64,000 nt of DNA from Gordonia sihwensis NBRC 108236. GTDB lineage: Bacteria; Actinomycetota; Actinomycetes; Mycobacteriales; Mycobacteriaceae. Below the pieces are notes generated by a model, which searched no databases, was not told the DNA's origin, and worked only from the letters and a program-made list of their open reading frames with translations. Positions 1 to 64,000 of this stretch are shown piece by piece (the stretch's first letter is position 1; every line of letters begins with the position of its first letter). The stretch is taken from the NCBI RefSeq assembly GCF_000333035.1, contig NZ_BANU01000001.1, positions 245,152 to 309,151 of the forward strand, written 5' to 3'. The translations under genes and the position numbers were made by a program.

Positions 1-728
1 GACCCGGTGTAGTCGGGGATCGCCCGCTGGAGCGCGGCCGGGGCGTCGAAGACCAAGCCGACGGCGAGGCCGATCGTCACCAGTCCGCCGATCACTCGGA
101 TCAGCCGTTGCCTGCGCCGGAAGGCGCTCACCCGTTCGGCGATCCGCCGGCCGGCCAGCGCGAACACCAGCAGTGGGAGCGTCGCACCCACCGCGAAGGA
201 CAACGTCAGCGCCACCGTGGAGAGCCCGATCGATCCCGTCGCACCGGCGACCACGATGGCCGCGAGCACCGGACCGGCGCACGGAACGTAGAGGACACCG
301 AGTGCCAGCCCGAGCCCGAATCCGGACCGCCCGCGGGCCACCGGCCGCTGCGGCAGCCGGGCGAAGGGCTTCTCCAGGAGCCGTTCGACGGGCGGAAAGA
401 TCAAGCCGAGTCCGATCGAGACCAGCGCTGCCAACCCGATCCACCGGATGGTGTCCTGCGGCAGGTGCAGCAGCGACAGCAGGCTCGACCCGACGAGCGT
501 CACCGCGGAGAAGCTCACGACCAGCCCGGCGATCACCAGGTACGGCCGCGCGCTCTCGGCGAACCGCCGTCTGCGGTCCGGTCGTCCCTGGGACGGCTGT
601 TCGGTCTCCTCCGGGCCGCGGGCGTTCTGCGCGCCGGAGAGGAACAGGACCGGCAGCACCGGAAGGATGCACGGCGAGATGCCGGTGATGAGTCCGCCGA
701 CGAAACCGATCGCGATCACTGTGTTCAT
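1..728 (-). CDS. CcdA/DipZ-like thiol-disulfide transport membrane protein (partial, C-terminus off window)
   Basis: Read from 728 leftwards the frame is open for 242 codons to the window edge. It has six hydrophobic segments and the two CcdA-type cysteines: Cys20 in GISPCILP and Cys150 in YVPCAGP. CcdA/DsbD-family proteins carry reducing equivalents from cytoplasmic thioredoxin across the membrane. In mycobacteria the longer DipZ form adds an extracytoplasmic redoxin domain; that part would lie off-window, so fusion cannot be tested here. The neighbour at 882 is MPT83-like, as next to dipZ in M. tuberculosis. The ATG at 728 lies 8 nt after a SigK-type -10 element, so translation is probably leaderless. 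Family call is firm; the DipZ subtype is inferred from synteny. Confidence 0.85.
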
Positions 729-735
729 GACCGGT

Positions 736-762
736 ATTCGGTGGCGTCGACGGCCCGGATGG
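736..762 (-). promoter_or_regulatory. Putative SigK promoter of the CcdA/DipZ-like gene
   Basis: On the minus strand CCATCC (762-757) is followed by a 15-nt spacer and CCGAAT (741-736). This matches the known mycobacterial SigK consensus CCATCC...CCGAAT exactly. The ATG at 728 falls 8 nt beyond the last -10 base, which suggests a leaderless mRNA. Confidence 0.75.
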
Positions 763-794
763 GTCGCCCCGGGCGGCACCGCCGGACAACCGGC

Positions 795-821
795 CCATCC
801 GAAATCCGGAGGGCGCCGAAT
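795..821 (+). promoter_or_regulatory. Putative SigK promoter of the fasciclin lipoprotein gene
   Basis: CCATCC (795-800), 15-nt spacer, CCGAAT (816-821): the same architecture as the sites at 736-762 and 3002-3028. Transcription would start near 828, giving a 5' leader of about 50 nt that carries the AAGGAG ribosome site at 870-875. Confidence 0.75.
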
Positions 822-881
822 GACCCATGTCACTGATGACGACGCCGGCGCCCGTCGGCGTTCGACGAGAAGGAGCAGTCG

Positions 882-1547
882 ATGAGAACCAGCAAGACCA
901 TGGGTGCCAAGGTTGCGGCGATGGGCTTCGCCCTCGCAGTCGCGGGCACCATGACCGCGTGTTCGAGCGACGACTCGACGAGTACGTCGACCACGGACGC
1001 CATGCCGACGACCGCGATGAGTTCGCAGACGATGAAGGCCGATCCGGCCGCGGATCTGGTGGGTCCCGGCTGCGCGGCCTACGCCGAGAAGGTGCCCACC
1101 GGTCCCGGGTCGGTGACCGGCATGTCCACCGAACCGGTAGCCGTCGCCGCGTCGAACAATCCGATGCTGACCACGCTCACCTCGGCGGTGTCCGGCGGCC
1201 TCAACCCGAAGGTGAACCTGGTCGACACCCTCAACGGCGGTGAGTTCACCGTGTTCGCCCCGGTCGACGACGCCTTCGCGAAGGTCGATCCGGCCACGAT
1301 CGACTCGCTCAAGACCGACTCGGCGGGCCTGACCAGTCTGCTGACCTACCACGTGGTGCCGGGCCAGCTGAGTCCCGACCAGGTCGACGGCGTCCACAAG
1401 ACGGTTCAGGGCGACACCGTGGACGTGACCGGCAGCGGCGACGATCTGAAGGTCGACGGCGCGAGCGTGATCTGCGGCGGAGTCCACACCGCGAACGCGA
1501 CCGTGTACCTGATCGACCAGGTGCTCATGCCGCCCGCCAAGCCCTGA
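882..1547 (+). CDS. MPT83/MPT70-like fasciclin-domain lipoprotein
   Basis: A 221-aa protein with an N-terminal signal segment ending in a lipobox (VAGTMTAC), so it should be lipid-anchored outside the membrane. A Ser/Thr-rich linker follows, then one FAS1 domain from about residue 60 ([52 protein letters not shown] pattern ending in LIDQVLMPP). FAS1 domains mediate adhesion; MPT83 and MPT70 are major SigK-controlled antigens in the M. tuberculosis complex. The ATG at 882 has AAGGAG 6 nt upstream. The SigK-type promoter and the adjacent CcdA/DipZ-like gene support the MPT83 relationship. Confidence 0.88.
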
Positions 1548-1563
1548 TCCGCGCCGGCCGGTC

Positions 1564-2961
1564 TCAGAGCCGGTGATACCGGGCCAGCGCGACCTCCCGC
1601 TCGGCCCGGTGATCGACCATCGGCGGCGGATAGCTCGCCGGGGACGGCGACAGCGGCAGCACCGCGTCCCCGTCCCCGGCGAGCAGCCACGGCCGGTGAA
1701 CGGCCCGGCCCGCGATGCCGCGGAGTTCGGGCACCCAGCGCCGGACGTAGTCGCCGTCCGGGTCGAACCGCTCACCCTGCGAAACCGGGTTGAAGATCCG
1801 GAAGAACGGCGCCGCGTCGGTGCCGCAGCCCGCGGTCCACTGCCATCCGTGCTGATTGGAGGCGAGGTCGCCGTCCACGAGGTGCTTCATGAAGTGTCGG
1901 GCACCCCGCCACCAGGGCAGATGCAGGTCTTTCGTCAGGAACGAGGCGACGATCATTCGCACCCGGTTGTGCATCCAGCCCTCGGCCAGCAGCTGACGCA
2001 TACCCGCGTCGACGATCGGATACCCGGTACGGCCCGCACACCACGCGTCGAAGGCGGCGTCCGCGTCGGGCCCGCTGTGGTACTCCAGGGCATCGAACGC
2101 GGCGTGATAGTTGGCGCGCGCGGTGTCCGGGCGCCGATGCAGGACGTCGGCGTAGAAGTCGCGCCAGGCGAGCTCGCTGCGGAGCGCGACGGCTCCCGCG
2201 TCACCGCGTCCGCGCAGATCGTGCAGCAGCGTGCGCGGGTGCGCGCAACCGAACTTCAGATACGGCGACAATCGGGTGGTCGCGTCGAGGTCGGGACGGT
2301 CGCGATCGTCCGAGTACCGGTCGAGGCCGCGCTCGGCGTCCTGCCGGAAGCGCCGCCAGCGCCGCAGTGCGGCCGCCTCACCCGCGGGTGGCAGGTCGAC
2401 GGATGTCCGCTCGGCGAGGGCGTCGAAATCCAGACGCTCACCCAGACCGTCTGGGTCGATCCAGTCGAGCGTTCCGGCATCGGTGCGTGCCGGAGAATGC
2501 CAGCCGTGGTCGAGCCAGGCGCGGCGGTACGGGGTGAACACCCGGTACGGCCCGCCCGCCTTGGTCCGGAGTCGGCCGGGCGAGACGGCGTACGGCGAAC
2601 CTGTCCGCACCAGCGGCACGGCGCCCAGCGCCGCTTCGACGGCGTCGTCGCGCATCCGGCCGTACGGCCCGAAGTCTTCGCTGATATGCACCGACGCCGC
2701 CCCGATCCGGGCGGCCAGATCGGCGATCACGGCCGCCGGCTCACCGTGGGTGAGCAGCAGGCGGCCGCCCAGGTCGGCGTCGAGGGCGCGCAGGCAATCC
2801 GCGAGGAATGCCAGACGCGGCGCACCGGAGGGTCGCCGCAGTCTGTCGTCGATCACGAAGACGGCCAGCGCCGCGTTCGCACGGTCGGCGGCGGCGAGCA
2901 GTGTGGGCAGGTCGGTGAGCCGCAGGTCGCGGCGGAACCAGACGATCGCGGGAGCGTTCAC
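1564..2961 (-). CDS. phr: Deoxyribodipyrimidine photolyase (class I)
   Basis: A 465-aa protein, normal for class I photolyases. The N-terminal alpha/beta photolyase domain starts [13 protein letters not shown]; the C-terminal FAD-binding domain has the signature runs [26 protein letters not shown] and [19 protein letters not shown] with the conserved Trp residues. It repairs cyclobutane pyrimidine dimers using blue light. It is divergent from the SigK operon and the 74-bp gap contains the SigK promoter on the other strand; no matching minus-strand SigK site is visible. A cryptochrome function is possible but less likely. Confidence 0.93.
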
Positions 2962-3001
2962 CCGACCAGTGTGCGCCGTGCCGGGCCGGTCCCGCCTCGA
3001 C

Positions 3002-3028
3002 CCATCCGCGCGTCGGCCGACTCCGAAT
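3002..3028 (+). promoter_or_regulatory. Putative SigK promoter of the sigK operon
   Basis: CCATCC (3002-3007), 15-nt spacer, CCGAAT (3023-3028). It would let SigK transcribe its own operon. The in-frame GTG at 3036 lies 8 nt after the last -10 base, the same spacing seen at 728. Confidence 0.75.
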
Positions 3029-3035
3029 GCCTGGT

Positions 3036-4355
3036 GTGACTGACAGTGGAACCTTCGCAGCGCCGAATTTCGCCGAACCCTCCCGCATCGCCGTCGTGGG
3101 CGGCGGAGTCGCGGGACTGACCGCCGCGCTCCGGTTGTCGGAACGCCATCGGGTCACCCTCTTCGAAGCCGACGACCGGTTGGGCGGCCACGCGCACACG
3201 CATCGGATATCGGAGGCGGACGGAACGCGGGTCGCAGTCGATTCGGGATTCATCGTCCACAACGACCGCACGTACCCGACGCTCCTTCGCCTGTTCGAGG
3301 AACTCGGTGTCGCCACCCGGGACACCGACATGTCGATGTCGGTCCGCTCGCAGGCGACGGGACTGGAATACGCCGGTGCGCTGGGCTTCGCGGGGCTGTT
3401 TCCGACGTGGCGTACCGCGCTTCGCGGACGCTACCTGCTGATGCTCCTCGAAGTGGTCCGGTTCCACCGGTCGGCGCGCCGCCTGCTGGCCACTGCCGAC
3501 GACGACTGCCGGCTCGGGGAGTTCGTCGAGCGGACGAGGCTGTCGTCGTACTTCCGCGACAACTTCCTGCTGCCGCTGGTGGCGGCCGTGTGGTCGTGCG
3601 ACGCGGAGACGGCCGCGGAATACCCGGCCCGCTACCTCTTCACCTTCCTCGACCACCACGGCATGCTCTCGGTGTACGGTTCGCCGGTCTGGCGCACAGT
3701 CGTCGGCGGATCGGCCGTCTATGTTCGGGCGATCGCCGATCGCGTCGAGGCGCGCGGAGGTCGCACCCGGTGCGGAGCCCCGGTCACCGCGGTCGCCGAC
3801 GAGCCCGGCGGGGTCGTCGTCACCGCGAACGGGACATCCGAGACCTTCGACGGCGCGGTGATCGCCACTCACCCGCATCAGGCGCTGGCCATGCTCCGGT
3901 CGCCGACCCGGCTGCAGACCGAGGTGCTCGGCGCCATCGGCTACAGCGCCAAGCCGGCGGTCCTGCACACCGACGAGACGCTGCTGCCGACCGCCGTGCG
4001 CGCCCGGGCGTCCTGGAACTACCAGATCCGGGCCGACGGTTCGGCGGTCGCCGTGACCTACGACCTCACCCGGCTGATGAGGTTGTCGCAGGGGCGCGGC
4101 GGGCCGCGGTATCTGGTCACCATGGGACGGACCGATCTGGTCGACCCGGCGACGATCCTCGCGGAGATGGACTACGAGCATCCCGTCTACGACGCCGGTT
4201 CGGTGGCAGCCCAGCAGCGGCTGCCCGAGATCGATACGGACCGAATCGCTTTCGCCGGTGCCTATCACGGTTGGGGCTTCCACGAGGACGGCGCCGCCTC
4301 GGGTGCCCGGGCCGCGGCGCACTTCAGGACGACACGGACGGCGGTGCGACGATGA
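3036..4355 (+). CDS. FAD/NAD(P)-dependent amine oxidase-type oxidoreductase (Rv0449c-like)
   Basis: First gene of the sigK operon. The N-terminus has a Rossmann FAD site (VVGGGVAGLTAALRL) followed by the LFEADDRLGGHAHT segment typical of flavin-containing amine oxidases. An upstream ATG at 3027 overlaps the SigK -10 hexamer and cannot be in the mRNA, so the GTG at 3036 is taken as start, probably leaderless. The stop overlaps the next ATG (ATGA). In M. tuberculosis the equivalent gene stands in the same order with a DUF1365 gene and ufaA1, suggesting a joint role in modifying unsaturated fatty acyl chains; the substrate is not known. Confidence 0.85.
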   Translation: MTDSGTFAAPNFAEPSRIAVVGGGVAGLTAALRLSERHRVTLFEADDRLGGHAHTHRISEADGTRVAVDSGFIVHNDRTYPTLLRLFEELGVATRDTDMSMSVRSQATGLEYAGALGFAGLFPTWRTALRGRYLLMLLEVVRFHRSARRLLATADDDCRLGEFVERTRLSSYFRDNFLLPLVAAVWSCDAETAAEYPARYLFTFLDHHGMLSVYGSPVWRTVVGGSAVYVRAIADRVEARGGRTRCGAPVTAVADEPGGVVVTANGTSETFDGAVIATHPHQALAMLRSPTRLQTEVLGAIGYSAKPAVLHTDETLLPTAVRARASWNYQIRADGSAVAVTYDLTRLMRLSQGRGGPRYLVTMGRTDLVDPATILAEMDYEHPVYDAGSVAAQQRLPEIDTDRIAFAGAYHGWGFHEDGAASGARAAAHFRTTRTAVRR

Positions 4356-5095
4356 CGGCGCCCGCACTGGTCCACACCCGCATCAGCCACATCCGCCGCG
4401 AACCGGTGGACCATCGGTTCGCGCACCGGAGCCTGAGCTGGCTCGTGGACATCGACCGCCTGCCGCGCCTGCCACGGGGACTCCGCTGGGCCGCCCGCTT
4501 CCGGCCCGAGGACCACTTTCCGTCGCCCGCCGCGGCCGGCGAGACCCTGCGGGGGCGACTGGAGTCGTACACCGACTCCGTCGGAGCCCCGCGGGCCGAC
4601 GGCGCGGTCATCGCTCTGCTCTCGCCGCGCGTGGCCGGGTACGTCTTCAATCCGCTGTCGGTGTTCTGGTGCCACGACCGCGACGGTCGCCTCCGGTACG
4701 TGATCGCCGAGGTTCACAACACATACGGCCAGAGGCACTGCTATCTGGTGCGCACCGACGGCGCGGGACGGGCCGAGGTCGACAAGGAGTTCTACGTCTC
4801 ACCGTTCAACGACGTGTCCGGACGTTATCGACTCGTCTTGCCCGAGCCCGGCGCCGACGGCCGGATCCGGCTCAGCGTGGTCCTCGAGCGACCGGGCCGC
4901 AGCCGATTCACCGCGACCCTCACCGGACGCGCGGAACCGGCGACTCCGGCCGCGGTGGTGCGCGCACAGCTGCGCACCCCGCTCGCCCCGTGGGTCGTCG
5001 CGGCCCGCATCCGCCTCCACGGGATCCGGCTGTGGTGCCGCGGCCTGCGCGTGGAGCCCCGACCTCACCCCGACACGAAGGAGCGTTCACGATGA
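4352..5095 (+). CDS. DUF1365 family protein (Rv0448c-like)
   Basis: A 247-aa protein with the DUF1365 pattern: near the N-terminus HTRISHIRREPVDHRFAHR, centrally GYVFNPLSVFWCHD and VIAEVHNTYGQRHCY, then KEFYVSPFNDVSG. Start ATG overlaps the previous stop by 4 nt and its stop overlaps the next start by 4 nt, so all three genes are translationally coupled. DUF1365 genes regularly travel with the FAD oxidoreductase and a cyclopropane synthase-like methyltransferase; biochemical function is unsettled. Confidence 0.87.
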   Translation: MTAPALVHTRISHIRREPVDHRFAHRSLSWLVDIDRLPRLPRGLRWAARFRPEDHFPSPAAAGETLRGRLESYTDSVGAPRADGAVIALLSPRVAGYVFNPLSVFWCHDRDGRLRYVIAEVHNTYGQRHCYLVRTDGAGRAEVDKEFYVSPFNDVSGRYRLVLPEPGADGRIRLSVVLERPGRSRFTATLTGRAEPATPAAVVRAQLRTPLAPWVVAARIRLHGIRLWCRGLRVEPRPHPDTKERSR

Positions 5096-6426
5096 CGACC
5101 GACGACAGCCGTCGCACCGACGATTCCCGGCACACCGGCCGCCGCGACCGCATCCCGCGGATCGACCCGGTGCGCTGGCCGGATGTGTCCGCGCCGCCGC
5201 ACGCCCGCATGTCCGGGCTGCGCGCCTTCGCCGCGGAACGGCTCTTCCGGCGGGCCGCGGCGAGACTGCCGATCGCCGTCGAGTTCCCCGACGGGAGCCG
5301 CATCGGCCGGCTCGACGGCCGGATGGTGCCGAGAATGATCGTCCGTGACCCGGAGTCGTTCTTCGCCCGTCTGGGCGCTTCCGGGCTGATCGGCTTCGGC
5401 GAGGCGTTCATGGCGGGGGAGTGGACCACCGACGACCTCGTCGGGGTGCTCAGCGCGTTCGCGGCCGACGTGGCCGATCTGGTGCCCGCGTCGCTGCAGC
5501 GCCTGCGTTCCTCGGTACTGCCGCGGCATCCCGCGGACGAGGAGAACTCCCTGGCCAACACGCGGTCGAACATCGCCCGCCACTACGACCTCTCCAACGA
5601 TCTCTTCGCCGCCTTCCTCGATGAGACGCTCACCTACTCGAGCGCCTTCTTCGGCACCGACCGCGACGCGGAACGCGCGCAGTGGTCCGACCTCGCGGAC
5701 GCACAGCGCGCCAAGATCGACCGGCTGCTCGACGCCGCGGGCGTGGGGCCGGGAACCCGTCTGCTGGAGATCGGGACCGGGTGGGGCGAACTGTGTCTGC
5801 GAGCGGCCCGGCGCGGGGCGTTCGTCCACTCGGTGACGCTGTCGGCAGAACAGCGAGACCTGGCGCTGCGGCGCGTGGCCGAGGCGGGCGTGGCCGACCG
5901 CGTCCGCATCGACCTGCTCGACTATCGGCTCGTGCGCGGCCGGTACGACGCCGTCGTCTCGGTGGAGATGCTGGAGGCGGTGGGGCGTGAGTACTGGCCC
6001 GTCTACTTCCAGACCCTCGACCGGCTGCTGGTGGACGGCGGTCGCGCCGCCCTTCAGGTGATCACGATGCCGCACCGGCGGATGCTGGCCTCGGAGGGCA
6101 CCTACACCTGGGTGCACAAGTACATCTTCCCGGGCGGGCGGCTGCCGTCGATCGAGGCCCTGCGCGAGGTCGCGACCCGCGGCACCGCCCTCCGGCCCGC
6201 CGGGGAGTTCGCGATGGGCCTGCACTACGCACGGACCCTGCATCTGTGGCGGGAGCGTTTCCGGTCCGCGGACGAGGCGGTCGGCCGGCTCGGCTTCGAC
6301 GCGGTGTTCAAGCGGATGTGGACCTTCTACCTCGCCTACTCCGAAGCCGGCTTCCGGTCCGGCTACCTGGACGTGTACCAGCTCCGCTTCGACAAGACGG
6401 CGCCCGCAGGGACGCGATCGTCATGA
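5092..6426 (+). CDS. ufaA1: UfaA1-like cyclopropane-fatty-acyl-phospholipid synthase family methyltransferase
   Basis: A 444-aa SAM-dependent methyltransferase of the CFA synthase family. Visible motifs: NTRSNIARHYDLSNDLFAAF (phospholipid-binding segment), LLEIGTGWGELCLRAA (SAM site), VSVEMLEAVG, and YIFPGGRLPS near the C-terminus. It should methylate double bonds of membrane lipid acyl chains. The ATG at 5092 overlaps the upstream stop and has GAAGGAG at 5077-5083. In M. tuberculosis ufaA1 lies in the sigK operon, as here. Confidence 0.87.
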   Translation: MTTDDSRRTDDSRHTGRRDRIPRIDPVRWPDVSAPPHARMSGLRAFAAERLFRRAAARLPIAVEFPDGSRIGRLDGRMVPRMIVRDPESFFARLGASGLIGFGEAFMAGEWTTDDLVGVLSAFAADVADLVPASLQRLRSSVLPRHPADEENSLANTRSNIARHYDLSNDLFAAFLDETLTYSSAFFGTDRDAERAQWSDLADAQRAKIDRLLDAAGVGPGTRLLEIGTGWGELCLRAARRGAFVHSVTLSAEQRDLALRRVAEAGVADRVRIDLLDYRLVRGRYDAVVSVEMLEAVGREYWPVYFQTLDRLLVDGGRAALQVITMPHRRMLASEGTYTWVHKYIFPGGRLPSIEALREVATRGTALRPAGEFAMGLHYARTLHLWRERFRSADEAVGRLGFDAVFKRMWTFYLAYSEAGFRSGYLDVYQLRFDKTAPAGTRSS

Positions 6427-6491
6427 TCGCGCCGCTCGCGACGGCTAGGCTGGCGTGCGATGACACACGCCGACTCGCCTGCGGTCCGCCG

Positions 6492-7046
6492 ATGACCGCG
6501 GGCGGCGCACAACTGGAGGACCTGCTCGGCCTCGTCGCGTCCGGAGATCGCGGTGCTTTCGCCGATCTCTACGACCGCACCAGCGCGCGGGTGTACGGGA
6601 TGGTGCTGCGGGTGCTGCGCGATCAGGGGTACAGCGAGGAAGTGACGCAGGAGGTGTACCTCCAGGTGTGGCGCGAGGCCCGGCATTTCCGGCCGGATCG
6701 CGGCAGCGCCGTGTCGTGGCTGCTGACCATCGCTCACCGGCGGGCCGTCGACCGGGTGCGGTCGGAGCGATCGGCGTCCGACCGCGACACCCGGTACGGC
6801 GTTCGCGAACTGGTCGAGATCACCGCGGGCGTCGAGGAGGAGGTGCTCTCCCGGGAGAACGGGCGGCGGGCGCGTGAGTGCCTCGGCACCCTCACCGCAC
6901 TGCAGGCTCAGGCGGTGAGTCTGGCGTTCTACGAGGGCTTCACCTATCGCGAGGTGGCCGAACGGCTCACGGTGCCGTTGCCGACGGTCAAGAGCCGCAT
7001 CAAAGACGGACTGAAGAGGCTGAGGGGGTGTTTGGGCGGTGAGTGA
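6492..7046 (+). CDS. sigK: ECF RNA polymerase sigma factor SigK
   Basis: About 184 aa with region 2 (AFADLYDRTSARVYGMVLRV, GYSEEVTQEVYLQVW) and region 4 (TALQAQAVSLAFYEGFTYRE, PTVKSRIKDGLKRLR). It matches mycobacterial SigK along its length, including RVYGMVLRVLRD and HRRAVDRVRSE. The ATG at 6492 gives the N-terminus closest to the family. An in-frame ATG at 6423 overlaps the ufaA1 stop and is the alternative if coupling sets the start. SigK drives the CCATCC/CCGAAT promoters found in this cluster and is held inactive by RskA, encoded directly downstream. Confidence 0.9.
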   Translation: MTAGGAQLEDLLGLVASGDRGAFADLYDRTSARVYGMVLRVLRDQGYSEEVTQEVYLQVWREARHFRPDRGSAVSWLLTIAHRRAVDRVRSERSASDRDTRYGVRELVEITAGVEEEVLSRENGRRARECLGTLTALQAQAVSLAFYEGFTYREVAERLTVPLPTVKSRIKDGLKRLRGCLGGE

Positions 7047-7785
7047 AGACCCGGACTACCTGCGTGAACTCGCCGCGCTCATCGCCCTCGACGCGGTCGA
7101 CGACGTGGAGCGCGCCCGGATCATGCGGATCGTGGGGAGCGCCGAGGACGGCGACCGACAGATCTTCGAGGCAGAGCTCAGGGCGGTGCGCGAGGCACTC
7201 GCCGGAATCAGCGAGGCGACGGCCACACCGCCGCCGGCCGCGTTGCGCGACCGCGTCCTCGACGTAGTCTCGGGCCAGGAGCAGACGGCGCCGGCGGATG
7301 AACCCGAGCCGGTCGCCGACCCCGAGCCGCAGTCGCGGCGCATCCGGTATGCGTGGGTGGCCGCCGCGGCCGCGGTGGTCCTGGGGATCGGCGGCGGCGT
7401 CGTCGGCTACACGCTCGCCGACCGGTCGCAGCCGGCCGAGCCCTCGCAGGCCGAGCAGATCTTCGCCGCACCCGACGTCCGCACCACCACCGGAACCGTC
7501 GCGGGCGGCAAGGCCTCGGTCACGTATTCGCCGTCCACCGGCGAGGGCGTGCTGGTGATGAACGACGTGCCGCGCCCCGAGCCGGGCACGATCTATCAGA
7601 TGTGGCTGATGGGGCCGAGCGGGCCGAAGCTCGCCGGAACGATGTCGGCCGCGGACGTCGCGCCGTCGACCACCGCGGTCATCACCGACATGCACGGTGC
7701 CACCGCGGTCGCATTCACCGTCGGCGACGCCGCGACGCCCGACAAGCTGATCAGCGCCCCGGTCGCGGAACTGCCTCTGAGCTGA
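7039..7785 (+). CDS. rskA: Anti-sigma-K factor RskA
   Basis: A 248-aa single-pass membrane protein. The N-terminal ~100 residues form the cytoplasmic sigma-binding part, followed by a Pro/Glu-rich linker, one membrane segment (about residues 103-127, rich in Ala/Val/Gly), and an extracytoplasmic RskA_C domain (PGTIYQMWLMGPSGPKLAGT). RskA sequesters SigK and releases it after regulated intramembrane proteolysis. The GTG start lies inside the sigK 3' end (8-nt overlap), so both are made in step. Confidence 0.9.
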   Translation: MSEDPDYLRELAALIALDAVDDVERARIMRIVGSAEDGDRQIFEAELRAVREALAGISEATATPPPAALRDRVLDVVSGQEQTAPADEPEPVADPEPQSRRIRYAWVAAAAAVVLGIGGGVVGYTLADRSQPAEPSQAEQIFAAPDVRTTTGTVAGGKASVTYSPSTGEGVLVMNDVPRPEPGTIYQMWLMGPSGPKLAGTMSAADVAPSTTAVITDMHGATAVAFTVGDAATPDKLISAPVAELPLS

Positions 7786-7789
7786 TCGC

Positions 7790-9043
7790 TCAGCCGAGCT
7801 GGTCCTCCAGGTACCGGGGACGGCAGATCACCCAGGCGCCGCACAGCATCACCACGACGGTGGCGGTGAGGAAGCCGAACGGGACGGTCCATGAATGTGT
7901 GGCGTCGTGCAGGACCCCGAACAGCATCGGCCCGGCGCATGCCAGCAGGTAGCCGACGCCCTGGCCGAATCCGGACAGCGACGACGACCCGGTGCTGGTG
8001 CGGCTGCGCAGGTTGATCAGCGTCAGCGCCATCGGGAAGGTGGTGGGCCCGATGCCGATCAGGACGGCCCACAGCCACGGCGCTGCCAGCGGCGCCCACA
8101 GCAGCCCCGCGAAGCCCGCCAGCCAGCAGGCCGCGAAGCCCAGGGCGAACGGGAACGGATTGGCGAACCGGGCACACAGGACCGGCGCCACCAGCGTGCC
8201 CGCGAACCCGATCCCGGAGAACAGCGCGACCATCGCACCACCGAGTGATTCGCTGCCCCCGGCGTCGCTGAGCACCTCGGGCAGCCAGGTGAACATCGAG
8301 TAGGTCATCAACGAGGTCATGCCGAACATCAGGGTGAGACCCCAGGCCATGCTGCTTCGCCAGACCGGCAGGCGCGCGGCCTCGTCGACCGCGGGACGCG
8401 CCTCGTCGGGCAGATCGTCCTCGGCACGGACGGTGGCCCGTCGTTCGCGCACCACCCACATCCAGGGGAGCAGCGCGGCTAGGGGGACCAGTGCCCACAT
8501 CGCGAGCGAGGTCCGCCAGCCCGCCGCGTCCGCGACCGGCACGGCCATCGCGGCGGGCAGCGCGGTGCCGATCTGCACGAAGGTGATGTACACCGTGCTG
8601 ACGAGCGCGATCTTGTCGCTGAAATAGCGCTTCACCAGGGGTGGGATGAGGATATTGCCGACGCCCATGCCGAAGAGTGCGACACCGGACAGGATGAGCA
8701 GCGCTGCCACGCCGCCGACGAAGGGGCGGCTGGCGATGCCGACTCCGGTGAGGATCACCGCGGCCAGCGTGGTCTGCTCGATGCCGAAACGCCGGCCGAG
8801 GGCGGGGGCGAAGACGCCGGCCAGACCGAACATCAGCGTCGGCAGCATGCCGAGCAGACCGCTGACGGTGTGGCCGAAGCCGAGGTCGTCGGAGATCCGC
8901 GCGAGCAGCGGCGTGATCGAGGTGACGGCCGTGCGGAGGCTGAGCGAGAAGAGCACGATCGCGACCAGGACCATGACGCGGCCGCGCCAGGCCCCAATCG
9001 GGGTTCGGAATGGTGCGGCGGTTGTCGCGGAATCGGTGACCAT
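7790..9043 (-). CDS. CynX/NimT-type MFS transporter
   Basis: A 417-aa polytopic protein with about 12 hydrophobic segments, of the CynX/NimT major-facilitator group (TPLLARISDDLGFGHTVSGLL near the N-terminus; LINLRSRTSTGSSSLSGFGQ in the second half, both typical of this group). Substrate unknown; relatives handle cyanate or nitroimidazoles. It is divergent from a GntR regulator. On the minus strand TTGCCT-N18-TACGAT ends 7 nt before the ATG at 9043, so the mRNA may be leaderless. Confidence 0.85.
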   Translation of the reverse strand: MVTDSATTAAPFRTPIGAWRGRVMVLVAIVLFSLSLRTAVTSITPLLARISDDLGFGHTVSGLLGMLPTLMFGLAGVFAPALGRRFGIEQTTLAAVILTGVGIASRPFVGGVAALLILSGVALFGMGVGNILIPPLVKRYFSDKIALVSTVYITFVQIGTALPAAMAVPVADAAGWRTSLAMWALVPLAALLPWMWVVRERRATVRAEDDLPDEARPAVDEAARLPVWRSSMAWGLTLMFGMTSLMTYSMFTWLPEVLSDAGGSESLGGAMVALFSGIGFAGTLVAPVLCARFANPFPFALGFAACWLAGFAGLLWAPLAAPWLWAVLIGIGPTTFPMALTLINLRSRTSTGSSSLSGFGQGVGYLLACAGPMLFGVLHDATHSWTVPFGFLTATVVVMLCGAWVICRPRYLEDQLG

Positions 9044-9046
9044 GGC

Positions 9047-9093
9047 CTAAATCGTAGGATGAATGGTTGTATTGAGGCAAAGTGATTTAGACT
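9047..9093. promoter_or_regulatory. Overlapping divergent promoters with inverted repeat between MFS and GntR genes
   Basis: CTAAATC (9047-9053) and GATTTAG (9084-9090) form an inverted repeat that covers both -10 elements: TACGAT (minus, 9056-9051) and TAGACT (plus, 9088-9093). This is a natural place for the adjacent GntR protein to repress both genes. The regulator assignment is inference. Confidence 0.5.
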
Positions 9094-9099
9094 GCAGGA

Positions 9100-9777
9100 G
9101 TGCAGACAGTGAAGCGTCAGAGTCTCATCGCGCAGGTGACGCAGCAACTGAGAAACGAGATCGCCGCCGGCCGCTGGCAGGTGGGTGAGCGCATTCCCAC
9201 CGAGCCCGCGCTGTGTGAGATGACCGGTACCGCGCGGAACACCGTGCGCGAAGCGGTGCAGGCGTTGGTGCACGCGGGGCTGCTGGAGCGCAGGCAGGGG
9301 TCGGGGACCTACGTCATCGCCACCGATGAGCAGGAGGTGGCGCTCGGTGACTTCTTCGCCGCGGCCCGGCGGCAAGACCTCTTGGAGCTGCGCGAGGCGC
9401 TGGAGGTGACCGCGGCAGGACTGGCCGCCCGCCGTCGGGACGACGATGACATCGCCGCGCTGCGTCGACTGCTGGCGCAGCGCAACGGGTTCTGGGACGG
9501 CGCCGACGCTGCCGAGTCCGTACACTCGGCAGCGGTCGAGGCCGATGCGCACCTGCACCGCGCCATCGTCGCCGCCAGCCACAACGAGGTGTATCTCGAG
9601 TTCTACGACTCGTTGCTGCCGGCGCTGCGAGAGTCGATCGCCGAACACGGTGTCGGCGCGCACCGGTCGTACGAGGCGCTCCACGTCGAGGTCGTCGAGG
9701 CGGTGATCGGCGGGGATGTGGACGGCGCCCGGGCGGCCGCTCGGCAGTTGCTCACCCGCGTCGGCGAATCCGGATGA
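9100..9777 (+). CDS. GntR-family (FadR/FCD subgroup) transcriptional regulator
   Basis: A 225-aa protein: N-terminal winged helix (LRNEIAAGRWQVGERIPTEP, TARNTVREAVQALVHAGLLE, RQGSGTYV) and a C-terminal all-helical FCD ligand domain (LLELREALEVTAAGLAARR, FHRAIV-like LHRAIVAASHNEVYLEFYD). It probably controls the divergent MFS gene. The GTG at 9100 lies 6 nt after TAGACT, consistent with a leaderless mRNA; GTG 9109 is an alternative with GCAGGAG upstream. Confidence 0.87.
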   Translation: MQTVKRQSLIAQVTQQLRNEIAAGRWQVGERIPTEPALCEMTGTARNTVREAVQALVHAGLLERRQGSGTYVIATDEQEVALGDFFAAARRQDLLELREALEVTAAGLAARRRDDDDIAALRRLLAQRNGFWDGADAAESVHSAAVEADAHLHRAIVAASHNEVYLEFYDSLLPALRESIAEHGVGAHRSYEALHVEVVEAVIGGDVDGARAAARQLLTRVGESG

Positions 9778-9831
9778 TCGGCGCCGGTAGTGAACTGTTT
9801 CGGTGCGGTTCGCGCAGCGGTGTCAATCATT

Positions 9832-9860
9832 TTGACCGTGGTAAATCCGGGCGGTAAAGT
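9832..9860 (+). promoter_or_regulatory. Vegetative promoter of the rpsL operon
   Basis: TTGACC (9832-9837), 17-nt spacer, TAAAGT (9855-9860). It predicts a leader of about 265 nt before rpsL. The rest of 9778-10131 shows no gene; it holds a small hairpin (CCACGC-GTGA-GCGTGG, 10035-10050) and ends in an AAGGAG ribosome site. Confidence 0.7.
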
Positions 9861-10131
9861 ATTTCGTCGGCGCCTTGCCAAGCTGGGTGCTGCTCACCTT
9901 CCGGCGTCCGAGCGGGCGCCGAGAGGGCGGAGTCGTGGATCGGCGTAGGGCGTGCGACACGCCCGACAACGGGTGCACGATTCGAACCTGACCTGCATAA
10001 ACGTGCAGGTGGGGCGAGTTGCGGAAGTATCTGTCCACGCGTGAGCGTGGCGGACCGCTTGCCCGGAGCACCAACCGCAACGAATACGAACAAGGCCCGG
10101 CGGGAGCCGGTCCTCAAGGAGAAAGAACTCA

Positions 10132-10503
10132 GTGCCAACCATTAACCAGCTGGTCCGCAAGGGCCGCAAGGACAAGACGTCCGCCAAGAAGACGGCTGCT
10201 CTGAAGGGCAGCCCGCAGCGCCGGGGCGTTTGCACCCGCGTGTACACCACCACCCCGAAGAAGCCGAACTCCGCTCTGCGAAAGGTCGCCCGTGTGCGCC
10301 TGACCAGTGGCGTCGAGGTCACCGCCTACATCCCCGGTGAGGGCCACAACCTGCAGGAGCACTCGATGGTGCTCGTCCGCGGCGGTCGTGTGAAGGACCT
10401 CCCGGGTGTTCGTTACCGCATCATCCGCGGCTCGCTCGACACCCAGGGTGTCAAGGACCGCAAGCAGGCTCGCAGCCGTTACGGCGCCAAGAAGGGGAAC
10501 TGA
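10132..10503 (+). CDS. rpsL: 30S ribosomal protein S12
   Basis: A 123-aa universally conserved decoding-centre protein ([11 protein letters not shown] start, [29 protein letters not shown]). Lys43 and Lys88, whose replacement gives streptomycin resistance in mycobacteria, are both present, so this is the sensitive type. Start is GTG with AAGGAG upstream. First gene of the str operon, 5 nt before rpsG. Confidence 0.98.
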
Positions 10504-10508
10504 TCTAA

Positions 10509-10979
10509 ATGCCACGTAAAGGACCCGCTCCCAAGCGCCCCCTGATCAGCGACCCCGTCTACGGTTCGCCGCTCGTCACCCAGCTCGTCAACAAGATCCT
10601 GCTGGACGGCAAGAAGTCGACCGCCGAGCGCATCGTGTACGAAGCCCTCGAGCAGGCCCGTGAGAAGACCGGCACCGATCCGGTCGTCACCCTCAAGCGT
10701 GCGCTCGACAACGTCAAGCCCACCCTCGAGGTCAAGAGCCGTCGCGTCGGTGGCGCCACCTACCAGGTTCCGGTCGAGGTGAAGCCGGGCCGCGCCAACA
10801 CCCTCGCGTTGCGCTGGCTGGTCACCTTCAGCCGTCAGCGTCGCGAGAAGACCATGGTGGAGCGTCTGGCCAACGAGCTGCTGGACGCCTCGAACGGTCT
10901 CGGTGCATCGGTGAAGCGTCGCGAGGACACTCACAAGATGGCCGAAGCCAACCGCGCCTTCGCTCACTACCGCTGGTGA
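10509..10979 (+). CDS. rpsG: 30S ribosomal protein S7
   Basis: A 156-aa protein with typical S7 sequence ([44 protein letters not shown]). It nucleates assembly of the 30S head and contacts the E-site tRNA. Co-transcribed with rpsL; a 97-nt gap precedes fusA. Confidence 0.98.
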
Positions 10980-11076
10980 GGCTGCCGCATCGGACCGGGG
11001 GATGCGCACGCGAGCCCGGTCCGATGCGCTCGCACACTGACAGACTCAGTTCCAAAAACTTCCCGAAGGGAACCTA

Positions 11077-13182
11077 ATGGCACAGGAAGTGCTCAACGAC
11101 CTCACCAAGGTCCGCAACATCGGCATCATGGCGCACATCGATGCCGGCAAGACCACGACCACCGAGCGCATCCTCTACTACACCGGTGTGAACTACAAGA
11201 TCGGTGAGACCCACGACGGCGCGTCGACCACCGACTGGATGGAGCAGGAGAAGGAGCGTGGTATCACCATCACCTCCGCCGCCGTGACCTGCTTCTGGAA
11301 CAACAACCAGATCAACGTCATCGACACGCCAGGTCACGTCGACTTCACCGTCGAGGTGGAGCGCGCGCTCCGCGTCCTCGACGGCGCCGTCGCCGTCTTC
11401 GACGGCAAGGAGGGCGTCGAGCCGCAGTCCGAGCAGGTCTGGCGCCAGGCCACCAAGTACGACGTCCCCCGCATCTGCTTCGTCAACAAGATGGACAAGA
11501 TGGGTGCGGACTTCTACTTCACCGTGCAGACGATCATCGATCGCCTGGGCGCGAAGCCGCTGGTCATGCAGCTCCCGATCGGTGCCGAGGATGCCTTCGA
11601 CGGCGTCGTCGACCTGCTCGAGATGAAGGCCATCACCTGGCGCGGAACCGTCGAGATCGGCGCCGAGCCGACCATCGAGGAGATCCCCGCGGATCTGGCC
11701 GACAAGGCCGCCGAGTACCGCGAGAAGCTGCTCGAGACGGTCGCCGAGTCGGACGAAGCCCTCATGGAGAAGTACTTCGCCGGCGAGGAGCTCACGATCG
11801 ACGAGATCAAGGGCGCCATCCGCAAGATGACGATCAACTCCGAGATCTACCCCGTGCTGTGCGGCTCGGCGTTCAAGAACAAGGGCGTGCAGCCCATGCT
11901 CGACGCCGTCATCGACTACCTCCCGAACCCGCTGGACATCGGCGAGATCGAGGGCCACGTCGTGGGCAACGAGGAAGAGATCATCTCCCGCAAGCCCAGC
12001 AAGGACGAGCCGTTCTCGGCACTGGCGTTCAAGATCGCCGCGCACCCGTTCTTCGGCAAGCTCACCTTCGTCCGCGTGTACTCGGGCCGTGTGGAGCCGG
12101 GCACCCAGGTCATGAACGCGACCAAGGGCAAGAAGGAGCGCATCGGCAAGCTCTTCCAGATGCACGCCAACAAGGAGAACCCGGTCGACGACGCGGTGGC
12201 CGGCCACATCTACGCGATGATCGGCCTCAAGGACACCACGACCGGTGACACCCTGTGCGATCCGGCGAACCCCATCGTCCTCGAGTCGATGACCTTCCCT
12301 GACCCGGTCATCAACGTCTCGATCGAGCCGAAGACCAAGTCCGACCAGGAGAAGCTGGGCACCGCGATCCAGAAGCTCGCCGAAGAGGATCCGACCTTCT
12401 CGGTGAACCTGGACGAGGAGACCGGCCAGACCGTCATCGGCGGCATGGGCGAGCTCCACCTCGACATCCTGGTCGACCGCATGAAGCGCGAGTTCAAGGT
12501 CGAGGCCAACGTCGGCAAGCCGCAGGTCGCCTACCGTGAGACGATCCGCAAGACCGTCGAGAAGCACGAGTTCACCCACAAGAAGCAGACGGGTGGCTCG
12601 GGTCAGTTCGCGAAGGTCATCATCAAGCTCGAGCCGCTGGTCGACGCCGAGGACGGCGCGACCTACGAGTTCGCGAACGCCGTCACCGGCGGTCGTGTCC
12701 CGCGCGAGTACATCCCCTCGGTGGATGCCGGTGCGCAGGACGCGATGCAGTACGGCGTTCTGGCCGGCTACCCGCTGGTCAACCTGAAGGTCACCCTCCT
12801 CGACGGTCAGTACCATGACGTCGACTCGTCGGAGATGGCCTTCAAGATCGCCGGTTCGCAGGCCCTCAAGGAGGCTGCGAAGATGGCTCAGCCCGTCATC
12901 CTGGAGCCGATCATGGCCGTCGAGGTCACGACTCCGGAGGACTACATGGGCGACGTCATCGGCGACCTGAACTCCCGCCGTGGCCAGATCCAGGCCATGG
13001 AGGAGCGCAGCGGTGCACGAGTCGTCAAGGCTCAGGTGCCGCTGTCGGAGATGTTCGGCTACATCGGAGACCTGCGGTCGAAGACTCAGGGCCGGGCTAA
13101 CTACTCCATGGTTTTCGACTCGTACGCTGAAGTTCCGGCGAACGTGTCGAAGGAGATCATCGCGAAGGCAACGGGCGAGTGA
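11077..13182 (+). CDS. fusA: Elongation factor G
   Basis: A 701-aa translocation GTPase. G-domain motifs are complete: [19 protein letters not shown] (P-loop), [17 protein letters not shown] and NKMDKMGAD. Domains II-V follow at usual length. Start ATG has GAAGGGAA upstream. Confidence 0.98.
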
Positions 13183-13189
13183 TCTCGCC

Positions 13190-13205
13190 CTCCGCCTTGG
13201 CGGAG
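13190..13205 (+). terminator. Hairpin downstream of fusA
   Basis: CTCCGC-CTTG-GCGGAG starts 8 nt after the fusA stop. There is no T-run, so it may be an attenuator or processing/stability element rather than a full terminator. The remaining 13206-13383 leader of tuf shows only its ribosome site (AGGAGG near 13372-13377). Confidence 0.4.
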
Positions 13206-13383
13206 CTCGCGCCGGGGTCGGCTATCGAATCCGCGCGCACAAACGAATAAGGTGGACGGCCAGGTCCCGGCACGACGCCGGGCCGGCCGGACACCGGTTC
13301 AGCAAGACCGCTCCTGCCGACGGCAGGAAGTAAGAAACCCACTGCTGGGAACCACCCGGCAGCAACAGTCCAGGAGGACACAA

Positions 13384-14574
13384 GTGGCGAAGGCGAAGTT
13401 CGAGCGGACCAAGCCGCACGTGAACATCGGCACCATCGGTCACGTCGACCACGGCAAGACCACCACCACGGCGGCCATCACCAAGGTGCTCGCCGACCAG
13501 TACCCGGACCTGAACGAGAGCTTCGCTTTCGATCAGATCGACAAGGCGCCTGAGGAGAAGGCTCGTGGTATCACGATCAACATCTCCCACGTCGAGTACC
13601 AGACGGAGAAGCGTCACTACGCTCACGTCGACGCTCCGGGTCACGCCGACTACATCAAGAACATGATCACCGGCGCCGCTCAGATGGACGGCGCGATCCT
13701 GGTCGTGGCTGCCACCGACGGCCCGATGCCGCAGACCCGCGAGCACGTGCTGCTGGCTCGCCAGGTCGGCGTCCCCTACATCCTCGTCGCACTGAACAAG
13801 GCCGACATGGTCGACGACGAGGAGATCATGGAGCTCGTCGAGATGGAGGTCCGCGAACTGCTGGCCGCCCAGGAGTTCGACGAGGACGCTCCGGTGGTCC
13901 CGATCTCGGCGCTGAAGGCGCTCGAGGGCGAGGAGAAGTGGGTCAAGTCCATCCAGGACCTGATGGCCGCTGTCGACGAGTCGATCCCGGACCCGGTCCG
14001 TGAGACCGACAAGCCGTTCCTGATGCCCGTCGAGGACGTCTTCACCATCACCGGTCGCGGCACCGTCGTCACCGGTCGCGTGGAGCGCGGCGAGGTCAAC
14101 GTGAACGAGGAAGTCGAGATCGTCGGCATCCGCGAGAAGAGCACCAAGACCACCGTCACCGGTATCGAGATGTTCCACAAGCTGCTCGATTCGGCTCAGG
14201 CCGGCGACAACGCGGGTCTGCTGCTCCGCGGCCTCAAGCGTGAGGACGTCGAGCGCGGTCAGGTCATCGTCAAGCCGGGCACCACGACTCCGCACACCGA
14301 GTTCGAGGGCCAGGCGTACATCCTGTCGAAGGACGAGGGCGGCCGTCACACCCCGTTCTTCAACAACTACCGTCCGCAGTTCTACTTCCGCACCACGGAC
14401 GTGACCGGCGTCGTGACCCTCCCCGAGGGCACCGAGATGGTCATGCCGGGCGACAACACCGAGATGACTGTCAAGCTCATCCAGCCGGTCGCCATGGACG
14501 AGGGCCTGCGCTTCGCTATCCGCGAGGGTGGCCGCACCGTCGGTGCCGGCCGCGTCACCAAGATCATCAAGTGA
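13384..14574 (+). CDS. tuf: Elongation factor Tu
   Basis: A 396-aa GTPase that delivers aminoacyl-tRNA to the ribosome. Motifs: [49 protein letters not shown]; domains II and III are intact and the protein ends [10 protein letters not shown]. The GTG at 13384 with upstream AGGAGG gives the family N-terminus; the frame is open further upstream but that part has no family similarity. Confidence 0.98.
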
Positions 14575-14593
14575 TCTAGTCTGACGACTCAGG

Positions 14594-14623
14594 ACGCCCG
14601 TCCCGCTGATGCGGGGCGGGCGT
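14594..14623 (+). terminator. Rho-independent-type terminator of the str operon
   Basis: A 13-bp stem (14594-14606 with 14611-14623, one G-T pair) with TGAT loop, starting 20 nt after the tuf stop. The following TCTGCTGTT is only modestly T-rich, as usual in actinobacteria. Confidence 0.8.
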
Positions 14624-14692
14624 TCTGCTGTTCCGGGGGCTCCAGGCGTACGTCGAGTTCGTCGGCGAACCCGAACCGGCGTCGGCGCCGCC

Positions 14693-15163
14693 TCAGGCTC
14701 GGTGGAGCTCGGCGTGCAGATGGTGCGAGACGGGGACGTCGGCGTAGGCCATCCACAGGTCGTACGTGAGGGTGTCGCCGGCGAGTTCGAAACGGCGTTT
14801 CACCGCGTGCACCTGTTTCGCGTCGGGGGAGACGCCCAGAGTGTGCTGGGCGAACTCGAGAACGGCGTGGTGAGCGGGGGCGCGCTGGAGTTCCACGAAG
14901 CCGGTCGGCTGCGCCACCAACAGTTCCGCGTGCTGCTTGCCCGCCAGACGCAGGAAGCCGGTCTCGGTGTGCATCGGGCGGCCGCCGCCCGGTGCGCGCG
15001 TGCGCGATCGATAGAACAGGAAGGGCCGTCCGCTCGGCGACAGCTCGATCTCCTCGTCGTAGGTGAAGCTGTCGATCGTCGCATAGTGTCCGGCGCCGGT
15101 ACCTCGCCAGAGACCGGCGAAGGCAGCGAGCGGGCCGAGGGGGTTGCGCTGTGAATCGGACAT
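14693..15163 (-). CDS. Nitrobindin-like heme-binding beta-barrel protein (FABP-like, THAP4/DUF1794 family)
   Basis: A 156-aa protein with the family's N-terminal signature [20 protein letters not shown] followed by [10 protein letters not shown] and a C-terminal [16 protein letters not shown] segment with several His residues (HHLHAELH). Nitrobindins bind ferric heme in a 10-strand barrel and isomerise peroxynitrite to nitrate. Transcribed convergently to tuf, 26 nt downstream of nadE on the same strand. Confidence 0.82.
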
Positions 15164-15189
15164 GCTGCCAGGTTAGACCCCGACCGGGG

Positions 15190-17211
15190 TCAGTCCGGGT
15201 GCAGTTCGCGCAGCCAGGACGACGACGGTGCGTCGGACGGCGACCGCCAGTCGCCGCGCGGCGAGAGCGATCCACCCGACCCGATCTTCGGGCCGTTCGG
15301 CATCGCGGTGCGCTTGAACTGGCTCGACATGAACCGCTTCAAGAAGACCGTCAGCCACTTGTCGATGGTGGCCTCGTCGTACTCGTTGCGTTCGTCGTCG
15401 CGCATCAGATCCGACCACGCGCCGCGGCTCCGGTCGCCCCACGCCTGCCGGGCGAGGTAGGCGATCTTGCTGGGCCGGTAGCCGAACCGCGTGAGGTAGT
15501 AGAGGAAGAAGTCGTGCAGCTCGTACGGGCCGACGTGGTCCTCGGTGCTCTGGATGTTGCCCTCGGCGTCGGCGGGCACGAGCTCCGGTGAGATCACGTC
15601 GGAGAGGATCTCCTGCAGGGTGCTGACGGTCTCGGGTCCGTAGCGGGCGGTGCTGATCTTCCAGCGGATGAGATGCTGGATCAGCGTCTTGGGGACGCTG
15701 CCGTTGACGTTGTAATGCGACATCTGGTCGCCGACCCCGTAGGTGCACCAGCCTAGCGCCAGCTCCGACAGGTCGCCGGTGCCCAGCACGATCCCGCCGA
15801 GGTGGTTGGCCAGCCGGAAGAGGTGGGAGGTGCGCTCTCCTGCTTGGACGTTCTCGAAGGTGACGTCGTAGACCGGTTCCCCGTCGGCGAACGGATGCTT
15901 CAGGTCGGCGAGCATCTGCATGCATGACGGCCGGATGTCGAGTTCGTTGCCGGTGACGCCGAGCGAGTCCATGAGGACGTGGCTGCGCGCCAGGGTGGCG
16001 CCGCCGGTGGCGAAGCCGGGCATCGTGTACGCGTGGATGTTGGTGCGCGGCAATCCCATCGCGTCGAAGGCCTGGATGGCGACGAGCAACGCGAGGGTGG
16101 AGTCGAGACCGCCGGAGACGCCGATGACCACCTTGTCGATTCCGGTGGAGCGCAGCCGCGCGACGAGCCCCTGCACCTGGATGTTCAGCACGTCGTGGCA
16201 CCGCTCGTCTCGGTCGGCGGCGTCGGCGGGAACGAACGGGAAACGCGCGACCGTCCTGCGCAGAGCCCCGGTGGTCTCGGGGACGTCGAGGTCGAACGAG
16301 ATGCGGCGCATCGCCCGCGAGCGTTCGGCGAAATCGCCCACCTGGTCGCGCAGGGAGATCATCCGGGACCGCTCCTGCCGCAGCCGGTCGAGGTCCACAT
16401 CGCTGACTATCAGCTGCGGTTCCATCGAGAAGCCCGCGGTGCGCGCCAGCAGGGTGCCGTTCTCGGCGATCAGTGCGTCGCCGTCCCAGGCCAGGTCCGT
16501 GGTCGACTCGCCGAAGCCGGCCGAGACGTAGACCTGCGCGGCGATGCAGCGCGCCGAGTGGCCGGTCACCAGCGACCGCCGGTACGCCTGCTTGCCCACC
16601 GTGACCGGGCTGCCCGAGAGGTTGACCAGTACGGTGGCCCCGGCGAACGAGGCCCAGGTGCTCGGTGGGATCGGCACCCATCCGTCCTCGCACACCTCCA
16701 CGTGGATTCGCAGGCCGGGCAGGTCGTCTGCTTCGAAGATCAGGTCGGCGCCGAACGGCACGCGCTGTCCGCCGATGACGGCGGTGTCGCGGACCGCGTC
16801 GCGTGCGGCGGCGAAGTAGCGCTGCTCGTAGAACTCGCGGTAGTTGGGCAGGTACGACTTCGGTGCGACGCCGAGCACGCGGCCGCCGTGGATCACGATC
16901 GCGCAGTTGTACAGGGCGTCGTCCACCCGCAGCGGAGCGCCGACGATCACCACGGGCGTCGTCTCAGCGGTCGCGGCCACCACGGCGGCCAGCGCGGCCT
17001 CCACCTCGTCGAGCAATGCATCCTGCTGGACGAGGTCGTCGACGCTGTAGCCGCAGAGGCCCAGCTCGGGGAAGGCGACGACGGCCACCGACTCCCGATG
17101 GGCCTGCTGGATCAGTTCGACGGTGCGCGAGGCGTTCTGACGCGGGTCGGCCAGGGCGACCTGCGGGACGGCAGCGGCGAGACGGGCGAAACCGTGTGAG
17201 TAGACCGACAC
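15190..17211 (-). CDS. nadE: Glutamine-dependent NAD(+) synthetase
   Basis: A 673-aa two-domain enzyme. The N-terminal nitrilase-type glutaminase domain ([11 protein letters not shown] with catalytic Glu; [14 protein letters not shown] with Lys; [10 protein letters not shown] with nucleophile Cys) makes ammonia, which the C-terminal synthetase ([20 protein letters not shown]-loop; [20 protein letters not shown]) uses to amidate deamido-NAD. Length fits the mycobacterial enzyme. The GTG start sits directly against AAGGAG, too close for normal use; no better in-frame start matches the family. Confidence 0.95.
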
Positions 17212-17311
17212 TCCTTCAGGCTAATGCGTCGCTGCGTGCCACGATGGAGGGGAGTCGGCGCGGGCCGCCTCGTCTGTGTCCGTAACGTCTTCAAGGTCAG
17301 GTGTTCTGCGC

Positions 17312-17845
17312 ATGTCCAGGTTCCTCGCACGTTCTTCTGTCTTCGCGGTCCTCGCGGCCACCGCCGCTCTCCTGGTGGGGCTGGTGGCGGGCCCGGCGTC
17401 GGCGCATTCGGCGCTGGTCGGCTCCGACCCCGAGCAGGGGGCCAAGGTCGCGACGGCTCCCGAACGGGTGACGCTGACCTTCAACGAGAACCTGAAGTCC
17501 TCGTACGCGGTGCTCAAGGTGGTCGGCCCCGACGGACACTTCTGGCAGCAGGGCGAGCCCACGGTCGACGGTCGCGACATATCCGTTGCCCTGCACGGAC
17601 TGGGGCCGGCCGGTGAGTACAAGGTCAACTACCGCGTGACGTCGGCCGACGGCCACCCGGTGGAGGGCCAGGTGACCTTCGAATTGACGGCTGCGGGCAA
17701 CGGCACCCCCGGCGCCGTCGCCGACGACTGGCAGCCGGAGACCGATAACGGTGTGAAGGTGTGGCCGTTCATCGTCGGCGGTGTGGTCGTGGTGATCGTC
17801 GTAGCCGGTGTGCTGGCGCTGCTGCTGGCCCGTCGCCGACGCTGA
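17312..17845 (+). CDS. CopC-domain copper-binding protein (membrane anchored)
   Basis: Residues 1-31 are a signal peptide ending PASA; cleavage there leaves HSALVGSDPEQGA, whose N-terminal His is a Cu(II) ligand in CopC proteins. The CopC beta-sandwich continues through VTLTFNENLKSSYAVLKVVG to NYRVTSADGHPVEGQVTF (second conserved His/Asp). A C-terminal membrane anchor (about residues 148-172) ends in RRRR. An in-frame GTG at 17276 exists, but the ATG at 17312 gives a proper signal peptide. Pairs with the CopD-like gene 5 nt downstream. Confidence 0.87.
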   Translation: MSRFLARSSVFAVLAATAALLVGLVAGPASAHSALVGSDPEQGAKVATAPERVTLTFNENLKSSYAVLKVVGPDGHFWQQGEPTVDGRDISVALHGLGPAGEYKVNYRVTSADGHPVEGQVTFELTAAGNGTPGAVADDWQPETDNGVKVWPFIVGGVVVVIVVAGVLALLLARRRR

Positions 17846-17850
17846 CCCGC

Positions 17851-18759
17851 ATGCCCGGAGCCGAGACGGTGCGACTGCGCGCCGGATTCGCCATCGCCGC
17901 GGCGGCTCTGGCGGTGGTGGGCGTGGCGATCTGCCAGGCGCTGGCCGCACCCGAGCCGGCGGCGTGGGCCGGCGCGGTGACGATCGGTTCGCTCTCGCTG
18001 CTGCTCGGCCTCGGTGCACTGCCGCTGATCGGCGCGGAGCCCTCGGTCCGGGTGATCGTCGGCGCCGGGGCGATGTGGGGAGTCGCCAGCGTCATCGGCG
18101 GATGGCTGCAGGTGGCCGACCGCATCGGGGTCTCGCCGTTCGAGGTGGGTGTCGGTGATCTGACGACCGGCGTGCAGACCGGCTTGCCGGTGCTGGTCGG
18201 CGCCGTGGGATCGCTGGCCGTCCTGGGCTGGGGTTATGCCGCGCTCCGGGCGGAGCCGCCGGTGCTCTTGGTCTCCGTGATCGCGGGCCTCGGCGTGCTG
18301 GCGGTCTCGGTCACCGGCCACGGCGGTGAGTCGGTCTGGACCCCGGTGTTCCTCGCCGTGCATTCGATCTGTGCGGCCTGGTGGGCCGGCACGCTCGCCG
18401 CGCTGGTCGTCACGGTGCGCGGGAAAGGCGGCTGGGCCCGGACGCTTCCGGAGTTCTCCCGATGGGCGATGCCCGCGGTAGGCGCGTTGATCGTCACCGG
18501 GGTGGTCGCCGCGGCGGTGCAGCTCGGTGTGGGTCCGCAGCTGTGGGAGACCGGCTACGGCCGGATCCTCGTGGCGAAGGCGGTTCTGCTGGCGGTGGCG
18601 CTGGCGCTGGCGTGGTGGCACCGGCGGTCGTGGCTGCCGCGCGCACGACGGCACGGAGTGAGCGAGCGGGAGTCCATCGTCCGGGCCGGCACCGAAGTGC
18701 TGGTGCTGGCACTGATTCTGGGTCTGGCTGCCGGGTTGGCGACCACCGGGACCGGTTAG
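17851..18759 (+). CDS. CopD-family copper transport membrane protein
   Basis: A 302-aa polytopic protein with about 8 hydrophobic segments and the CopD features HGGESVWTPVFLAVHSICAAWWAGTLAA (His-rich helix; key part VFLAVHSICAAWWAG) and GYGRILVAKAVLLAVALALA. CopD proteins work with CopC in copper import. The frame starts at ATG 17851 just after copC. Tail-to-tail 4-nt overlap with the next gene. Confidence 0.83.
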   Translation: MPGAETVRLRAGFAIAAAALAVVGVAICQALAAPEPAAWAGAVTIGSLSLLLGLGALPLIGAEPSVRVIVGAGAMWGVASVIGGWLQVADRIGVSPFEVGVGDLTTGVQTGLPVLVGAVGSLAVLGWGYAALRAEPPVLLVSVIAGLGVLAVSVTGHGGESVWTPVFLAVHSICAAWWAGTLAALVVTVRGKGGWARTLPEFSRWAMPAVGALIVTGVVAAAVQLGVGPQLWETGYGRILVAKAVLLAVALALAWWHRRSWLPRARRHGVSERESIVRAGTEVLVLALILGLAAGLATTGTG

Positions 18760-19691
18760 CGGCCGGCGTCGCCGCTTCCCGCCGCCGGCCGATCCCAGGC
18801 GGCGAGCAGGATGTCGAGCATCTCGATGCTGTGGCCGAGGCCGCTGATGTGGCTCTGGCCGGCCAGCGGATGGAGTTCGGCGTGCGGGAGCAGTTTCACC
18901 ATGTGCTCGCCGTGGGCGAACGGGATGATGTTGTCGGCGTCGCCGTGCCACCAGTGCACATAGGCGTCCACGTCGGAGATCCGGAATCCCCAGTCGCGGA
19001 CGAATAATTGCAGGTCGGCGAACGGAGCCTCCATGCGGCGGCTGCCGCCGTGCAGCAGGTCGTCGAGGAACATCGCCCGGAACTCCGGGCGTGAGAGCAG
19101 TTCCCGGTCGGCCTCGGGGGAGAGGCGGCCGTAGAGGCTGATCGCCGGGTCGGCGATGGGCCGCGCGAAGCCCAGGACCGTGCTCAGCACCGACCCGATC
19201 GGTCGGCTGGCCACATTGAGCAACGGAACGGCGAATTGTGCGAGGTCCACGGCGCCGCCGCGGATCCCGTCGGGTCCGTTGACCGGAGCCACACCGCCGA
19301 CGATCCCGGTCGACACCACGCGGTCGGGCAGGAAGCGCGACACGGCGAGTGAGTACGGGCCGCCGCCGGAGAGTCCGATCACCGAGAAGCGGTCGACGCC
19401 GAGGGTGTTCAGGACGGTCTGGAAGTCGAGCGTGAAGTCGGCGATCGACTCGTACCGGTGAGGCGTCGACGACCCGACGCCCGGCCGGTCGAGCCCGATC
19501 AGGCGGAAGCCGCGCGTCTCGGCGTATTCGCGCGCCTCGGTCGGGATCTGCCGTCGGGCTCCGGGGGTGCCGTGCAGCCACACGACGGCCGGGCCGCCGG
19601 GGGAGCCGAACTCGGAGAAGCCGATGCGTCGGCGTCGCTTGTCGCCGACGGCGATGGAGCCCTCGAGCTTCGGGCGGTCAATCGGAATCAC
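18756..19691 (-). CDS. Alpha/beta hydrolase
   Basis: A 311-aa protein with oxyanion-hole HGTPGAR, nucleophile elbow GLSGGGPYSLA (Ser), acid loop HGDADNIIP and catalytic His in GQSHISGLGHS. Cytoplasmic, no signal peptide. The substrate cannot be predicted. Divergent from a second hydrolase gene. Confidence 0.85.
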   Translation of the reverse strand: MIPIDRPKLEGSIAVGDKRRRRIGFSEFGSPGGPAVVWLHGTPGARRQIPTEAREYAETRGFRLIGLDRPGVGSSTPHRYESIADFTLDFQTVLNTLGVDRFSVIGLSGGGPYSLAVSRFLPDRVVSTGIVGGVAPVNGPDGIRGGAVDLAQFAVPLLNVASRPIGSVLSTVLGFARPIADPAISLYGRLSPEADRELLSRPEFRAMFLDDLLHGGSRRMEAPFADLQLFVRDWGFRISDVDAYVHWWHGDADNIIPFAHGEHMVKLLPHAELHPLAGQSHISGLGHSIEMLDILLAAWDRPAAGSGDAGR

Positions 19692-19801
19692 GTCGCGGAG
19701 TATGTCAGATGCGCGCTGCCCGCACGAGATGGATTCTCATATTTGTCTAAGAGGAGCCTGTGAGCAGGGACGACCCTCTCGGGCGGGTGTATTTTGGAGG
19801 G

Positions 19802-20692
19802 ATGCCAGCACTGAGCAGTCGTCTCGCCACCATGCGCCGCGGCATCGGTCACGCCATGCGTCCCCATCCGGTCACCGGGGTCCCGTCGGGCCGGCGGCTC
19901 GAGCTTCCGGGACGCGGGGAGACCTTCGTCACCGACTCCGGGCGGCGCGACGGTCCGGCCGTCTTTCTGCTTCACTCGGTCAGCACCACCGGACTGCTCT
20001 GCTGGTATCCGGTGATCCCGCTCCTGGAACGCGACTTCCGCGTCATCACCATGGACCACCGTCTGCACGGTCGCGGGATCGAGTCCGACACGTTCTCACT
20101 CGACGACTGCGCGGACGACGTGGTCGCCGTCGCCGACAGCCTCGGGATCGACTCGTTCATCGCCGCGGGATTCTCCATGGGCGGAGGCATCGCACAGCTC
20201 GCCTGGCGCCGCAGCCCCGACCGGGTGGCCGGGCTCGTCCTCTGTTCGACCGGCCCGTACTTCTCCAGCATCGATCCCGCTCGGCTGGCGCTCGAGCAGC
20301 GTCTCGGCAAGGCGCTGAGCGTCGTCGAAAAGGTTCTCCCCACTCCGTCGGAACGGATCCTCGACGACCCGACCGCTCATCCGGTCAAATGGGGTCTGGC
20401 ACAGGTCACCTCCACGAGACTCGGTCTGCAGGGCGTGTTCGCCGAGGCGATGGCCCGATTCGATTCGCGCGATTGGCTCGGTGAGATCGATGTGCCGACC
20501 TCGGTGGTGGTCTCGACGTTCGACAAGGTGGTGCAACCCGAACGGCAGCAACTGCTCGTCGACGGCATCCCGGGCGCTCAGCGTTTCGATGTCGCCGGTG
20601 GCCATGCGTGCTGTGTGCTGGGCGCGGAGAAGTTCATTCCGGAGTTCACGGCGGCCGTCCGTTCGGTCGAGCGCCAGTCGTTGACCGTCTGA
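19802..20692 (+). CDS. Alpha/beta hydrolase
   Basis: A 296-aa protein: HSVSTTGLLCW (oxyanion region), GFSMGGGIAQLAWRR (nucleophile Ser), STFDKVVQPERQQ (acid) and GGHACCVLG (His). The ATG at 19802 lies 7 nt after TATTTT (19790-19795), so it may be leaderless; an in-frame GTG at 19760 with GAGGAG is the alternative. Last host gene before the tRNA that carries the prophage. Confidence 0.85.
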   Translation: MPALSSRLATMRRGIGHAMRPHPVTGVPSGRRLELPGRGETFVTDSGRRDGPAVFLLHSVSTTGLLCWYPVIPLLERDFRVITMDHRLHGRGIESDTFSLDDCADDVVAVADSLGIDSFIAAGFSMGGGIAQLAWRRSPDRVAGLVLCSTGPYFSSIDPARLALEQRLGKALSVVEKVLPTPSERILDDPTAHPVKWGLAQVTSTRLGLQGVFAEAMARFDSRDWLGEIDVPTSVVVSTFDKVVQPERQQLLVDGIPGAQRFDVAGGHACCVLGAEKFIPEFTAAVRSVERQSLTV

Positions 20693-20762
20693 CACGAGAG
20701 GTCGTGCCGGAGCGTCGGTCGGCGGTTCGGTAGACTGCCACAAGTCGTGCACCGCACGCGAC

Positions 20763-20835
20763 GCCCCTATAGCTCAGTTGGTAGAGCTACGGACTTTTAA
20801 TCCGCAGGTCGTAGGTTCGAGCCCTACTGGGGGCA
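20763..20835 (+). tRNA. tRNA-Lys(TTT)
   Basis: 73-nt cloverleaf: acceptor GCCCCTA/TGGGGGC, D-arm GCTC...GAGC, anticodon TTT at 20796-20798, T-arm GTAGG-TTCGAGC-CCTAC, discriminator A. Its 3' half is the left attachment core, so the gene stays functional after integration. Confidence 0.97.
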
Positions 20836-21128
20836 CTGCCAGAGAGACCCCCGTCCGGCCCATCAGGGCTGGCGGGGGTTTCTTTGATGCCGGTCGTGAT
20901 GTACGTGAACGAAATCCCGGTCGCCTCGCAGATCTGGTCGATCAGGTCGAGGGTGAACTCCACGTGACCGGTCATGCGGCGGGAGAGTGCGCCCTGGGTC
21001 ATGTCGATGCGCCGCGCTACTTCGCTGATCGAGATGCGCAGCTCGGCAAGTGCTCCACGAAGGCGACGCGCAGCAGCTTCTGATCGTGACTCGTCCCGGT
21101 GCCCGTCTACTACCTGAAATGTCGTCAT
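20787..21128 (-). CDS. Immunity repressor, integrated (short) form; attL core lies inside its 3' end
   Basis: A 113-aa HTH protein (helix-turn-helix about residues 34-54, ISISEVARRIDMTQGALSRR), similar in layout to the Cro-like protein across the divergent promoter. The start is ATG 21128, 7 nt after TAATGT; a more distal TTG (21164) coincides with the -35 and is not a start. The last codons read through the attL core and end at TAG (20789-20787) inside tRNA-Lys, giving ...LRIKSP. In the circular phage the frame would instead continue into 62826-62773 and end ...SVEMELDAA (128 aa). Known parallel: repressors of mycobacteriophages BPs and Brujita, which are stable only after integration removes a degradation tag. 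Confidence 0.85.
   Translation of the reverse strand: MTTFQVVDGHRDESRSEAAARRLRGALAELRISISEVARRIDMTQGALSRRMTGHVEFTLDLIDQICEATGISFTYITTGIKETPASPDGPDGGLSGSAPSRARTYDLRIKSP
20798..20838. repeat. attL core
   Basis: 41 nt identical to 62829-62869, running from the third anticodon base of tRNA-Lys to 3 nt past its end. Identity extends six more bases to the left (20790-20795) after two mismatches at 20796-20797. Confidence 0.95.
20845..20880 (+). terminator. Terminator for tRNA-Lys supplied by the prophage
   Basis: ACCCCCG and CGGGGGT arms around an inner GCCC/GGGC stem, followed by TTTCTTT on the plus strand. It lies antisense within the repressor coding region and replaces the host terminator, which has been displaced to 62873. 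Confidence 0.75.
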
Positions 21129-21135
21129 GCGCAGG

Positions 21136-21164
21136 ACATTACTCGCACAGCGAATAGTCGGCAA
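21136..21164 (-). promoter_or_regulatory. Repressor promoter (leaderless)
   Basis: Minus strand TTGCCG (21164-21159), 17-nt spacer, TAATGT (21141-21136), then 7 nt to the repressor ATG at 21128. Transcription should start at or next to the A of the ATG. Confidence 0.75.
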
Positions 21165-21207
21165 CGGCGTTCAGCTAACTAGGACACTCCGCGTTTGAAT
21201 TACATGC

Positions 21208-21236
21208 TTGACAGTCATTAGCTCAGCGCGTAGTAC
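21208..21236 (+). promoter_or_regulatory. Lytic/Cro promoter (leaderless)
   Basis: TTGACA (21208-21213), 17-nt spacer, TAGTAC (21231-21236), then 8 nt to the cro ATG at 21245. The operator-like repeat 21213-21232 covers the whole spacer, so a bound repressor would block RNA polymerase. Confidence 0.75.
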
Positions 21237-21274
21237 TAGGTGCCATGCACAGCGAGTCATTAGCTCAGCGCGTA
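21213..21274. repeat. Direct repeat pair, candidate repressor operators
   Basis: The 20-mer AGTCATTAGCTCAGCGCGTA occurs at 21213-21232 and again at 21255-21274, 42 bp apart (about four helical turns). The first copy lies in the promoter spacer, the second in codons 4-10 of cro. A weaker inverted match (TCAGCTAACT) lies at 21171-21180. Confidence 0.65.
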
Positions 21275-21493
21275 AGTGGAGCTGTCCAGCGGAACGTTCG
21301 GGCCGAGATGGCACGGAGTAAGGCCTCGCAGACCCGACTGGCGACGTCGCTCGGGTGGACTCAGGCGTCCCTGAGTCGCCGACTGAACGGGTACGTGCCC
21401 TTCACCGTCGAGGAGGTCGCTGCGATAGCGGAGTACCTCCGAGTCCCGGTAGCGGTGCTCCTCGGTGACGAAGTTCTCCGAGCTGGCGCCTGA
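21245..21493 (+). CDS. Cro-like HTH DNA-binding protein
   Basis: An 82-aa HTH protein (TRLATSLGWTQASLSRRLNG) with clear similarity to the repressor's DNA-binding part: both have LSRR.x.G followed by an amphipathic helix. It opens the rightward early region. Its ATG lies 8 nt after the -10, so leaderless. A role as Cro or excisionase-like switch protein is inferred from position. Confidence 0.75.
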   Translation: MHSESLAQRVSGAVQRNVRAEMARSKASQTRLATSLGWTQASLSRRLNGYVPFTVEEVAAIAEYLRVPVAVLLGDEVLRAGA

Positions 21494-21501
21494 TGCAGCG
21501 G

Positions 21502-21870
21502 CTACGGGGTAGGCGACGTCGGGACGTTGCTGCCGCTGGTGTTCACGCAGCGGCCCAGTGCGGCCATTCGACTGTTCGCGTCGTACGCGAGGGCGTAGAC
21601 CGCTTGTTCAGCCCCGATGTCGCACTGGCGGTCGAGGGCGGTCGCCGCCGAGAACGTGACCGCGTCGCCGAATCCGCCGCAACCGAGCGGGCCTGGCTCG
21701 ATGTAGAAGTTCGCCGACCAGTCGTCGTCCTGAACCTCGCAGAACGTCGTCGAAGTGTCGGCAGTCGTAACGACTGGCTCGATCCCTTCGCTGTTGCTGC
21801 ACCCTGCGATCCCGAATGCGGTGATCGCCAAACAGATTCCAGCCAACGCGGACTTCCTGCGGTTCGTCAT
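21502..21870 (-). CDS. Prophage-encoded lipoprotein (moron), function unknown
   Basis: Starting at ATG 21870 the protein begins MTNRRKSALAGICLAITAFG with lipobox IAGC, so it is exported and lipid-anchored. The mature part is small (about 100 aa) and Cys-containing (FCEVQDDDW, GPLGCGGFGD, RQCDIG, GRCVNT), consistent with two disulfides. It is the only minus-strand gene beside the repressor at this end, so it is probably expressed in the lysogen. TACGAT on the minus strand ends 6 nt before the ATG. A surface or superinfection-exclusion role is possible but unproven. Confidence 0.7.
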   Translation of the reverse strand: MTNRRKSALAGICLAITAFGIAGCSNSEGIEPVVTTADTSTTFCEVQDDDWSANFYIEPGPLGCGGFGDAVTFSAATALDRQCDIGAEQAVYALAYDANSRMAALGRCVNTSGSNVPTSPTP

Positions 21871-21968
21871 CGCCGGATCGTATGTCACCAAACGGACATC
21901 ACGCCCTGACGGGGCGTCAGTCCAGCCCGCTTCCATTTCTCGATTCACCCATTCGGAGGACAGCTGCC

Positions 21969-22244
21969 ATGCTCCCCATCTTGGATTCGATCACCCCGAC
22001 CACGTTCGTACTGTGCCTGATCGGCCTCGTCGCCTTCGCGTACTGGATGCCGACCGAGTCGGCCGATGACGTCGCGGACCGCGTGCCGCATCACCGCGCC
22101 CGGCAGTCGGGTGACTGGTGGCCTACGCACCGCGCCAAGGCGCGCAAGCAGAAGGCCCGAGCAGCGGCTCGCCGCCGTCGGCGCGCGCAGCTCCGTCGCG
22201 CTGCCGCCCGAGGCGTGGCTGTCCCTGCTGGTGGTGCGCGATGA
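21969..22244 (+). CDS. Small membrane protein with basic C-terminus
   Basis: 91 aa; one membrane segment near residues 9-26 (TPTTFVLCLIGLVAFAYW), then a very Arg/Lys/Ala-rich tail. GGAGG at 21956-21960 fixes the ATG at 21969. The stop overlaps the next possible start. Function unknown. Confidence 0.6.
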   Translation: MLPILDSITPTTFVLCLIGLVAFAYWMPTESADDVADRVPHHRARQSGDWWPTHRAKARKQKARAAARRRRRAQLRRAAARGVAVPAGGAR

Positions 22245-22708
22245 CCAAGACACGGATCACCCGTCGTTCGGTCGTCGCTTCGCTGCAGGGGCTCGTCAGC
22301 GCCGCGGCCGGCGGCGCGAACGGTGTCATCTGCCGCGCCGCTGACCTCGCCGCCCACTACGCAGCTACGGCCTCCCGCCCATCATTCGATGAAGGTGATC
22401 GGGGCGCCCGGCGTGAAGTAGATGCGATGCCAGGTATCGACTCCAGCGTCCCCGGGACCAGTGAGGGAGATCAGGGCACCAGTTCCCTGCCCGTTACTGA
22501 TGGCCTCGACGAGCTCGCGCGCGGCCTCGAAGACGGCAGGTTCCACCTGTTCGTAGGTGATCCCGTTGAAAACAATCGATGCCATGAATCTTCTCCTTGT
22601 TCGGGTTGTGGCGATTCGAGCGTAGGGGAGGCCGATCGTCGGCCGCGCGGGGATGCGCGGCCGACGAAGCCGGCCACCGCTCACGGCACCGAAGGCGGTG
22701 CGCGATGA
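22241..22708 (+). CDS. Doubtful hypothetical protein, overlaps an antisense gene
   Basis: The frame starts with an ATGA overlap at 22241 and ends with an ATGA overlap at 22705, so coupling is plausible, but no ribosome site is visible. The second half is low-complexity and lies antisense to the better supported gene at 22382-22585. Either only the first part is coding or the frame is fortuitous. Confidence 0.3.
   Translation: MTKTRITRRSVVASLQGLVSAAAGGANGVICRAADLAAHYAATASRPSFDEGDRGARREVDAMPGIDSSVPGTSEGDQGTSSLPVTDGLDELARGLEDGRFHLFVGDPVENNRCHESSPCSGCGDSSVGEADRRPRGDARPTKPATAHGTEGGAR
22382..22585 (-). CDS. Small hypothetical protein on the minus strand
   Basis: 67 aa beginning MASIVFNGITYEQVEPAVFE and ending ITFIE. 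The ATG at 22585 has AAGGAG 7 nt upstream, and the codon use is typical for the region with strong G/C third positions. No recognised domain. It is the only minus-strand gene inside the early block. Confidence 0.6.
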   Translation of the reverse strand: MASIVFNGITYEQVEPAVFEAARELVEAISNGQGTGALISLTGPGDAGVDTWHRIYFTPGAPITFIE

Positions 22709-23088
22709 CGGCGACGGTGACGGATCTGTCGGCCCGCCGCGCCGCAGCGGAGTCCGCGCAACTCGGTGAGCTTGCGCTCGCAGCACGTCGCGTCGACGCG
22801 GCGCACCGGCTGCTGGCGCGTCGCCGCCGCAAGCTCGACGTGAGGTTCTGCAACGGCGAGGGCACCCCGCTCCCGTGCGCGCCGGCCGAGTCCAGTGCCG
22901 AGCAGATCATCGTCACTGCGGCGGCATGGCCGGAGAACGGCGGGGACGTGCTGATCGGCACGGCAGGACCGCTGCCGCGAGCCGCGTTCGACTCCCCGGC
23001 CGGGACGCTCAACGCGACGTTGGCCGCGATCGGCGACCTCCTGACCCACGTGATCCTGCACCCCGCCGAGACCGGGGCGGTCACGTGA
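22705..23088 (+). CDS. Hypothetical early protein
   Basis: 127 aa, Ala/Arg-rich N-terminal helix (SARRAAAESAQLGELALAARR) then a mixed domain. Start and stop both overlap neighbours (ATGA, GTGA). No family recognised. Confidence 0.6.
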   Translation: MTATVTDLSARRAAAESAQLGELALAARRVDAAHRLLARRRRKLDVRFCNGEGTPLPCAPAESSAEQIIVTAAAWPENGGDVLIGTAGPLPRAAFDSPAGTLNATLAAIGDLLTHVILHPAETGAVT

Positions 23089-23366
23089 GCGTCAACGCGA
23101 CCAAGTGCAAGACGTGCGGCCAGCCGATCCGCTGGTGGCGCTCGAGCGTCCGCGAGGGCGGCTGGCTGTGCGTCGACTACTCGCCCGATGACGCGGGGAC
23201 CGTCAAGCGCGTCCCCACCCTCGACCCGGCGACCCGCAAACGCGTCATGTACGGACGCGCTCTGACGGGCACCGACCTCGCTGCCGCTCTCGCGGACGGC
23301 GAGCTCCTGTTCACCCTCCACTCCCGTACCTGCCACGGAAAGAAGGCCCACAGTGCCGAGCAGTAA
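23085..23366 (+). CDS. Small zinc-ribbon-like protein
   Basis: 93 aa with CKTCGQPIRWW near the N-terminus and HSRTCHGKK near the C-terminus, a likely Cys/His metal site. GTG start overlaps the upstream stop. Overlaps the ParB-like gene by 14 nt. Function unknown. Confidence 0.65.
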   Translation: MSVNATKCKTCGQPIRWWRSSVREGGWLCVDYSPDDAGTVKRVPTLDPATRKRVMYGRALTGTDLAAALADGELLFTLHSRTCHGKKAHSAEQ

Positions 23367-24777
23367 TCAGGTCGCCCTCGACCGCATCCATCCGCACCCC
23401 GACAACCCGCGCCGCGACGCCGAGTCCGTCGACACGCTCGCAGCGTCGATCAAGGCGCAGGGCGTCCTGCAGGCCATCACGATCGCGCCGCACCCGTCCG
23501 GCGCCGACGACACGTGGATCGTGATCGACGGCCACCGCCGCTGCGCGGCCGCGAAGGCACTCGGCCTCGACACGGTGCCGTGCATCATCGACGAGGGTCT
23601 CACCGATCCGGCCGACCAGATCGCCGCCATGCTCGCCACCGCCCGCGAGCGCGAGCCGCTCTCCGCGGCAGAGGAGGCCGCGGGCGTCCAGGCGATGCTC
23701 GACCTCGGCGAGTCCGTCGCGACCATCGCAGGCCGCACGGGCATGTCCAAGAGCAAGGTCCGTCAGCGCGCCAAGGTCGGCTCGCTGCCCGCGGAACTGC
23801 TCGACAAGATCCACACCCACGCCGTCACCCTCGCCGACGCGGAGTTCATCGCGACTCACAAGGAGTACCGCGACGAGCTCGAGGAGAAGCTCGGCACCGC
23901 TGACTGGCCGGCACGTCGGCAGCTGATCGTGAACCGCGTCGAGCGTCTGGAACGAATCAAGGCCCAGATCGCCGCAGCCAAGAAGCTCGGCGCCGAAGCC
24001 GCCGACTCGTTCGCCGAGGGAATGGACGCGGCGGCGGAAAGGGCAGGCGTGCCACGTAGCCGCGTGGGAATGGATCGGGCCCTCGCGTGGAGCCAGGCCG
24101 CTTTCGAGTCCCTGACCGACGAGGAGCGCGAACTCGCATTCGTCACCGCGGACCAGTACAACCCCAACCTCTCGATCTATGTCTTGAGGCTGCACGCCGA
24201 CCTCAGCGACGAGCCCTCGACCGACTCGACGCCGCAGGACGAGAGCGACCGGGACGAGGTCGACTCGACACCGGCCGAGCCCGACCCGGAAGAGACCGCA
24301 CGCTTTGAGGCCGAGCAGCTCGAGCGCGACCAGCTCACCGCCGCGACCGACGTCCGCACCAGTTTCCTCCGCACCGCCCCGGAGTCGACCCGCGCGAAGT
24401 TCTTCGGCCGTCTTCTCGCTCTCAACCCACCCACGGACGGATTCTGGATCGACTTCTCCAAGCTGCCCGAGTTCCAGGACGTCGACTACGACGACTTCCT
24501 GGAGGCGATCGCACAGTGGTTCACCGAGGTCTCGCCGGTCGACTTCGCGTGGGAGTCCGCGATCAGCTGCGCCCACGACATCGGTGACATGTGGCTCCGG
24601 AGTTCCCCGAGGATCGCGGCGGGACGGTCACCTGCCGTGGCACACGAGGCTGTCGCGTACGTGGACGTGCTGCGCGAGATGGGTTACGTCCTCTCCGACA
24701 TCGAGCAGGCCATCCTCGACGCCTACAACGCAACGATCCTCGCCACCATCGGCAGCGACGACGGAGACGACGAGTGA
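23353..24777 (+). CDS. ParB/Srx-type nuclease/CTPase-domain protein with HTH
   Basis: A 474-aa protein. The N-terminal ParB-like domain reads LDRIHPHPDNPRRD and WIVIDGHRRCAAAKALGLDTVPC (the GHRR phosphate-binding motif), followed by AAEEAAGVQAMLDLGES and an HTH (VATIAGRTGMSKSKVRQRAK). An acidic linker (about residues 275-320) leads to a C-terminal helical part. No ParA partner is present, so a plasmid-style partition role is unlikely; a DNA-binding regulatory or replication role is more plausible. GTG start. Confidence 0.8.
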   Translation: MPSSNQVALDRIHPHPDNPRRDAESVDTLAASIKAQGVLQAITIAPHPSGADDTWIVIDGHRRCAAAKALGLDTVPCIIDEGLTDPADQIAAMLATAREREPLSAAEEAAGVQAMLDLGESVATIAGRTGMSKSKVRQRAKVGSLPAELLDKIHTHAVTLADAEFIATHKEYRDELEEKLGTADWPARRQLIVNRVERLERIKAQIAAAKKLGAEAADSFAEGMDAAAERAGVPRSRVGMDRALAWSQAAFESLTDEERELAFVTADQYNPNLSIYVLRLHADLSDEPSTDSTPQDESDRDEVDSTPAEPDPEETARFEAEQLERDQLTAATDVRTSFLRTAPESTRAKFFGRLLALNPPTDGFWIDFSKLPEFQDVDYDDFLEAIAQWFTEVSPVDFAWESAISCAHDIGDMWLRSSPRIAAGRSPAVAHEAVAYVDVLREMGYVLSDIEQAILDAYNATILATIGSDDGDDE

Positions 24778-25082
24778 AGCGCACCAGGTTCCTCAGCGGC
24801 AAGCCCCGCCAGAACGGGCCCGACGTCGTGCCGTTCCCGCGGCCGGGCTGCGCCGTCACGATCCCCACACCGGAGCGCAACCGCCGGCGCGTACTCGGCA
24901 ACGGCATCCGTGCGATCGACTCTCAGCACGTGTGGGACGAGGTGATGCGTAGGTGGGCAGCCGAGTACCACGAGCTCCGCCCATTCGTTCCCGGGTCTGC
25001 AGCGCACAGCATCGATCGCGACCGCCCCTACGTCGTCCGCGTTAGCCCAGCAAGCAGCTTCCGGGGGGTGGTGGGAGTATGA
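24774..25082 (+). CDS. Hypothetical early protein
   Basis: 102 aa, basic N-terminus (VKRTRFLSGKPRQNG). GTG overlaps the ParB-like stop and its own stop overlaps the next ATG. No domain recognised. Confidence 0.55.
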   Translation: MKRTRFLSGKPRQNGPDVVPFPRPGCAVTIPTPERNRRRVLGNGIRAIDSQHVWDEVMRRWAAEYHELRPFVPGSAAHSIDRDRPYVVRVSPASSFRGVVGV

Positions 25083-25882
25083 CCCCGATCATCGGGTCGA
25101 CGATCCTCGAAGCCACCGTCGACACGGAATCCTTCCTCTGCGCGATCGCCGCAGTCATCCCGCACGCGGGACGCAAGGCGGAGTCCGCGCACCTGTACCG
25201 CCTCCGACTGCATCTCGATCACCCGGACTCGATGACGGTCACCGCATCGGACGGGTACTCCGCCGCCGCAGCACGCGTCTCACTCATCGCGCTCCACGGC
25301 GACATCGCGGCGAATCCGTGCATCGACATCTCGCCCGCCGACGTCGCGAAGATCCGCGCGGTTTTCCACAAGAAGAAGAAAGCCGACGTCGACGATGAGG
25401 GCCTCTTGCAGATCCGCAAGGCCGTCGAGATGCACCCGGAACCTGCGCCCGACGTCGCCGACCGAGAGGAGACAGACACCGCCGAGCCCGAGCTGGTGCC
25501 GGTGTACTACGTCCACCTCTCCGACGTGTCCGGGATGATCCCCGGCGAGACGCTAGAGCTCCCGATGCTCCCGCCCCACGAGCACGCCCCGAACGTGCCG
25601 CGCATGATCGCCCGCGAACTCGGCACCGCGACTGGGATGGTCGAGTCCTTCGGGATCCTGCCGGACCTGATCACCCGATTCACCGCGGCGGCGAAGGCCT
25701 ACGACGCGAACCTCATCGCGTCTGTCGCCGATGACGAGTCCGCGATGGTCGTCGTCCGCTGCAGCGAGGACTTCATCGGCGTCGCGCACCCGCAGCGCTA
25801 CTCGGAACTGTCGCTGGCAGCGCAGCGCGACTGGCTCCTGGCATGGCGTGAGCAGTTCGCGAGCTTGCCTGATCCGGAATGA
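25079..25882 (+). CDS. Putative DNA sliding-clamp-like protein
   Basis: 267 aa. The first ~75 residues resemble a beta-clamp N-terminal domain (TVDTESFLCAIAAVIPHAGR, then LDHPDSMTVTASDGYSAAAARVSL, the TATDGHR-like strand), and the C-terminal part ends in alternating hydrophobic strands (ANLIASVADDESAMVVVRC). A phage-encoded DnaN-like processivity factor is the best guess; the protein is shorter than three clamp domains. Assignment rests on pattern only. Confidence 0.45.
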   Translation: MTPIIGSTILEATVDTESFLCAIAAVIPHAGRKAESAHLYRLRLHLDHPDSMTVTASDGYSAAAARVSLIALHGDIAANPCIDISPADVAKIRAVFHKKKKADVDDEGLLQIRKAVEMHPEPAPDVADREETDTAEPELVPVYYVHLSDVSGMIPGETLELPMLPPHEHAPNVPRMIARELGTATGMVESFGILPDLITRFTAAAKAYDANLIASVADDESAMVVVRCSEDFIGVAHPQRYSELSLAAQRDWLLAWREQFASLPDPE

Positions 25883-25888
25883 CCGCCC

Positions 25889-26116
25889 GTGCCCGCAGAT
25901 CCGGACGCCTGGTGGTTCTCGCTCCCGTACGAGCGGCGAGTGCAGATCTGCCGATGGGTCAACGCCGACAAACACCAGACGCATCCCGAGGTCGAGGGCC
26001 AGTCCGAGATCTTCGACCTCCTCGACACCCACACGAAAGGCTCACGAAATGAGCAACCTCATGGTCGCCCGCGACGCAGACCGGCGCCGCCCTGGCCCCG
26101 TCCGCAACGACGCTGA
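25889..26116 (+). CDS. Small hypothetical protein
   Basis: 75 aa, GTG start 6 nt after the previous stop. The first 50 residues (PADPDAWWFSLPYERRVQI...) look protein-like; the last 22, which overlap the next gene, are low-complexity Arg/Pro. Confidence 0.5.
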   Translation: MPADPDAWWFSLPYERRVQICRWVNADKHQTHPEVEGQSEIFDLLDTHTKGSRNEQPHGRPRRRPAPPWPRPQRR

Positions 26117-26390
26117 CCCCAAACCGATGACCGGGCAGCCGACCTGGTGCCGCCGTATCACCGCACCGCACGCGCAGTTGCCCAGCGGCCTCGACCCGGA
26201 CGGCAACCGCACCATCATCCCGGCCGGCCAGCCGATCCGCCTCGTACACGCGGGGTTCGACTCGCTCGGCCGCGACGTCTGGACGATCCCCGCCGACCAG
26301 TGGTGGCCCGGCGACACGGTCATCGTCGGACCGATCCCGAGCGGCGTCGTCATCCGCCACGAGACCCACCGCGAGGAGACAGCAGCATGA
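26049..26390 (+). CDS. Hypothetical early protein
   Basis: 113 aa from ATG 26049, with PTWCRRITAPHAQL and WWPGDTVIVGPIPSGVVIRH. The short beta-rich pattern suggests a small barrel, but no family is recognised. Stop overlaps the next ATG. Confidence 0.6.
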   Translation: MSNLMVARDADRRRPGPVRNDADPKPMTGQPTWCRRITAPHAQLPSGLDPDGNRTIIPAGQPIRLVHAGFDSLGRDVWTIPADQWWPGDTVIVGPIPSGVVIRHETHREETAA

Positions 26391-26824
26391 TCAACCAGAC
26401 CTTCGACCTCCGCTTCGTCACCCGCCGCAACGGGCAGGAGGAGCTGCTGTGCGAGTTCGACCCGACGACGGTCACCTACCGCGTCCTCGGGCTCCCGAAC
26501 TCGCGCTTCGGGATCCTCGACGTCGCCGAAGAACGCAAGGCCACCGTCGAGTGCCCGTGCCCCACGTGCGCGCAGCGCCGCTCGGCGGACCTGCGGCTCC
26601 ACATTGCAGCGCAGGCGGTCATGTCGAACCCGGCCAGCCCGGCAGTCGTCACAGACGGCGTCGAGATCCGCAACGCCGAGCGCGCCAAGTCAGCCGGCGC
26701 CGCCGCCGACCACATCCTCACCTCGCTGCTGTCTCGACTCCGACACCTCACCAAGGAGGTCGAGACCCTGATGGCCGCAAACAACATCACGCCCGCACAC
26801 TCGGAAGGACATCACCCGCAATGA
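26387..26824 (+). CDS. Hypothetical protein with CxC/C zinc-knuckle motif
   Basis: 145 aa. ECPCPTCAQRR around residue 57 is a possible metal site; the C-terminal half is helical (SLLSRLRHLTKEVETLMAAN). ATGA overlaps on both sides. Function unknown. Confidence 0.6.
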   Translation: MINQTFDLRFVTRRNGQEELLCEFDPTTVTYRVLGLPNSRFGILDVAEERKATVECPCPTCAQRRSADLRLHIAAQAVMSNPASPAVVTDGVEIRNAERAKSAGAAADHILTSLLSRLRHLTKEVETLMAANNITPAHSEGHHPQ

Positions 26825-27174
26825 GCACCGATGAGACCCGCCAGAAGCTCTACGACGGCGCCTCCGAGGCGTACACCGCCGCGGTAGTCGCCGCCGGCTG
26901 CCCGACCCTCTCGCCCGACTCGACACCGTGGGACGAGGGAATCGCCGCCGCCGTCGACCACGTCCTTACAGAGATTCTGCGGAAGCCCACGGCTACCGGC
27001 TTCGTGGCCGTCGAGACGGCCTGGCAGCGGTCCGCGCAGAAGGTCATCGACGCCGCGAACCAGCTGATGCTCGACCTCGTTACCGGGGACGCCGACCCGC
27101 GCATCCTCGCGCAGGCACTGATCGACGGCGGCTTCGACAAGACGGCCGCGGGTGCGGGTGGTGGCCGTGGCTGA
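26821..27174 (+). CDS. Hypothetical early protein
   Basis: 117 aa, acidic and helical (STDETRQKLYDGASEAYTAA). Coupled to both neighbours by start/stop overlap. No family recognised. Confidence 0.55.
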   Translation: MSTDETRQKLYDGASEAYTAAVVAAGCPTLSPDSTPWDEGIAAAVDHVLTEILRKPTATGFVAVETAWQRSAQKVIDAANQLMLDLVTGDADPRILAQALIDGGFDKTAAGAGGGRG

Positions 27175-27454
27175 GCACATCAAACGCGTCTCGAAGTACG
27201 AACTGACCCGACTGCGGACTGTCGCCGCAGCGATGCGCGAGGACGGCCGAGATGGGATCGCCGGTGAGTACACCGGCCGCGCCGACGAAATCGAGAAGCA
27301 CTTAGACCACCTCGCCGGGATCAAGAACGCGACCATCAATGGCTCCGCGCTCGATGACCATGCTGCGCGTATCGCGGACTGGCTGATCGACAACGGCTGG
27401 ACCCCGCCCGAGGACATCCTGCTCTTCGCCGAGGAGGGTGCGGACCGTGACTGA
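27167..27454 (+). CDS. Hypothetical early protein
   Basis: 95 aa; GTG at 27167 overlaps the previous stop, with in-frame GTGs at 27152 and 27161 as alternatives. Helical, charged (HIKRVSKYELTRLRTVAAAM). No family recognised. Confidence 0.55.
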   Translation: MAEHIKRVSKYELTRLRTVAAAMREDGRDGIAGEYTGRADEIEKHLDHLAGIKNATINGSALDDHAARIADWLIDNGWTPPEDILLFAEEGADRD

Positions 27455-27536
27455 GGTGATCGAGCTGCACTGCACGACGACTGCCGCTGGAATCCCCATC
27501 GGCCTCATGGCTGACCTCGAGCGAGGTGCGCGATGA
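27447..27536 (+). CDS. Very small coupled reading frame
   Basis: 29 codons (VTEVIELHCTTTAAGIPIGL...). Its GTG overlaps the preceding stop and its TGA overlaps the next ATG, exactly bridging two genes. Such overlaps make translation likely even though function is unknown. Confidence 0.4.
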   Translation: MTEVIELHCTTTAAGIPIGLMADLERGAR

Positions 27537-27745
27537 CCGGCACTGACCCCGTCGCTCCGACGTGGCCGCTGGGACACTGCGGCGACCCCGGACCCTCTGA
27601 CGCGCACTGCACCCTCGACGTCGGGCATCGCTACTCCTGCTACGACGGCTCCGCCGACGTGTCGTTCAACGCCCGGCAGGACTTCCGCCACGACTGCGAC
27701 GATCCGCGCTGCCGCACACCGCACTTCACGAACGAAGGGGACTGA
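27533..27745 (+). CDS. Small Cys/His-rich protein
   Basis: 70 aa with LGHCGDPGPSDAHCTLDVGHRYSC-type spacing of Cys and His, and HDCDDPRCRTPHF at the end. A metal-binding fold is likely. ATG overlaps the upstream stop. Confidence 0.55.
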   Translation: MTGTDPVAPTWPLGHCGDPGPSDAHCTLDVGHRYSCYDGSADVSFNARQDFRHDCDDPRCRTPHFTNEGD

Positions 27746-27747
27746 CC

Positions 27748-28029
27748 ATGCCCACTGACGAACCCCGCGACCCCGCGATCGCCGCCGCTGAGCGCTGGTG
27801 GGACAAGCAGGGAGCTACCGAGCAGGAGCGGGAGGATTCGGTTGACTGCTGGTCTGACGTGGCTCAGGGGGCCGCCCGCGAGGCCCTCGCGCCGATCCGC
27901 GCCTGGTATCTGGCGTTCGATCCAGCCGCGCCACTGAACGAGTCAATGGACGACCTCGTCCGCCTCCTCTGGTCGGACGCCGAACTCACCATGCACGACG
28001 ACACCAACGAGGAGCTGAACCATGCCTGA
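27748..28029 (+). CDS. Hypothetical early protein
   Basis: 93 aa, acidic, helical (AIAAAERWWDKQGATEQERE). Start 2 nt after the previous stop. No family recognised. Confidence 0.55.
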   Translation: MPTDEPRDPAIAAAERWWDKQGATEQEREDSVDCWSDVAQGAAREALAPIRAWYLAFDPAAPLNESMDDLVRLLWSDAELTMHDDTNEELNHA

Positions 28030-28069
28030 CTCCCGCTCGCACCGACCCTTCCGCCGCCAGGAGACTCCC

Positions 28070-28393
28070 ATGATCCGCACGACCATCGCCGCACTCGCCG
28101 CACTCGCCGCCACCACCTTGGGCGCGGGACTCGCCGCCGCGGACGACCCCGACACGCAGCCGGCCGCAATCGTCACCGTCAACGACGACGGATGGGCGAC
28201 CCACGCCATCACAGATGACGACGACACCGGCTACACCGCACCCGGCATCGAGCAGTGCCCGACCCCGAACGGTGCGACGGCCGCGTTCACCTCATACACC
28301 CCGGTCGACGTCGACGAGAACGGCGCGCCGATCTACGCCACGATCTGCCACTACGAGGACGTCAACATCACGTCCGTGCGACTGGACGGATAG
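28070..28393 (+). CDS. Small secreted protein
   Basis: 107 aa from ATG 28070: MIRTTIAALAALAATTLGAG followed by LAAADDP is a clear Sec signal peptide. CCAGGAG at 28057-28063 supports this start over the in-frame ATG at 28022. The mature part is acidic with two Cys (EQCPTPNG, TICHYED). An exported phage protein of unknown role. Confidence 0.65.
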   Translation: MIRTTIAALAALAATTLGAGLAAADDPDTQPAAIVTVNDDGWATHAITDDDDTGYTAPGIEQCPTPNGATAAFTSYTPVDVDENGAPIYATICHYEDVNITSVRLDG

Positions 28394-28399
28394 CGCAAC

Positions 28400-28843
28400 G
28401 TGAGCGAGACCATCAAGGTCCAGGTCGGCGTGTCCGATGAGGAGCTCCGCAAGTGGGCCGAATGGCACGTCGAGCACAACAATCACGGCGTCGCCGCGAT
28501 CCTGTACGCCGCGCTCGGCCAGTTCGACTCGATCGGAGACACTCTTCTTCGCACGCAGGCCGAGTTGGAGAAGCTCCGCGAGGGGGACTGGGCGAAGCTG
28601 TCCAGGAACCTCCACAACGCCGAGGTCGGGCGTGACAATCTGCGCGCCACTGTCGAGCGGGTGCAGGAAGCGAACGAGCGCGTCCACGCCCACCGCTTCG
28701 ATCTGGACTCGGCCGATGACGCAGCGCATGACGCATGGCTGGAATCACTCGGGGAGCGCCGCGTCGGCGGCCCGGACGCCTTCTACAACGGCGTCGAGTT
28801 CGCGCACCGCCGTATCCGCCGCGCCCTCGACGGGGAGGCGTGA
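28400..28843 (+). CDS. Hypothetical protein, coiled-coil-like
   Basis: 147 aa, GTG start. Residues 40-100 are charged and helical (RTQAELEKLREGDWAKLSRN). No family recognised; overlaps the next start by one base. Confidence 0.6.
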   Translation: MSETIKVQVGVSDEELRKWAEWHVEHNNHGVAAILYAALGQFDSIGDTLLRTQAELEKLREGDWAKLSRNLHNAEVGRDNLRATVERVQEANERVHAHRFDLDSADDAAHDAWLESLGERRVGGPDAFYNGVEFAHRRIRRALDGEA

Positions 28844-28947
28844 TGGGCCGGTTGCCGTTGGTGTGGCGCGGCTGGCTGCGTGACGTGGCGTACGACGTCG
28901 CGATCCTGGCGCTCATTTGCACCGTCGTCTGGTTTGTGTCCCGGTGA
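28843..28947 (+). CDS. Small single-pass membrane protein
   Basis: 34 aa: MGRLPLVWRGWLRDVAYDVA then a hydrophobic segment ending VVWFVSR. GGGGAGG precedes the ATG. The following 28948-29025 holds no gene apart from the AAGAGAGG ribosome site of the next one. Confidence 0.5.
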   Translation: MGRLPLVWRGWLRDVAYDVAILALICTVVWFVSR

Positions 28948-29025
28948 GCGCCCGCAGCCGCGCGAGAGCGCCCCCCTGCCTGCGAGTGTTCCGGTTTCGT
29001 CGTCAAAGAAGAGAGGCATCTGCCT

Positions 29026-30264
29026 GTGTGGGCACGCTATGGAGACACGTCGGCGTTTCATCCCCTGCCGATGAACGTGCTGGAGCATCCGGAGCTCGAC
29101 GATCGTCTCCTCAACGAGGTGTTCGGCTTCTTTGCCCGGTGCTCGACCCAGGCTGCGGCGCACCTGACGGACTACGTCATCACTCGAGGAACCGCGGTCA
29201 TGATCGCAGGACCGACCCGGGCTCAGACGATGATCGACGTCTGCGTGTTCGCCGGGCTGATGACCGAGCGCGAGTATGGCGACGGCGTCAAGGTGTACAA
29301 GCTCGTCGACGACGAGCCGGATTTCCTGCACCTGCGGCTGAAGAAGGACATCGACTGGGAGCGTCAGCGCAAGGCGGACGCGAACCGACCCGCCCTCGTC
29401 GTACCGGTGCGCCTCCGAGATGGAGACGCCTGCCGGTGGTGCGGGAAGGTCGTCGATTGGCTCGACCGGAAATCCGGTCGGGCTGGCACGTACGACCATC
29501 TGGAGCCGGGAGAGCCGGCCACCGTGGACACGTACGTCGTCTGCTGCAAGACGTGCAATTCCTCGCGCCAGGACGGGTCGCTCCCGACCGGTGTCGAGGA
29601 GCTGCTCGACGCCCCGACAGAACCGCTCTACTCCACGACCACCGTCGCGTGGCTCGCCGAGAACCGCTGGCGCGCCAAGAACGGTCTACCAGTCCCGACC
29701 GCGACCCCACCGGCCGACATGGCCAAGTATCTCGTCCGCGTGCCCGGCAGCCAGCCGGACACCACCCCCGCATCCCAGGACGACCCGCAGCCCGCGGGCG
29801 ACACGTCAGAGCACGCAGCCGCAGGCGCGATGCCGACGTCGGGCGCAGCAGCCACAGGCGCAGCGCCGGGGATGCCGTCTCAACCCGATCTCCACACCGG
29901 AGATCCCCAGTCCCCGGGCAAGGCAGCAGCCGCAGGCGCGCCACCGGGACCGCGAGCAGCAGCCACCGGCGCGCCCACTGAGACACAGAGGCCTGCAGCC
30001 GCAGGCGCGGCCTCACCGAGCACGGCTGCCGCAGGCGCCAGCTCCCCGGCCCCGGCCGACACAGACGGACGAGACGCCCCAGGACCAGACAGAAATCAAC
30101 CTGATCTGACAGATACGAAGGGTCCAGGATCTGTCGTGTCTGGTCGGGACGGGTCGGGTCGGGTCGGGACGGGTAGCGAATCTCTACCACCTCCTCACCG
30201 TGACAGTTCCTCACGTAGCCGAGGCCGCCGTGGCGGCCGTCGTGCTCGCCGATCGAAGGGTTAG
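29026..30264 (+). CDS. HNH endonuclease-like protein with long Ala/Pro-rich repeat tail
   Basis: 412 aa. Residues 1-120 form a helical N-terminal domain (FHPLPMNVLEHPELDDRLLN). Residues 128-190 hold an HNH-type site: DACRWCGKVVDW, YDHLEPGEP, VVCCKTCNSSRQDG, i.e. two Cys pairs with the DH core. From about 235 on the protein is a low-complexity tail with repeated AAAGA/AATGA units and a basic SRSRGRRGGRRARRSKG end. GTG start with AAGAGAGG upstream. Early position suggests DNA metabolism or packaging. Confidence 0.65.
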   Translation: MWARYGDTSAFHPLPMNVLEHPELDDRLLNEVFGFFARCSTQAAAHLTDYVITRGTAVMIAGPTRAQTMIDVCVFAGLMTEREYGDGVKVYKLVDDEPDFLHLRLKKDIDWERQRKADANRPALVVPVRLRDGDACRWCGKVVDWLDRKSGRAGTYDHLEPGEPATVDTYVVCCKTCNSSRQDGSLPTGVEELLDAPTEPLYSTTTVAWLAENRWRAKNGLPVPTATPPADMAKYLVRVPGSQPDTTPASQDDPQPAGDTSEHAAAGAMPTSGAAATGAAPGMPSQPDLHTGDPQSPGKAAAAGAPPGPRAAATGAPTETQRPAAAGAASPSTAAAGASSPAPADTDGRDAPGPDRNQPDLTDTKGPGSVVSGRDGSGRVGTGSESLPPPHRDSSSRSRGRRGGRRARRSKG

Positions 30265-30272
30265 TACTACCC

Positions 30273-30449
30273 GTGAAGAAGAAGATCACCATCCGCAAGG
30301 ACCGCAGCTCAGGTCAGTGGACTGCTCGAGTGTGCCAGGTGAACTCGCTCGGCGAGCAGTACCTGGTCTCGCGAGCAGTGGGCCCGAGCTTCGTGCGGCT
30401 CGTCGAGTTCCTCGCCGCTTCGTACGAGTGCGAGGGTGGTGCCGAATGA
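30273..30449 (+). CDS. Small basic protein
   Basis: 58 aa from GTG 30273: KKKITIRKDRSSGQWTARV looks like a three-stranded sheet start, followed by a helix (FVRLVEFLAASYE). Stop overlaps the next ATG. Function unknown. Confidence 0.5.
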   Translation: MKKKITIRKDRSSGQWTARVCQVNSLGEQYLVSRAVGPSFVRLVEFLAASYECEGGAE

Positions 30450-31291
30450 GCACCGCACCCGCGGTCGTCCGCCGACCTGTCGACGCCTCGATCGACTACC
30501 AGCGGCGCCTGGCGGCGAAGGCCCGCGACGCTCGCCGTGACCTCGAGTACCTCGCGGCGGCGTGGCCGTACGTCGGTGCGCTCCGCGAGCGAGGCACCCC
30601 GCGCCGGTGGGTCCAGCACGATCAGCGGCGGGCATCGCGGATGCTGCGCGTCCGCGAGATCGAGCGGCGCGGTCTGCGTGGCGTGGCGCGGCCGACGCCG
30701 GCCGATGTGTCGGTCCTCGACGTCCTGTCGCAGATCGCATCGGTCGCGGAGTGGATCGTCCGCGAGATGACGCATGTGCTCCCGCAGTACCGCCCCGAGA
30801 TCTGGCTGCCGGCCAGAGCGGCGTCGGCCGACCCTCGACCGTGGCTGCGTCTGGCGACTCGACTCCTCCCGCAGGCTGACGCGGCGACCCGCTCCGACGA
30901 CGAGCCGATCGTCATGTGGATCGAGGCGCGACTGCATCCGGTGATCACGACGGCCGCACGGCTGCTGGGCGATGCTCGCGACGGGCAGGAGCTGGCCGGA
31001 CTGTGCCCGTGGTGCGGTGGCCGCACCAGCAAGGGCGTCGGGTACCCGACGATGCGGATCCACTACCCGGCCGAGCTCGACCTGACGCAGCCGCTCGACC
31101 CCGACGTCTCGCCCATCGAGCGCCTCGCCGCAGGGCAGGCCGAGCCGCTCATCGTCTGCCACGGCCTGCTCTGCGACCCGCCCCGGGACGCGTGCGGCCT
31201 GGACTGGCACGGACAGCCGGCGTGGGCGATGCGTGAGTGGGACTGGCTCGCGAAGCGCCTGCACCCCGTCGCGGGCAGGGCCGACCGATGA
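30446..31291 (+). CDS. Hypothetical protein with C-terminal zinc ribbon
   Basis: 281 aa. The first two thirds are helical and Arg-rich; then LCPWCGGRTSKGVGYPTM and CHGLLCDPPRDACGLDWHG supply a Cys4-type ribbon. Common in actinophage early regions, with no established role. ATG overlaps upstream stop. Confidence 0.6.
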   Translation: MSTAPAVVRRPVDASIDYQRRLAAKARDARRDLEYLAAAWPYVGALRERGTPRRWVQHDQRRASRMLRVREIERRGLRGVARPTPADVSVLDVLSQIASVAEWIVREMTHVLPQYRPEIWLPARAASADPRPWLRLATRLLPQADAATRSDDEPIVMWIEARLHPVITTAARLLGDARDGQELAGLCPWCGGRTSKGVGYPTMRIHYPAELDLTQPLDPDVSPIERLAAGQAEPLIVCHGLLCDPPRDACGLDWHGQPAWAMREWDWLAKRLHPVAGRADR

Positions 31292-31380
31292 CCGCCGCCT
31301 TCTTCGCCTGGTTCTCCTGCACCTCCGCGGCCTGGTCGGCCGTGACCACCCTCATCGTCTGGAAAGGACGGAACCGATGA
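31288..31380 (+). CDS. Very small membrane protein
   Basis: 30 aa (MTAAFFAWFSCTSAAWSAVT..., one hydrophobic span then KGRNR). Both ends overlap neighbours by ATGA, which supports translation. Confidence 0.45.
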   Translation: MTAAFFAWFSCTSAAWSAVTTLIVWKGRNR

Positions 31381-32168
31381 CCACCACACCCTCCGCCACT
31401 TACGTCACCGCGATCTCAGTCGACGAGCTGTTCGCCGACCCCGAGTACCAGCGCGACCTCGACCCGAACCGCGCCAAGGCGATGTCGGTCAAGTGGGAAC
31501 CGCGGCTGGTCGGCACGCTGGAGGTCTCCGACCGTGGAGAGACCAGCGAGCCGCGATACGCGGTCATCAACGGTCAGCACCGCATGGCCGCTGCACGCCT
31601 TCTCGATCCCACGATGGCGCTGCCGTGCACGGTCCACAGCGGGCTGACTGTCCAGCAGGAGGCGGCGCTGTTCTGGGACATCGACCGCACCACCAAGAAG
31701 CTGTCGAACTGGGATCGCTGGTACGCGCGGCGCGCTGCCGGAGACAAGGACGTCGCGTCGATCGAGGCAGTGTGCACCGAGTTCGGGTACCGAGTGAGCC
31801 ACAGTCCAGTCGAGAACGCGCTGCAGTGCTGCAGCGCTCTCGAGTTCGTGTACCGGCGCTGCGATCTGCAGACGCTGCGCGATGTTCTGGAGTTCGTCGG
31901 CGACGTCTGGCCGGCCGATCCGGAAGCACGCAAGGCGAACATCATCAAGGGCCTCGCGTTGGTGCTGTTCGATTACCGGGGCCAGGTGCACACCGGACGG
32001 TTGGCCGATGTGCTGTCGAGCGTGACGCCGTCGCAGCTGGTCGCGCGGGCGCACGAACTCAAGGCGCGGGGATGGGACGGAAGCATACCGAAGCTAACGC
32101 AGACGGCAGCGCTGATCGCCTACAACGGCACGTGCCGCCGCGAGCAGAAGGTGGAGCTGCCGGCATGA
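31377..32168 (+). CDS. ParB-like nuclease-domain protein (DUF6551-type)
   Basis: 263 aa. TAISVDELFADPEYQRDLDP and YAVINGQHRMAAARLL (GQHR motif) form a ParB-like N-terminal domain; FWDIDRTTKKLSNWDRWYAR follows. Second ParB-like protein of the prophage, without the HTH of the first. Probably DNA-binding; the exact role is unknown. Confidence 0.7.
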   Translation: MTTTPSATYVTAISVDELFADPEYQRDLDPNRAKAMSVKWEPRLVGTLEVSDRGETSEPRYAVINGQHRMAAARLLDPTMALPCTVHSGLTVQQEAALFWDIDRTTKKLSNWDRWYARRAAGDKDVASIEAVCTEFGYRVSHSPVENALQCCSALEFVYRRCDLQTLRDVLEFVGDVWPADPEARKANIIKGLALVLFDYRGQVHTGRLADVLSSVTPSQLVARAHELKARGWDGSIPKLTQTAALIAYNGTCRREQKVELPA

Positions 32169-32434
32169 GCACGATCGTGGAGTTCATCGAGGCACGACTG
32201 AAGGATGAAGCCGCGGCGGCTGAGTCGATGCCGGACCCGGCCAAGCATCGGCGGATCGTGGACGCGCTGGCCATGATGAGCGTGCCCATCGTCGAGCATC
32301 TCGAGGCGCGCAATCTCCCGCCGACCGACAACCCGCTCGCGGCCGGGCTGCTTGTGATCGCGCAGGTCTGGACCGAGCACCCCGACTTCGATGCGCAGCG
32401 CTGGTTCCCACGCATGACTGGGCAGGTGAAGTGA
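32165..32434 (+). CDS. DUF6221-like protein
   Basis: 89 aa beginning MSTIVEFIEARLKDEAAAAE, the N-terminus typical of a small actinobacterial/actinophage family of unknown function. Coupled to both neighbours. Confidence 0.55.
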   Translation: MSTIVEFIEARLKDEAAAAESMPDPAKHRRIVDALAMMSVPIVEHLEARNLPPTDNPLAAGLLVIAQVWTEHPDFDAQRWFPRMTGQVK

Positions 32435-32595
32435 TGGACCCGATACGCCATCTGCTGACGCCGCAGGAGAGACGCGAGCACGGCCGGTGCATGGACTGCG
32501 AGTGGCATCCGCCGACGCAGGGCCACCACGATCTGTGCCCGGCACGACCGGGAGCGAAGCCGACGCGTCGAGGTCGAAGGACGGTTGCACGGTGA
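32434..32595 (+). CDS. Small zinc-finger-like protein
   Basis: 53 aa with RCMDCEWHPPTQGHHDLC, a C-x2-C...H-H...C array, and a basic tail. ATG overlaps the preceding stop. Function unknown. Confidence 0.5.
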   Translation: MDPIRHLLTPQERREHGRCMDCEWHPPTQGHHDLCPARPGAKPTRRGRRTVAR

Positions 32596-32616
32596 GTTAT
32601 CCACAGGGCATACTGA
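32593..32616. repeat. DnaA-box-containing repeat, copy 1
   Basis: TGAGTTATCCACAGGGCATA followed by CTGA; contains an exact DnaA-box consensus TTATCCACA at 32597-32605. Nearly identical to 39693-39715. The stretch to 32677 is otherwise empty. Confidence 0.6.
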
Positions 32617-32677
32617 GGGCGCTGGTTCCCGCGTGCCCGCAGCAGGGCGCGCGGGATCTGTTGTCTCAGGGGTCAGC

Positions 32678-33202
32678 ATGAGCCGCGCCCGGTTGCGGGT
32701 CTGCTCGGAGCCCGGCTGCCCGACCCTCAGTGACCGCCCCCGCTGCCCCAAGCACCAGGCACAGGTCGACAGGCATCAACGCCGCACTACCCCCACCAAG
32801 GTCAACCGCGGCCCCGACATTCAACGCCGCGCCGCCGCCGTCGCCGCCCACCGCGCCACCCGTGGCGATTGGTGCCCCGGCTTCGAACGCGCACCCCATG
32901 CCTCGGCGGACCTCACCGCCGACCACGTCCACGACCAGCAGGCAGGAGGAGCGTGGGACGGCGAGCTCGAGGTGATGTGCCGCTCCTGCAACAGCCGCAA
33001 AGGCAGGCGCGTCCAGCTCGCGCTCGCGGCTTACACCACCACCCCCGACTCGGTCAAATCGGACACTCGAACCGTTCGAACATCGTTCGAACAGGGGACA
33101 CCTGGGGGCCACCCCCTGGCGAGGCCGAAGCACCGACGCCGCCGGGGAGGGCTGAAAAAGGTGCGGAGGGTTCAAGACGATCCGGGAGGCACTCAGTGCT
33201 GA
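32678..33202 (+). CDS. HNH endonuclease
   Basis: 174 aa. N-terminal Cys cluster (RVCSEPGCPTLSDRPRCPKH), then the HNH core LTADHVHDQQAGG and VMCRSCNSRKGRRVQ. HNH proteins encoded just upstream of terminase usually assist DNA packaging in cos-type siphophages. A similar N-terminus occurs in many actinophage HNH proteins. Confidence 0.85.
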   Translation: MSRARLRVCSEPGCPTLSDRPRCPKHQAQVDRHQRRTTPTKVNRGPDIQRRAAAVAAHRATRGDWCPGFERAPHASADLTADHVHDQQAGGAWDGELEVMCRSCNSRKGRRVQLALAAYTTTPDSVKSDTRTVRTSFEQGTPGGHPLARPKHRRRRGGLKKVRRVQDDPGGTQC

Positions 33203-33543
33203 TGCGGCTCACCCCGACGCACGTCGAACGGCTGCGCGCCGCACAGCGCGGCGCCGGCGTTCAGAAGTACCTGATCATCCCGGACAAAGAAGGGTGCCCC
33301 ACCATGTCGAGTAATCCCAGTACCGTGCACCTGCTGTCGCTGTTCAGCTACATGCACCTGCCGCCTTCGCTGCAGATCGTCTCACGCAAGTTTCACGACC
33401 TCGCACATGATCTCGTATCGACCTACGGTGAGGGTCCCGAGACCTCAGCGATGCTGCGAAAGCTCGTCGAGGCGAAGGACTGCGCGGTGCGCCAGGCAGT
33501 GATCACCGATCCCGGTCTCACCGCCGACCGGAACGTCGACTGA
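33196..33543 (+). CDS. Putative Acb2/Tad1-type hairpin protein (anti-CBASS sponge candidate)
   Basis: 115 aa from GTG 33196 (GGGAGG 6 nt upstream); an internal ATG at 33304 would give a 79-aa core. The core reads FSYMHLPPSLQIVSRKFHDL, then GPETSAMLRKLVEAKDCAVR. This matches the two-helix Acb2/Tad1-domain pattern: aromatic-Y-H-PP, helix, GP-x2-S-x3-R-K-x2-EA-x-D-x2-R. Acb2 proteins bind cyclic nucleotides and blunt CBASS defence; many actinophage members are annotated only as DUF. Function is inference from the pattern. Confidence 0.55.
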   Translation: MLMRLTPTHVERLRAAQRGAGVQKYLIIPDKEGCPTMSSNPSTVHLLSLFSYMHLPPSLQIVSRKFHDLAHDLVSTYGEGPETSAMLRKLVEAKDCAVRQAVITDPGLTADRNVD

Positions 33544-33758
33544 TGTCCGACGATCCGCTGATGGTCGGCGACTGCGGCGACGTCGTCGCGGCGGACCCGT
33601 ACGCCGACATCTGCGACAGGGTGACTGCGTACGTCGAGGAGATGCTGGACGCGTACTTCGTCGCGGTACTGGGGCACTCTCCGACTGCGATTCGTGGCGA
33701 CGGCTGGCTGCGCCCGCTACTCGGCTCGTACGAGCTGGCAGACAGGCAGGGCCCGTGA
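33543..33758 (+). CDS. Small hypothetical protein
   Basis: 71 aa, acidic (MSDDPLMVGDCGDVVAADPY). Starts on the last base of the previous stop. No family recognised. Confidence 0.5.
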   Translation: MSDDPLMVGDCGDVVAADPYADICDRVTAYVEEMLDAYFVAVLGHSPTAIRGDGWLRPLLGSYELADRQGP

Positions 33759-33898
33759 GGCTCTCGCTGTGTCTGTTCGGGCACGAGCTCGTCGCGCTCG
33801 AGCTCTGCTGGGATGACGGCGACTCGGACGGCGTCGATGCGGCGCTGTCGAGTGATACCACGCCGGTCGGCTTCGCGCTGATGGGCGACGACGGATGA
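33755..33898 (+). CDS. Very small hypothetical protein
   Basis: 47 aa (VRLSLCLFGHELVALELCWD...), GTGA/ATGA overlaps on both sides. Strand-rich, acidic. Function unknown. Confidence 0.4.
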   Translation: MRLSLCLFGHELVALELCWDDGDSDGVDAALSSDTTPVGFALMGDDG

Positions 33899-34134
33899 CG
33901 GCGGGCCGTGCGTGGGCGCTCCTTGTCGCGGCCGTCTTGTGGTGGGAGCGGCAGTGCTACCGGTCGGGTCGGCCGGAGCATCTGCTGTCGAGGGGGATGG
34001 ACAGGGCTCGGAACCGCAACCGCGTGATGCGGTGTGTGCTCGACGGCGCGGTGATCGCGACGGCGTTGCACCTCCTGCGGTGGATCCCTGACCGTCTCGA
34101 TGTCTATCAAGCGGTGCGCTGGACGCGCCGCTGA
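33895..34134 (+). CDS. Small hypothetical protein
   Basis: 79 aa, hydrophobic N-terminus (MTAGRAWALLVAAVLWWERQ) and basic remainder. May be membrane-associated. Last gene before the terminase block. Confidence 0.5.
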   Translation: MTAGRAWALLVAAVLWWERQCYRSGRPEHLLSRGMDRARNRNRVMRCVLDGAVIATALHLLRWIPDRLDVYQAVRWTRR

Positions 34135-34145
34135 TTCACGCTGGC

Positions 34146-34190
34146 TCGGCGAGATGCCGGGCCGCTCAATTGATGTCGGCGAGATGCCGG
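34146..34190. repeat. Tandem hairpin-forming repeat upstream of small terminase
   Basis: TCGGCGAGATGCCGG occurs at 34146-34160 and 34176-34190, 30 bp apart; each can fold as CGGC-GAGAT-GCCG. The stretch 34135-34208 has no gene. A packaging (cos/pac) recognition site is a candidate role. Confidence 0.5.
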
Positions 34191-34208
34191 CGGATAGGTG
34201 GTTTCGTC

Positions 34209-34712
34209 ATGGCTGGACACGGAGGTGCCCGTAATCGCTCTGGACCGACGCCGTCGCCGACGTCGGCGCGGTCGGACGCCCGCGATGTGCGCGCGAAGAA
34301 GCTCACGGTGGGCGGCTACGCCGGTGACTTCCCTCCGCTGTCGAACTTTCTGCCGGACGGTACCGAGCGCGAGGGCGTGGTGTGGGCGTCGCTCTGGCGG
34401 ACGCCGCAGGCGGGGCAGTGGATCAAGGAGGCGTGGCGTCACCGAGCTGTCGCGATGTACGTGCGGTGGCTGGTGCGCGCCGAGGACCCGGAGGCGACGG
34501 CCGCGACGATCACCGCGGCGCAGCGACTCGCCGATCAGATCGGCATGACACCGGCAGGGCTCCGCGAGAACGGTTGGCTGATCGTCGATGACGACGCGAC
34601 GACCAACCCGGAGCAGCAGCAGAAGCAGGAGGCGGTGAGGCAGAGCCACGGCGCCGCCCGGACAAACGGTGGTGGCCGGCGGATGCGAGCGGTGCCCGAT
34701 GGCGAAGGCTGA
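34209..34712 (+). CDS. Terminase small subunit
   Basis: 167 aa. MAGHGGARNRSGPTPSPTSA N-terminus, then FPPLSNFLPDGTEREGVVWASLWRTPQA-type central domain and a helical part (TAATITAAQRLADQIGMTPA), typical of actinophage small terminases. It recognises phage DNA for packaging. Overlaps the large subunit by 14 nt. Confidence 0.75.
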   Translation: MAGHGGARNRSGPTPSPTSARSDARDVRAKKLTVGGYAGDFPPLSNFLPDGTEREGVVWASLWRTPQAGQWIKEAWRHRAVAMYVRWLVRAEDPEATAATITAAQRLADQIGMTPAGLRENGWLIVDDDATTNPEQQQKQEAVRQSHGAARTNGGGRRMRAVPDGEG

Positions 34713-35745
34713 GGGCTTCATCGTCGATTTCCCGACTCTCGCCGACGTTCAGGATCCGTGGGTGCAGGCGCACTGCTCGGTCCCGGACGGGTTCGACAAG
34801 GGGCGCCCGTTCGTGATGAGTGACGACCAGTTCTACTGCACAGCGCAGCACTACCGTGTCCGCTCGTCGGCGAAGTGGCAGCCGCGTCGGCCGATGAAGG
34901 CGCAGGCCTTCATGCACCGGCGGTCGCTCATCGTCGGCCCTCAGAAGTCGGGCAAGGGGCCGTGGTCGGCGACGATCGCGGCGCTCGAGGCGGTCGGGCC
35001 GTCACTGTTCGCCGGGTGGGCCGGGGCCGGTGACGGTTACGCGTGCGCTGACTGGGGCTGCAACTGCGGATTCGAGCACGAGTATCAGCCGGGTGAGCCG
35101 ATGGGGATGCCTCAACCGACGCCGCTCATCCAGCTCACCGCGCCGTCTGCTGACGCGGTCGACAATGTGTATCGCCCGCTCACGTCGATGATCAAGATGG
35201 GCCCGCTCGCCGACATCATGCTGGTGCGCGAGGGCTTCATCCGACTGCCGGGCGAGGACAACCGCATCGACATCGTCACCGCGGCCGCGAACTCTCGTCT
35301 CGGTAACCCGATCTCATTCGCACTCCACGACGAGGCAGGCCTGTACACGAAGGCGAACAAGCTGCTGAAGGTCGCTGAGACGCAGCGGCGCGGCGCGGCC
35401 GGTATGGACGGCCGCACGATGGCGACGACGAATGCGTGGGACGCGTCGGAGAACTCGTACGCGCAGCAGACGTGGGAGAGCACGGCGAAGGACGTGTTCA
35501 AGTTTTGGCGGCGCCCGTCGAAGTCGCTGAGCTGGGGCAACCGTCGTGACCGCCGGAAGATCCTCGAGGAGGTCTACAGCTCGTCGCCGTGGGTGACGCT
35601 CGCGTCGATCGAGGCAGAGATCGATGACCTGATGGAGACCGACCCGGCACAGGCCGAACGATTCTTCGGCAACCGCGAGACCACGGGCATGGGCGCGTGG
35701 CTCGAGGCCGGACTGTGGGAGCGCGCGTATGCCAACGCGTCGTGA
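34699..35745 (+). CDS. Terminase large subunit, ATPase part
   Basis: 348 aa. Walker A-like LIVGPQKSGKGPWSATIAAL, Walker B SFALHDEAGLY, and the coupling motif region MATTNAWDASENSY. The frame stops at TGA 35743-35745 right after GAWLEAGLWERAYANAS, a point where full-length relatives continue into the nuclease domain. The nuclease is encoded in the +1 frame from 35729. Either the subunit is naturally split or a frameshift/sequence error separates the halves. Confidence 0.88.
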   Translation: MAKAEGFIVDFPTLADVQDPWVQAHCSVPDGFDKGRPFVMSDDQFYCTAQHYRVRSSAKWQPRRPMKAQAFMHRRSLIVGPQKSGKGPWSATIAALEAVGPSLFAGWAGAGDGYACADWGCNCGFEHEYQPGEPMGMPQPTPLIQLTAPSADAVDNVYRPLTSMIKMGPLADIMLVREGFIRLPGEDNRIDIVTAAANSRLGNPISFALHDEAGLYTKANKLLKVAETQRRGAAGMDGRTMATTNAWDASENSYAQQTWESTAKDVFKFWRRPSKSLSWGNRRDRRKILEEVYSSSPWVTLASIEAEIDDLMETDPAQAERFFGNRETTGMGAWLEAGLWERAYANAS

Positions 35746-36376
35746 GAAGCCGATGGTGTGGCTGCCGAATCCGCCGAAGGGCACGCAGATCACGGTGGGG
35801 TTCGACGGCTCTGATTCCGATGACTGGACCGCGATCCGCTGCCAGACCCGCAGCGGCAGGAGCTTCACGCCGCGCTTCGGCCCGGACCGCCGGCCGACGA
35901 TCTGGAATCCCGCGGAGTTCGGCGGCGAGATCCCCCGCGATCAGGTGAATGTTGCGGTCGACGAGATCTTCCAGCGGTGGCGCGTGGCGCGCATGTACGC
36001 CGACCCGTTCGGCTACTACTCCGAGATCGGGGCGTGGTCGCAGAAGCACGGCGAGAAGCGGGTCATGGAGTGGGCGACCAACCGCGATAAGGCGATGTAC
36101 GAGGCGATCAAGCGGTTCGAGACCGATCTGCGGACTGGGACCGTGACGCACGACGGCTGCCCGATCACTACGCAGCACGTCGGCAATGCCCGCAAGGTGC
36201 CGCGCCCGGCGCAGCGCTACGGGCTCGGGAAGCCGCACGGCGAGTACCACCGCAAGATCGACGCCTCGATCGCGTCGATCCTCGCGTGCGAGGCAGCAGG
36301 AGACGTCACCGCGGCGGACGCGTGGGACGAGGTCGAGCGCGCCGAAATCAGCACCGTCATGTACGGCTACAGCTAG
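35729..36376 (+). CDS. Terminase large subunit, nuclease part
   Basis: 215 aa. The RNase H-like packaging nuclease is complete: GFDGSDSDDWTAIRC (first Asp), MYADPFGYYSEIG (second acidic site) and HRKIDASIASILAC (third). The ATG at 35729 lies inside the ATPase frame (17-nt overlap); no good ribosome site is visible, so translation may depend on coupling or a +1 shift. Confidence 0.85.
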   Translation: MPTRREKPMVWLPNPPKGTQITVGFDGSDSDDWTAIRCQTRSGRSFTPRFGPDRRPTIWNPAEFGGEIPRDQVNVAVDEIFQRWRVARMYADPFGYYSEIGAWSQKHGEKRVMEWATNRDKAMYEAIKRFETDLRTGTVTHDGCPITTQHVGNARKVPRPAQRYGLGKPHGEYHRKIDASIASILACEAAGDVTAADAWDEVERAEISTVMYGYS

Positions 36377-36391
36377 AAGGGACCACCCCAT

Positions 36392-37819
36392 ATGCAGGAC
36401 GAACTGGAGCGGCTCCACGTCGGCACCGCGGCGATCGCGGCGGCCGAGAAGGAGTGGAAGCGCCGGGAGGACAACTACCGCGGTAACCAAGCTCTGCCGT
36501 ACGCGCCGGAGGGTGTGAGCGTCGAGTACCTCGAGCTCCGCAAGCAGGCGATCGCAAACTGGCTTGCGCCTGCGATGGACGTGCCGGTGCAGCGCATGGA
36601 GATGGAGTCGGTCACCGACGAGCAGGGAAAGGTCGACACCGACGCCTGGCAGTACATGACTGCGGCCAAGATGCATACCCGTCAGCGGATCCTCTACTCA
36701 TCGATGATGGTGCACGGTCGCGCCGCGCTGTCGGTGTCGAAGGTTCCGGGCGGTGGCCGCATGTTCGTGGAGAACGTGCGGCGCTTGCACTTCGAGCCCT
36801 CGCCCGAGGATCCGTTCTCGACGCAGTACGTCGTGAAGCGGTGGACGGAGAAGAAGCGGGCGGCGACGGGGCTGTGGACGCCGCCGGGTGCTGACGTCGG
36901 GGTCCGGGAGTACGCCGTGGTGTACGACGATGTCTCCGCTGTGCGGTGGATGAAGAAGTCCGCAGGCACGCTCGGCGAGTGGACGAAGGTCAGCGAGACT
37001 ATGCACGGGCTCGGCGCACTCCCGTTCGTGCAGATCGGGTCGCGCGTCGACGCCGATAACGTCCCTCACGCCGCGATCGACGGACTGATCGACATGCAGG
37101 ATGCCATCAACACGATCCGGTTCAACACGCTGCTTGCGATGCAGTTCTCGGCGTTCCGTCAGCGGGTCGCGACCGGATACGACCCGCTGCTGCGTGATGC
37201 CTCCGGCGACGTCATCTACCTCAAGGGACCGGACGGGCAGCCGATCATCGGCCCCAACGGGGAGCCGGTGCCGGCGCTGCGCAAGGGTGGCCGCGTCGGC
37301 GTCGACCGGATGCTGATCTTCCCCGGCAAGGACACCAAGGTGTTCGACCTGGACGAGTCGAACCTGGACCGCTACGTCAACGTCTACGTCCGATTCCTCA
37401 CGGACCTGTTCACCAAGGGGCAGGTGCCCCCGCAGTACGCACTCGACAAGATGGCGAACCTGTCCGGCGATGCGATGGCCGGAGCGGACGCCACGCTGCA
37501 GGCCCTCGTCGGCGATCTGCAGGGCGAAGCCGCGGGCGGACTGTCCGAGGCGATGCAGCTGATGGACCGCGCGCACGGCCGTACACCGGTCCACCGTGAG
37601 ATCTCGTGGGCAGACAAGGCCCCAAAGAGCTTCGGCCAGATCGTCGACGGCATCGTCAAGCTCGTCCAGGGCGCGGAATTCCCGAAGCGCGACGCCTGGG
37701 ACATCCTCCCCGGCGCGACGCCGACCAAGGTCGATGCGTGGATCGAGCACGCGAAGGAGGAGGCGCGCGAGGCGATGGAGCTGGATCTGGCGGCTGCTGG
37801 CCTCGGATCGGGAGAGTAG
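36392..37819 (+). CDS. Portal protein (SPP1 gp6-like family)
   Basis: 475 aa. VEYLELRKQAIANWLAPAMD, a middle crown/stem region (LIDMQDAINTIRFNTLLAMQ, FSAFRQRVATGY) and a helical C-terminus match actinophage portal proteins. Forms the dodecameric DNA channel at the capsid vertex. AGAAGGGA precedes the ATG. Followed by the MuF gene, as usual. Confidence 0.88.
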   Translation: MQDELERLHVGTAAIAAAEKEWKRREDNYRGNQALPYAPEGVSVEYLELRKQAIANWLAPAMDVPVQRMEMESVTDEQGKVDTDAWQYMTAAKMHTRQRILYSSMMVHGRAALSVSKVPGGGRMFVENVRRLHFEPSPEDPFSTQYVVKRWTEKKRAATGLWTPPGADVGVREYAVVYDDVSAVRWMKKSAGTLGEWTKVSETMHGLGALPFVQIGSRVDADNVPHAAIDGLIDMQDAINTIRFNTLLAMQFSAFRQRVATGYDPLLRDASGDVIYLKGPDGQPIIGPNGEPVPALRKGGRVGVDRMLIFPGKDTKVFDLDESNLDRYVNVYVRFLTDLFTKGQVPPQYALDKMANLSGDAMAGADATLQALVGDLQGEAAGGLSEAMQLMDRAHGRTPVHREISWADKAPKSFGQIVDGIVKLVQGAEFPKRDAWDILPGATPTKVDAWIEHAKEEAREAMELDLAAAGLGSGE

Positions 37820-37825
37820 CGCGAC

Positions 37826-39448
37826 GTGCTCGACGCTCTGCAGGCCTCGCAGCGCTACACGCGAGAGCGGCACAGCCTCGTCCGGCCGACGCTGGCCCGC
37901 GTGCTGGCGCTGTGGGGCACGACGCCGCCGCCGGGGGACTGGGACGAGTGGTTCGCTGAGCGTGGGCCGCGCATGGCCGCTGTCGTCGAGGCGGTGCAGC
38001 CTCGGCTGATCGATCTGTCGACGCAGGCGGTCCCACAGATCCTTGCAGACACCGGCAGCAGCAGCCGCGCGGAGGCGGCGGTCGACGCGAGCCAGCTGAT
38101 CGGCGTCGCCGGAGACGGCCGCTCGATCACCGGTCTGCTCGGCACTGCGATCACGACTGCGCGGACGGCCAGCGACAGTGCCGCGCTGTCCGGTGCCGGC
38201 ATGGAGCTCGGTGCCGCGGCGCAGGGCTGGCGCGCCGGGCGGCTGGACCTGATGACGAAACTCCTGACGGTCACCTCTGATACGAGCCGCGCGGCGATGA
38301 GCTTGGAGACGGTCACTCGACCGCGGGTCGGGTACACGCGCAAGCTCGTCGGCTCGTCGTGTGCGCGGTGCGTGGTGCTCGCCGACCGCACGTACCGCGC
38401 CGCCGACGCATTCGATCGTCACCCGCATTGCGACTGCGAGCATGTCCCGGCCGAGACGCGGTTCCTCGACCTCGCGACGGTCGATGCCCGCGTGCATTTC
38501 GACGGGCTCTCGCGAGCGCAGCAGGATCGGCTGTTCACGAAGGCGGGCGCGCAGGCGATCCGCGATGGCGCGGACATCAACCAGGTGGTGAACGCACGCC
38601 GGGGCGCAGGACTGTCGTTCGCGTCGGGGCGGATCACGAAGGCCGAAGCCGAGGCGATCCGGAACTCACGCGGGGGACGAGCTCGGGCGCGGTCGGTGAC
38701 GACCGAGGGGACGACGCGGCGCGGTATCGCGGGCAGTCGCCTCGGTCGGGGTCCGGGAGGGAAGCGTCCCGCGCAGCAGCGGTTGATGCCGGATGCGATC
38801 TATCAGGCGGCGGACGGGGACCGGGATCTGGCGCTTGAGTTGCTGGACCGCCACGGCTATCTGGTCGGAGGCCCGACGCCGGGGAACATGCCGCGGCACA
38901 GACCTCCGATGGCTGCGGAGCGTGCGAACAGCAGAGGGCCGCGCACCGATCCCGGGTCGATTATCAACGGTCCACCGGGGGGAGGAGGCGGCTCTGGCGT
39001 GGCGAGTGCGGCAGACGGCCCGCCGCCGAAGCGAACGAACGGAATGCACGGCCCGGCGACGCCGGATGCTTTCAACGCGATCGATGGCCGACAGCCGCTG
39101 TTCCGCCGGAGCGAGGTCGAGAAGTTCGAGCTCATCGATGCAGAGGCAGTCCTCGACGGTGATTCGACCGGGCATGGCTTCCATCGCAGCGGCCTCGGCG
39201 TGAAGGACGACGAGTTCCCGGCAGGCTGGGGCGAACAAGACGTTGTGGATCTCGTGAACGCGATCATCGACGCCCCGAGCGACGGGTTCCCCCGCGGCCG
39301 ACGACGGTACTCATTCCTCGGCGCCTACCGCGACGTCACTGCGGTCCTGCGTATCCGAAATGATGGATACGGTTGGCGGATTGCAACAGTCCACCCGTAC
39401 GACCGGATACGATGGGAGCGTGAGAAAAGTGCTGTTGTCGACAACTGA
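37826..39448 (+). CDS. MuF-type head protein fused to a putative EndoU nuclease toxin domain
   Basis: 540 aa, GTG start. Residues 1-300 are a MuF minor capsid domain ending in the Cys/His signature SSCARCVVLADRTYRAADAF and RHPHCDCEHVPA. A flexible Gly/Pro/Arg-rich linker follows (about 300-410). The last ~110 residues resemble bacterial EndoU ribonucleases: VLDGDSTGHGFHRSG (GxxH), DDEFPAGWGEQDVVDLVN, FLGAYRDVTAVLRI, IATVHPYD. MuF proteins with variable C-terminal toxins are a known class of temperate-phage polymorphic toxins. The small gene overlapping the 3' end is the expected immunity gene. The MuF part is firm; EndoU is inference. Confidence 0.82.
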   Translation: MLDALQASQRYTRERHSLVRPTLARVLALWGTTPPPGDWDEWFAERGPRMAAVVEAVQPRLIDLSTQAVPQILADTGSSSRAEAAVDASQLIGVAGDGRSITGLLGTAITTARTASDSAALSGAGMELGAAAQGWRAGRLDLMTKLLTVTSDTSRAAMSLETVTRPRVGYTRKLVGSSCARCVVLADRTYRAADAFDRHPHCDCEHVPAETRFLDLATVDARVHFDGLSRAQQDRLFTKAGAQAIRDGADINQVVNARRGAGLSFASGRITKAEAEAIRNSRGGRARARSVTTEGTTRRGIAGSRLGRGPGGKRPAQQRLMPDAIYQAADGDRDLALELLDRHGYLVGGPTPGNMPRHRPPMAAERANSRGPRTDPGSIINGPPGGGGGSGVASAADGPPPKRTNGMHGPATPDAFNAIDGRQPLFRRSEVEKFELIDAEAVLDGDSTGHGFHRSGLGVKDDEFPAGWGEQDVVDLVNAIIDAPSDGFPRGRRRYSFLGAYRDVTAVLRIRNDGYGWRIATVHPYDRIRWEREKSAVVDN

Positions 39449-39695
39449 GTGGGCCGAGGAGATTCTCGCCGCCCACGTCGATGACATCAGCCCTGCCGAC
39501 GTGACGCTGGCGCGATCGCTCATCGATGACGGCGACGGATGGCTCGCAGCTTATGACCTCCTTGGAAGCGGTGCCGACGAAGGCTGGCTGACGGCCGCCG
39601 AAGCAGAGACAGCTCTCGCATTCGCACGCGCAGGGAAGTTCGGAAAGTTCTCCGCTGGCGCCGAGAATGACGCGCGCAGCGTGCTTGCATCCTGA
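39420..39695 (+). CDS. Candidate immunity protein for the MuF-linked toxin
   Basis: 91 aa, acidic (AHVDDISPADVTLARSLIDD), mostly helical. The GTG at 39420 overlaps the toxin gene's last 29 nt, the tight arrangement of toxin-immunity pairs. No family recognised; the role is inferred from position and acidity. Two terminators follow directly. Confidence 0.55.
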   Translation: MRKVLLSTTEWAEEILAAHVDDISPADVTLARSLIDDGDGWLAAYDLLGSGADEGWLTAAEAETALAFARAGKFGKFSAGAENDARSVLAS

Positions 39696-39715
39696 GTTAT
39701 CCACAGGCATACTGA
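39693..39715. repeat. DnaA-box-containing repeat, copy 2
   Basis: TGAGTTATCCACAGGCATAC followed by TGA, differing from 32593-32616 by one missing G. Exact TTATCCACA at 39697-39705. It starts at the stop codon of the immunity gene. Confidence 0.6.
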
Positions 39716-39727
39716 TGTCGGTGGTTA

Positions 39728-39754
39728 CCCCCATGCCTTGAACGGCTGGGGGTT
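39728..39754 (+). terminator. Hairpin terminator, first of two
   Basis: ACCCCCA...TGGGGGT outer stem with inner GCC-TTGAAC-GGC, followed by TTCGTCGTTTC. Confidence 0.65.
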
Positions 39755-39767
39755 TCGTCGTTTCTAG

Positions 39768-39802
39768 GCCCGACCGCGAGATGCGGTCGGGCCTTCTTTG
39801 TG
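39768..39802 (+). terminator. Strong intrinsic terminator, second of two
   Basis: An 11-bp perfect stem GGCCCGACCGC / GCGGTCGGGCC with GAGAT loop, followed by TTCTTTGT. It separates the toxin-immunity pair from the scaffold-capsid genes. Confidence 0.85.
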
Positions 39803-39842
39803 TTGTCCGGGAGATCCGGACTCATCCGAGATGGAGCCTGTC

Positions 39843-40490
39843 ATGTCGCATCGCACCCTTCCCAGCACCCTGCATTCGGTCATCACTCCGTGCGCTCCGG
39901 AGGGGCGCCATCCGCGACTGCGGTTCTTCGCGATGGGCGAAGACAACAGCGGCGGCGGCGGTGGCGGCGCAGGAGGCGCTGGCGGCGACGGCGGGCACGA
40001 TGCCGGAAGCGACAGCGGCGGCGACGGTGGAGACGGTGGCGATGTCTTCAAGTCGGAGCATTCGAAGAACGCTGTCCTGGCCGATCTGACGTCGGAGCGC
40101 AAGGGCCGGGCTGCTGCGGAGCAGGAGCGAGACGCTCTGGCGCAGAGGCTCGCCGAGATCGAGGACAAGAACAAGACCGACGAGCAGCGCAAGCAGGAGG
40201 CCGAGGCCAAGCGCGACGCCGATCACCGCGCCGCTCAGCTGAAGGCCGACCAGTACGAGGCCACCGAGAAGGCGGGGCTGCCGCTGTCGTGGGCCAAGCG
40301 GATCGCGGGGGCGACCCCGGAGGAGATGCTCGCCGATGCGCAGCAGCTCAAGTCCGACATGGACGCTCAGTCCGCCGCCGGACACCGGACGGACGGTGCG
40401 GGCGTCGGTGGGGCGGGCGCCAACGACACGGCGGCGACGGCGGCACCTGGTGCCGCTCGTGCGTCTGTGTACTACCAGACCAGCAAGTAA
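39843..40490 (+). CDS. Scaffolding protein
   Basis: 215 aa from ATG 39843 (alternative ATG 39933 at MGEDNSG). A Gly/Asp-rich N-terminus is followed by a long charged helix (ERKGRAAAEQERDALAQRLA, DEQRKQEAEAKRDADHRAAQ) and an Ala-rich tail, as in siphophage scaffold proteins. It directs procapsid assembly and lies directly before the major capsid gene. Confidence 0.8.
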   Translation: MSHRTLPSTLHSVITPCAPEGRHPRLRFFAMGEDNSGGGGGGAGGAGGDGGHDAGSDSGGDGGDGGDVFKSEHSKNAVLADLTSERKGRAAAEQERDALAQRLAEIEDKNKTDEQRKQEAEAKRDADHRAAQLKADQYEATEKAGLPLSWAKRIAGATPEEMLADAQQLKSDMDAQSAAGHRTDGAGVGGAGANDTAATAAPGAARASVYYQTSK

Positions 40491-40538
40491 CGACCCCCGG
40501 CGGCGGCTGCCGTCGGGATCACTAGAAAGGAACAGCTC

Positions 40539-41483
40539 ATGGCTGTCACTCTGGCCGAAGCCGCGGTTCTCTCCGAGAATCAGCTGTCGCGCGCCATTCA
40601 CGAGATGTTCGTGCAGGAGTCCCCGATCCTGGACCGGCTCCCGCTGATGCCGATCGAAGGCAACGCGTACGCGTACGACCAGGAGCAGACGCTGCCTGGT
40701 GTCGCGTTCCGTGGTGTCAACGAGGGCTACACCGAGTCGACCGGCACGTTCAACCAGCTCACCGAGAAGCTCGTCATCCTCGGTGGCGATTCCGACGTGG
40801 ACCGCTTCATCCAGCAGACCCGGTCGAACGTGTTCAATCAGCGCGCCGAGCAGGACAAGCTCAAGGTCAAGGCCATGAGCTACAAGTTCAACGACCACTT
40901 CATCAACGGTGATGTCGTGACCGACCCGAAGGGTTTCGACGGACTGAAGAAGCGCGTCGTCGGCAACCAGGTCATCGACGCCGGCACCAACGGGATGCCG
41001 ATCCTCGGCGACGGCAGCTCCGACACCCACGCATTCTTCGACAAGATGGACGAGCTGCTCGCCGCGTGCCCCGGCGCGGATGCGATCTACGCATCGCGGC
41101 AGGCGCGCTCCAAGATCATCTCCGCCGGCCGACGTATCGGCGGCGTGGAGATCGTCAAGGAGGACATGACCGGCAAGCGCGTCGCGCAGTGGCAGGGTGT
41201 CCCGATCCTGGATCTGGGTGACAACCTGTCCGGCGGTCAGGTGCTCCCGGTCAACGAGACGCTGGGTACCGCCTCGAACACCTCGAGCATGTACGCGGTC
41301 CGCTTCGGCGGCACGGACGGCGACCAGGCGACCACGGGCCTGACCAACGGCGGCGTCCAGGTTGACGACCTCGGTCAGCTGCAGGAGAAGCCCGCACTGC
41401 GCACCCGCATCGAGTTCTACTGCGGCCTCGCACTGTTCGGCGGCAAGGCCGCTGCCCGACTCCGCGGCGTCATCGCCGCCTGA
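40539..41483 (+). CDS. Major capsid protein
   Basis: 314 aa, HK97-fold type judged by position and sequence (AVTLAEAAVLSENQLSRAIH N-terminus; SAGRRIGGVEIVKEDMTGKR and the capsid-typical MYAVRFGGTDGDQATTGLTN). Ribosome site AAAGGAA. Sits between scaffold and connector genes. Confidence 0.87.
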   Translation: MAVTLAEAAVLSENQLSRAIHEMFVQESPILDRLPLMPIEGNAYAYDQEQTLPGVAFRGVNEGYTESTGTFNQLTEKLVILGGDSDVDRFIQQTRSNVFNQRAEQDKLKVKAMSYKFNDHFINGDVVTDPKGFDGLKKRVVGNQVIDAGTNGMPILGDGSSDTHAFFDKMDELLAACPGADAIYASRQARSKIISAGRRIGGVEIVKEDMTGKRVAQWQGVPILDLGDNLSGGQVLPVNETLGTASNTSSMYAVRFGGTDGDQATTGLTNGGVQVDDLGQLQEKPALRTRIEFYCGLALFGGKAAARLRGVIAA

Positions 41484-41496
41484 CCAGGAGAAGATC

Positions 41497-41760
41497 ATGG
41501 CTGAAACCGACACCAGCGCTGACGCGGACGTCACCGCTATCGACACGGCGACCGACGCCGAGGCCGCTCCCGAGACTGTGGAGCCTGCCGCGGACGTCAA
41601 GCCCGCGGCCAAGCGCAGCGGGACGCGCAAGAGTGCGGCCAAGTCGCCGGCCAAGCGCAAGGACCGCATCGAGCGGTACGAAGCGCTCAAGGGCGACGGC
41701 ACCGTCGTGACCGTCGAGCGCAACATCGACACCGGCGCAACCTCGATCGTCGAGGACTGA
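41497..41760 (+). CDS. Small head-region protein
   Basis: 87 aa: acidic N-terminal half (AETDTSADADVTAIDTATDA), Lys/Arg/Ala-rich middle (KRSGTRKSAAKSPAKRK) and a short C-terminal strand motif. CCAGGAG precedes the ATG. Possibly a capsid decoration or accessory protein. Confidence 0.6.
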   Translation: MAETDTSADADVTAIDTATDAEAAPETVEPAADVKPAAKRSGTRKSAAKSPAKRKDRIERYEALKGDGTVVTVERNIDTGATSIVED

Positions 41761-41767
41761 GACGGCG

Positions 41768-42172
41768 ATGGCCACGCCTCCGACCCTTGTCACCGCCACG
41801 GACGTCACGAAGCTGCTGGCGGCGGACCTGCCGGGAGAGGGCACGCCGGAGCGCGCGCAGCTCGATGAGCTGTGCGAGCAGGCATCCGCCGAGATTCGGG
41901 CCCGGGTCGTCGCCGTCGACGCCCGGATCGCGGCGGGCTCGCTTTCGGCGGTGCGGGTCCGGGGCGTGGCCGTCGACATGGTCCTTGCCGCGCTGGAGAA
42001 CATCGAGCTCGGCTTCCGGTCGACTGGCGAGACGTACCCGGAGATCGGGACGACTCAGGTCGCGGCGGCGAACCGGCTCACGGTCGAGATGACGGCCGCG
42101 CAGGTCGCGGCGCTGTCGCCGGTGGTCTCCGACGCGGCCAACGGCATGTACTCGGTGCAGATGTCATCGTGA
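41768..42172 (+). CDS. Head-tail connector (adaptor) protein
   Basis: 134 aa, helical, with TLVTATDVTKLLAADLPGEG and DEVCEQAS-like DELCEQASAEIRARV; size and place match the head-tail adaptor of actinophages. Confidence 0.6.
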   Translation: MATPPTLVTATDVTKLLAADLPGEGTPERAQLDELCEQASAEIRARVVAVDARIAAGSLSAVRVRGVAVDMVLAALENIELGFRSTGETYPEIGTTQVAAANRLTVEMTAAQVAALSPVVSDAANGMYSVQMSS

Positions 42173-42543
42173 GGTTTCCCGAGCAGTGGGCGATCCGACC
42201 GCCGCGCCCGACAACCGTCGACGAGGGGACGGGCAATCGCCGCCCGGGACCGGCTCCCGATCCGATACTGGTCCGTGGGTCTCTCGAGCAGCGCTTCCCT
42301 CGCACTGACGAGAAGCTGCTGCCGGGTGGCGTCGTCGCGGCCGAGGCCCTGCTGCTCCTGCACCCGTCAGCCGAGAACAAGATCCCGGGGCCGATCACGC
42401 TCGAGCATCGGGCGATCAGCCCGGACGGCGAGGTCTGGTCGATCGTGCGGATACCGAAGGCCCGCAAACGGCGTCGCGCGTCGGCGCCGACCCGCTACAT
42501 CGCGCTCGTCATCCGACGAGCGACCGACATCAAGGAGAAGTGA
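42169..42543 (+). CDS. Head-tail joining (stopper-type) protein
   Basis: 124 aa, beta-rich (ITLEHRAISPDGEVWSIVRI), GTG start overlapping the adaptor stop. Position suggests the head-tail stopper; no strong motif. Confidence 0.5.
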   Translation: MRFPEQWAIRPPRPTTVDEGTGNRRPGPAPDPILVRGSLEQRFPRTDEKLLPGGVVAAEALLLLHPSAENKIPGPITLEHRAISPDGEVWSIVRIPKARKRRRASAPTRYIALVIRRATDIKEK

Positions 42544-42544
42544 C

Positions 42545-42757
42545 ATGGCTGCAGCGAAGCCCACCGACGACAAGCCCGTCGACGACAAGGCGAACGAACA
42601 GAGCACCGTCGCGGCGGCGCCGGCCGCGGACACCGCACCCAAGGACAGCACGCCCGACTCCGGCCTGGTGCAGTGGAAGGACGACGACGGCAACGTCCAC
42701 ACCGGGTCGCGGTACGGGTCGGCCTACCGCGAGCACCTGCGGAACAAGAAGGACTAG
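42545..42757 (+). CDS. Small acidic protein in the connector region
   Basis: 70 aa, Asp/Ala/Lys-rich N-terminus, then GLVQWKDDDGNVHTGSRYGS. Its composition resembles the 87-aa protein at 41497. Function unknown. Confidence 0.55.
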   Translation: MAAAKPTDDKPVDDKANEQSTVAAAPAADTAPKDSTPDSGLVQWKDDDGNVHTGSRYGSAYREHLRNKKD

Positions 42758-42761
42758 CTCG

Positions 42762-43082
42762 GTGGCGGCGTCGGTGTCCCTGCGGTCGCGAGTGTTCGCG
42801 AAGGCCGCGATCGCGCAGGCGAACGCGACGTCGGTGGAGCAGCGCGCGCAGGTCGCGCACCGTGCCGCCTCTGACGCCCGCGCGGAGGCGCCGGTCTTGA
42901 CCGGCGAGTACCGCGACGGAATCACCGTGATCGTGGAGGGCGAGGACGTCACCCTCTCCGACACCGATGAGACTGCGATCCACAAGGAGTACGGCACCAG
43001 CGATACGCCGGCGCACGCGACTCTGATCAATGCGGCGTCGCGGTACGGCACGTACTACGGTGCGCGGCCGAGAGGGCACTGA
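42762..43082 (+). CDS. HK97 gp10-like head-tail/neck protein
   Basis: 106 aa, GTG start. Features of the family: ASDARAEAPVLTGEYRDGIT (the AP..TG.lr..I motif) and AIHKEYGTSDTPAHATLINA (E-x-GT...P..fl..A). Confidence 0.75.
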   Translation: MAASVSLRSRVFAKAAIAQANATSVEQRAQVAHRAASDARAEAPVLTGEYRDGITVIVEGEDVTLSDTDETAIHKEYGTSDTPAHATLINAASRYGTYYGARPRGH

Positions 43083-43087
43083 TCATC

Positions 43088-43573
43088 ATGATGATCACGC
43101 GCAAGACGCCGTTCGCTCCGGGAGCTGCGCGCGAGCTGCTGCGGTCGACGCCGGAGTTCATGGAGCTCGTGGGCGATGATCCGCAGCGGATCACGACCAG
43201 GGAACTTCCGGACCCGCTCCGGGGGCCGTGCGTGACGATCTACACCGGAGTCAACCGGCGGCAGAACATCGAGCTGTCGAAGCCGCGGTTGATCGTGTCG
43301 GTGTGGGTGCCTGCGGCGGAGATCCTCGTCGATCAGGGCATCGACATGGATCCGGAGGAGCTGTCGTGGGACGTCGCTGATCTTGCCGGCCGGATATTCG
43401 ATCGGCACCGGCAGATGGGTCGCGGCGGCGGATTCGAGTTCCGCGGGGTCACGTGGCGCTCCGAGTGGGATGCCGGCCCGACGACGATGGTCGACCGTGA
43501 GCGTGGCGCGGAGTCGCCGCTGTACCGGTCGGTGATCGAGATTCTGATGAAGGTGGGCTCCGGCCCTCGATAG
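43088..43573 (+). CDS. Tail terminator protein
   Basis: 161 aa. RITTRELPDPLRGPCVTIYT and LAGRIFDRHRQMG-like pattern fit the tail terminator/completion protein encoded before the major tail gene. Starts at ATG 43088 (or 43091). Confidence 0.6.
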   Translation: MMITRKTPFAPGAARELLRSTPEFMELVGDDPQRITTRELPDPLRGPCVTIYTGVNRRQNIELSKPRLIVSVWVPAAEILVDQGIDMDPEELSWDVADLAGRIFDRHRQMGRGGGFEFRGVTWRSEWDAGPTTMVDRERGAESPLYRSVIEILMKVGSGPR

Positions 43574-43634
43574 ACCACCCGCCCCTGTGCCAGGCAGCCC
43601 GCTCCGCGGAGGCACGGCGAGGTTGGGTGACCGG

Positions 43635-43685
43635 GACCCCGGTCTGGTGCCTGCTCGGCACGCCAGGCCGGGGTCTCTCCATTTT
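43635..43685 (+). terminator. Intrinsic terminator before the major tail gene
   Basis: GACCCCGG (43635-43642) pairs with CCGGGGTC (43668-43675), with CTGG/CCAG inside, followed by TCTCCATTTT. The rest of 43574-43728 shows no gene. Confidence 0.75.
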
Positions 43686-43728
43686 CCAGTGACCGCTCAC
43701 CTCGTGGGCGCAGTGAAGGAGCTTGCAG

Positions 43729-44304
43729 ATGAGCACCACCCCCGACAATTCCAAGGCCTACGTCTGGCAGGACGGCGACGCCTACCGTGCGCCCGCCGGC
43801 ACCGCTCTCCCGGAAGATCCGTGGGCGCACCCGCTCGTGACCGGCACCTCGCCCGGCGTCACCTGGGACGCGTTCGGCGGTATCCAGGCCGGATTCAACC
43901 TCGAGCCGAACCAGGACATCAAGAAGCACACGATCTTCAACAAGCGCGACTCCACGTACGCGCTGAGCCGTGGGCCGCGTGAGGACACGACCAAGTTCCG
44001 GGCGGTCGACTACTCGAAGGCGGCGGTCCTGACCTCGCTGCTCGGTGGCGAGATCGTTCAGGTCGGCACGTCCGAGGTCTACAAGTGGGTCGGCGGAAAC
44101 GCTGAGGAGTTCGCTCTGATCTGGACTCTCGCGGACCCGTCGAACGCCTCGACCGACCGCGTCGGCTTCTACACCGAGAAGGCCACGCTGTCCTCGCCGC
44201 CGCCGCGTACGTTCGCCGGCGAGGACCTCGACGGCTGGGAGTTCGAGATCCTCGCGCTCTCGCCGCTGGTCCCGATCAGCAACTGGAACCCGCTGGCGCC
44301 CTAG
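43729..44304 (+). CDS. Major tail protein
   Basis: 191 aa from ATG 43729 with AAGGAG 8 nt upstream. TPDNSKAYVWQDGDAYRAPA and TLSSPPPRTFAGEDLDGWEF followed by FEILALSPLVPISNW fit tail tube proteins of actinophages. Its own terminator upstream suggests separately tuned, abundant expression. Confidence 0.8.
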   Translation: MSTTPDNSKAYVWQDGDAYRAPAGTALPEDPWAHPLVTGTSPGVTWDAFGGIQAGFNLEPNQDIKKHTIFNKRDSTYALSRGPREDTTKFRAVDYSKAAVLTSLLGGEIVQVGTSEVYKWVGGNAEEFALIWTLADPSNASTDRVGFYTEKATLSSPPPRTFAGEDLDGWEFEILALSPLVPISNWNPLAP

Positions 44305-44395
44305 CGCCCCGGGGGCGGTGCCGGCCGGGGAGCGGCCCCGGTCGGCGCCGCCTCATCTCGATCCCCGACTCATCCCACAGGAGAGCTGACACACC

Positions 44396-44818
44396 ATGCC
44401 GAGCAACAAGACCAAGAAGAGCACCGCGCCTGCCGTCGAGCCCGAGGCCACCGAGACCGAGCCCGTCGAGCGCATCGACCTCGCCAGCATCCTGGAGGTC
44501 GGCACGCCGGGCACCGAGCCGGTGCCGGTCACCATCAAAGGCGTCGATTTCTCGATCAACCGCTACTTCAGTCCCGACACCGTATGGGCCTGGTCGGACC
44601 TGCAGCGCGCGGACCCGAGCGAATTGACGCCGTCTGAGGTCGCAGAGGGCAACCGGGCGGTGCTCAAGATCCTGCTGCCCGAGGAGGATCACGACAAGAT
44701 CGAGGAGCTGCTGGCGATCCTCGACACGCGGAGCATCGCCGAGTCGCGGCGGATCTTCCTGTACATCAACAACCTCGCAGGACTGGTGGACCGCCAGGGA
44801 AACGCGTTGGCGCTCTAG
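44396..44818 (+). CDS. Tail assembly chaperone, short form (gpG-like)
   Basis: 140 aa with an acidic N-terminus and VPVTIKGVDFSINRYFSPDT. In the last codons lies the slippery heptamer G_GGA_AAC (44797-44803), so part of the ribosomes should shift -1 and make the long form ending at 45237. Together with location before the tape measure this fixes the role as tail chaperone. Confidence 0.85.
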   Translation: MPSNKTKKSTAPAVEPEATETEPVERIDLASILEVGTPGTEPVPVTIKGVDFSINRYFSPDTVWAWSDLQRADPSELTPSEVAEGNRAVLKILLPEEDHDKIEELLAILDTRSIAESRRIFLYINNLAGLVDRQGNALAL

Positions 44819-45237
44819 ACTTCCTGCTTTCCATCCGGGAGAGCTGGGGCGCATACATTGGCCGCTTCCAGCGGCAGTACGGGCTCGACCTGCGGGCGGC
44901 ACTGACGTCGAAGCCGTGGCAGGACGTCACCCTCTTGCTCGATGACCTGACCGAGACGTGGACTCGCACCGACGAGAACATCGCCACGTTGGTCGACATT
45001 CAGAACTGGTGGCTCGAGGCCGAGTACGTCAAGTGGACGACCGACCCCGAGGAAGCCAAGGCGGCGTCGCGGTCGGCCGATCCGACACCTCCGCTGCCAG
45101 TCCTCCGCGCCGTCGCGTACCGGCCCCCGGCCGCGCACGCGGCGGCGGTCGAGCGCTACGAGGCGCGCCGACCACAACAACCGAAGCCGAGCGGCCAGAT
45201 GGACGCACGGTCCTTCGGTGCACTCTTCGGGCTCTGA
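44803..45237 (+). CDS. Tail assembly chaperone, -1 frameshift extension (gpT-like)
   Basis: 144 codons in the -1 frame, entered after the slip at 44797-44803; the full product is 44396-45237, about 280 aa. The extension reads DFLLSIRESWGAYIGRFQRQ..., ending MDARSFGALFGL. It has no start of its own near its beginning. The gpGT fusion normally binds the tape measure protein during tail assembly. Confidence 0.82.
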   Translation, partial: RVGALDFLLSIRESWGAYIGRFQRQYGLDLRAALTSKPWQDVTLLLDDLTETWTRTDENIATLVDIQNWWLEAEYVKWTTDPEEAKAASRSADPTPPLPVLRAVAYRPPAAHAAAVERYEARRPQQPKPSGQMDARSFGALFGL

Positions 45238-45252
45238 GAAAGGGACTAGCTG

Positions 45253-48200
45253 ATGACGGCAGGCGGCCGGATCGACATCGACGTCGTCCTCAATGACAAG
45301 GACGTCGCAGCGCGACTCGACTCGACCCTGGCCAAGGCCACCGCCTCGGCGAAGAAGGCAGCCGGCGCACTCGGACTTGCGTTCGGCGGCGCAGCTGTCC
45401 TCGGCGGACTCAAGTCCGTCATCGACGCCGGCGTGGAGTTCGACACGGTCCTCAACCAGCTGCGCGGCGTGACCGGGGCGACCGGGGCCGAGATGGCGGC
45501 GGTGTCGGAGAAGGCACGTCAGCTCGGCAACGACATCGCGATCCCCGCGACGTCGGCATCCGATGCCGCGCAGGCGATGCTGGAGCTGAGCAAGGGTGGA
45601 CTGTCAGTCCAGCAGTCGATGGACGCCGCACGGGGCAGTCTCCAGCTCGCCGCCGCCGCTCAGATATCTGCCGCGCAGGCCTCGGAGATCCAGGCGCAGG
45701 CGATCAACACGTTCTCGCTCAAGGCCTCCGACGCCGGGCACGTCGCGGACGTCCTCGCGGGCACCGCGAACGCCGCGGCGGGCGAAATCACCGACATCGC
45801 ACAGGGACTGCAGCAGGCAGGCTCGGTCGCCTCCCAGTTCGGCATGACGATCGACGAGACGGCCGGCGCGCTCGGCGTCCTGGCGAACAATGGCATCAAG
45901 GGCTCTGACGCGGGCACGCTGCTCAAGAGCACACTGCTCGCGCTCCAGGACACCGGCAAGCCCGCGGCGACGGCGATGGAAGAGCTCGGCATCAGCGTCT
46001 ACGACGCGCAGGGCAAGTTCCGCGGTCTCGGCCCGATCATGGACGAGCTCAAGACTGCGTCGACGAATCTCACCGAGGAGCAGTACAACCAGGCGACCGC
46101 GGTACTGTTTGGGTCGGATGCGATGCGGCTCGCCGGGATCGCGGCCAAGGACGGCTCGGAGAGCTTCCGTCAGATGACCGAGCAGGTCGGCAAGGCCGGG
46201 TCGGCGCAGCGTCTCGCGGAGGAGATGGCCAAGGGCCTGCCCGGTCAGCTCGAGCGGCTGCAGAACGCGGCCGACGAGACCAAACTCGCATTGTACGACC
46301 TGCTGCGCGGACCGCTGACGGACCTGGCCAGCTTCGGTGCCGACCAGCTCGGCAACCTCTCCGACCTGCTCAAGGGTGACACCGGCGGGATGAGCGAGGG
46401 CCTGCGGCCGCTGGTAGAGGATCTGAAGTCGATCGGCGACGGACTCCACGGGATCGCGCAGGATCTAGTGGGCCCGGGCGGCGCGCTGACGGTGATCGGG
46501 GAAGGCGCGCAGGCGACGGGCAAGCTCGCCGTCGCCGGACTGGAACCGATCACCGGCGCGGTCGGCGGCGTCCTCAACGTATTCGCGGGCCTACCGGCAC
46601 CCGTCCAGACCGCTGCCCTGGCGATGGGTGCGTTCGCAATCGCCCGCAACAAGATCGCCACGCCCGGGCCGCTGAAGGCGTTGTCGGCGTTCCGCGCGGA
46701 GATGTCCGCGCAGAACTCGCTGGCGAAACTGGCGACCCGCGAGGTTGACAAGTACGGTCGCGCGATCGAAGGCACCGGGCGGGGCCTGACGGTAGCGCAG
46801 CGTGCGCAGGCCGCGTACCGGACCTCGACTCTCGAGTCGGTGTCGGCGATGCGGGGGTTCACCGACCAGGTGGGCGCGGTGCGGCGTGGTGCAGCTGCAG
46901 CGGGCGAGCCGGTGGGGCTCCTGACGGCGACGATGCGCACGATGGGGGAGCGTAACGGCGCTCTCGGCCAGATCGGCGGAGCGTTCACGGCGGCATCGCA
47001 GGGCATGGGCCGATTCGGCTCGGTCGCGGGTACCGCGGCCGCGGGCGCGACAGCGCTCAAGCTCGGTGCCGGCGGGCTGATGTCGGCTCTCGGTGGCCCG
47101 TGGGGTGTCGCGCTGGGTGCGGCGTCGCTCGGTCTGGCGATGTACTCGCAGCGGCAGCAGGAGGCCGCGCAGGCCGCCGCCGAGCACAAGCGGAACGTCG
47201 ACGACCTCGTCGGGTCCATCGACGTGCAGACCGGTGCGCTGAACAAAGCGAGCACGGCACAGATGGCGGCGGACCTGCGCGGCGGAAAGTACGGCAAGGG
47301 CAACACTTTCGAGTTCTCCGATCAGCTGGGGATCTCGGCCGATCGCGTCACGGCGGCGGCATCGCGGCAGAAGGGCGCGCTCGATGACCTGAATGTCACA
47401 CTCGATGCGACGACCAAGAAGTCGCTGGAATCGTCGGACTACTGGAACAAGCAGGGCTCGTCGCTTCGCGCAGCGGGTATCGACGCCGACACGATGACCG
47501 ACGCTCTGCGCGGCAACGCCTCCGCGATCAAGAAGGTCGAAGGGTTCATGGTCGGGTCGGGGACCACGATCCAGGACTACCGGCGCCACCTCGACGAGTC
47601 CGGAAAGAACGCCGTCCAGCTGGGGGAGAACGTCAACCTCGCAGCGCAGGCGGTCCGCGAGGCCGGGGCGGCGCAGGACCAGCAGACGCGGGCGATGGAG
47701 AAGATGGACCCGCGCGCTCGGACGCTCGCCGAGGCGATGGAGGTTCTCGGGTCCAAGACGTCCACGGCCGCGGAGAAGTCGAACGCGCTCAAGGCTGCTC
47801 TGGACGCGCTTGGCGGCGGCGCCGAGGGTTTCGACGCCGCGATGGGGCAGGCGAAGCAGGCCGTCGAGAAGCTGCCGGCGACATGGCAGGCAGCCGCCGA
47901 CTCGGTCGGAGGGTACGGGGAACTCATCAACAGTGCGACGGGACGCATCGTTCTCAATAACGACGCGACGCGGGCACTGTCGAGCGAGATCTTCAACGTC
48001 AAGAACCAGATGAATAACGCCGCCACAGCGGCCTACCAGTTCGCCATTCAGAACGGGCAGGGCAGCGAGGCCGCGGCCAACGCTGCGCGTACAGCAGCGT
48101 CCGAGATCTACAACAGCTTCATGAAGTCGTCGGACGGGGCGAAGGCTGCTGGCGTCGATGTCGCGGCGCTCGCGACGGCAATGGGGTTGCTGCCTCCGGA

Positions 48201-50631
48201 GCAGGTTGTGCAGCTGCTCGCGAAGGGCGGCGACGCCGTCTCGGCCGAGCTCTTGCTGATCAAGAGACTGGTCGAGGGTGTGCCGCCGAATAAGGCGATC
48301 GAACTGCACTCGATCTCGGACGAGGCGAAGGCCAAGCTCGAGGGAATCAAGGGTCTCGTCGTGACCGAGCTCCCGGACAACAAGGGAGTGACGGTCACTG
48401 CGACGACGACTCAGGCACAGCAGGATCTGAACGCTCTGGTCACAAAGCAGAACGAGCTGAAAGACAAGAACGTCACCTACCGGGCGACGGTCATCGTCGA
48501 CGAAGCGCAGGCACAGTCCGCCAGGTGGGGCGTCGAGACATTCGGCGTCGGGTCTCAGCCACGCGCGAAGGGCGGGCCGATCGACGGGTACGCGGTCGGT
48601 GGTGGTGTCGGAGCTGATGGTGCGATCCGTGGTCCGGGCACCGGGACGTCAGACTCGATCCTGACGCAGGTCCCGGCGGGCGGTCACGTGGTGACCGCGG
48701 CCGAGGTATCCGCGGCCGGTGGCCACGGTGCGGTGAATCGTCAGGTGTCGGCGCTCGGTGCTGGTCGGCCGGGCCGCAAGACGGCGACGGCGGGACCGCT
48801 GATGCCGGTGGCGCTGTCGAACGGGGAGCACTACCTCGCGCCGGACACGGTCGATGCCGCCGGCGGCCACGACGCGATCTTCGCGTGGCGCGCCGGGCTG
48901 GCGCAGGAGCGTCAGGGCCTGTACCTCGGTGGACTGGTGCGCGCCGAGCAGGTAGGTAAGGCGAACGACGGGCTGCCGTACATCACCGGTGGGCGGGACT
49001 GCTCGATGTGGGTGTCGTGGATCGTGCAGGCCGCGAAGGGGCAGGAACTCACGCGCCTGTTCACGACGTACAGCCTGCTGGACGGCCAGACTGGCGGGCT
49101 CGAGCCGGGCGCGTCACCGTCCGACTACCTGACGGTCGGTGTGTCGCAGGAGCACATGGCAGCGACGGTGCAGACCGATCGCGGACCGGTGAACACCGAG
49201 TCGGGCGGGAACTCGTCGCCGTCTCAAGTGCGGTGGGGTCGCGGCGCCGCCGGAGCGTTCGACGGCCAGTTCCCGTTCCGCTTCCACCTGCCGAAGAATC
49301 TGATCTCGCCGCCGCCAGACGAGACCAAGCCGGACGTGTCGGCCGAGGAGGCCGCGACCGAGACGATGAAGGCCGAGGACGAGACGCAGTCGCGGCAGTA
49401 CATCGAGCCGCCGAAGGCACCGAAGGCCGAGGACGTCGCCGCTGAGGCCGCGCGGATCGGCGTCCGCGGGCTCCTGGAGACCTTCGACATGCAGGACTCG
49501 ATATTCGCGGATCCGGACAAGTCGACGATCGGTCGGGCGCTGCAGATCGGCATCAACACGCAGAAGTACCGCGAGCAGCAGGCCGAGGTTCCGAAGTCCG
49601 AGTCCAAGAGCGGCGGTGTCAGCAAGGAGGACCAGGCCGCGTACGACCGCGACAAGCTCGCTCGCGACCAGAAGTACGAGAACGACCGCTTGGCGATCAA
49701 GAACTCGATGAAGTCGGGGCCCGAACGGGACCGCAAGCTCCTGGACCTCAAGCAGAAGCACGACCAGGACAACCTCGAGGCGAAGATCAAGCTCCGCGAC
49801 AAGAAGTCCGGCACCGACAGCACGTCGGAGTCGGACGCGTCGACGTCGGGGAAGACGTCCGGGCCCGCCGACAGCGACCCGTACCGGCTCGTGGACTCGG
49901 CGCCCTATGACCCGTCGCGCGGCGCGGTGCAGTGGGAGAAGGAGGCGACGGCGGCGCTGCGGATCGCGGGCATGAACTACCGGTGGAAGGACAAGATGAT
50001 CGGGCAGGGCGACATCGAGTCGCACGGCGACCCGAAGGCTGTCGGCCCGGACTCGCCGGACGGTCAGCCGAAGGGCTGGATGCAGGTGAAGCCGGGGACG
50101 TTCGCCGCGTTCCGCGATCCGAAGCTCCCGGACGACCCGTTCAACGTCCTCGCGAACGGTGTCGCGGCTGCCAAGTACGCGAACAAGCAGTACAACGGTG
50201 AGCCGCCGTGGCCGACGACGAAGGGCTACTGGGCTGGCGGCATCAACGCGATGGACCCGAGCAAGGCCGCTGTGGTGGCGCCGCAGAACCGCCGGGTCAT
50301 CGGCGACAGAGCCGTCGCCGACGAGTTCTTCATCCCGGACACCGACGACCCGCAGCACATCGCGCTCGGCGCGGAGTGGGCGCGGCGGAGAGGGTTCCAG
50401 CTGGTGAACATGCACGCCGATGGGGGGACGCTCGCGCGGGCTCGTGGCGGTCAGGCGGCGGTCATGGATCGACCGGCCGGACCGGTGATCCAGGAGGGCG
50501 ACCGCCACTACAACTACGCCGGACCGGCTGATCAGGCGCCGGATTTCTTCCGCGGCGCTCGTCGGCACGACAACATCGTCCGCCGCGGTGCGGGAGTGCA
50601 GCGTATCGGGCGGAAGGGGACTCGGCCGTGA
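45253..50631 (+). CDS. Tape measure protein with two cell-wall hydrolase-like domains
   Basis: 1792 aa, the longest gene. N-terminal phage TMP region (residues 1-400: IDIDVVLNDKDVAARLDSTL, KARQLGNDIAIPATSASDAA), long helical middle with hydrophobic stretch near 600. About residue 1240-1350 has an NlpC/P60-like pattern (ITGGRDCSMWVSWIVQAAKG with Cys; SQEHMAATV with His). About 1570-1660 resembles a soluble lytic transglycosylase (IGQGDIESHGDPKAVGPDSP with Glu; GWMQVKPGTFAAF; PWPTTKGYWAGG). It sets tail length and probably opens the cell wall locally during DNA entry. Confidence 0.93.
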   Translation: MTAGGRIDIDVVLNDKDVAARLDSTLAKATASAKKAAGALGLAFGGAAVLGGLKSVIDAGVEFDTVLNQLRGVTGATGAEMAAVSEKARQLGNDIAIPATSASDAAQAMLELSKGGLSVQQSMDAARGSLQLAAAAQISAAQASEIQAQAINTFSLKASDAGHVADVLAGTANAAAGEITDIAQGLQQAGSVASQFGMTIDETAGALGVLANNGIKGSDAGTLLKSTLLALQDTGKPAATAMEELGISVYDAQGKFRGLGPIMDELKTASTNLTEEQYNQATAVLFGSDAMRLAGIAAKDGSESFRQMTEQVGKAGSAQRLAEEMAKGLPGQLERLQNAADETKLALYDLLRGPLTDLASFGADQLGNLSDLLKGDTGGMSEGLRPLVEDLKSIGDGLHGIAQDLVGPGGALTVIGEGAQATGKLAVAGLEPITGAVGGVLNVFAGLPAPVQTAALAMGAFAIARNKIATPGPLKALSAFRAEMSAQNSLAKLATREVDKYGRAIEGTGRGLTVAQRAQAAYRTSTLESVSAMRGFTDQVGAVRRGAAAAGEPVGLLTATMRTMGERNGALGQIGGAFTAASQGMGRFGSVAGTAAAGATALKLGAGGLMSALGGPWGVALGAASLGLAMYSQRQQEAAQAAAEHKRNVDDLVGSIDVQTGALNKASTAQMAADLRGGKYGKGNTFEFSDQLGISADRVTAAASRQKGALDDLNVTLDATTKKSLESSDYWNKQGSSLRAAGIDADTMTDALRGNASAIKKVEGFMVGSGTTIQDYRRHLDESGKNAVQLGENVNLAAQAVREAGAAQDQQTRAMEKMDPRARTLAEAMEVLGSKTSTAAEKSNALKAALDALGGGAEGFDAAMGQAKQAVEKLPATWQAAADSVGGYGELINSATGRIVLNNDATRALSSEIFNVKNQMNNAATAAYQFAIQNGQGSEAAANAARTAASEIYNSFMKSSDGAKAAGVDVAALATAMGLLPPEQVVQLLAKGGDAVSAELLLIKRLVEGVPPNKAIELHSISDEAKAKLEGIKGLVVTELPDNKGVTVTATTTQAQQDLNALVTKQNELKDKNVTYRATVIVDEAQAQSARWGVETFGVGSQPRAKGGPIDGYAVGGGVGADGAIRGPGTGTSDSILTQVPAGGHVVTAAEVSAAGGHGAVNRQVSALGAGRPGRKTATAGPLMPVALSNGEHYLAPDTVDAAGGHDAIFAWRAGLAQERQGLYLGGLVRAEQVGKANDGLPYITGGRDCSMWVSWIVQAAKGQELTRLFTTYSLLDGQTGGLEPGASPSDYLTVGVSQEHMAATVQTDRGPVNTESGGNSSPSQVRWGRGAAGAFDGQFPFRFHLPKNLISPPPDETKPDVSAEEAATETMKAEDETQSRQYIEPPKAPKAEDVAAEAARIGVRGLLETFDMQDSIFADPDKSTIGRALQIGINTQKYREQQAEVPKSESKSGGVSKEDQAAYDRDKLARDQKYENDRLAIKNSMKSGPERDRKLLDLKQKHDQDNLEAKIKLRDKKSGTDSTSESDASTSGKTSGPADSDPYRLVDSAPYDPSRGAVQWEKEATAALRIAGMNYRWKDKMIGQGDIESHGDPKAVGPDSPDGQPKGWMQVKPGTFAAFRDPKLPDDPFNVLANGVAAAKYANKQYNGEPPWPTTKGYWAGGINAMDPSKAAVVAPQNRRVIGDRAVADEFFIPDTDDPQHIALGAEWARRRGFQLVNMHADGGTLARARGGQAAVMDRPAGPVIQEGDRHYNYAGPADQAPDFFRGARRHDNIVRRGAGVQRIGRKGTRP

Positions 50632-51479
50632 GGCGATCGCGAGGGCTGGTCGACGACACGCTGGTGCGACTGTACGACTGGCGCGGCACCGGGCAGTTCG
50701 TGGAGCTGTCCGGGCCTCGGCAGGGTGATCACGGCGCGCAGTTGCTCGAGGGCGTGGGTGGGCTGTGGGAGGCGCAGCGGTCGCTGGTGAAGATCGAGAC
50801 GGCGCGGCTGCCGGGGTCGATCCCGGTGACGGTCCGGATCGAGGAGTTGCTGATCGACCTGCCGACGATCGTGCAGGGCAGCGACTCCCTCGAGTGGCAG
50901 TGGTGGAACCGCCGGATCCACAGGATGCTCTCGTTTACGCACGATTCGCCGCTGGTGGTGCAGACGCTCCCGTGGGGACCGCGGTGGATCTCGGTGCGGC
51001 GTCGCGCCGCGCACGAGGAGGAGATCGTCGAGGACCCGACATTCGGGCTCTCGCAGATCTGGACCTGGCAGCTGGTCGCGCACGATCCGGACTGGCGGTC
51101 CCCGGATCTGACGGCCGAGTGGGACAACAGCTCCGGGACTGGGCGCGGCAACCTCCGCATCGCGTACCGCGGCGATCGGCCGAGCTTCCCGAAGTGGACC
51201 GGGGTCGGGCCGGACTGGAATCTGCAGGAGCCGGTGTCGGGGCTGTGGAATCCGCTGCCGCGCATGGCGGCGGGCGAGGAGTGGAAGGTCGACGCGCATC
51301 CGCTCGCCTCGCAGCTGATGTCGAGCCTGGACCGCAACAAGTGGCGTCAGCTGCAGCGTGGGTTCACCGCGTCGGTCGACGAGGAGGGCGAGTACGTCCT
51401 CGGTGTCGAGTGCTCCGGTCCGGCGTCGGCGAAGGTCCAGCTGCGGCTCGAGCAGCGCTACGAGCATCCGTGGGGCTGA
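50628..51479 (+). CDS. Minor tail (distal tail-type) protein
   Basis: 283 aa. GTG overlaps the tape measure stop (GTGA). VRLYDWRGTGQFVELSGPRQ and FSHDSPL-type strands with WISVRRRAAHEEEIVEDPTF; the first protein after the tape measure is normally the distal tail protein. Confidence 0.75.
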   Translation: MRRSRGLVDDTLVRLYDWRGTGQFVELSGPRQGDHGAQLLEGVGGLWEAQRSLVKIETARLPGSIPVTVRIEELLIDLPTIVQGSDSLEWQWWNRRIHRMLSFTHDSPLVVQTLPWGPRWISVRRRAAHEEEIVEDPTFGLSQIWTWQLVAHDPDWRSPDLTAEWDNSSGTGRGNLRIAYRGDRPSFPKWTGVGPDWNLQEPVSGLWNPLPRMAAGEEWKVDAHPLASQLMSSLDRNKWRQLQRGFTASVDEEGEYVLGVECSGPASAKVQLRLEQRYEHPWG

Positions 51480-51480
51480 C

Positions 51481-53115
51481 ATGAGTGACCTCGATCGGAT
51501 CTACCACGAACTGTCCGAGCGCGATGACGCGGCGCGGCGGGCTCACTTCTCGTCGACTCTGATCCAGCTGTGGGACGGGAACATGGAGTACCCGCTGCAG
51601 GTGCGGTCGGTGATCGACCACGAGGGGGAGGACCCGACGTGGTCGGTCGGTGGCGGCGTGACGCATTTTGCGTACGACTCCCCGGAGGGCCACTACTGCT
51701 ATGACCTGATCCGGCCGGACGAGGATCTGCATCTGACCGTCGAGCTCGTCGACCCCGATGATCCGTCGATCGGGTGGGAATCGCGGGTCGCTTTCAAGGC
51801 CGTCAACGTCGACCTGGTCGATCAGGAGGACGGCACGCAGATCGTCGAGGTGCAGTGGACGACGGCGCTGGCGCACTGGGAGCACCTGATCCTGATGGCG
51901 GTGCCGATGCTGCCGCCGCAGCTGCAGCCGATCCACTACTGGGTCGCGCTCGGCAACATCCGGACGCAGTTTCTCCTCGCGCTGCACATGGCTCTGGCGG
52001 TCACGTACTCGCCGCTGTGGCGGTTCGTCGACAATCCGTTCTCGATCGCGTCGTACCGCGATGCCGTCGACCCTCGCCGGTGGCCGCTGATGGTGTCGCC
52101 GCTGACTGCGCTGCGCGATGCGACGAAGCCGGTCCTCGCGGCGTTCCGCTTCGACATGGCGCTGCCGGCGATGATCGACCAGCTGCGCGATGCGGACTGC
52201 TGGCCGGTCGCACGGCAGTGGCTCCCCGGTGACCCGCAGCCGTTCCCGTCGCACGTGACGCTGGTGCGTCCGACGCTCATCCTCGACATCGAGCACGAGG
52301 AGCTCGTGCCCGGCATCACCGGGACGTTCGTCGATGGGTACATTCATCTGCTCGTCGGTCTCGCCGACGACCTGATCACGGAGGTTGTGCACCCGATACT
52401 GGACCCGTCGCTGCTGCCGAAGAATCCGTCGCAGCATCCGCTCGGCGACAAGCTCGGCCTGGCGCCGGCGAAGCCGTGGCCGCTCTACCGCCGCGGCGAG
52501 TACTCGGGCATCGTCGAGGGACGGATCAGTCTCCGTAAGAGCCTCGGCACCGTGTTCTGGACTGGTGGTCGCAGCCCGGAGTGGGTGAATCAGGCCATCA
52601 CGCTCGCGATCTCGACGGCGCTGGACTACGTGGGGTTCACGATGGGAATCCCCGGCCTCGGCAACCTGTACCAGGGGCAGCTCGACAACACTGTGCTCGC
52701 GTTCGCCAAGACCGAGGATCGCCGCCGCGCCCGCGGCGCCGGCCGCTTCGCGTTCCGCCACGTGTGGTGCTCGGAGGCCAGCGTCGGTTTCGGTATGGCC
52801 ACCGCGATCGCACTGCGCAAGGGGTGGTTCGACTCCAAGCCGCGCATGGTCCGCACTGTCGAGGTCATCGACGGGTTCCCGTACCGGATCTACCGCGACG
52901 TGAAGAAGGGCTCGGCGTGCTGCTTCGAGATGCCGGACGGATCGATCTACGTCGACCGCATCACCAACATCAAGCACCGCCTGGACCGGGAGACCGAGAT
53001 GCGGTACGCGCTGGTCGTCGGAGACGACACCGGAGACGAGGACCCCATCGCCGAGCTGTGGGGCCGCTGGAATCAGATGCGCGACGTCGCGCGGAAACTC
53101 TTCTTGGAGCACTGA
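51481..53115 (+). CDS. Minor tail protein, ReqiPepy6 gp37-like
   Basis: 544 aa from ATG 51481. The pattern LIQLWDGNMEYPLQVRSVID, FRFDMALPAMIDQLRDAD and LVPGITGTFVDGYIHLLVGL fits the Gp37-like tail proteins of Rhodococcus/Gordonia siphophages. Starts 2 nt after the previous stop; likely part of the baseplate hub. Confidence 0.75.
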   Translation: MSDLDRIYHELSERDDAARRAHFSSTLIQLWDGNMEYPLQVRSVIDHEGEDPTWSVGGGVTHFAYDSPEGHYCYDLIRPDEDLHLTVELVDPDDPSIGWESRVAFKAVNVDLVDQEDGTQIVEVQWTTALAHWEHLILMAVPMLPPQLQPIHYWVALGNIRTQFLLALHMALAVTYSPLWRFVDNPFSIASYRDAVDPRRWPLMVSPLTALRDATKPVLAAFRFDMALPAMIDQLRDADCWPVARQWLPGDPQPFPSHVTLVRPTLILDIEHEELVPGITGTFVDGYIHLLVGLADDLITEVVHPILDPSLLPKNPSQHPLGDKLGLAPAKPWPLYRRGEYSGIVEGRISLRKSLGTVFWTGGRSPEWVNQAITLAISTALDYVGFTMGIPGLGNLYQGQLDNTVLAFAKTEDRRRARGAGRFAFRHVWCSEASVGFGMATAIALRKGWFDSKPRMVRTVEVIDGFPYRIYRDVKKGSACCFEMPDGSIYVDRITNIKHRLDRETEMRYALVVGDDTGDEDPIAELWGRWNQMRDVARKLFLEH

Positions 53116-53116
53116 C

Positions 53117-53488
53117 ATGACTGATCTGCCCGCCATCTGGCGCGCCGACCCGACACCCGGCCGGCAACACCGGTTCGCCGATTTCTTCCGCGACGTACCG
53201 CTGCTCCCGGACGGGCAGGCCGTGTACCTCGACAGCGACCAGCGCAACCGACTGGCCACCCACGCCGAGGCGTGCGGCCTGCGCAAGGTCGCGCCCGCGG
53301 CCGTCAAGTATTGGCCGCCGCCGCGCGGCTCCCACATGCCCGGGAACACCGGCGTGTGGGTGCCGGTGACGATCGAGGACCCGATCGAGATGCAGCTGCC
53401 CGACCCGGCGTCGATGACACCGCACGAGCGCGAGCATCTGCGCGCCGAGCTCGCGCGGTTCGACGCCGCGGACCATCCCTCCGAATAG
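53117..53488 (+). CDS. Phage gene 29-like protein (DUF2744)
   Basis: 123 aa. VAPAAVKYWPPPRGSHMPGN followed by TGVWVPV matches the small mycobacteriophage gene 29 family found among minor tail genes. Function not established. Confidence 0.6.
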   Translation: MTDLPAIWRADPTPGRQHRFADFFRDVPLLPDGQAVYLDSDQRNRLATHAEACGLRKVAPAAVKYWPPPRGSHMPGNTGVWVPVTIEDPIEMQLPDPASMTPHEREHLRAELARFDAADHPSE

Positions 53489-53508
53489 ACCCGCTCTACC
53501 CCTTGCCT

Positions 53509-53544
53509 GGCGGCGCCCCAATCCTGGGGCGTCGCCTTCGTCAT
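53509..53544 (+). terminator. Intrinsic terminator before the lysin gene
   Basis: GGCGGCGCCCC pairs with GGGGCGTCGCC (one G-T) around a short loop, followed by TTCGTCATA. Separates tail from lysis genes. Confidence 0.75.
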
Positions 53545-53561
53545 ATCTGAAGGAGAACACG

Positions 53562-54563
53562 ATGTCTTTCCGCACTGTCTACGGCTATTCCACCTCGGAG
53601 GCGGGGTGGCGCATGTGCAACCGCGACGAGTGCGGACTCGTCACGATCCCGGACCTGTACTACGTGGACACCGCACCCATCCGGAAGGGCGCGCCGCTGA
53701 CGATCCTGGGCGCCTGGCTGTACTGGTATGACCGCAACGTCGAGGAGATCGTGTCGCCGGTGTGGGGCTGGTCGGCGACCAACGACGTCGCGAACTCCAA
53801 TCACCTCTCCGGCACCGCGGTCGACGTCAACGCTCCGCGGTACCCGTGGGGGTCGCGGACCATGCCGGCGGCGAAGAAGGCCAAGGTCCGCGAAGGCCTC
53901 CGACTCTTTGAGGGCCTGGTGTTCTGGGGCGCGGACTGGGACCGCGCCGACGAGATGCACTACCAGATGGGCGTCGCCGAGGGTGATCAGCGAGCGGCGG
54001 CATTCGCGGCGAAACTGCGCGGCGGGTACCTCGGCATCTACAAGTCGGCGCCGCCGGCACCGAAGCCGGTGCCGAACATGATCGATGAGTGCGCTCGCCG
54101 CCATCCCGAGATCGGAGCTCGGCTGCACACCGGTGAGCGGATCTGCAAGGACGGCGTCGGCCGCTACGCCGAGTTCGCCGGGGGCCGCATCTACTGGCAC
54201 CCGCGCACCGGCGCACACGTGATCCCGGCCGGCCCGATCGGCGAGGCCTTCGACAAGCGCGGTTACGAGTGGAACCTCGGCTACCCGGAGTGGGAGGCGA
54301 ACCGCGCGCTCCGTGACGGCGGCCAGTGCCAGGCATTCGAGAAGGGCGTCCTGTACACGTACTCGGGCGGGCCGGTCGAGGGGGCACTGATCCACGGCAA
54401 GATCGGCGATCGCTGGGCCAGGGAAGGATGGGAGGGTGGCCGTCTCGGGTACCCGCTCGGCGACGAGCAGCCCACCGCTGACGGCGGCCGCCGGCAGGAG
54501 TTCGAGCACGGCGCGATGCTCTGGCATCCGTCCGAGGCCATCGAGATTCTGGCGGCACGCTGA
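53562..54563 (+). CDS. Endolysin: M15 (VanY-like) peptidase with LGFP cell-wall repeats
   Basis: 333 aa. The N-terminal peptidase has the zinc site SNHLSGTAVDVNAPR (His..Asp) and DEMHYQMG (His). From about residue 180 three LGFP-type repeats follow (GEAFDKRGYEWNLGYPEWEA, GDRWAREGWEGGRLGYPLGD, RRQEFEHGAMLWHPS); LGFP repeats bind the mycolic-acid cell envelope. It should cut stem peptides of host peptidoglycan. Holin follows with a 1-nt overlap. Confidence 0.9.
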   Translation: MSFRTVYGYSTSEAGWRMCNRDECGLVTIPDLYYVDTAPIRKGAPLTILGAWLYWYDRNVEEIVSPVWGWSATNDVANSNHLSGTAVDVNAPRYPWGSRTMPAAKKAKVREGLRLFEGLVFWGADWDRADEMHYQMGVAEGDQRAAAFAAKLRGGYLGIYKSAPPAPKPVPNMIDECARRHPEIGARLHTGERICKDGVGRYAEFAGGRIYWHPRTGAHVIPAGPIGEAFDKRGYEWNLGYPEWEANRALRDGGQCQAFEKGVLYTYSGGPVEGALIHGKIGDRWAREGWEGGRLGYPLGDEQPTADGGRRQEFEHGAMLWHPSEAIEILAAR

Positions 54564-54823
54564 TGTGGACCGCACGATTCTGGCGTGAGGCGCTCGAGCG
54601 CGCGGCCAAGACCGCGGTGCAGTCGCTCGCGGCGATCGCGGTGTCGGCATCGACGGCCGCGACGATGTCCGGCGGCGACTGGGTGCTCGCGCTCAAGACC
54701 GCGGGGTTCGCAGCGGTGTTCTCTGTGGCGACCTCGCTCGTGTCCTCGGGTGTCGGTGACCCGAATACTCCGGCCGCGCTGCCTGCTGCGCCCTCTGGCC
54801 GACACCGAAAGGCGGATGAGTGA
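54563..54823 (+). CDS. Holin
   Basis: 86 aa, two hydrophobic segments (AVQSLAAIAVSASTAATM and LKTAGFAAVFSVATSLVSSG), charged C-terminus GRHRKADE. Typical of the r1t-like holins next to actinophage lysins; forms the membrane lesions timing lysis. Confidence 0.82.
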   Translation: MWTARFWREALERAAKTAVQSLAAIAVSASTAATMSGGDWVLALKTAGFAAVFSVATSLVSSGVGDPNTPAALPAAPSGRHRKADE

Positions 54824-55209
54824 GCGGCGTTGCGGAGCAGATGATCCACGCCGACAGCGCTATGGACCTGTGGGCGTATTTCCTGGCCGGGCTACCGGCC
54901 ACCATCGCTGCGATCACCGCGGCGGTGGTCGCTGTGCGGTCCCGCAGCCACAACCGCGCGATCAGGAGCCAGGTCGAGAACGACCACGAGACGAACCTTC
55001 GGGACGACCTCGACAAGGTGACCGCGATCGTGCAGACGGTCGACGAGAGGACGCGGCGTATCGGTGATGAGCAGATCCGCGAGCAGAAGGCGCGCCGTGA
55101 AGCTGACAAGCGCACCAACGACCAGATCTCCGAGCTCGTCGAGGACGTACTGACGCGCCTGGACCGGCAGGACCGCATCGCAGACAAGTACCACCCGGGC
55201 GAGCCCTGA
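54820..55209 (+). CDS. DUF2746-like membrane/coiled-coil protein in the lysis cassette
   Basis: 129 aa: one membrane segment (YFLAGLPATIAAITAAVVAV), then a long charged coiled coil (LRDDLDKVTAIVQTVDERTR, KARREADKRTNDQISELVED). GTG overlaps the holin stop. Related small proteins beside mycobacteriophage lysins may act as second holin or spanin-like factor; not proven. Confidence 0.65.
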   Translation: MSGVAEQMIHADSAMDLWAYFLAGLPATIAAITAAVVAVRSRSHNRAIRSQVENDHETNLRDDLDKVTAIVQTVDERTRRIGDEQIREQKARREADKRTNDQISELVEDVLTRLDRQDRIADKYHPGEP

Positions 55210-55246
55210 CCTCGCCTCCACCTCCTGTGCAGAAGGACTACATTTC

Positions 55247-56299
55247 ATGGCATCTCTTGGCACCCATCTCGGCGACATCCTGCTCCGCTGCCGCGTTTTC
55301 GGGCTGGCGACCCCGCCCGGCGAGCCGCCGATGATGCAGGCTCAGCTCTCGATCACCGGCGAGGACGCAGACCTGGCGCTACCGGTGCTCAAGGGAGACC
55401 CGGGCGAACGGGGGACCCCGGCGGCACCGTTCAAGTGGCAGGGCCAGGTCGCCTCGGCCGGCGAGCTCCCGACACTGTCCGACACCCCAGCGGACAAGGG
55501 CAAGGCCTACGTCGTCAGCGACGGGACCGGCACCGGTGACATCGCGTACTGGTCCGGCACCACCTGGAACTACTTCGTCGATGCGTTCGGGCCGGGCCTG
55601 CCGGGACCGGTCCCGGACATCACCACCACCGGCGAACTCGTCGACGAGGCCGATCCGTTCGAGGTCGTGGTCTCCGGCCCCGCCAGCGCCCCGAACCTCC
55701 ACTTCAAGGTGCCGGCGCAGCCCGGACCGCCCGGGCCCGGCGGGGACTGGGGCCTGTACGACAAGACCTCGCCGCGACCGAACGGCGCGGTCCCGGTGTG
55801 GGACGCGACCGCCGGACTGTACAAGCCGGTCGGCCCGGGTGCGGCGGCGCCGGGCGTCAGCCAGTACACGCTGCCGGAGTCGGCGTGGTCGGCGTACTCG
55901 GGCAACGCGGCGACGCAGACCGTCGCGACGATGGCTCTCCCGGCACTGCCGTACGACTACCACATCGACGTCTCCGGGCACGCCCGCATCGGGCAGGGGC
56001 TCCTGTCCTCGACGCAGGTCGCACTGCTGGTGCGACTCAATGACCCGACCTCGGGTCAGATCGTCGGGAAGGGGCTGGGTGTCCATACCGGCGTATGCGA
56101 CATCGGGCCGCACTTCTCGTCGCAGGAATCGGGCAAGCAGTCCGCGGCCGCGGCGCCCGGCACCGCGACCGGCCGCGTCTCGGCCGGCACCGCGGCGACG
56201 CTGTACGTCGTCGGCGTACGGGAGTCGGGGTCCGGGACGTGGACACTCGGTCAGGCTGACGCGCAACTGCGCGTCCTCACGATCCCGGATCTCGGATGA
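55247..56299 (+). CDS. Minor tail protein with short collagen-like segment
   Basis: 350 aa. KGDPGERGTPAAP and QPGPPGPGGDWG are short collagen-like stretches separating small beta domains; the C-terminal part is a beta domain (TLYVVGVRESGSGTWTLG). Likely a tail fibre component. Confidence 0.65.
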   Translation: MASLGTHLGDILLRCRVFGLATPPGEPPMMQAQLSITGEDADLALPVLKGDPGERGTPAAPFKWQGQVASAGELPTLSDTPADKGKAYVVSDGTGTGDIAYWSGTTWNYFVDAFGPGLPGPVPDITTTGELVDEADPFEVVVSGPASAPNLHFKVPAQPGPPGPGGDWGLYDKTSPRPNGAVPVWDATAGLYKPVGPGAAAPGVSQYTLPESAWSAYSGNAATQTVATMALPALPYDYHIDVSGHARIGQGLLSSTQVALLVRLNDPTSGQIVGKGLGVHTGVCDIGPHFSSQESGKQSAAAAPGTATGRVSAGTAATLYVVGVRESGSGTWTLGQADAQLRVLTIPDLG

Positions 56300-58770
56300 G
56301 CGTCTACAGCGACTGGTACGACGACGTCCCCGTCGACCCGTCCGGCCTCGACGGCGAACTATTCGACCCGCCGGTCTCGCCACTGGACCGATCCCGGATC
56401 CCGTCGCGCACCGGCGGACTGCCGATCGATCCCGACCTCGCCGCGATCCTCGCAGGGGAGGGCGGACTGGCGACCAAGCCCGACGTTGTGCAACTCCTCG
56501 ATGAGGTGCGCGAGTTCGCCGTCGCGGTCATCAAGACCTTCGGCGGAGATACCGGGGCGCTCGCCGCGTGGATCGACGAGCACGCGCCGGGGTTGTCGTG
56601 GCTGCCGGACCTGACTGACTGGGTTTTCAAGCTCATCACGAACCCGGGCCGGGCGCTCTCCGAGCTGCTCTCGGGCGTCATCCCGATCGGACTGCTCGCG
56701 CCGACGACGCCGAACTTGCTCCCGAACCCCGACTTCGATGGCGCGGTGTCGATGGTCGAGGGCGACGGCTGGGCCTACGACCCGGACGTCGGCCGGACGT
56801 CGCCGGGCTCGGCGCGCTACGACTGCACCGGTGTCGCCGGGATGCAGCTGGCGACGCCGGTGCAGGTCGCCGAGGGCCAGAAGGTCGCGGCCGAGGCGTG
56901 GGTCCGCTGGGCTGGCGTGACCGCCGCCGGCGGTACCGGGATCCGGTTGATGTACCGGTGGTACTCGGGCGAGACGCTGGTCTCGACGACGCAGATCGCG
57001 GCGGTCACCGATCCCGCCGCGGCGGGCGGATGGTCGAAGCTCTCGGCCGCGGCGATTCCTGCGCCAGCCGGTGTCGATTCGGTGTGTCTGACACTCGTGG
57101 TCGACGCCGGGCTGACCGCCGGTCAGGTCTGGTTCGACGACACGTCGCTGACCAAGCCCACCGCGTCGTTGCCTCAGCAGTGGATTGCTGGTCTGGCAGA
57201 TGACCTCGGGCAGTTCTGGACGATGGTCGAGCAATTCGCCTCGATCGTCGCTGGTGGCGCGGTCACCGCGATCAACGGCATCGTGCAGGATTTCAAGGAC
57301 GGGTGGACGTCGACGAGCAACTGGATCCAGGACATCATCAATGCGATCCTGCGCGCGATCCGCCGCGTCCCAGTAGTCGGAGGCACCATCGCGGACATCA
57401 TCGCCGAGGTCGGCGGTCTCAACGACCGCACTGACCAGGCGAACCAGTCCGTCGCGTCGGTCAGCTCCCAGGTCTCGTTCGTGGCCGATGTGATCGCGGT
57501 GCGGTCGGGCGTCGGCGTGTGGGAGTCCGGTCCCGACCCGACCGGCATCGTGTCATTCCCGTACTCGATGCTGATGCTGCACAGCCACACCACCTCGGTC
57601 ACAGGGAGCACCGGGACCAGGGACGGGGCGTCCAGCTCCACCGGCTTCACCAGTGCAGGCGGCGAGAACCACAGTCACTCCGTCTACTCGACGTCGCACT
57701 CGCACGACGCGGGCAGCCTCAAAGTGTCTGTCGGGATGGGTGTGCCGACGATCAACGCGACGGCGTCGTGGGCGCCGTGGGCGTCGGTCCGGTTCCCGTC
57801 CTCGGCGGACCGGCAGGTGTTCACCTTCCTGGCGTCGAAGTCAGGGTCGGTCACCTCGTTCTTCGTCGATGTGTACCGCCTCAACGCCAACGGCTCGTCG
57901 TCCTACGTCGCCTCATCGACGGACCAGTCGGGCAATGTCGGCGGCGCTCTGGCGTGGCAGCAGGTCATTCTCCCGGCGATCCCCGTCGAGATCGGTGACG
58001 TGCTCGAGGTGCAGTTCCGCGTGGCCGGGTCGGGCACGGTGCAGATCGCGGGTATCAATCTGCCGTACCCGACACCGATCTCCGGCTTCCGGCCGTACGC
58101 CCCGGGGTCCGGGCGCGATCCGTCCGGCAGCGCCACGCCAGCCGAGATCGCGATCGGTGTGCGGGACTCGATGTACCAGGGGCCGGTACCGTTTGTCTCG
58201 GTCGGCATCGACCTCGGTCAGACGGCGATCCCGCGCTACTTCTACGACGATTTCAACAGAGGATCTCTGGGGCCGCGCTGGTCGACGTCGGGGAACATCG
58301 GCGTCTCGGGCAACCGGGTACAGCATCGCGGCGGCGTGCTCGAGTCGGGGACCGCGACCGCGACGTACAGTCAGCAGCTCCTCACCGACAACGCGCGAGT
58401 CGAGTTCGATGTGTCCGCTGGGTCGGGCATTGCCGGAGTCGGCGCCTGCTGCAGTTCGACCCTCGGGTCGGGACTGTGGTTCGTCGTCGACTCGGGATCG
58501 TGCTCGATCCAGACGGGCTCGGCGGGCAGCCGGACACAGCGGGCGTCGGGCGCGGGCGGGGACGGCCGGTACGTCGGCACCTGGACAGCCTCCGACACGA
58601 CCGCGCGCCTGTACCGGAATGGAGAGCTGGTGGCATCGTGGGTCGACAGCGCGAGCGTGGTGCCGCACGGCGACGGCCGTAGGTGGTGTGCACTGATCGT
58701 GTCCAAGCCGGCGCTGCTCGACTCGGGCAGGATCGACAACTGGGTAGCAGCTGATGTGGTCCCCCAGTAG
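56296..58770 (+). CDS. Large minor tail protein with carbohydrate-binding-like domains
   Basis: 824 aa. After a linker region, NLLPNPDFDGAVSMVEGDGW begins a CBM-like beta sandwich (about 145-290); a helical stretch follows (FWTMVEQFASIVAGGAVTAI); the C-terminal ~200 residues resemble a concanavalin/LamG-like domain (YFYDDFNRGSLGPRWSTSGN). Likely receptor-binding on the cell envelope. Confidence 0.7.
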   Translation: MSVYSDWYDDVPVDPSGLDGELFDPPVSPLDRSRIPSRTGGLPIDPDLAAILAGEGGLATKPDVVQLLDEVREFAVAVIKTFGGDTGALAAWIDEHAPGLSWLPDLTDWVFKLITNPGRALSELLSGVIPIGLLAPTTPNLLPNPDFDGAVSMVEGDGWAYDPDVGRTSPGSARYDCTGVAGMQLATPVQVAEGQKVAAEAWVRWAGVTAAGGTGIRLMYRWYSGETLVSTTQIAAVTDPAAAGGWSKLSAAAIPAPAGVDSVCLTLVVDAGLTAGQVWFDDTSLTKPTASLPQQWIAGLADDLGQFWTMVEQFASIVAGGAVTAINGIVQDFKDGWTSTSNWIQDIINAILRAIRRVPVVGGTIADIIAEVGGLNDRTDQANQSVASVSSQVSFVADVIAVRSGVGVWESGPDPTGIVSFPYSMLMLHSHTTSVTGSTGTRDGASSSTGFTSAGGENHSHSVYSTSHSHDAGSLKVSVGMGVPTINATASWAPWASVRFPSSADRQVFTFLASKSGSVTSFFVDVYRLNANGSSSYVASSTDQSGNVGGALAWQQVILPAIPVEIGDVLEVQFRVAGSGTVQIAGINLPYPTPISGFRPYAPGSGRDPSGSATPAEIAIGVRDSMYQGPVPFVSVGIDLGQTAIPRYFYDDFNRGSLGPRWSTSGNIGVSGNRVQHRGGVLESGTATATYSQQLLTDNARVEFDVSAGSGIAGVGACCSSTLGSGLWFVVDSGSCSIQTGSAGSRTQRASGAGGDGRYVGTWTASDTTARLYRNGELVASWVDSASVVPHGDGRRWCALIVSKPALLDSGRIDNWVAADVVPQ

Positions 58771-59785
58771 ACCCGAGGTCGAGCCGCAGCAGGGCTGGGT
58801 CGGCACGGACGGCCCACAGGTAGCAGATCCGGTGCAGGGCTGGATGCGTGCTCGACTCGCCGCTGCACTGGCCTCGGAGTTTTCCAGTCGCGATGCGGCA
58901 GCGCTGCGGGCGCATCTGACGGGCACTGACGAGATCCGCGCCCTCGACGCCGCTGCACTGCGCGCTCACCTGACCGGCAGCGGCTCGGCCTCGATGGTCG
59001 ACAGCGCCGCGCTCGTGGCGCACCTGACCGGCACGGGCCGCTCGCACGGTGTCGATCGCGCGGAGGCAATGATCCGCTGGCACCTCACGGGCACCGGCCA
59101 CGCTCACAGCCGGGACAGTGCTGCTCTGCTCGCGCACCTGTCCGGGTCGCCGACAGTCGGCCATTCATCGGACGGTGCGATGGGGCGGTTCTCGGTGCAC
59201 GCGCCGGAGATCACCGTCTACGACCAGCCCGGCGTCTTCTCCTACCCGGTACCCGGATGGTGTACGCACCTGGATTTCGTCGTGATCGGCGGCGGCGCGT
59301 CGGGACAGTCCGGGTCGGGCGTCCTCGGCGGCGCCGGCAAGGGCGGCATCCCTGGCACCTGGGCTGGGAAAACGATCGTGCGGCTGAACGAATGGGTATC
59401 CACGAGCCGAATCCCGTTCGATGCATCGGCGCTCTCGGTCACGGTCGGAGCAGGAGGGGCGCAGGCGCCGAACTCGGACTACGGCGGGCCGAATCCCGGC
59501 GGCGTCAGCTCTGTGAGCTACAGTATCGGCCCGAACGTCGTGGTCTTTGCGCAAGGCGTTGGTGGGTCGGGGACCGGCGACTACCAGAATGGGCGCCCGG
59601 TCCCGGATTTCACCTACGCGGGCACCACGTATACCGGTGGCGCATCCGGCACCGGAAACGGCGGTGCCGCGAGCGCGCCCGGCGGCGCCGGTGCCGGCGG
59701 TAACGGCGGCGTATTCGGCAACCGGACCCGCGGCGGCGCCGGCGGCGCGGGCCGAGTCTGGATCATCGCCAGGCAGGTGTACTGA
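58754..59785 (+). CDS. Fibre-like protein with 18-residue tandem repeats and Gly-rich domain
   Basis: 343 aa. Residues 47-130 are five repeats of the type DAAALRAHLTGTG followed by about five variable residues. The C-terminal half is a Gly-rich domain (FVVIGGGASGQSGSGVLGGA) as in tail-fibre glycine-rich proteins. It overlaps the previous gene by 17 nt. Confidence 0.65.
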   Translation: MWSPSRPEVEPQQGWVGTDGPQVADPVQGWMRARLAAALASEFSSRDAAALRAHLTGTDEIRALDAAALRAHLTGSGSASMVDSAALVAHLTGTGRSHGVDRAEAMIRWHLTGTGHAHSRDSAALLAHLSGSPTVGHSSDGAMGRFSVHAPEITVYDQPGVFSYPVPGWCTHLDFVVIGGGASGQSGSGVLGGAGKGGIPGTWAGKTIVRLNEWVSTSRIPFDASALSVTVGAGGAQAPNSDYGGPNPGGVSSVSYSIGPNVVVFAQGVGGSGTGDYQNGRPVPDFTYAGTTYTGGASGTGNGGAASAPGGAGAGGNGGVFGNRTRGGAGGAGRVWIIARQVY

Positions 59786-60054
59786 TGCAGATCACCTTGC
59801 CCGCCAGAGTCCCGGATCGGCTGATCGTCCCGCTCGGCTCCCAGATCACCGCGACCACCGACACCGATACCGGGCTGCTCATCACCCTCGACCACATCGA
59901 CTACGACTACGCCCCGTTCGCAGACCCGGCGGCGCCTGCGTTCGAGTTCCTCGCCGACGTCATCCGCATCGCCGCCGACCGCACCATCACCATCGACCGA
60001 TCCGTGACCTGCATCAGCAGCTCCGGACGGATCTCACGAGAGAAGGACTACTGA
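59785..60054 (+). CDS. Small tail-region protein
   Basis: 89 aa, beta-rich (QITLPARVPDRLIVPLGSQI). Overlaps the previous stop by one base. Function unknown. Confidence 0.55.
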   Translation: MQITLPARVPDRLIVPLGSQITATTDTDTGLLITLDHIDYDYAPFADPAAPAFEFLADVIRIAADRTITIDRSVTCISSSGRISREKDY

Positions 60055-60055
60055 C

Positions 60056-60403
60056 ATGGCGAAAACCGCCGCGCACCGCAAGCAGATCGCCGACCTCATC
60101 GCGAGCCTCGGCGCGAAGGTCACCTTTCACGAGTCCGACCCCGGCACCACCGGTGCCGGCCTCATCGCGACCACCCCGGCGTCCGGTACGACGACGTGGG
60201 CCGCAGCCACCGACACCGGCACCGAATCGCAGGTGCAGGGCTCCGCGGTCCCGCTGCTGGTGCCAGCGGGTAAGACCGTCTCCCACTACGGGATATGGAA
60301 CGGCAGTACGTTCCTGCGCGGTGAGCAGCTCGACTCGTCGATCATCGTCAACGGCACTGGACCGGTATCGGTCGACGTCACCCCGAAGTTCACGTTCGAC
60401 TGA
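60056..60403 (+). CDS. Tail-region protein
   Basis: 115 aa beginning AKTAAHRKQIADLIASLGAK, then SHYGIWNGSTFLRGEQLDSS, a pattern seen in small fibre-associated proteins of actinophages. AGAAGGA precedes the ATG. Last structural-type gene. Confidence 0.6.
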   Translation: MAKTAAHRKQIADLIASLGAKVTFHESDPGTTGAGLIATTPASGTTTWAAATDTGTESQVQGSAVPLLVPAGKTVSHYGIWNGSTFLRGEQLDSSIIVNGTGPVSVDVTPKFTFD

Positions 60404-60421
60404 ATCTGAAGCGACGGCGGC

Positions 60422-61339
60422 GTGGCACCAGCTGTCACTCTGTGCTCATCTGCCACAAGCTGGAGTGCTTTGCGGGTTTTTCGCGATCCGCTTGTACGGT
60501 CGTCATCATCAGTTCTCCCACAAGGTGAAGAGGTTTCGAGCGCGGTGCTGCGTCAAGCGATCTACGAGAAGTGTGCGGGCATAAGTGGAGGCACGATCTC
60601 TGCCCTGACAACAGTCGGTTCCGCATCGCTGGCGTTGGCGGCGTTCGCTGATGGCGGCTGGTGCCGGAGGCTGCTGCTTGTGGCCGGCGTCGTACTGTCG
60701 ATCGTCGCCATCGTGCTCGGGTACTGCCGCTCAAAAGGCATAGGGCAGAAGCTCGAGACAATCAACCAGGTGCGCACCGAGGCGGCCGCGGAGCGGGACG
60801 CACTGCTCGCGACGGCACGCAAGGAGCGCGCGCATCTGCTCGACAAGGACCTGAAGCCGCTCCTTGAGCTTCTCGGAGAGGCACTGTCGACCGCGGACGC
60901 GGACGAGCGCCGAAGTCTCGCGCAGAAGGTTCGTCAAGGAGTTGTGGTTGCCGCGGCGACGGTGGTGGCACCTGATGCGCCAGCAGTGCGCGCGAACCTA
61001 TTCCGACGGGCTTCGGCCCGACTCATGACGTTGGACCCAGGGTGCTTCTATGGTCGAGGCGACAAGTCCCGACGGAAGTTCAGACCGGGCGACGAGACCT
61101 GGGACGCGATGATGAGCCTCGACTACCGGCTGGTAACAGAGGTCGAGGAACCGAATCGCCGGTATGGCTCCTATATCACGGTGCCGATCGCATCGGCCGA
61201 TACACAAGAAGGCATCCACGGTGTGCTGACGGTAGATGCGCCGGGATCGGAGGACCTGAGCGTCGACGATCTGCCGTTTCTTGAGCTGCTTGCGAACATT
61301 GCGGCGGTCTCATACAGAGTCGAAGCCCTGAAGGGGTGA
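60422..61339 (+). CDS. Membrane-anchored GAF-domain protein (moron)
   Basis: 305 aa from GTG 60422; the first 40 residues look unstructured, and GTG 60545 is an alternative giving a 264-aa protein. Two membrane segments (TISALTTVGSASLALAAFAD; LLLVAGVVLSIVAIVLGYC) are followed by a coiled coil (RTEAAAERDALLATARKERA) and a C-terminal GAF-like domain (YGSYITVPIASADTQEGIHG, VLTVDAPGSEDLSVDDLPFL). Such proteins sense small ligands. No structural role is evident; as a late-end cargo gene it may act in the lysogen or in defence. Confidence 0.65.
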   Translation: MAPAVTLCSSATSWSALRVFRDPLVRSSSSVLPQGEEVSSAVLRQAIYEKCAGISGGTISALTTVGSASLALAAFADGGWCRRLLLVAGVVLSIVAIVLGYCRSKGIGQKLETINQVRTEAAAERDALLATARKERAHLLDKDLKPLLELLGEALSTADADERRSLAQKVRQGVVVAAATVVAPDAPAVRANLFRRASARLMTLDPGCFYGRGDKSRRKFRPGDETWDAMMSLDYRLVTEVEEPNRRYGSYITVPIASADTQEGIHGVLTVDAPGSEDLSVDDLPFLELLANIAAVSYRVEALKG

Positions 61340-61461
61340 GGCTTGCCGATTTGGCCGAAACGGCCTAGCTGTCCGAAACTGTGTCGGACCGTCAGTTCGT
61401 AACCTTGACGCAATGTTGGGTGGTTACGATGGCGTCTACACCGACTAGCAAAGGGGCCGCG

Positions 61462-61614
61462 ATGACCCAAGAGAAGGAGACGCGAGGCAGCATCCGCAAG
61501 CCGGAAGCAGTCGAAGCGCTGAAGACTGGACATGTCGGCGACTACACGACTTCTCGCGAGCAGCGACGCCTCAAGTTCGGTTTTACCAGCTCACGAAAGA
61601 AGTCAGACTCCTAG
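61462..61614 (+). CDS. Small basic protein
   Basis: 50 aa from ATG 61462 (AAAGGGG upstream; in-frame ATG 61429 is an alternative). MTQEKETRGSIRKPEAVEAL, C-terminus rich in Lys/Ser. No family recognised; located just before integrase, so an accessory or excision role is conceivable. The stretch 61340-61461 shows no other gene. Confidence 0.45.
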   Translation: MTQEKETRGSIRKPEAVEALKTGHVGDYTTSREQRRLKFGFTSSRKKSDS

Positions 61615-61616
61615 TC

Positions 61617-61703
61617 GCGTGACTGCCGCCCTCGACAGGAGCGCCCCGCCTCAGCAGAGGCGGGGCGCTTTTGCTTCGCCATGTCGATGGGCGGCAGTCA
61701 CGC
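61617..61703. terminator. Nested inverted repeats: bidirectional terminator between moron genes and int
   Basis: Inner hairpin: 13-bp stem 61640-61652/61657-61669 with AGCA loop and TTTTG. Outer arms: GCGTGACTGCCGCC (61617-61630) and its complement (61690-61703), the latter overlapping the int stop. Serves convergent transcripts. Confidence 0.75.
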
Positions 61704-62624
61704 GGCAGGGGGGATGGAGACGAGCTCGGGACGCTGCTCGTGTCGCGACCGCACGCCGCGCAGTACGTCGAGGGAGTCGATCGCGTCACGGCGGCGGGTG
61801 GTGGGGACGGCTGTATATATCTGGGTCGAGGCGATGCTCTTGTGTCGCATCAGCTCTTGCACGACGCGCAGGTCCGCACCATCATCGAGCAGTGTCGTGG
61901 CGTACCAGTGGCGCAGCTGGTGGGCAGACCCGCGGACGCCGGCCCGCTTCATCGTCCGGCCGACGACGTCGGAGACACTCTTGGAGTGCACCGGCATCGA
62001 GGGGTAGCCGCGCCGAGGGAACCAGTACCCGGTCTCGGGCATCTCGCTGACGAGCTCGACCAGGATTGGATGGAGCGGGATCGACTTCGTCTTGCGGCCC
62101 TTTCCTCTCACCCAAAGCAGACGGGCGCGCAGGTCGAAATCTTCGCCGCGGACCTTCGCGATCTCGTGCACGCGCAGTCCTGCCAGGAGCGCCAGCAGGA
62201 TCATTGTTCGAGTCTTGGTCTGCATACGGGCCTGCAGGAGATCGATCACGGCCTGGTCGGAGATCGGCCGAGGCTCTCGCTCGGGGATGACCGGCTGTCC
62301 GAGCTTCACCATCGGGTTGTCTGCACGGCGGTCGCTGACCTGCAGGTACTTGAACCACGCGCGGAGGTACGTGATGTACGTGGCGTTGGTGCTGTCCGAC
62401 CAGTCGTGTTCGTGGGAGGCGAGCCACTCCATGATCGCGATGGCGTCGATGGTGGTGGGCTGGATGCCGGTTTCGGCGTGGAGCAGGCGGATGACTCTGG
62501 TTCGTTCCACGATGGTGACGCGCGAGAGGCGGCGCGCGGTCTGCCAGAGCTCGAAATCGGCGAGTCCGATCGTGTGAGCCGTTGCATCAATTTTCACATG
62601 AGCACCATTCATCACATGGGGCAC
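61698..62624 (-). CDS. int: Tyrosine integrase
   Basis: 308 aa, GTG start. N-terminal SAM-like core-binding domain (TIDAIAIMEWLASHEHDWSD, YITYLRAWFKYL), catalytic domain with Arg (LLAGLRVHEIAKVRG), His/Arg (SAHQLRHWYAT) and nucleophile Tyr270 (STQIYTAVP). It catalyses recombination between phage attP and tRNA-Lys. The protein ends PELVSIPPAA; a terminal Ala-Ala can be a ClpXP signal. In the circular phage it lies downstream of the repressor on the same strand. Confidence 0.93.
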   Translation of the reverse strand: MPHVMNGAHVKIDATAHTIGLADFELWQTARRLSRVTIVERTRVIRLLHAETGIQPTTIDAIAIMEWLASHEHDWSDSTNATYITYLRAWFKYLQVSDRRADNPMVKLGQPVIPEREPRPISDQAVIDLLQARMQTKTRTMILLALLAGLRVHEIAKVRGEDFDLRARLLWVRGKGRKTKSIPLHPILVELVSEMPETGYWFPRRGYPSMPVHSKSVSDVVGRTMKRAGVRGSAHQLRHWYATTLLDDGADLRVVQELMRHKSIASTQIYTAVPTTRRRDAIDSLDVLRGVRSRHEQRPELVSIPPAA

Positions 62625-62677
62625 AAAAACGAAATCGGCACCCAGAAACGGGGCCGCAGTCCCTGATCGGGCTGAGG

Positions 62678-62689
62678 CCTTATATAAGG
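62678..62689. promoter_or_regulatory. Palindrome and possible int promoter -10 region
   Basis: CCTTATATAAGG is a perfect 12-bp palindrome, the most AT-rich spot in the area, about 55 nt upstream of the int start. On the minus strand TATAAG could serve as -10. The rest of 62625-62772 holds nothing else recognisable. Confidence 0.35.
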
Positions 62690-62772
62690 GGAGGATCAGA
62701 CCATCGACTCTTGCGTCGTCGGCCGGCTGCCGATGCTGCGGATGATCTGCGTAGTCGGTGGCCCTGGTCGGC

Positions 62773-62828
62773 CTACGCCGCGTCCAGTTCCATTTCTACG
62801 GACGGAGAAGGCTCAATTGACGGACTAG
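62773..62828 (-). other. Hidden 3' end of the virion-form repressor gene
   Basis: Read on the minus strand in frame with the core, 62829-62773 encodes T-S-P-S-I-E-P-S-P-S-V-E-M-E-L-D-A-A then TAG. In the circular phage this would be fused to the repressor frame at the core. In the prophage it is orphaned by recombination. Confidence 0.75.
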
Positions 62829-62869
62829 TAATCCGCAGGTCGTAGGTTCGAGCCCTACTGGGGGCACTG
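62829..62869. repeat. attR core
   Basis: 41 nt identical to 20798-20838. Preceded by CGGACTAG where the intact tRNA has CGGACTTT, i.e. phage-side homology that rebuilds the anticodon stem but not the Lys anticodon. Not a functional tRNA: acceptor and D arms are missing. Confidence 0.95.
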
Positions 62870-62872
62870 GTG

Positions 62873-62907
62873 GAAGCCAGGCCGGAGAACATCTCCGGCC
62901 TGGCTTC
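62873..62907 (+). terminator. Original host terminator of tRNA-Lys
   Basis: A 16-bp perfect stem (62873-62888 with 62892-62907) with ACA loop, followed by TTCGCTTCC. It lay directly behind tRNA-Lys before integration. Confidence 0.8.
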
Positions 62908-63058
62908 TTCGCTTCCGGTCTCCGACGGCTGTCGGCGCGGCGCTCGCCGATCACCCTCGATGTGCGTGTGAATAGCCGAAAAACGTCGCTGACCACACGA
63001 TTTGCGTTCTGTCGACGAAGTGCCATAAAGTTTGTCTCGCTCCCAACGAGGAACACCG

Positions 63059-63131
63059 GCCCCCTTCGTCTAGCGGCCTAGGACGCCGCCCTTTCAAGGC
63101 GGTAGCGCGGGTTCGAATCCCGTAGGGGGTA
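63059..63131 (+). tRNA. tRNA-Glu(TTC)
   Basis: 73-nt cloverleaf: acceptor GCCCCCT/AGGGGGT, anticodon loop CTTTCAA with TTC, T-arm CGGG-TTCGAAT-CCCG. Confidence 0.96.
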
Positions 63132-63176
63132 CGCGGTGAGAGTCTGATAAGGTTCTCAAGGCAACAAATTGAATAT

Positions 63177-63250
63177 GGCCCTGTGGCGCAGTTGGTTAGC
63201 GCGCCGCCCTGTCACGGCGGAGGTCGCGGGTTCGAGTCCCGTCAGGGTCG
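63177..63250 (+). tRNA. tRNA-Asp(GTC)
   Basis: 74-nt cloverleaf: acceptor GGCCCTG/CAGGGTC, anticodon loop CTGTCAC with GTC, discriminator G. A T-rich stretch (CTTTTTGGTTT) follows. Confidence 0.96.
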
Positions 63251-63283
63251 CTTTTTGGTTTCGGTTTTTCACCGGCACCGTCC

Positions 63284-63357
63284 GGCCAGGTAGCTCAGTT
63301 GGTACGAGCGTCCGCCTGAAAAGCGGAAGGTCGTCGGTTCGATCCCGACTCTGGCCA
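63284..63357 (+). tRNA. tRNA-Phe(GAA)
   Basis: 74-nt cloverleaf: acceptor GGCCAGG/TCTGGCC, anticodon loop CTGAAAA with GAA, discriminator A. Followed within 6 nt by a strong terminator. Confidence 0.96.
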
Positions 63358-63362
63358 CATTC

Positions 63363-63405
63363 GATCAGAGGCCCACCGGCAACGGTGGGCCTCTGATCCT
63401 TTTCG
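63363..63405 (+). terminator. Terminator of the Glu-Asp-Phe tRNA cluster
   Basis: 16-bp perfect stem 63363-63378/63383-63398 with a GCAA (GNRA) tetraloop, then CTTTTCG. From 63406 to 63570 only a short tandem CGTCTGAACATCTC (63404-63433) is visible. Confidence 0.88.
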
Positions 63406-63581
63406 TCTGAACATCTCTCGTCGTCTGAACATCTCCGGCAGGCCCGCGGATGGTGCGAACCGGATCGAGTTCACTGTGTGTCCATGTCATTCGGCTGCCG
63501 CGTAACCTTAGGGTCCAGCTAGGAAGTTTCTGCCGCCCTGTGGAAGGGTTTCGGTGATAGCAGCGCGCACAAGGAGGGGCG

Positions 63582-64000
63582 ATGGCCAACGGCGGGACGC
63601 CGCAGGAGAACGATCCGGCGTTGAACATTGTCGACAACGTCGTCGACCGCGAGTACACCGTCGAGCGGTTGGTGGAGAACCCGGTAGAGAAGGTCATCGA
63701 TAAGCCGGTCACGCTCGAGCGGATCGTGGAACGGCTGGTGGTCAACACCGTCGACACCATCATCGACAAGCCGGCGACGGTCTCGCGGCTGATCGAGAAA
63801 CCCGTTGTGACGGTGGTCGACGAGATCGTCGACAAGCCCGTGAGCGTCAGCCGCGCCGTGGAACGCCCGGTGGTGACGATCGAGGACGAGGTCGTCGACA
63901 AGCCCGTCAACATCCATCGCCGGGTCGAGAAGCCGGTGGTGACGGTGGTCGACAACATCATCGAGATGCCGGTCGAACTCCAGCGACTCGTGCAGCAGCC
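63582..64000 (+). CDS. Protein of 22-residue VDKPV-type repeats (partial, C-terminus off window)
   Basis: AAGGAGG at 63571-63577 and ATG at 63582; the frame is open to the window end (139 codons). After ~15 residues the sequence is a chain of 22-residue units such as VDKPVSVSRAVERPVVTIED and VDKPVNIHRRVEKPVVTVVD, alternating charged and Val/Ile residues. No signal peptide. The valine-proline-charged periodicity recalls alveolin-type filament repeats, but relationship is not claimed. Function unknown. Confidence 0.75.
   Translation, partial: MANGGTPQENDPALNIVDNVVDREYTVERLVENPVEKVIDKPVTLERIVERLVVNTVDTIIDKPATVSRLIEKPVVTVVDEIVDKPVSVSRAVERPVVTIEDEVVDKPVNIHRRVEKPVVTVVDNIIEMPVELQRLVQQ

Follow-up and report, generated by a model that had tools for sequence, protein, structure and literature searches.

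Introduction

In phage BPs, attP lies within the repressor gene, and experiments distinguished a tagged repressor of 136 aa from a stable one of 103 aa (PMC4557955, available part). The review PMC9262239 gives, in the part available, the same outline of this switch, termed integration-dependent immunity, and adds that the integrase is tagged as well. Among Gordonia phages, the predictions of 2016-2017 include Obliviate, with its -DAA tag (PMC4929511). Bowser and Schwabeltier are also predicted to use the switch (available portion of PMC4982277), as is roughly every second tyrosine-integrase phage for which attP has been mapped (available portion of PMC5559632); according to the same portion of PMC5559632, attB-8, a tRNA-Lys site, is used by GMA5, GRU3, Jeanie and McGonagall. 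Prophages of M. abscessus use the switch too, as stated in the accessible text of PMC8092301.

The locus described here belongs to Gordonia sihwensis NBRC 108236 and was analysed within a stretch of 64,000 nucleotides, called the window below. It contains an apparently complete prophage of about 42 kb in a tRNA-Lys gene. Integration-dependent immunity is the best reading of its repressor region and is well supported by the sequence, from which the stability of the two repressor forms is predicted. BPs, likened here by description and not by sequence, has in common with this locus attP in the repressor gene and the long tagged and short stable forms, but uses a tRNA-Arg site (PMC9262239, available part). 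Obliviate likewise has attP in the repressor gene, a -DAA end and predicted integration-dependent immunity (PMC4929511), but a tRNA-Thr site and a different repressor.

A sequence-only reading of this region had proposed that the switch is here extended to a new host and a new att site. Neither part is new: the switch was already predicted for Gordonia phages (PMC4929511), the tRNA-Lys site is in print for them (PMC5559632, in the part available), and repressors annotated in Charlie and in Gordonia phages contain the same core. This locus thus adds a well documented example to a known class of switch.

Prophage and attachment sites

The target of integration is tRNA-Lys (TTT), located with ARAGORN at 20763..20836 (+), which forms attL and is intact there. 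A direct repeat of 50 bp, found by repeat comparison and identical at 48/50 positions, 41 bp of them perfect and consecutive, bounds the prophage. Its left copy, the attL core (20789..20838, +; identical to the other copy over 20798-20838), is the 3' part of the tRNA gene, and its right copy is the attR core (62820..62869, +). The crossover would have taken place inside 20798-20838. The 4.14-Mb genome holding the window has just two copies of a 34-bp piece of the att core, and a single prophage copy. The host flanks match a single Gordonia MAG contig, L039 (left 78%, right 82%), which represents the empty site, with tRNA-Lys followed by tRNA-Glu, -Asp and -Phe and no prophage between; in the window the latter three lie beyond attR.

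The prophage (20839..62819) has PHROGs matches for terminase, portal, protease, capsid, tape measure, minor tail and endolysin genes, and the reading frames for integrase, lysis, head and tail proteins are open. An HNH endonuclease-like protein and two ParB-like proteins are also encoded (29026-30264, 23353-24777 and 31233-32168, +). Between the tail genes and int lies an open frame of 305 aa (60422-61339, +) with a weak GAF match below the cutoff; candidate defence or toxin-antitoxin genes occupy the same place in some Gordonia clusters and in cluster N mycobacteriophages (PMC5559632, available portion). On the host side, right of attR, a stretch with a repeated motif rich in VDKPV/VEKPV-type codons was seen by eye at 63582-64000 (+) and continues past the window edge.

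Repressor gene and its two forms

The prophage form of the repressor, an HTH_3 protein of 113 aa ending RIKSP, is encoded on the minus strand (20787..21128, -). The ATG at 21128 is taken as its start, with support from the MTT beginning common to family members, and its TAG stop (20787-20789) lies inside tRNA-Lys, the attL core consisting of codons of the gene. When the prophage ends were joined in silico as a circle, the frame ran to 128 aa ending VEMELDAA; the tail codons of this long form, ending ELDAA plus stop, remain at attR (62773..62828, -). The gene of a tyrosine integrase ending SIPPAA (61698..62624, -), recognised by its frame and domain matches, starts in the joined circle 148 nt past the stop of the long repressor, on the same strand. 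Diverging from the repressor is a cro-like gene with an HTH domain match (21245..21493, +), whose counterparts are labelled excise in some relatives. The sequence-only reading had anticipated this layout, namely the attL core in the last codons of a repressor that stops in tRNA-Lys at 113 residues, a frame continuing past the core in the circular phage, and the order cro, repressor with attP, int; all of it was borne out.

The locus combines an attP core within the repressor frame, a tRNA attB kept whole, a prophage repressor stopped at attL, an ssrA-like tag on the phage form, a tagged integrase downstream on the same strand and a divergent cro-like gene with operator-like repeats, all features of integration-dependent immunity systems. 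The host tmRNA tag is ADSNQRDYALAA and also ends AA (ALAA). Integration very probably swaps the -LDAA tail for the stop in the tRNA gene, so that a 128-residue repressor, predicted to be targeted by proteases, gives way to a stable 113-residue form predicted to confer immunity. The long repressor and the integrase would be degraded via their AA ends, the repressor would act at two CATTAGCTCAGCGCGTA repeats, and immunity would arise solely after integration.

These two repeats, detected by repeat search, are predicted operators at 21216..21232 (+) and 21258..21274 (+), the second inside the start of the cro-like gene. Two copies were found where 0.09 are expected, and there is no other in the window when up to 3 mismatches are allowed. 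In PhrostedPhlake and Gudmit, the same repeats or ones with a single mismatch occur at matching places. No consensus promoter was detected by scanning.

Comparison with related phages

Phage genomes were searched for repressors overlapping the tRNA-Lys core, as the sequence-only reading had advised, and the first 60 of 362 matches listed include Charlie, other Mycobacterium phages, Ewald, Dogfish, Meyran and Phishy. The integrase, in turn, has its relatives at 64-69% identity (best 60 of 646) in Charlie-type Mycobacterium phages and in the Gordonia phages Ewald, Dogfish, Meyran, Bunker and Phishy; among the matches listed, the repressors of these phages carry the tRNA-Lys core found here. Charlie and its relatives (Charlievirus) are taken here to be cluster N. 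As in the present locus, the annotated immunity repressor gene of Charlie contains the tRNA-Lys core, among the matches listed, and int lies downstream on the same strand; the integrases are 64.5% identical and the Charlie repressor ends SAA. Charlie differs in an unrelated N-terminal part of the repressor, in reading the core in another frame, in an integrase that ends AVS, and in having no terminator-like hairpin by the score used.

Ewald, Phishy, Meyran and Dogfish (Gordonia phages, Nyceiraevirus in their records) share with this prophage the core in the repressor, the AA end and a related integrase, but their repressors are different, and three of them (Ewald, Phishy and Meyran) use the other frame of the core. 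Meyran, Ewald and Phishy also have virion-gene DNA in common with the prophage; of one 24.9-kb stretch, Meyran matches 27% and Nyceirae 23%, at about 75% identity. Among named phages, PhrostedPhlake and Gudmit of Gordonia have the repressors closest to this one (75% and 70%, respectively, over residues 1-84). Both have two near-identical operator-like repeats, a hairpin at the same place and a repressor with an AA end, as here, but their att cores are those of other tRNAs (29-30/50 matches to this core).

C-terminal ends of repressors and integrases

Ends were compared in 21 named phages with a repressor near an att core or with a published prediction, a sample that includes close relatives and some phages picked because they are named in papers. 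The repressor ends AA in 19 of the 21, VA in Butters and PA in UmaThurman. In contrast, an AA end was found in none of the 14 distinct family loci in which the repressor stops in an intact tRNA, L112 being left out because it shares its last 60 residues with another locus (Fisher's exact p 5e-8, relatedness ignored). For the remaining 12 family loci, L005, L006, L083, L114 and L127 end AA and L109 ends VA; the repressor runs to the record edge in L007, L106 and L117, and in L123, L125 and L128 it does not end AA and has no tRNA at its end. Integrases of relatives end AA or VA in 15/20 cases and VS or AS in 5/20 (Charlie, Butters, Redi, Xeno and Raymond7).

The tRNA-Lys core is read as GSNLGPADY or close to it in Charlie, Redi, Butters, Ewald, Phishy and Meyran, and as RARTWDLRI or RARTYDLRI in Dogfish, Bunker, IdentityCrisis and this prophage; both frame readings lead to AA or VA ends. 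That dissimilar tails on this core, in two frames, end AA would point to repeated selection of a degradation signal, and the pattern fits a history in which repressors were repeatedly grafted onto one site. Nyceirae and Bowser, whose repressors both end AA, have no tRNA-Lys core in the stretches compared (best 26/50), and an explanation of these two phages by the tRNA-Lys site was therefore dropped.

The core might overlap the repressor end by position alone, both forms being alike in stability and activity and the change of C-terminus neutral. In favour of this, composition-matched shuffles of the tail region leave the frame open for at least 15 codons past the core in 50% of cases, and in an AlphaFold model of the related L083 repressor, of low confidence (mean pLDDT 63.5) and supporting the remark on the tail alone, residues 80-121 are without confident structure, so that the repressor end may be dispensable for the DNA-binding fold. 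The same shuffles end AA in 0.7% of cases, however, against the 19/21 phages, in which the tails are dissimilar and follow the tRNA-Lys core in two frames as well as other tRNA cores, and against 0/14 for the tRNA-stopped forms; BPs, with the same layout, works as a switch by experiment (PMC4557955, in its available part). A neutral exchange is accordingly very improbable. A merely chance open frame was rejected on the AA end, its recurrence and the natural long protein P0001 described below; the length of the extension is no argument here, since half of the shuffles reach it.

Natural long and short forms

The 113-aa form, used as query against about 5.8 billion proteins, had 23 matches, of which 12 end AA. 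P0001 is a natural protein of 128 residues, encoded on a separate 1,886-bp contig, and is identical to the joined form at 127/128 positions, the sole change being I115V; a natural attP-type form of the repressor therefore exists. Among the same matches, P0002, P0005, P0011, P0013 and P0020 are long forms on the tRNA-Lys core, all ending AA, and P0004 and P0022 are short forms ending RTYDLRIKSP.

Further pairs of this kind were found. At the same tRNA-Lys core, the Rhodococcus-type repressor of L090 ends QRRAA, whereas L084-L089 and L025 are tRNA-stopped and end RIKSP. In an M. abscessus-type pair, phage phiGD21-1 ends DRIAA, whereas L113 ends YRLS inside tRNA-Thr. An integrase-like frame was observed downstream of the long repressor in L090. 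In another Gordonia genome (L011), a related repressor is stopped inside tRNA-Arg; its core is read as in phage PhrostedPhlake, and a hairpin with a six-T run lies at the matching place.

A decayed prophage that inherited the layout and no longer excises or switches would account for the difference of the att cores at 2/50 positions, but is the least probable explanation and a very improbable one, in view of the open integrase, lysis, head and tail genes and of the near-identical long-form protein on a separate contig.

Hairpin embedded in the repressor gene

Just past the end of the tRNA, a hairpin in tRNA sense (20844..20885, +), with a TTTCTTT run after its G-rich arm, coincides with repressor codons 82-95 and is a predicted terminator (-35.6 kcal/mol, z -7.4). 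A second one comes after the att core in the host DNA flanking attR (62870..62912, +; -36.1 kcal/mol, z -8.2) and is the predicted tRNA-Lys terminator of the empty site. A stricter terminator scan of 20700-21500 found none.

The repressor family comprises 26 loci, and 19 of them could be scored, that is, had a tRNA T-arm found inside the frame; L109, L115, L116, L117, L123, L125 and L128 could not. By a single scoring rule, a hairpin with a T-rich tail is present at this place in 9/19, namely in this prophage and in 8/18 others (L005, L006, L011, L106, L120, L121, L126 and L127), and 10/19 are negative. Other repressors have it in 3/18 cases: the Rhodococcus-type L090, Hedwig and, weakly at -13.2 kcal/mol, Obliviate; one of the 15 negatives among these, phiGD21-1, is a family member by sequence. 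With 9/19 in the family and 3/18 elsewhere, the hairpin does not characterise these switches in general.

As controls, other windows of the same genes scored in 4/159 cases and the opposite strand of the same segment in 2/19; natural host tRNA-Lys loci scored in 26/54. Synonymous recoding equalled the score of each hairpin positive in 0-2 of 200 draws, and for the family negatives 0-17 of 200 recoded draws got past the -12 kcal/mol threshold. A binomial value based on an assumed rate of 1.5% was set aside, since the controls do not establish that rate. Prescottella equi (L029) has a comparable hairpin after its tRNA-Lys, so that capture of the hairpin along with the tRNA end is possible.

It is an evenly balanced prediction that the linker codons of the repressor form, on the opposite strand, an intrinsic terminator replacing the one that the host tRNA gene lost on integration. 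In the lysogen the hairpin in codons 82-95 would end tRNA-Lys transcription and might shield the repressor gene from antisense read-through. A literature search of titles and abstract openings, with the original 2013 papers (Mol Cell; Bacteriophage) outside its scope, recognised no terminator inside such a repressor. PMC9476930, among the papers listed, has both 'integration-dependent immunity' and 'terminator', and the word 'terminator' is absent from the text available of PMC8092301, PMC9262239 and PMC9934374.

Implications

The locus is an integrated case of the switch, mapped on a Gordonia chromosome together with its two att ends and complemented by the empty site of a relative and a natural long-form protein. 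If the prediction of a terminator is true, one stretch of about 100 bp would combine the att core, the tRNA end, repressor codons with their stability switch, and a terminator blocking read-through from the tRNA into the repressor. This would explain how the tRNA gene at the landing site regains a transcript end and how the repressor stays free of antisense transcription.
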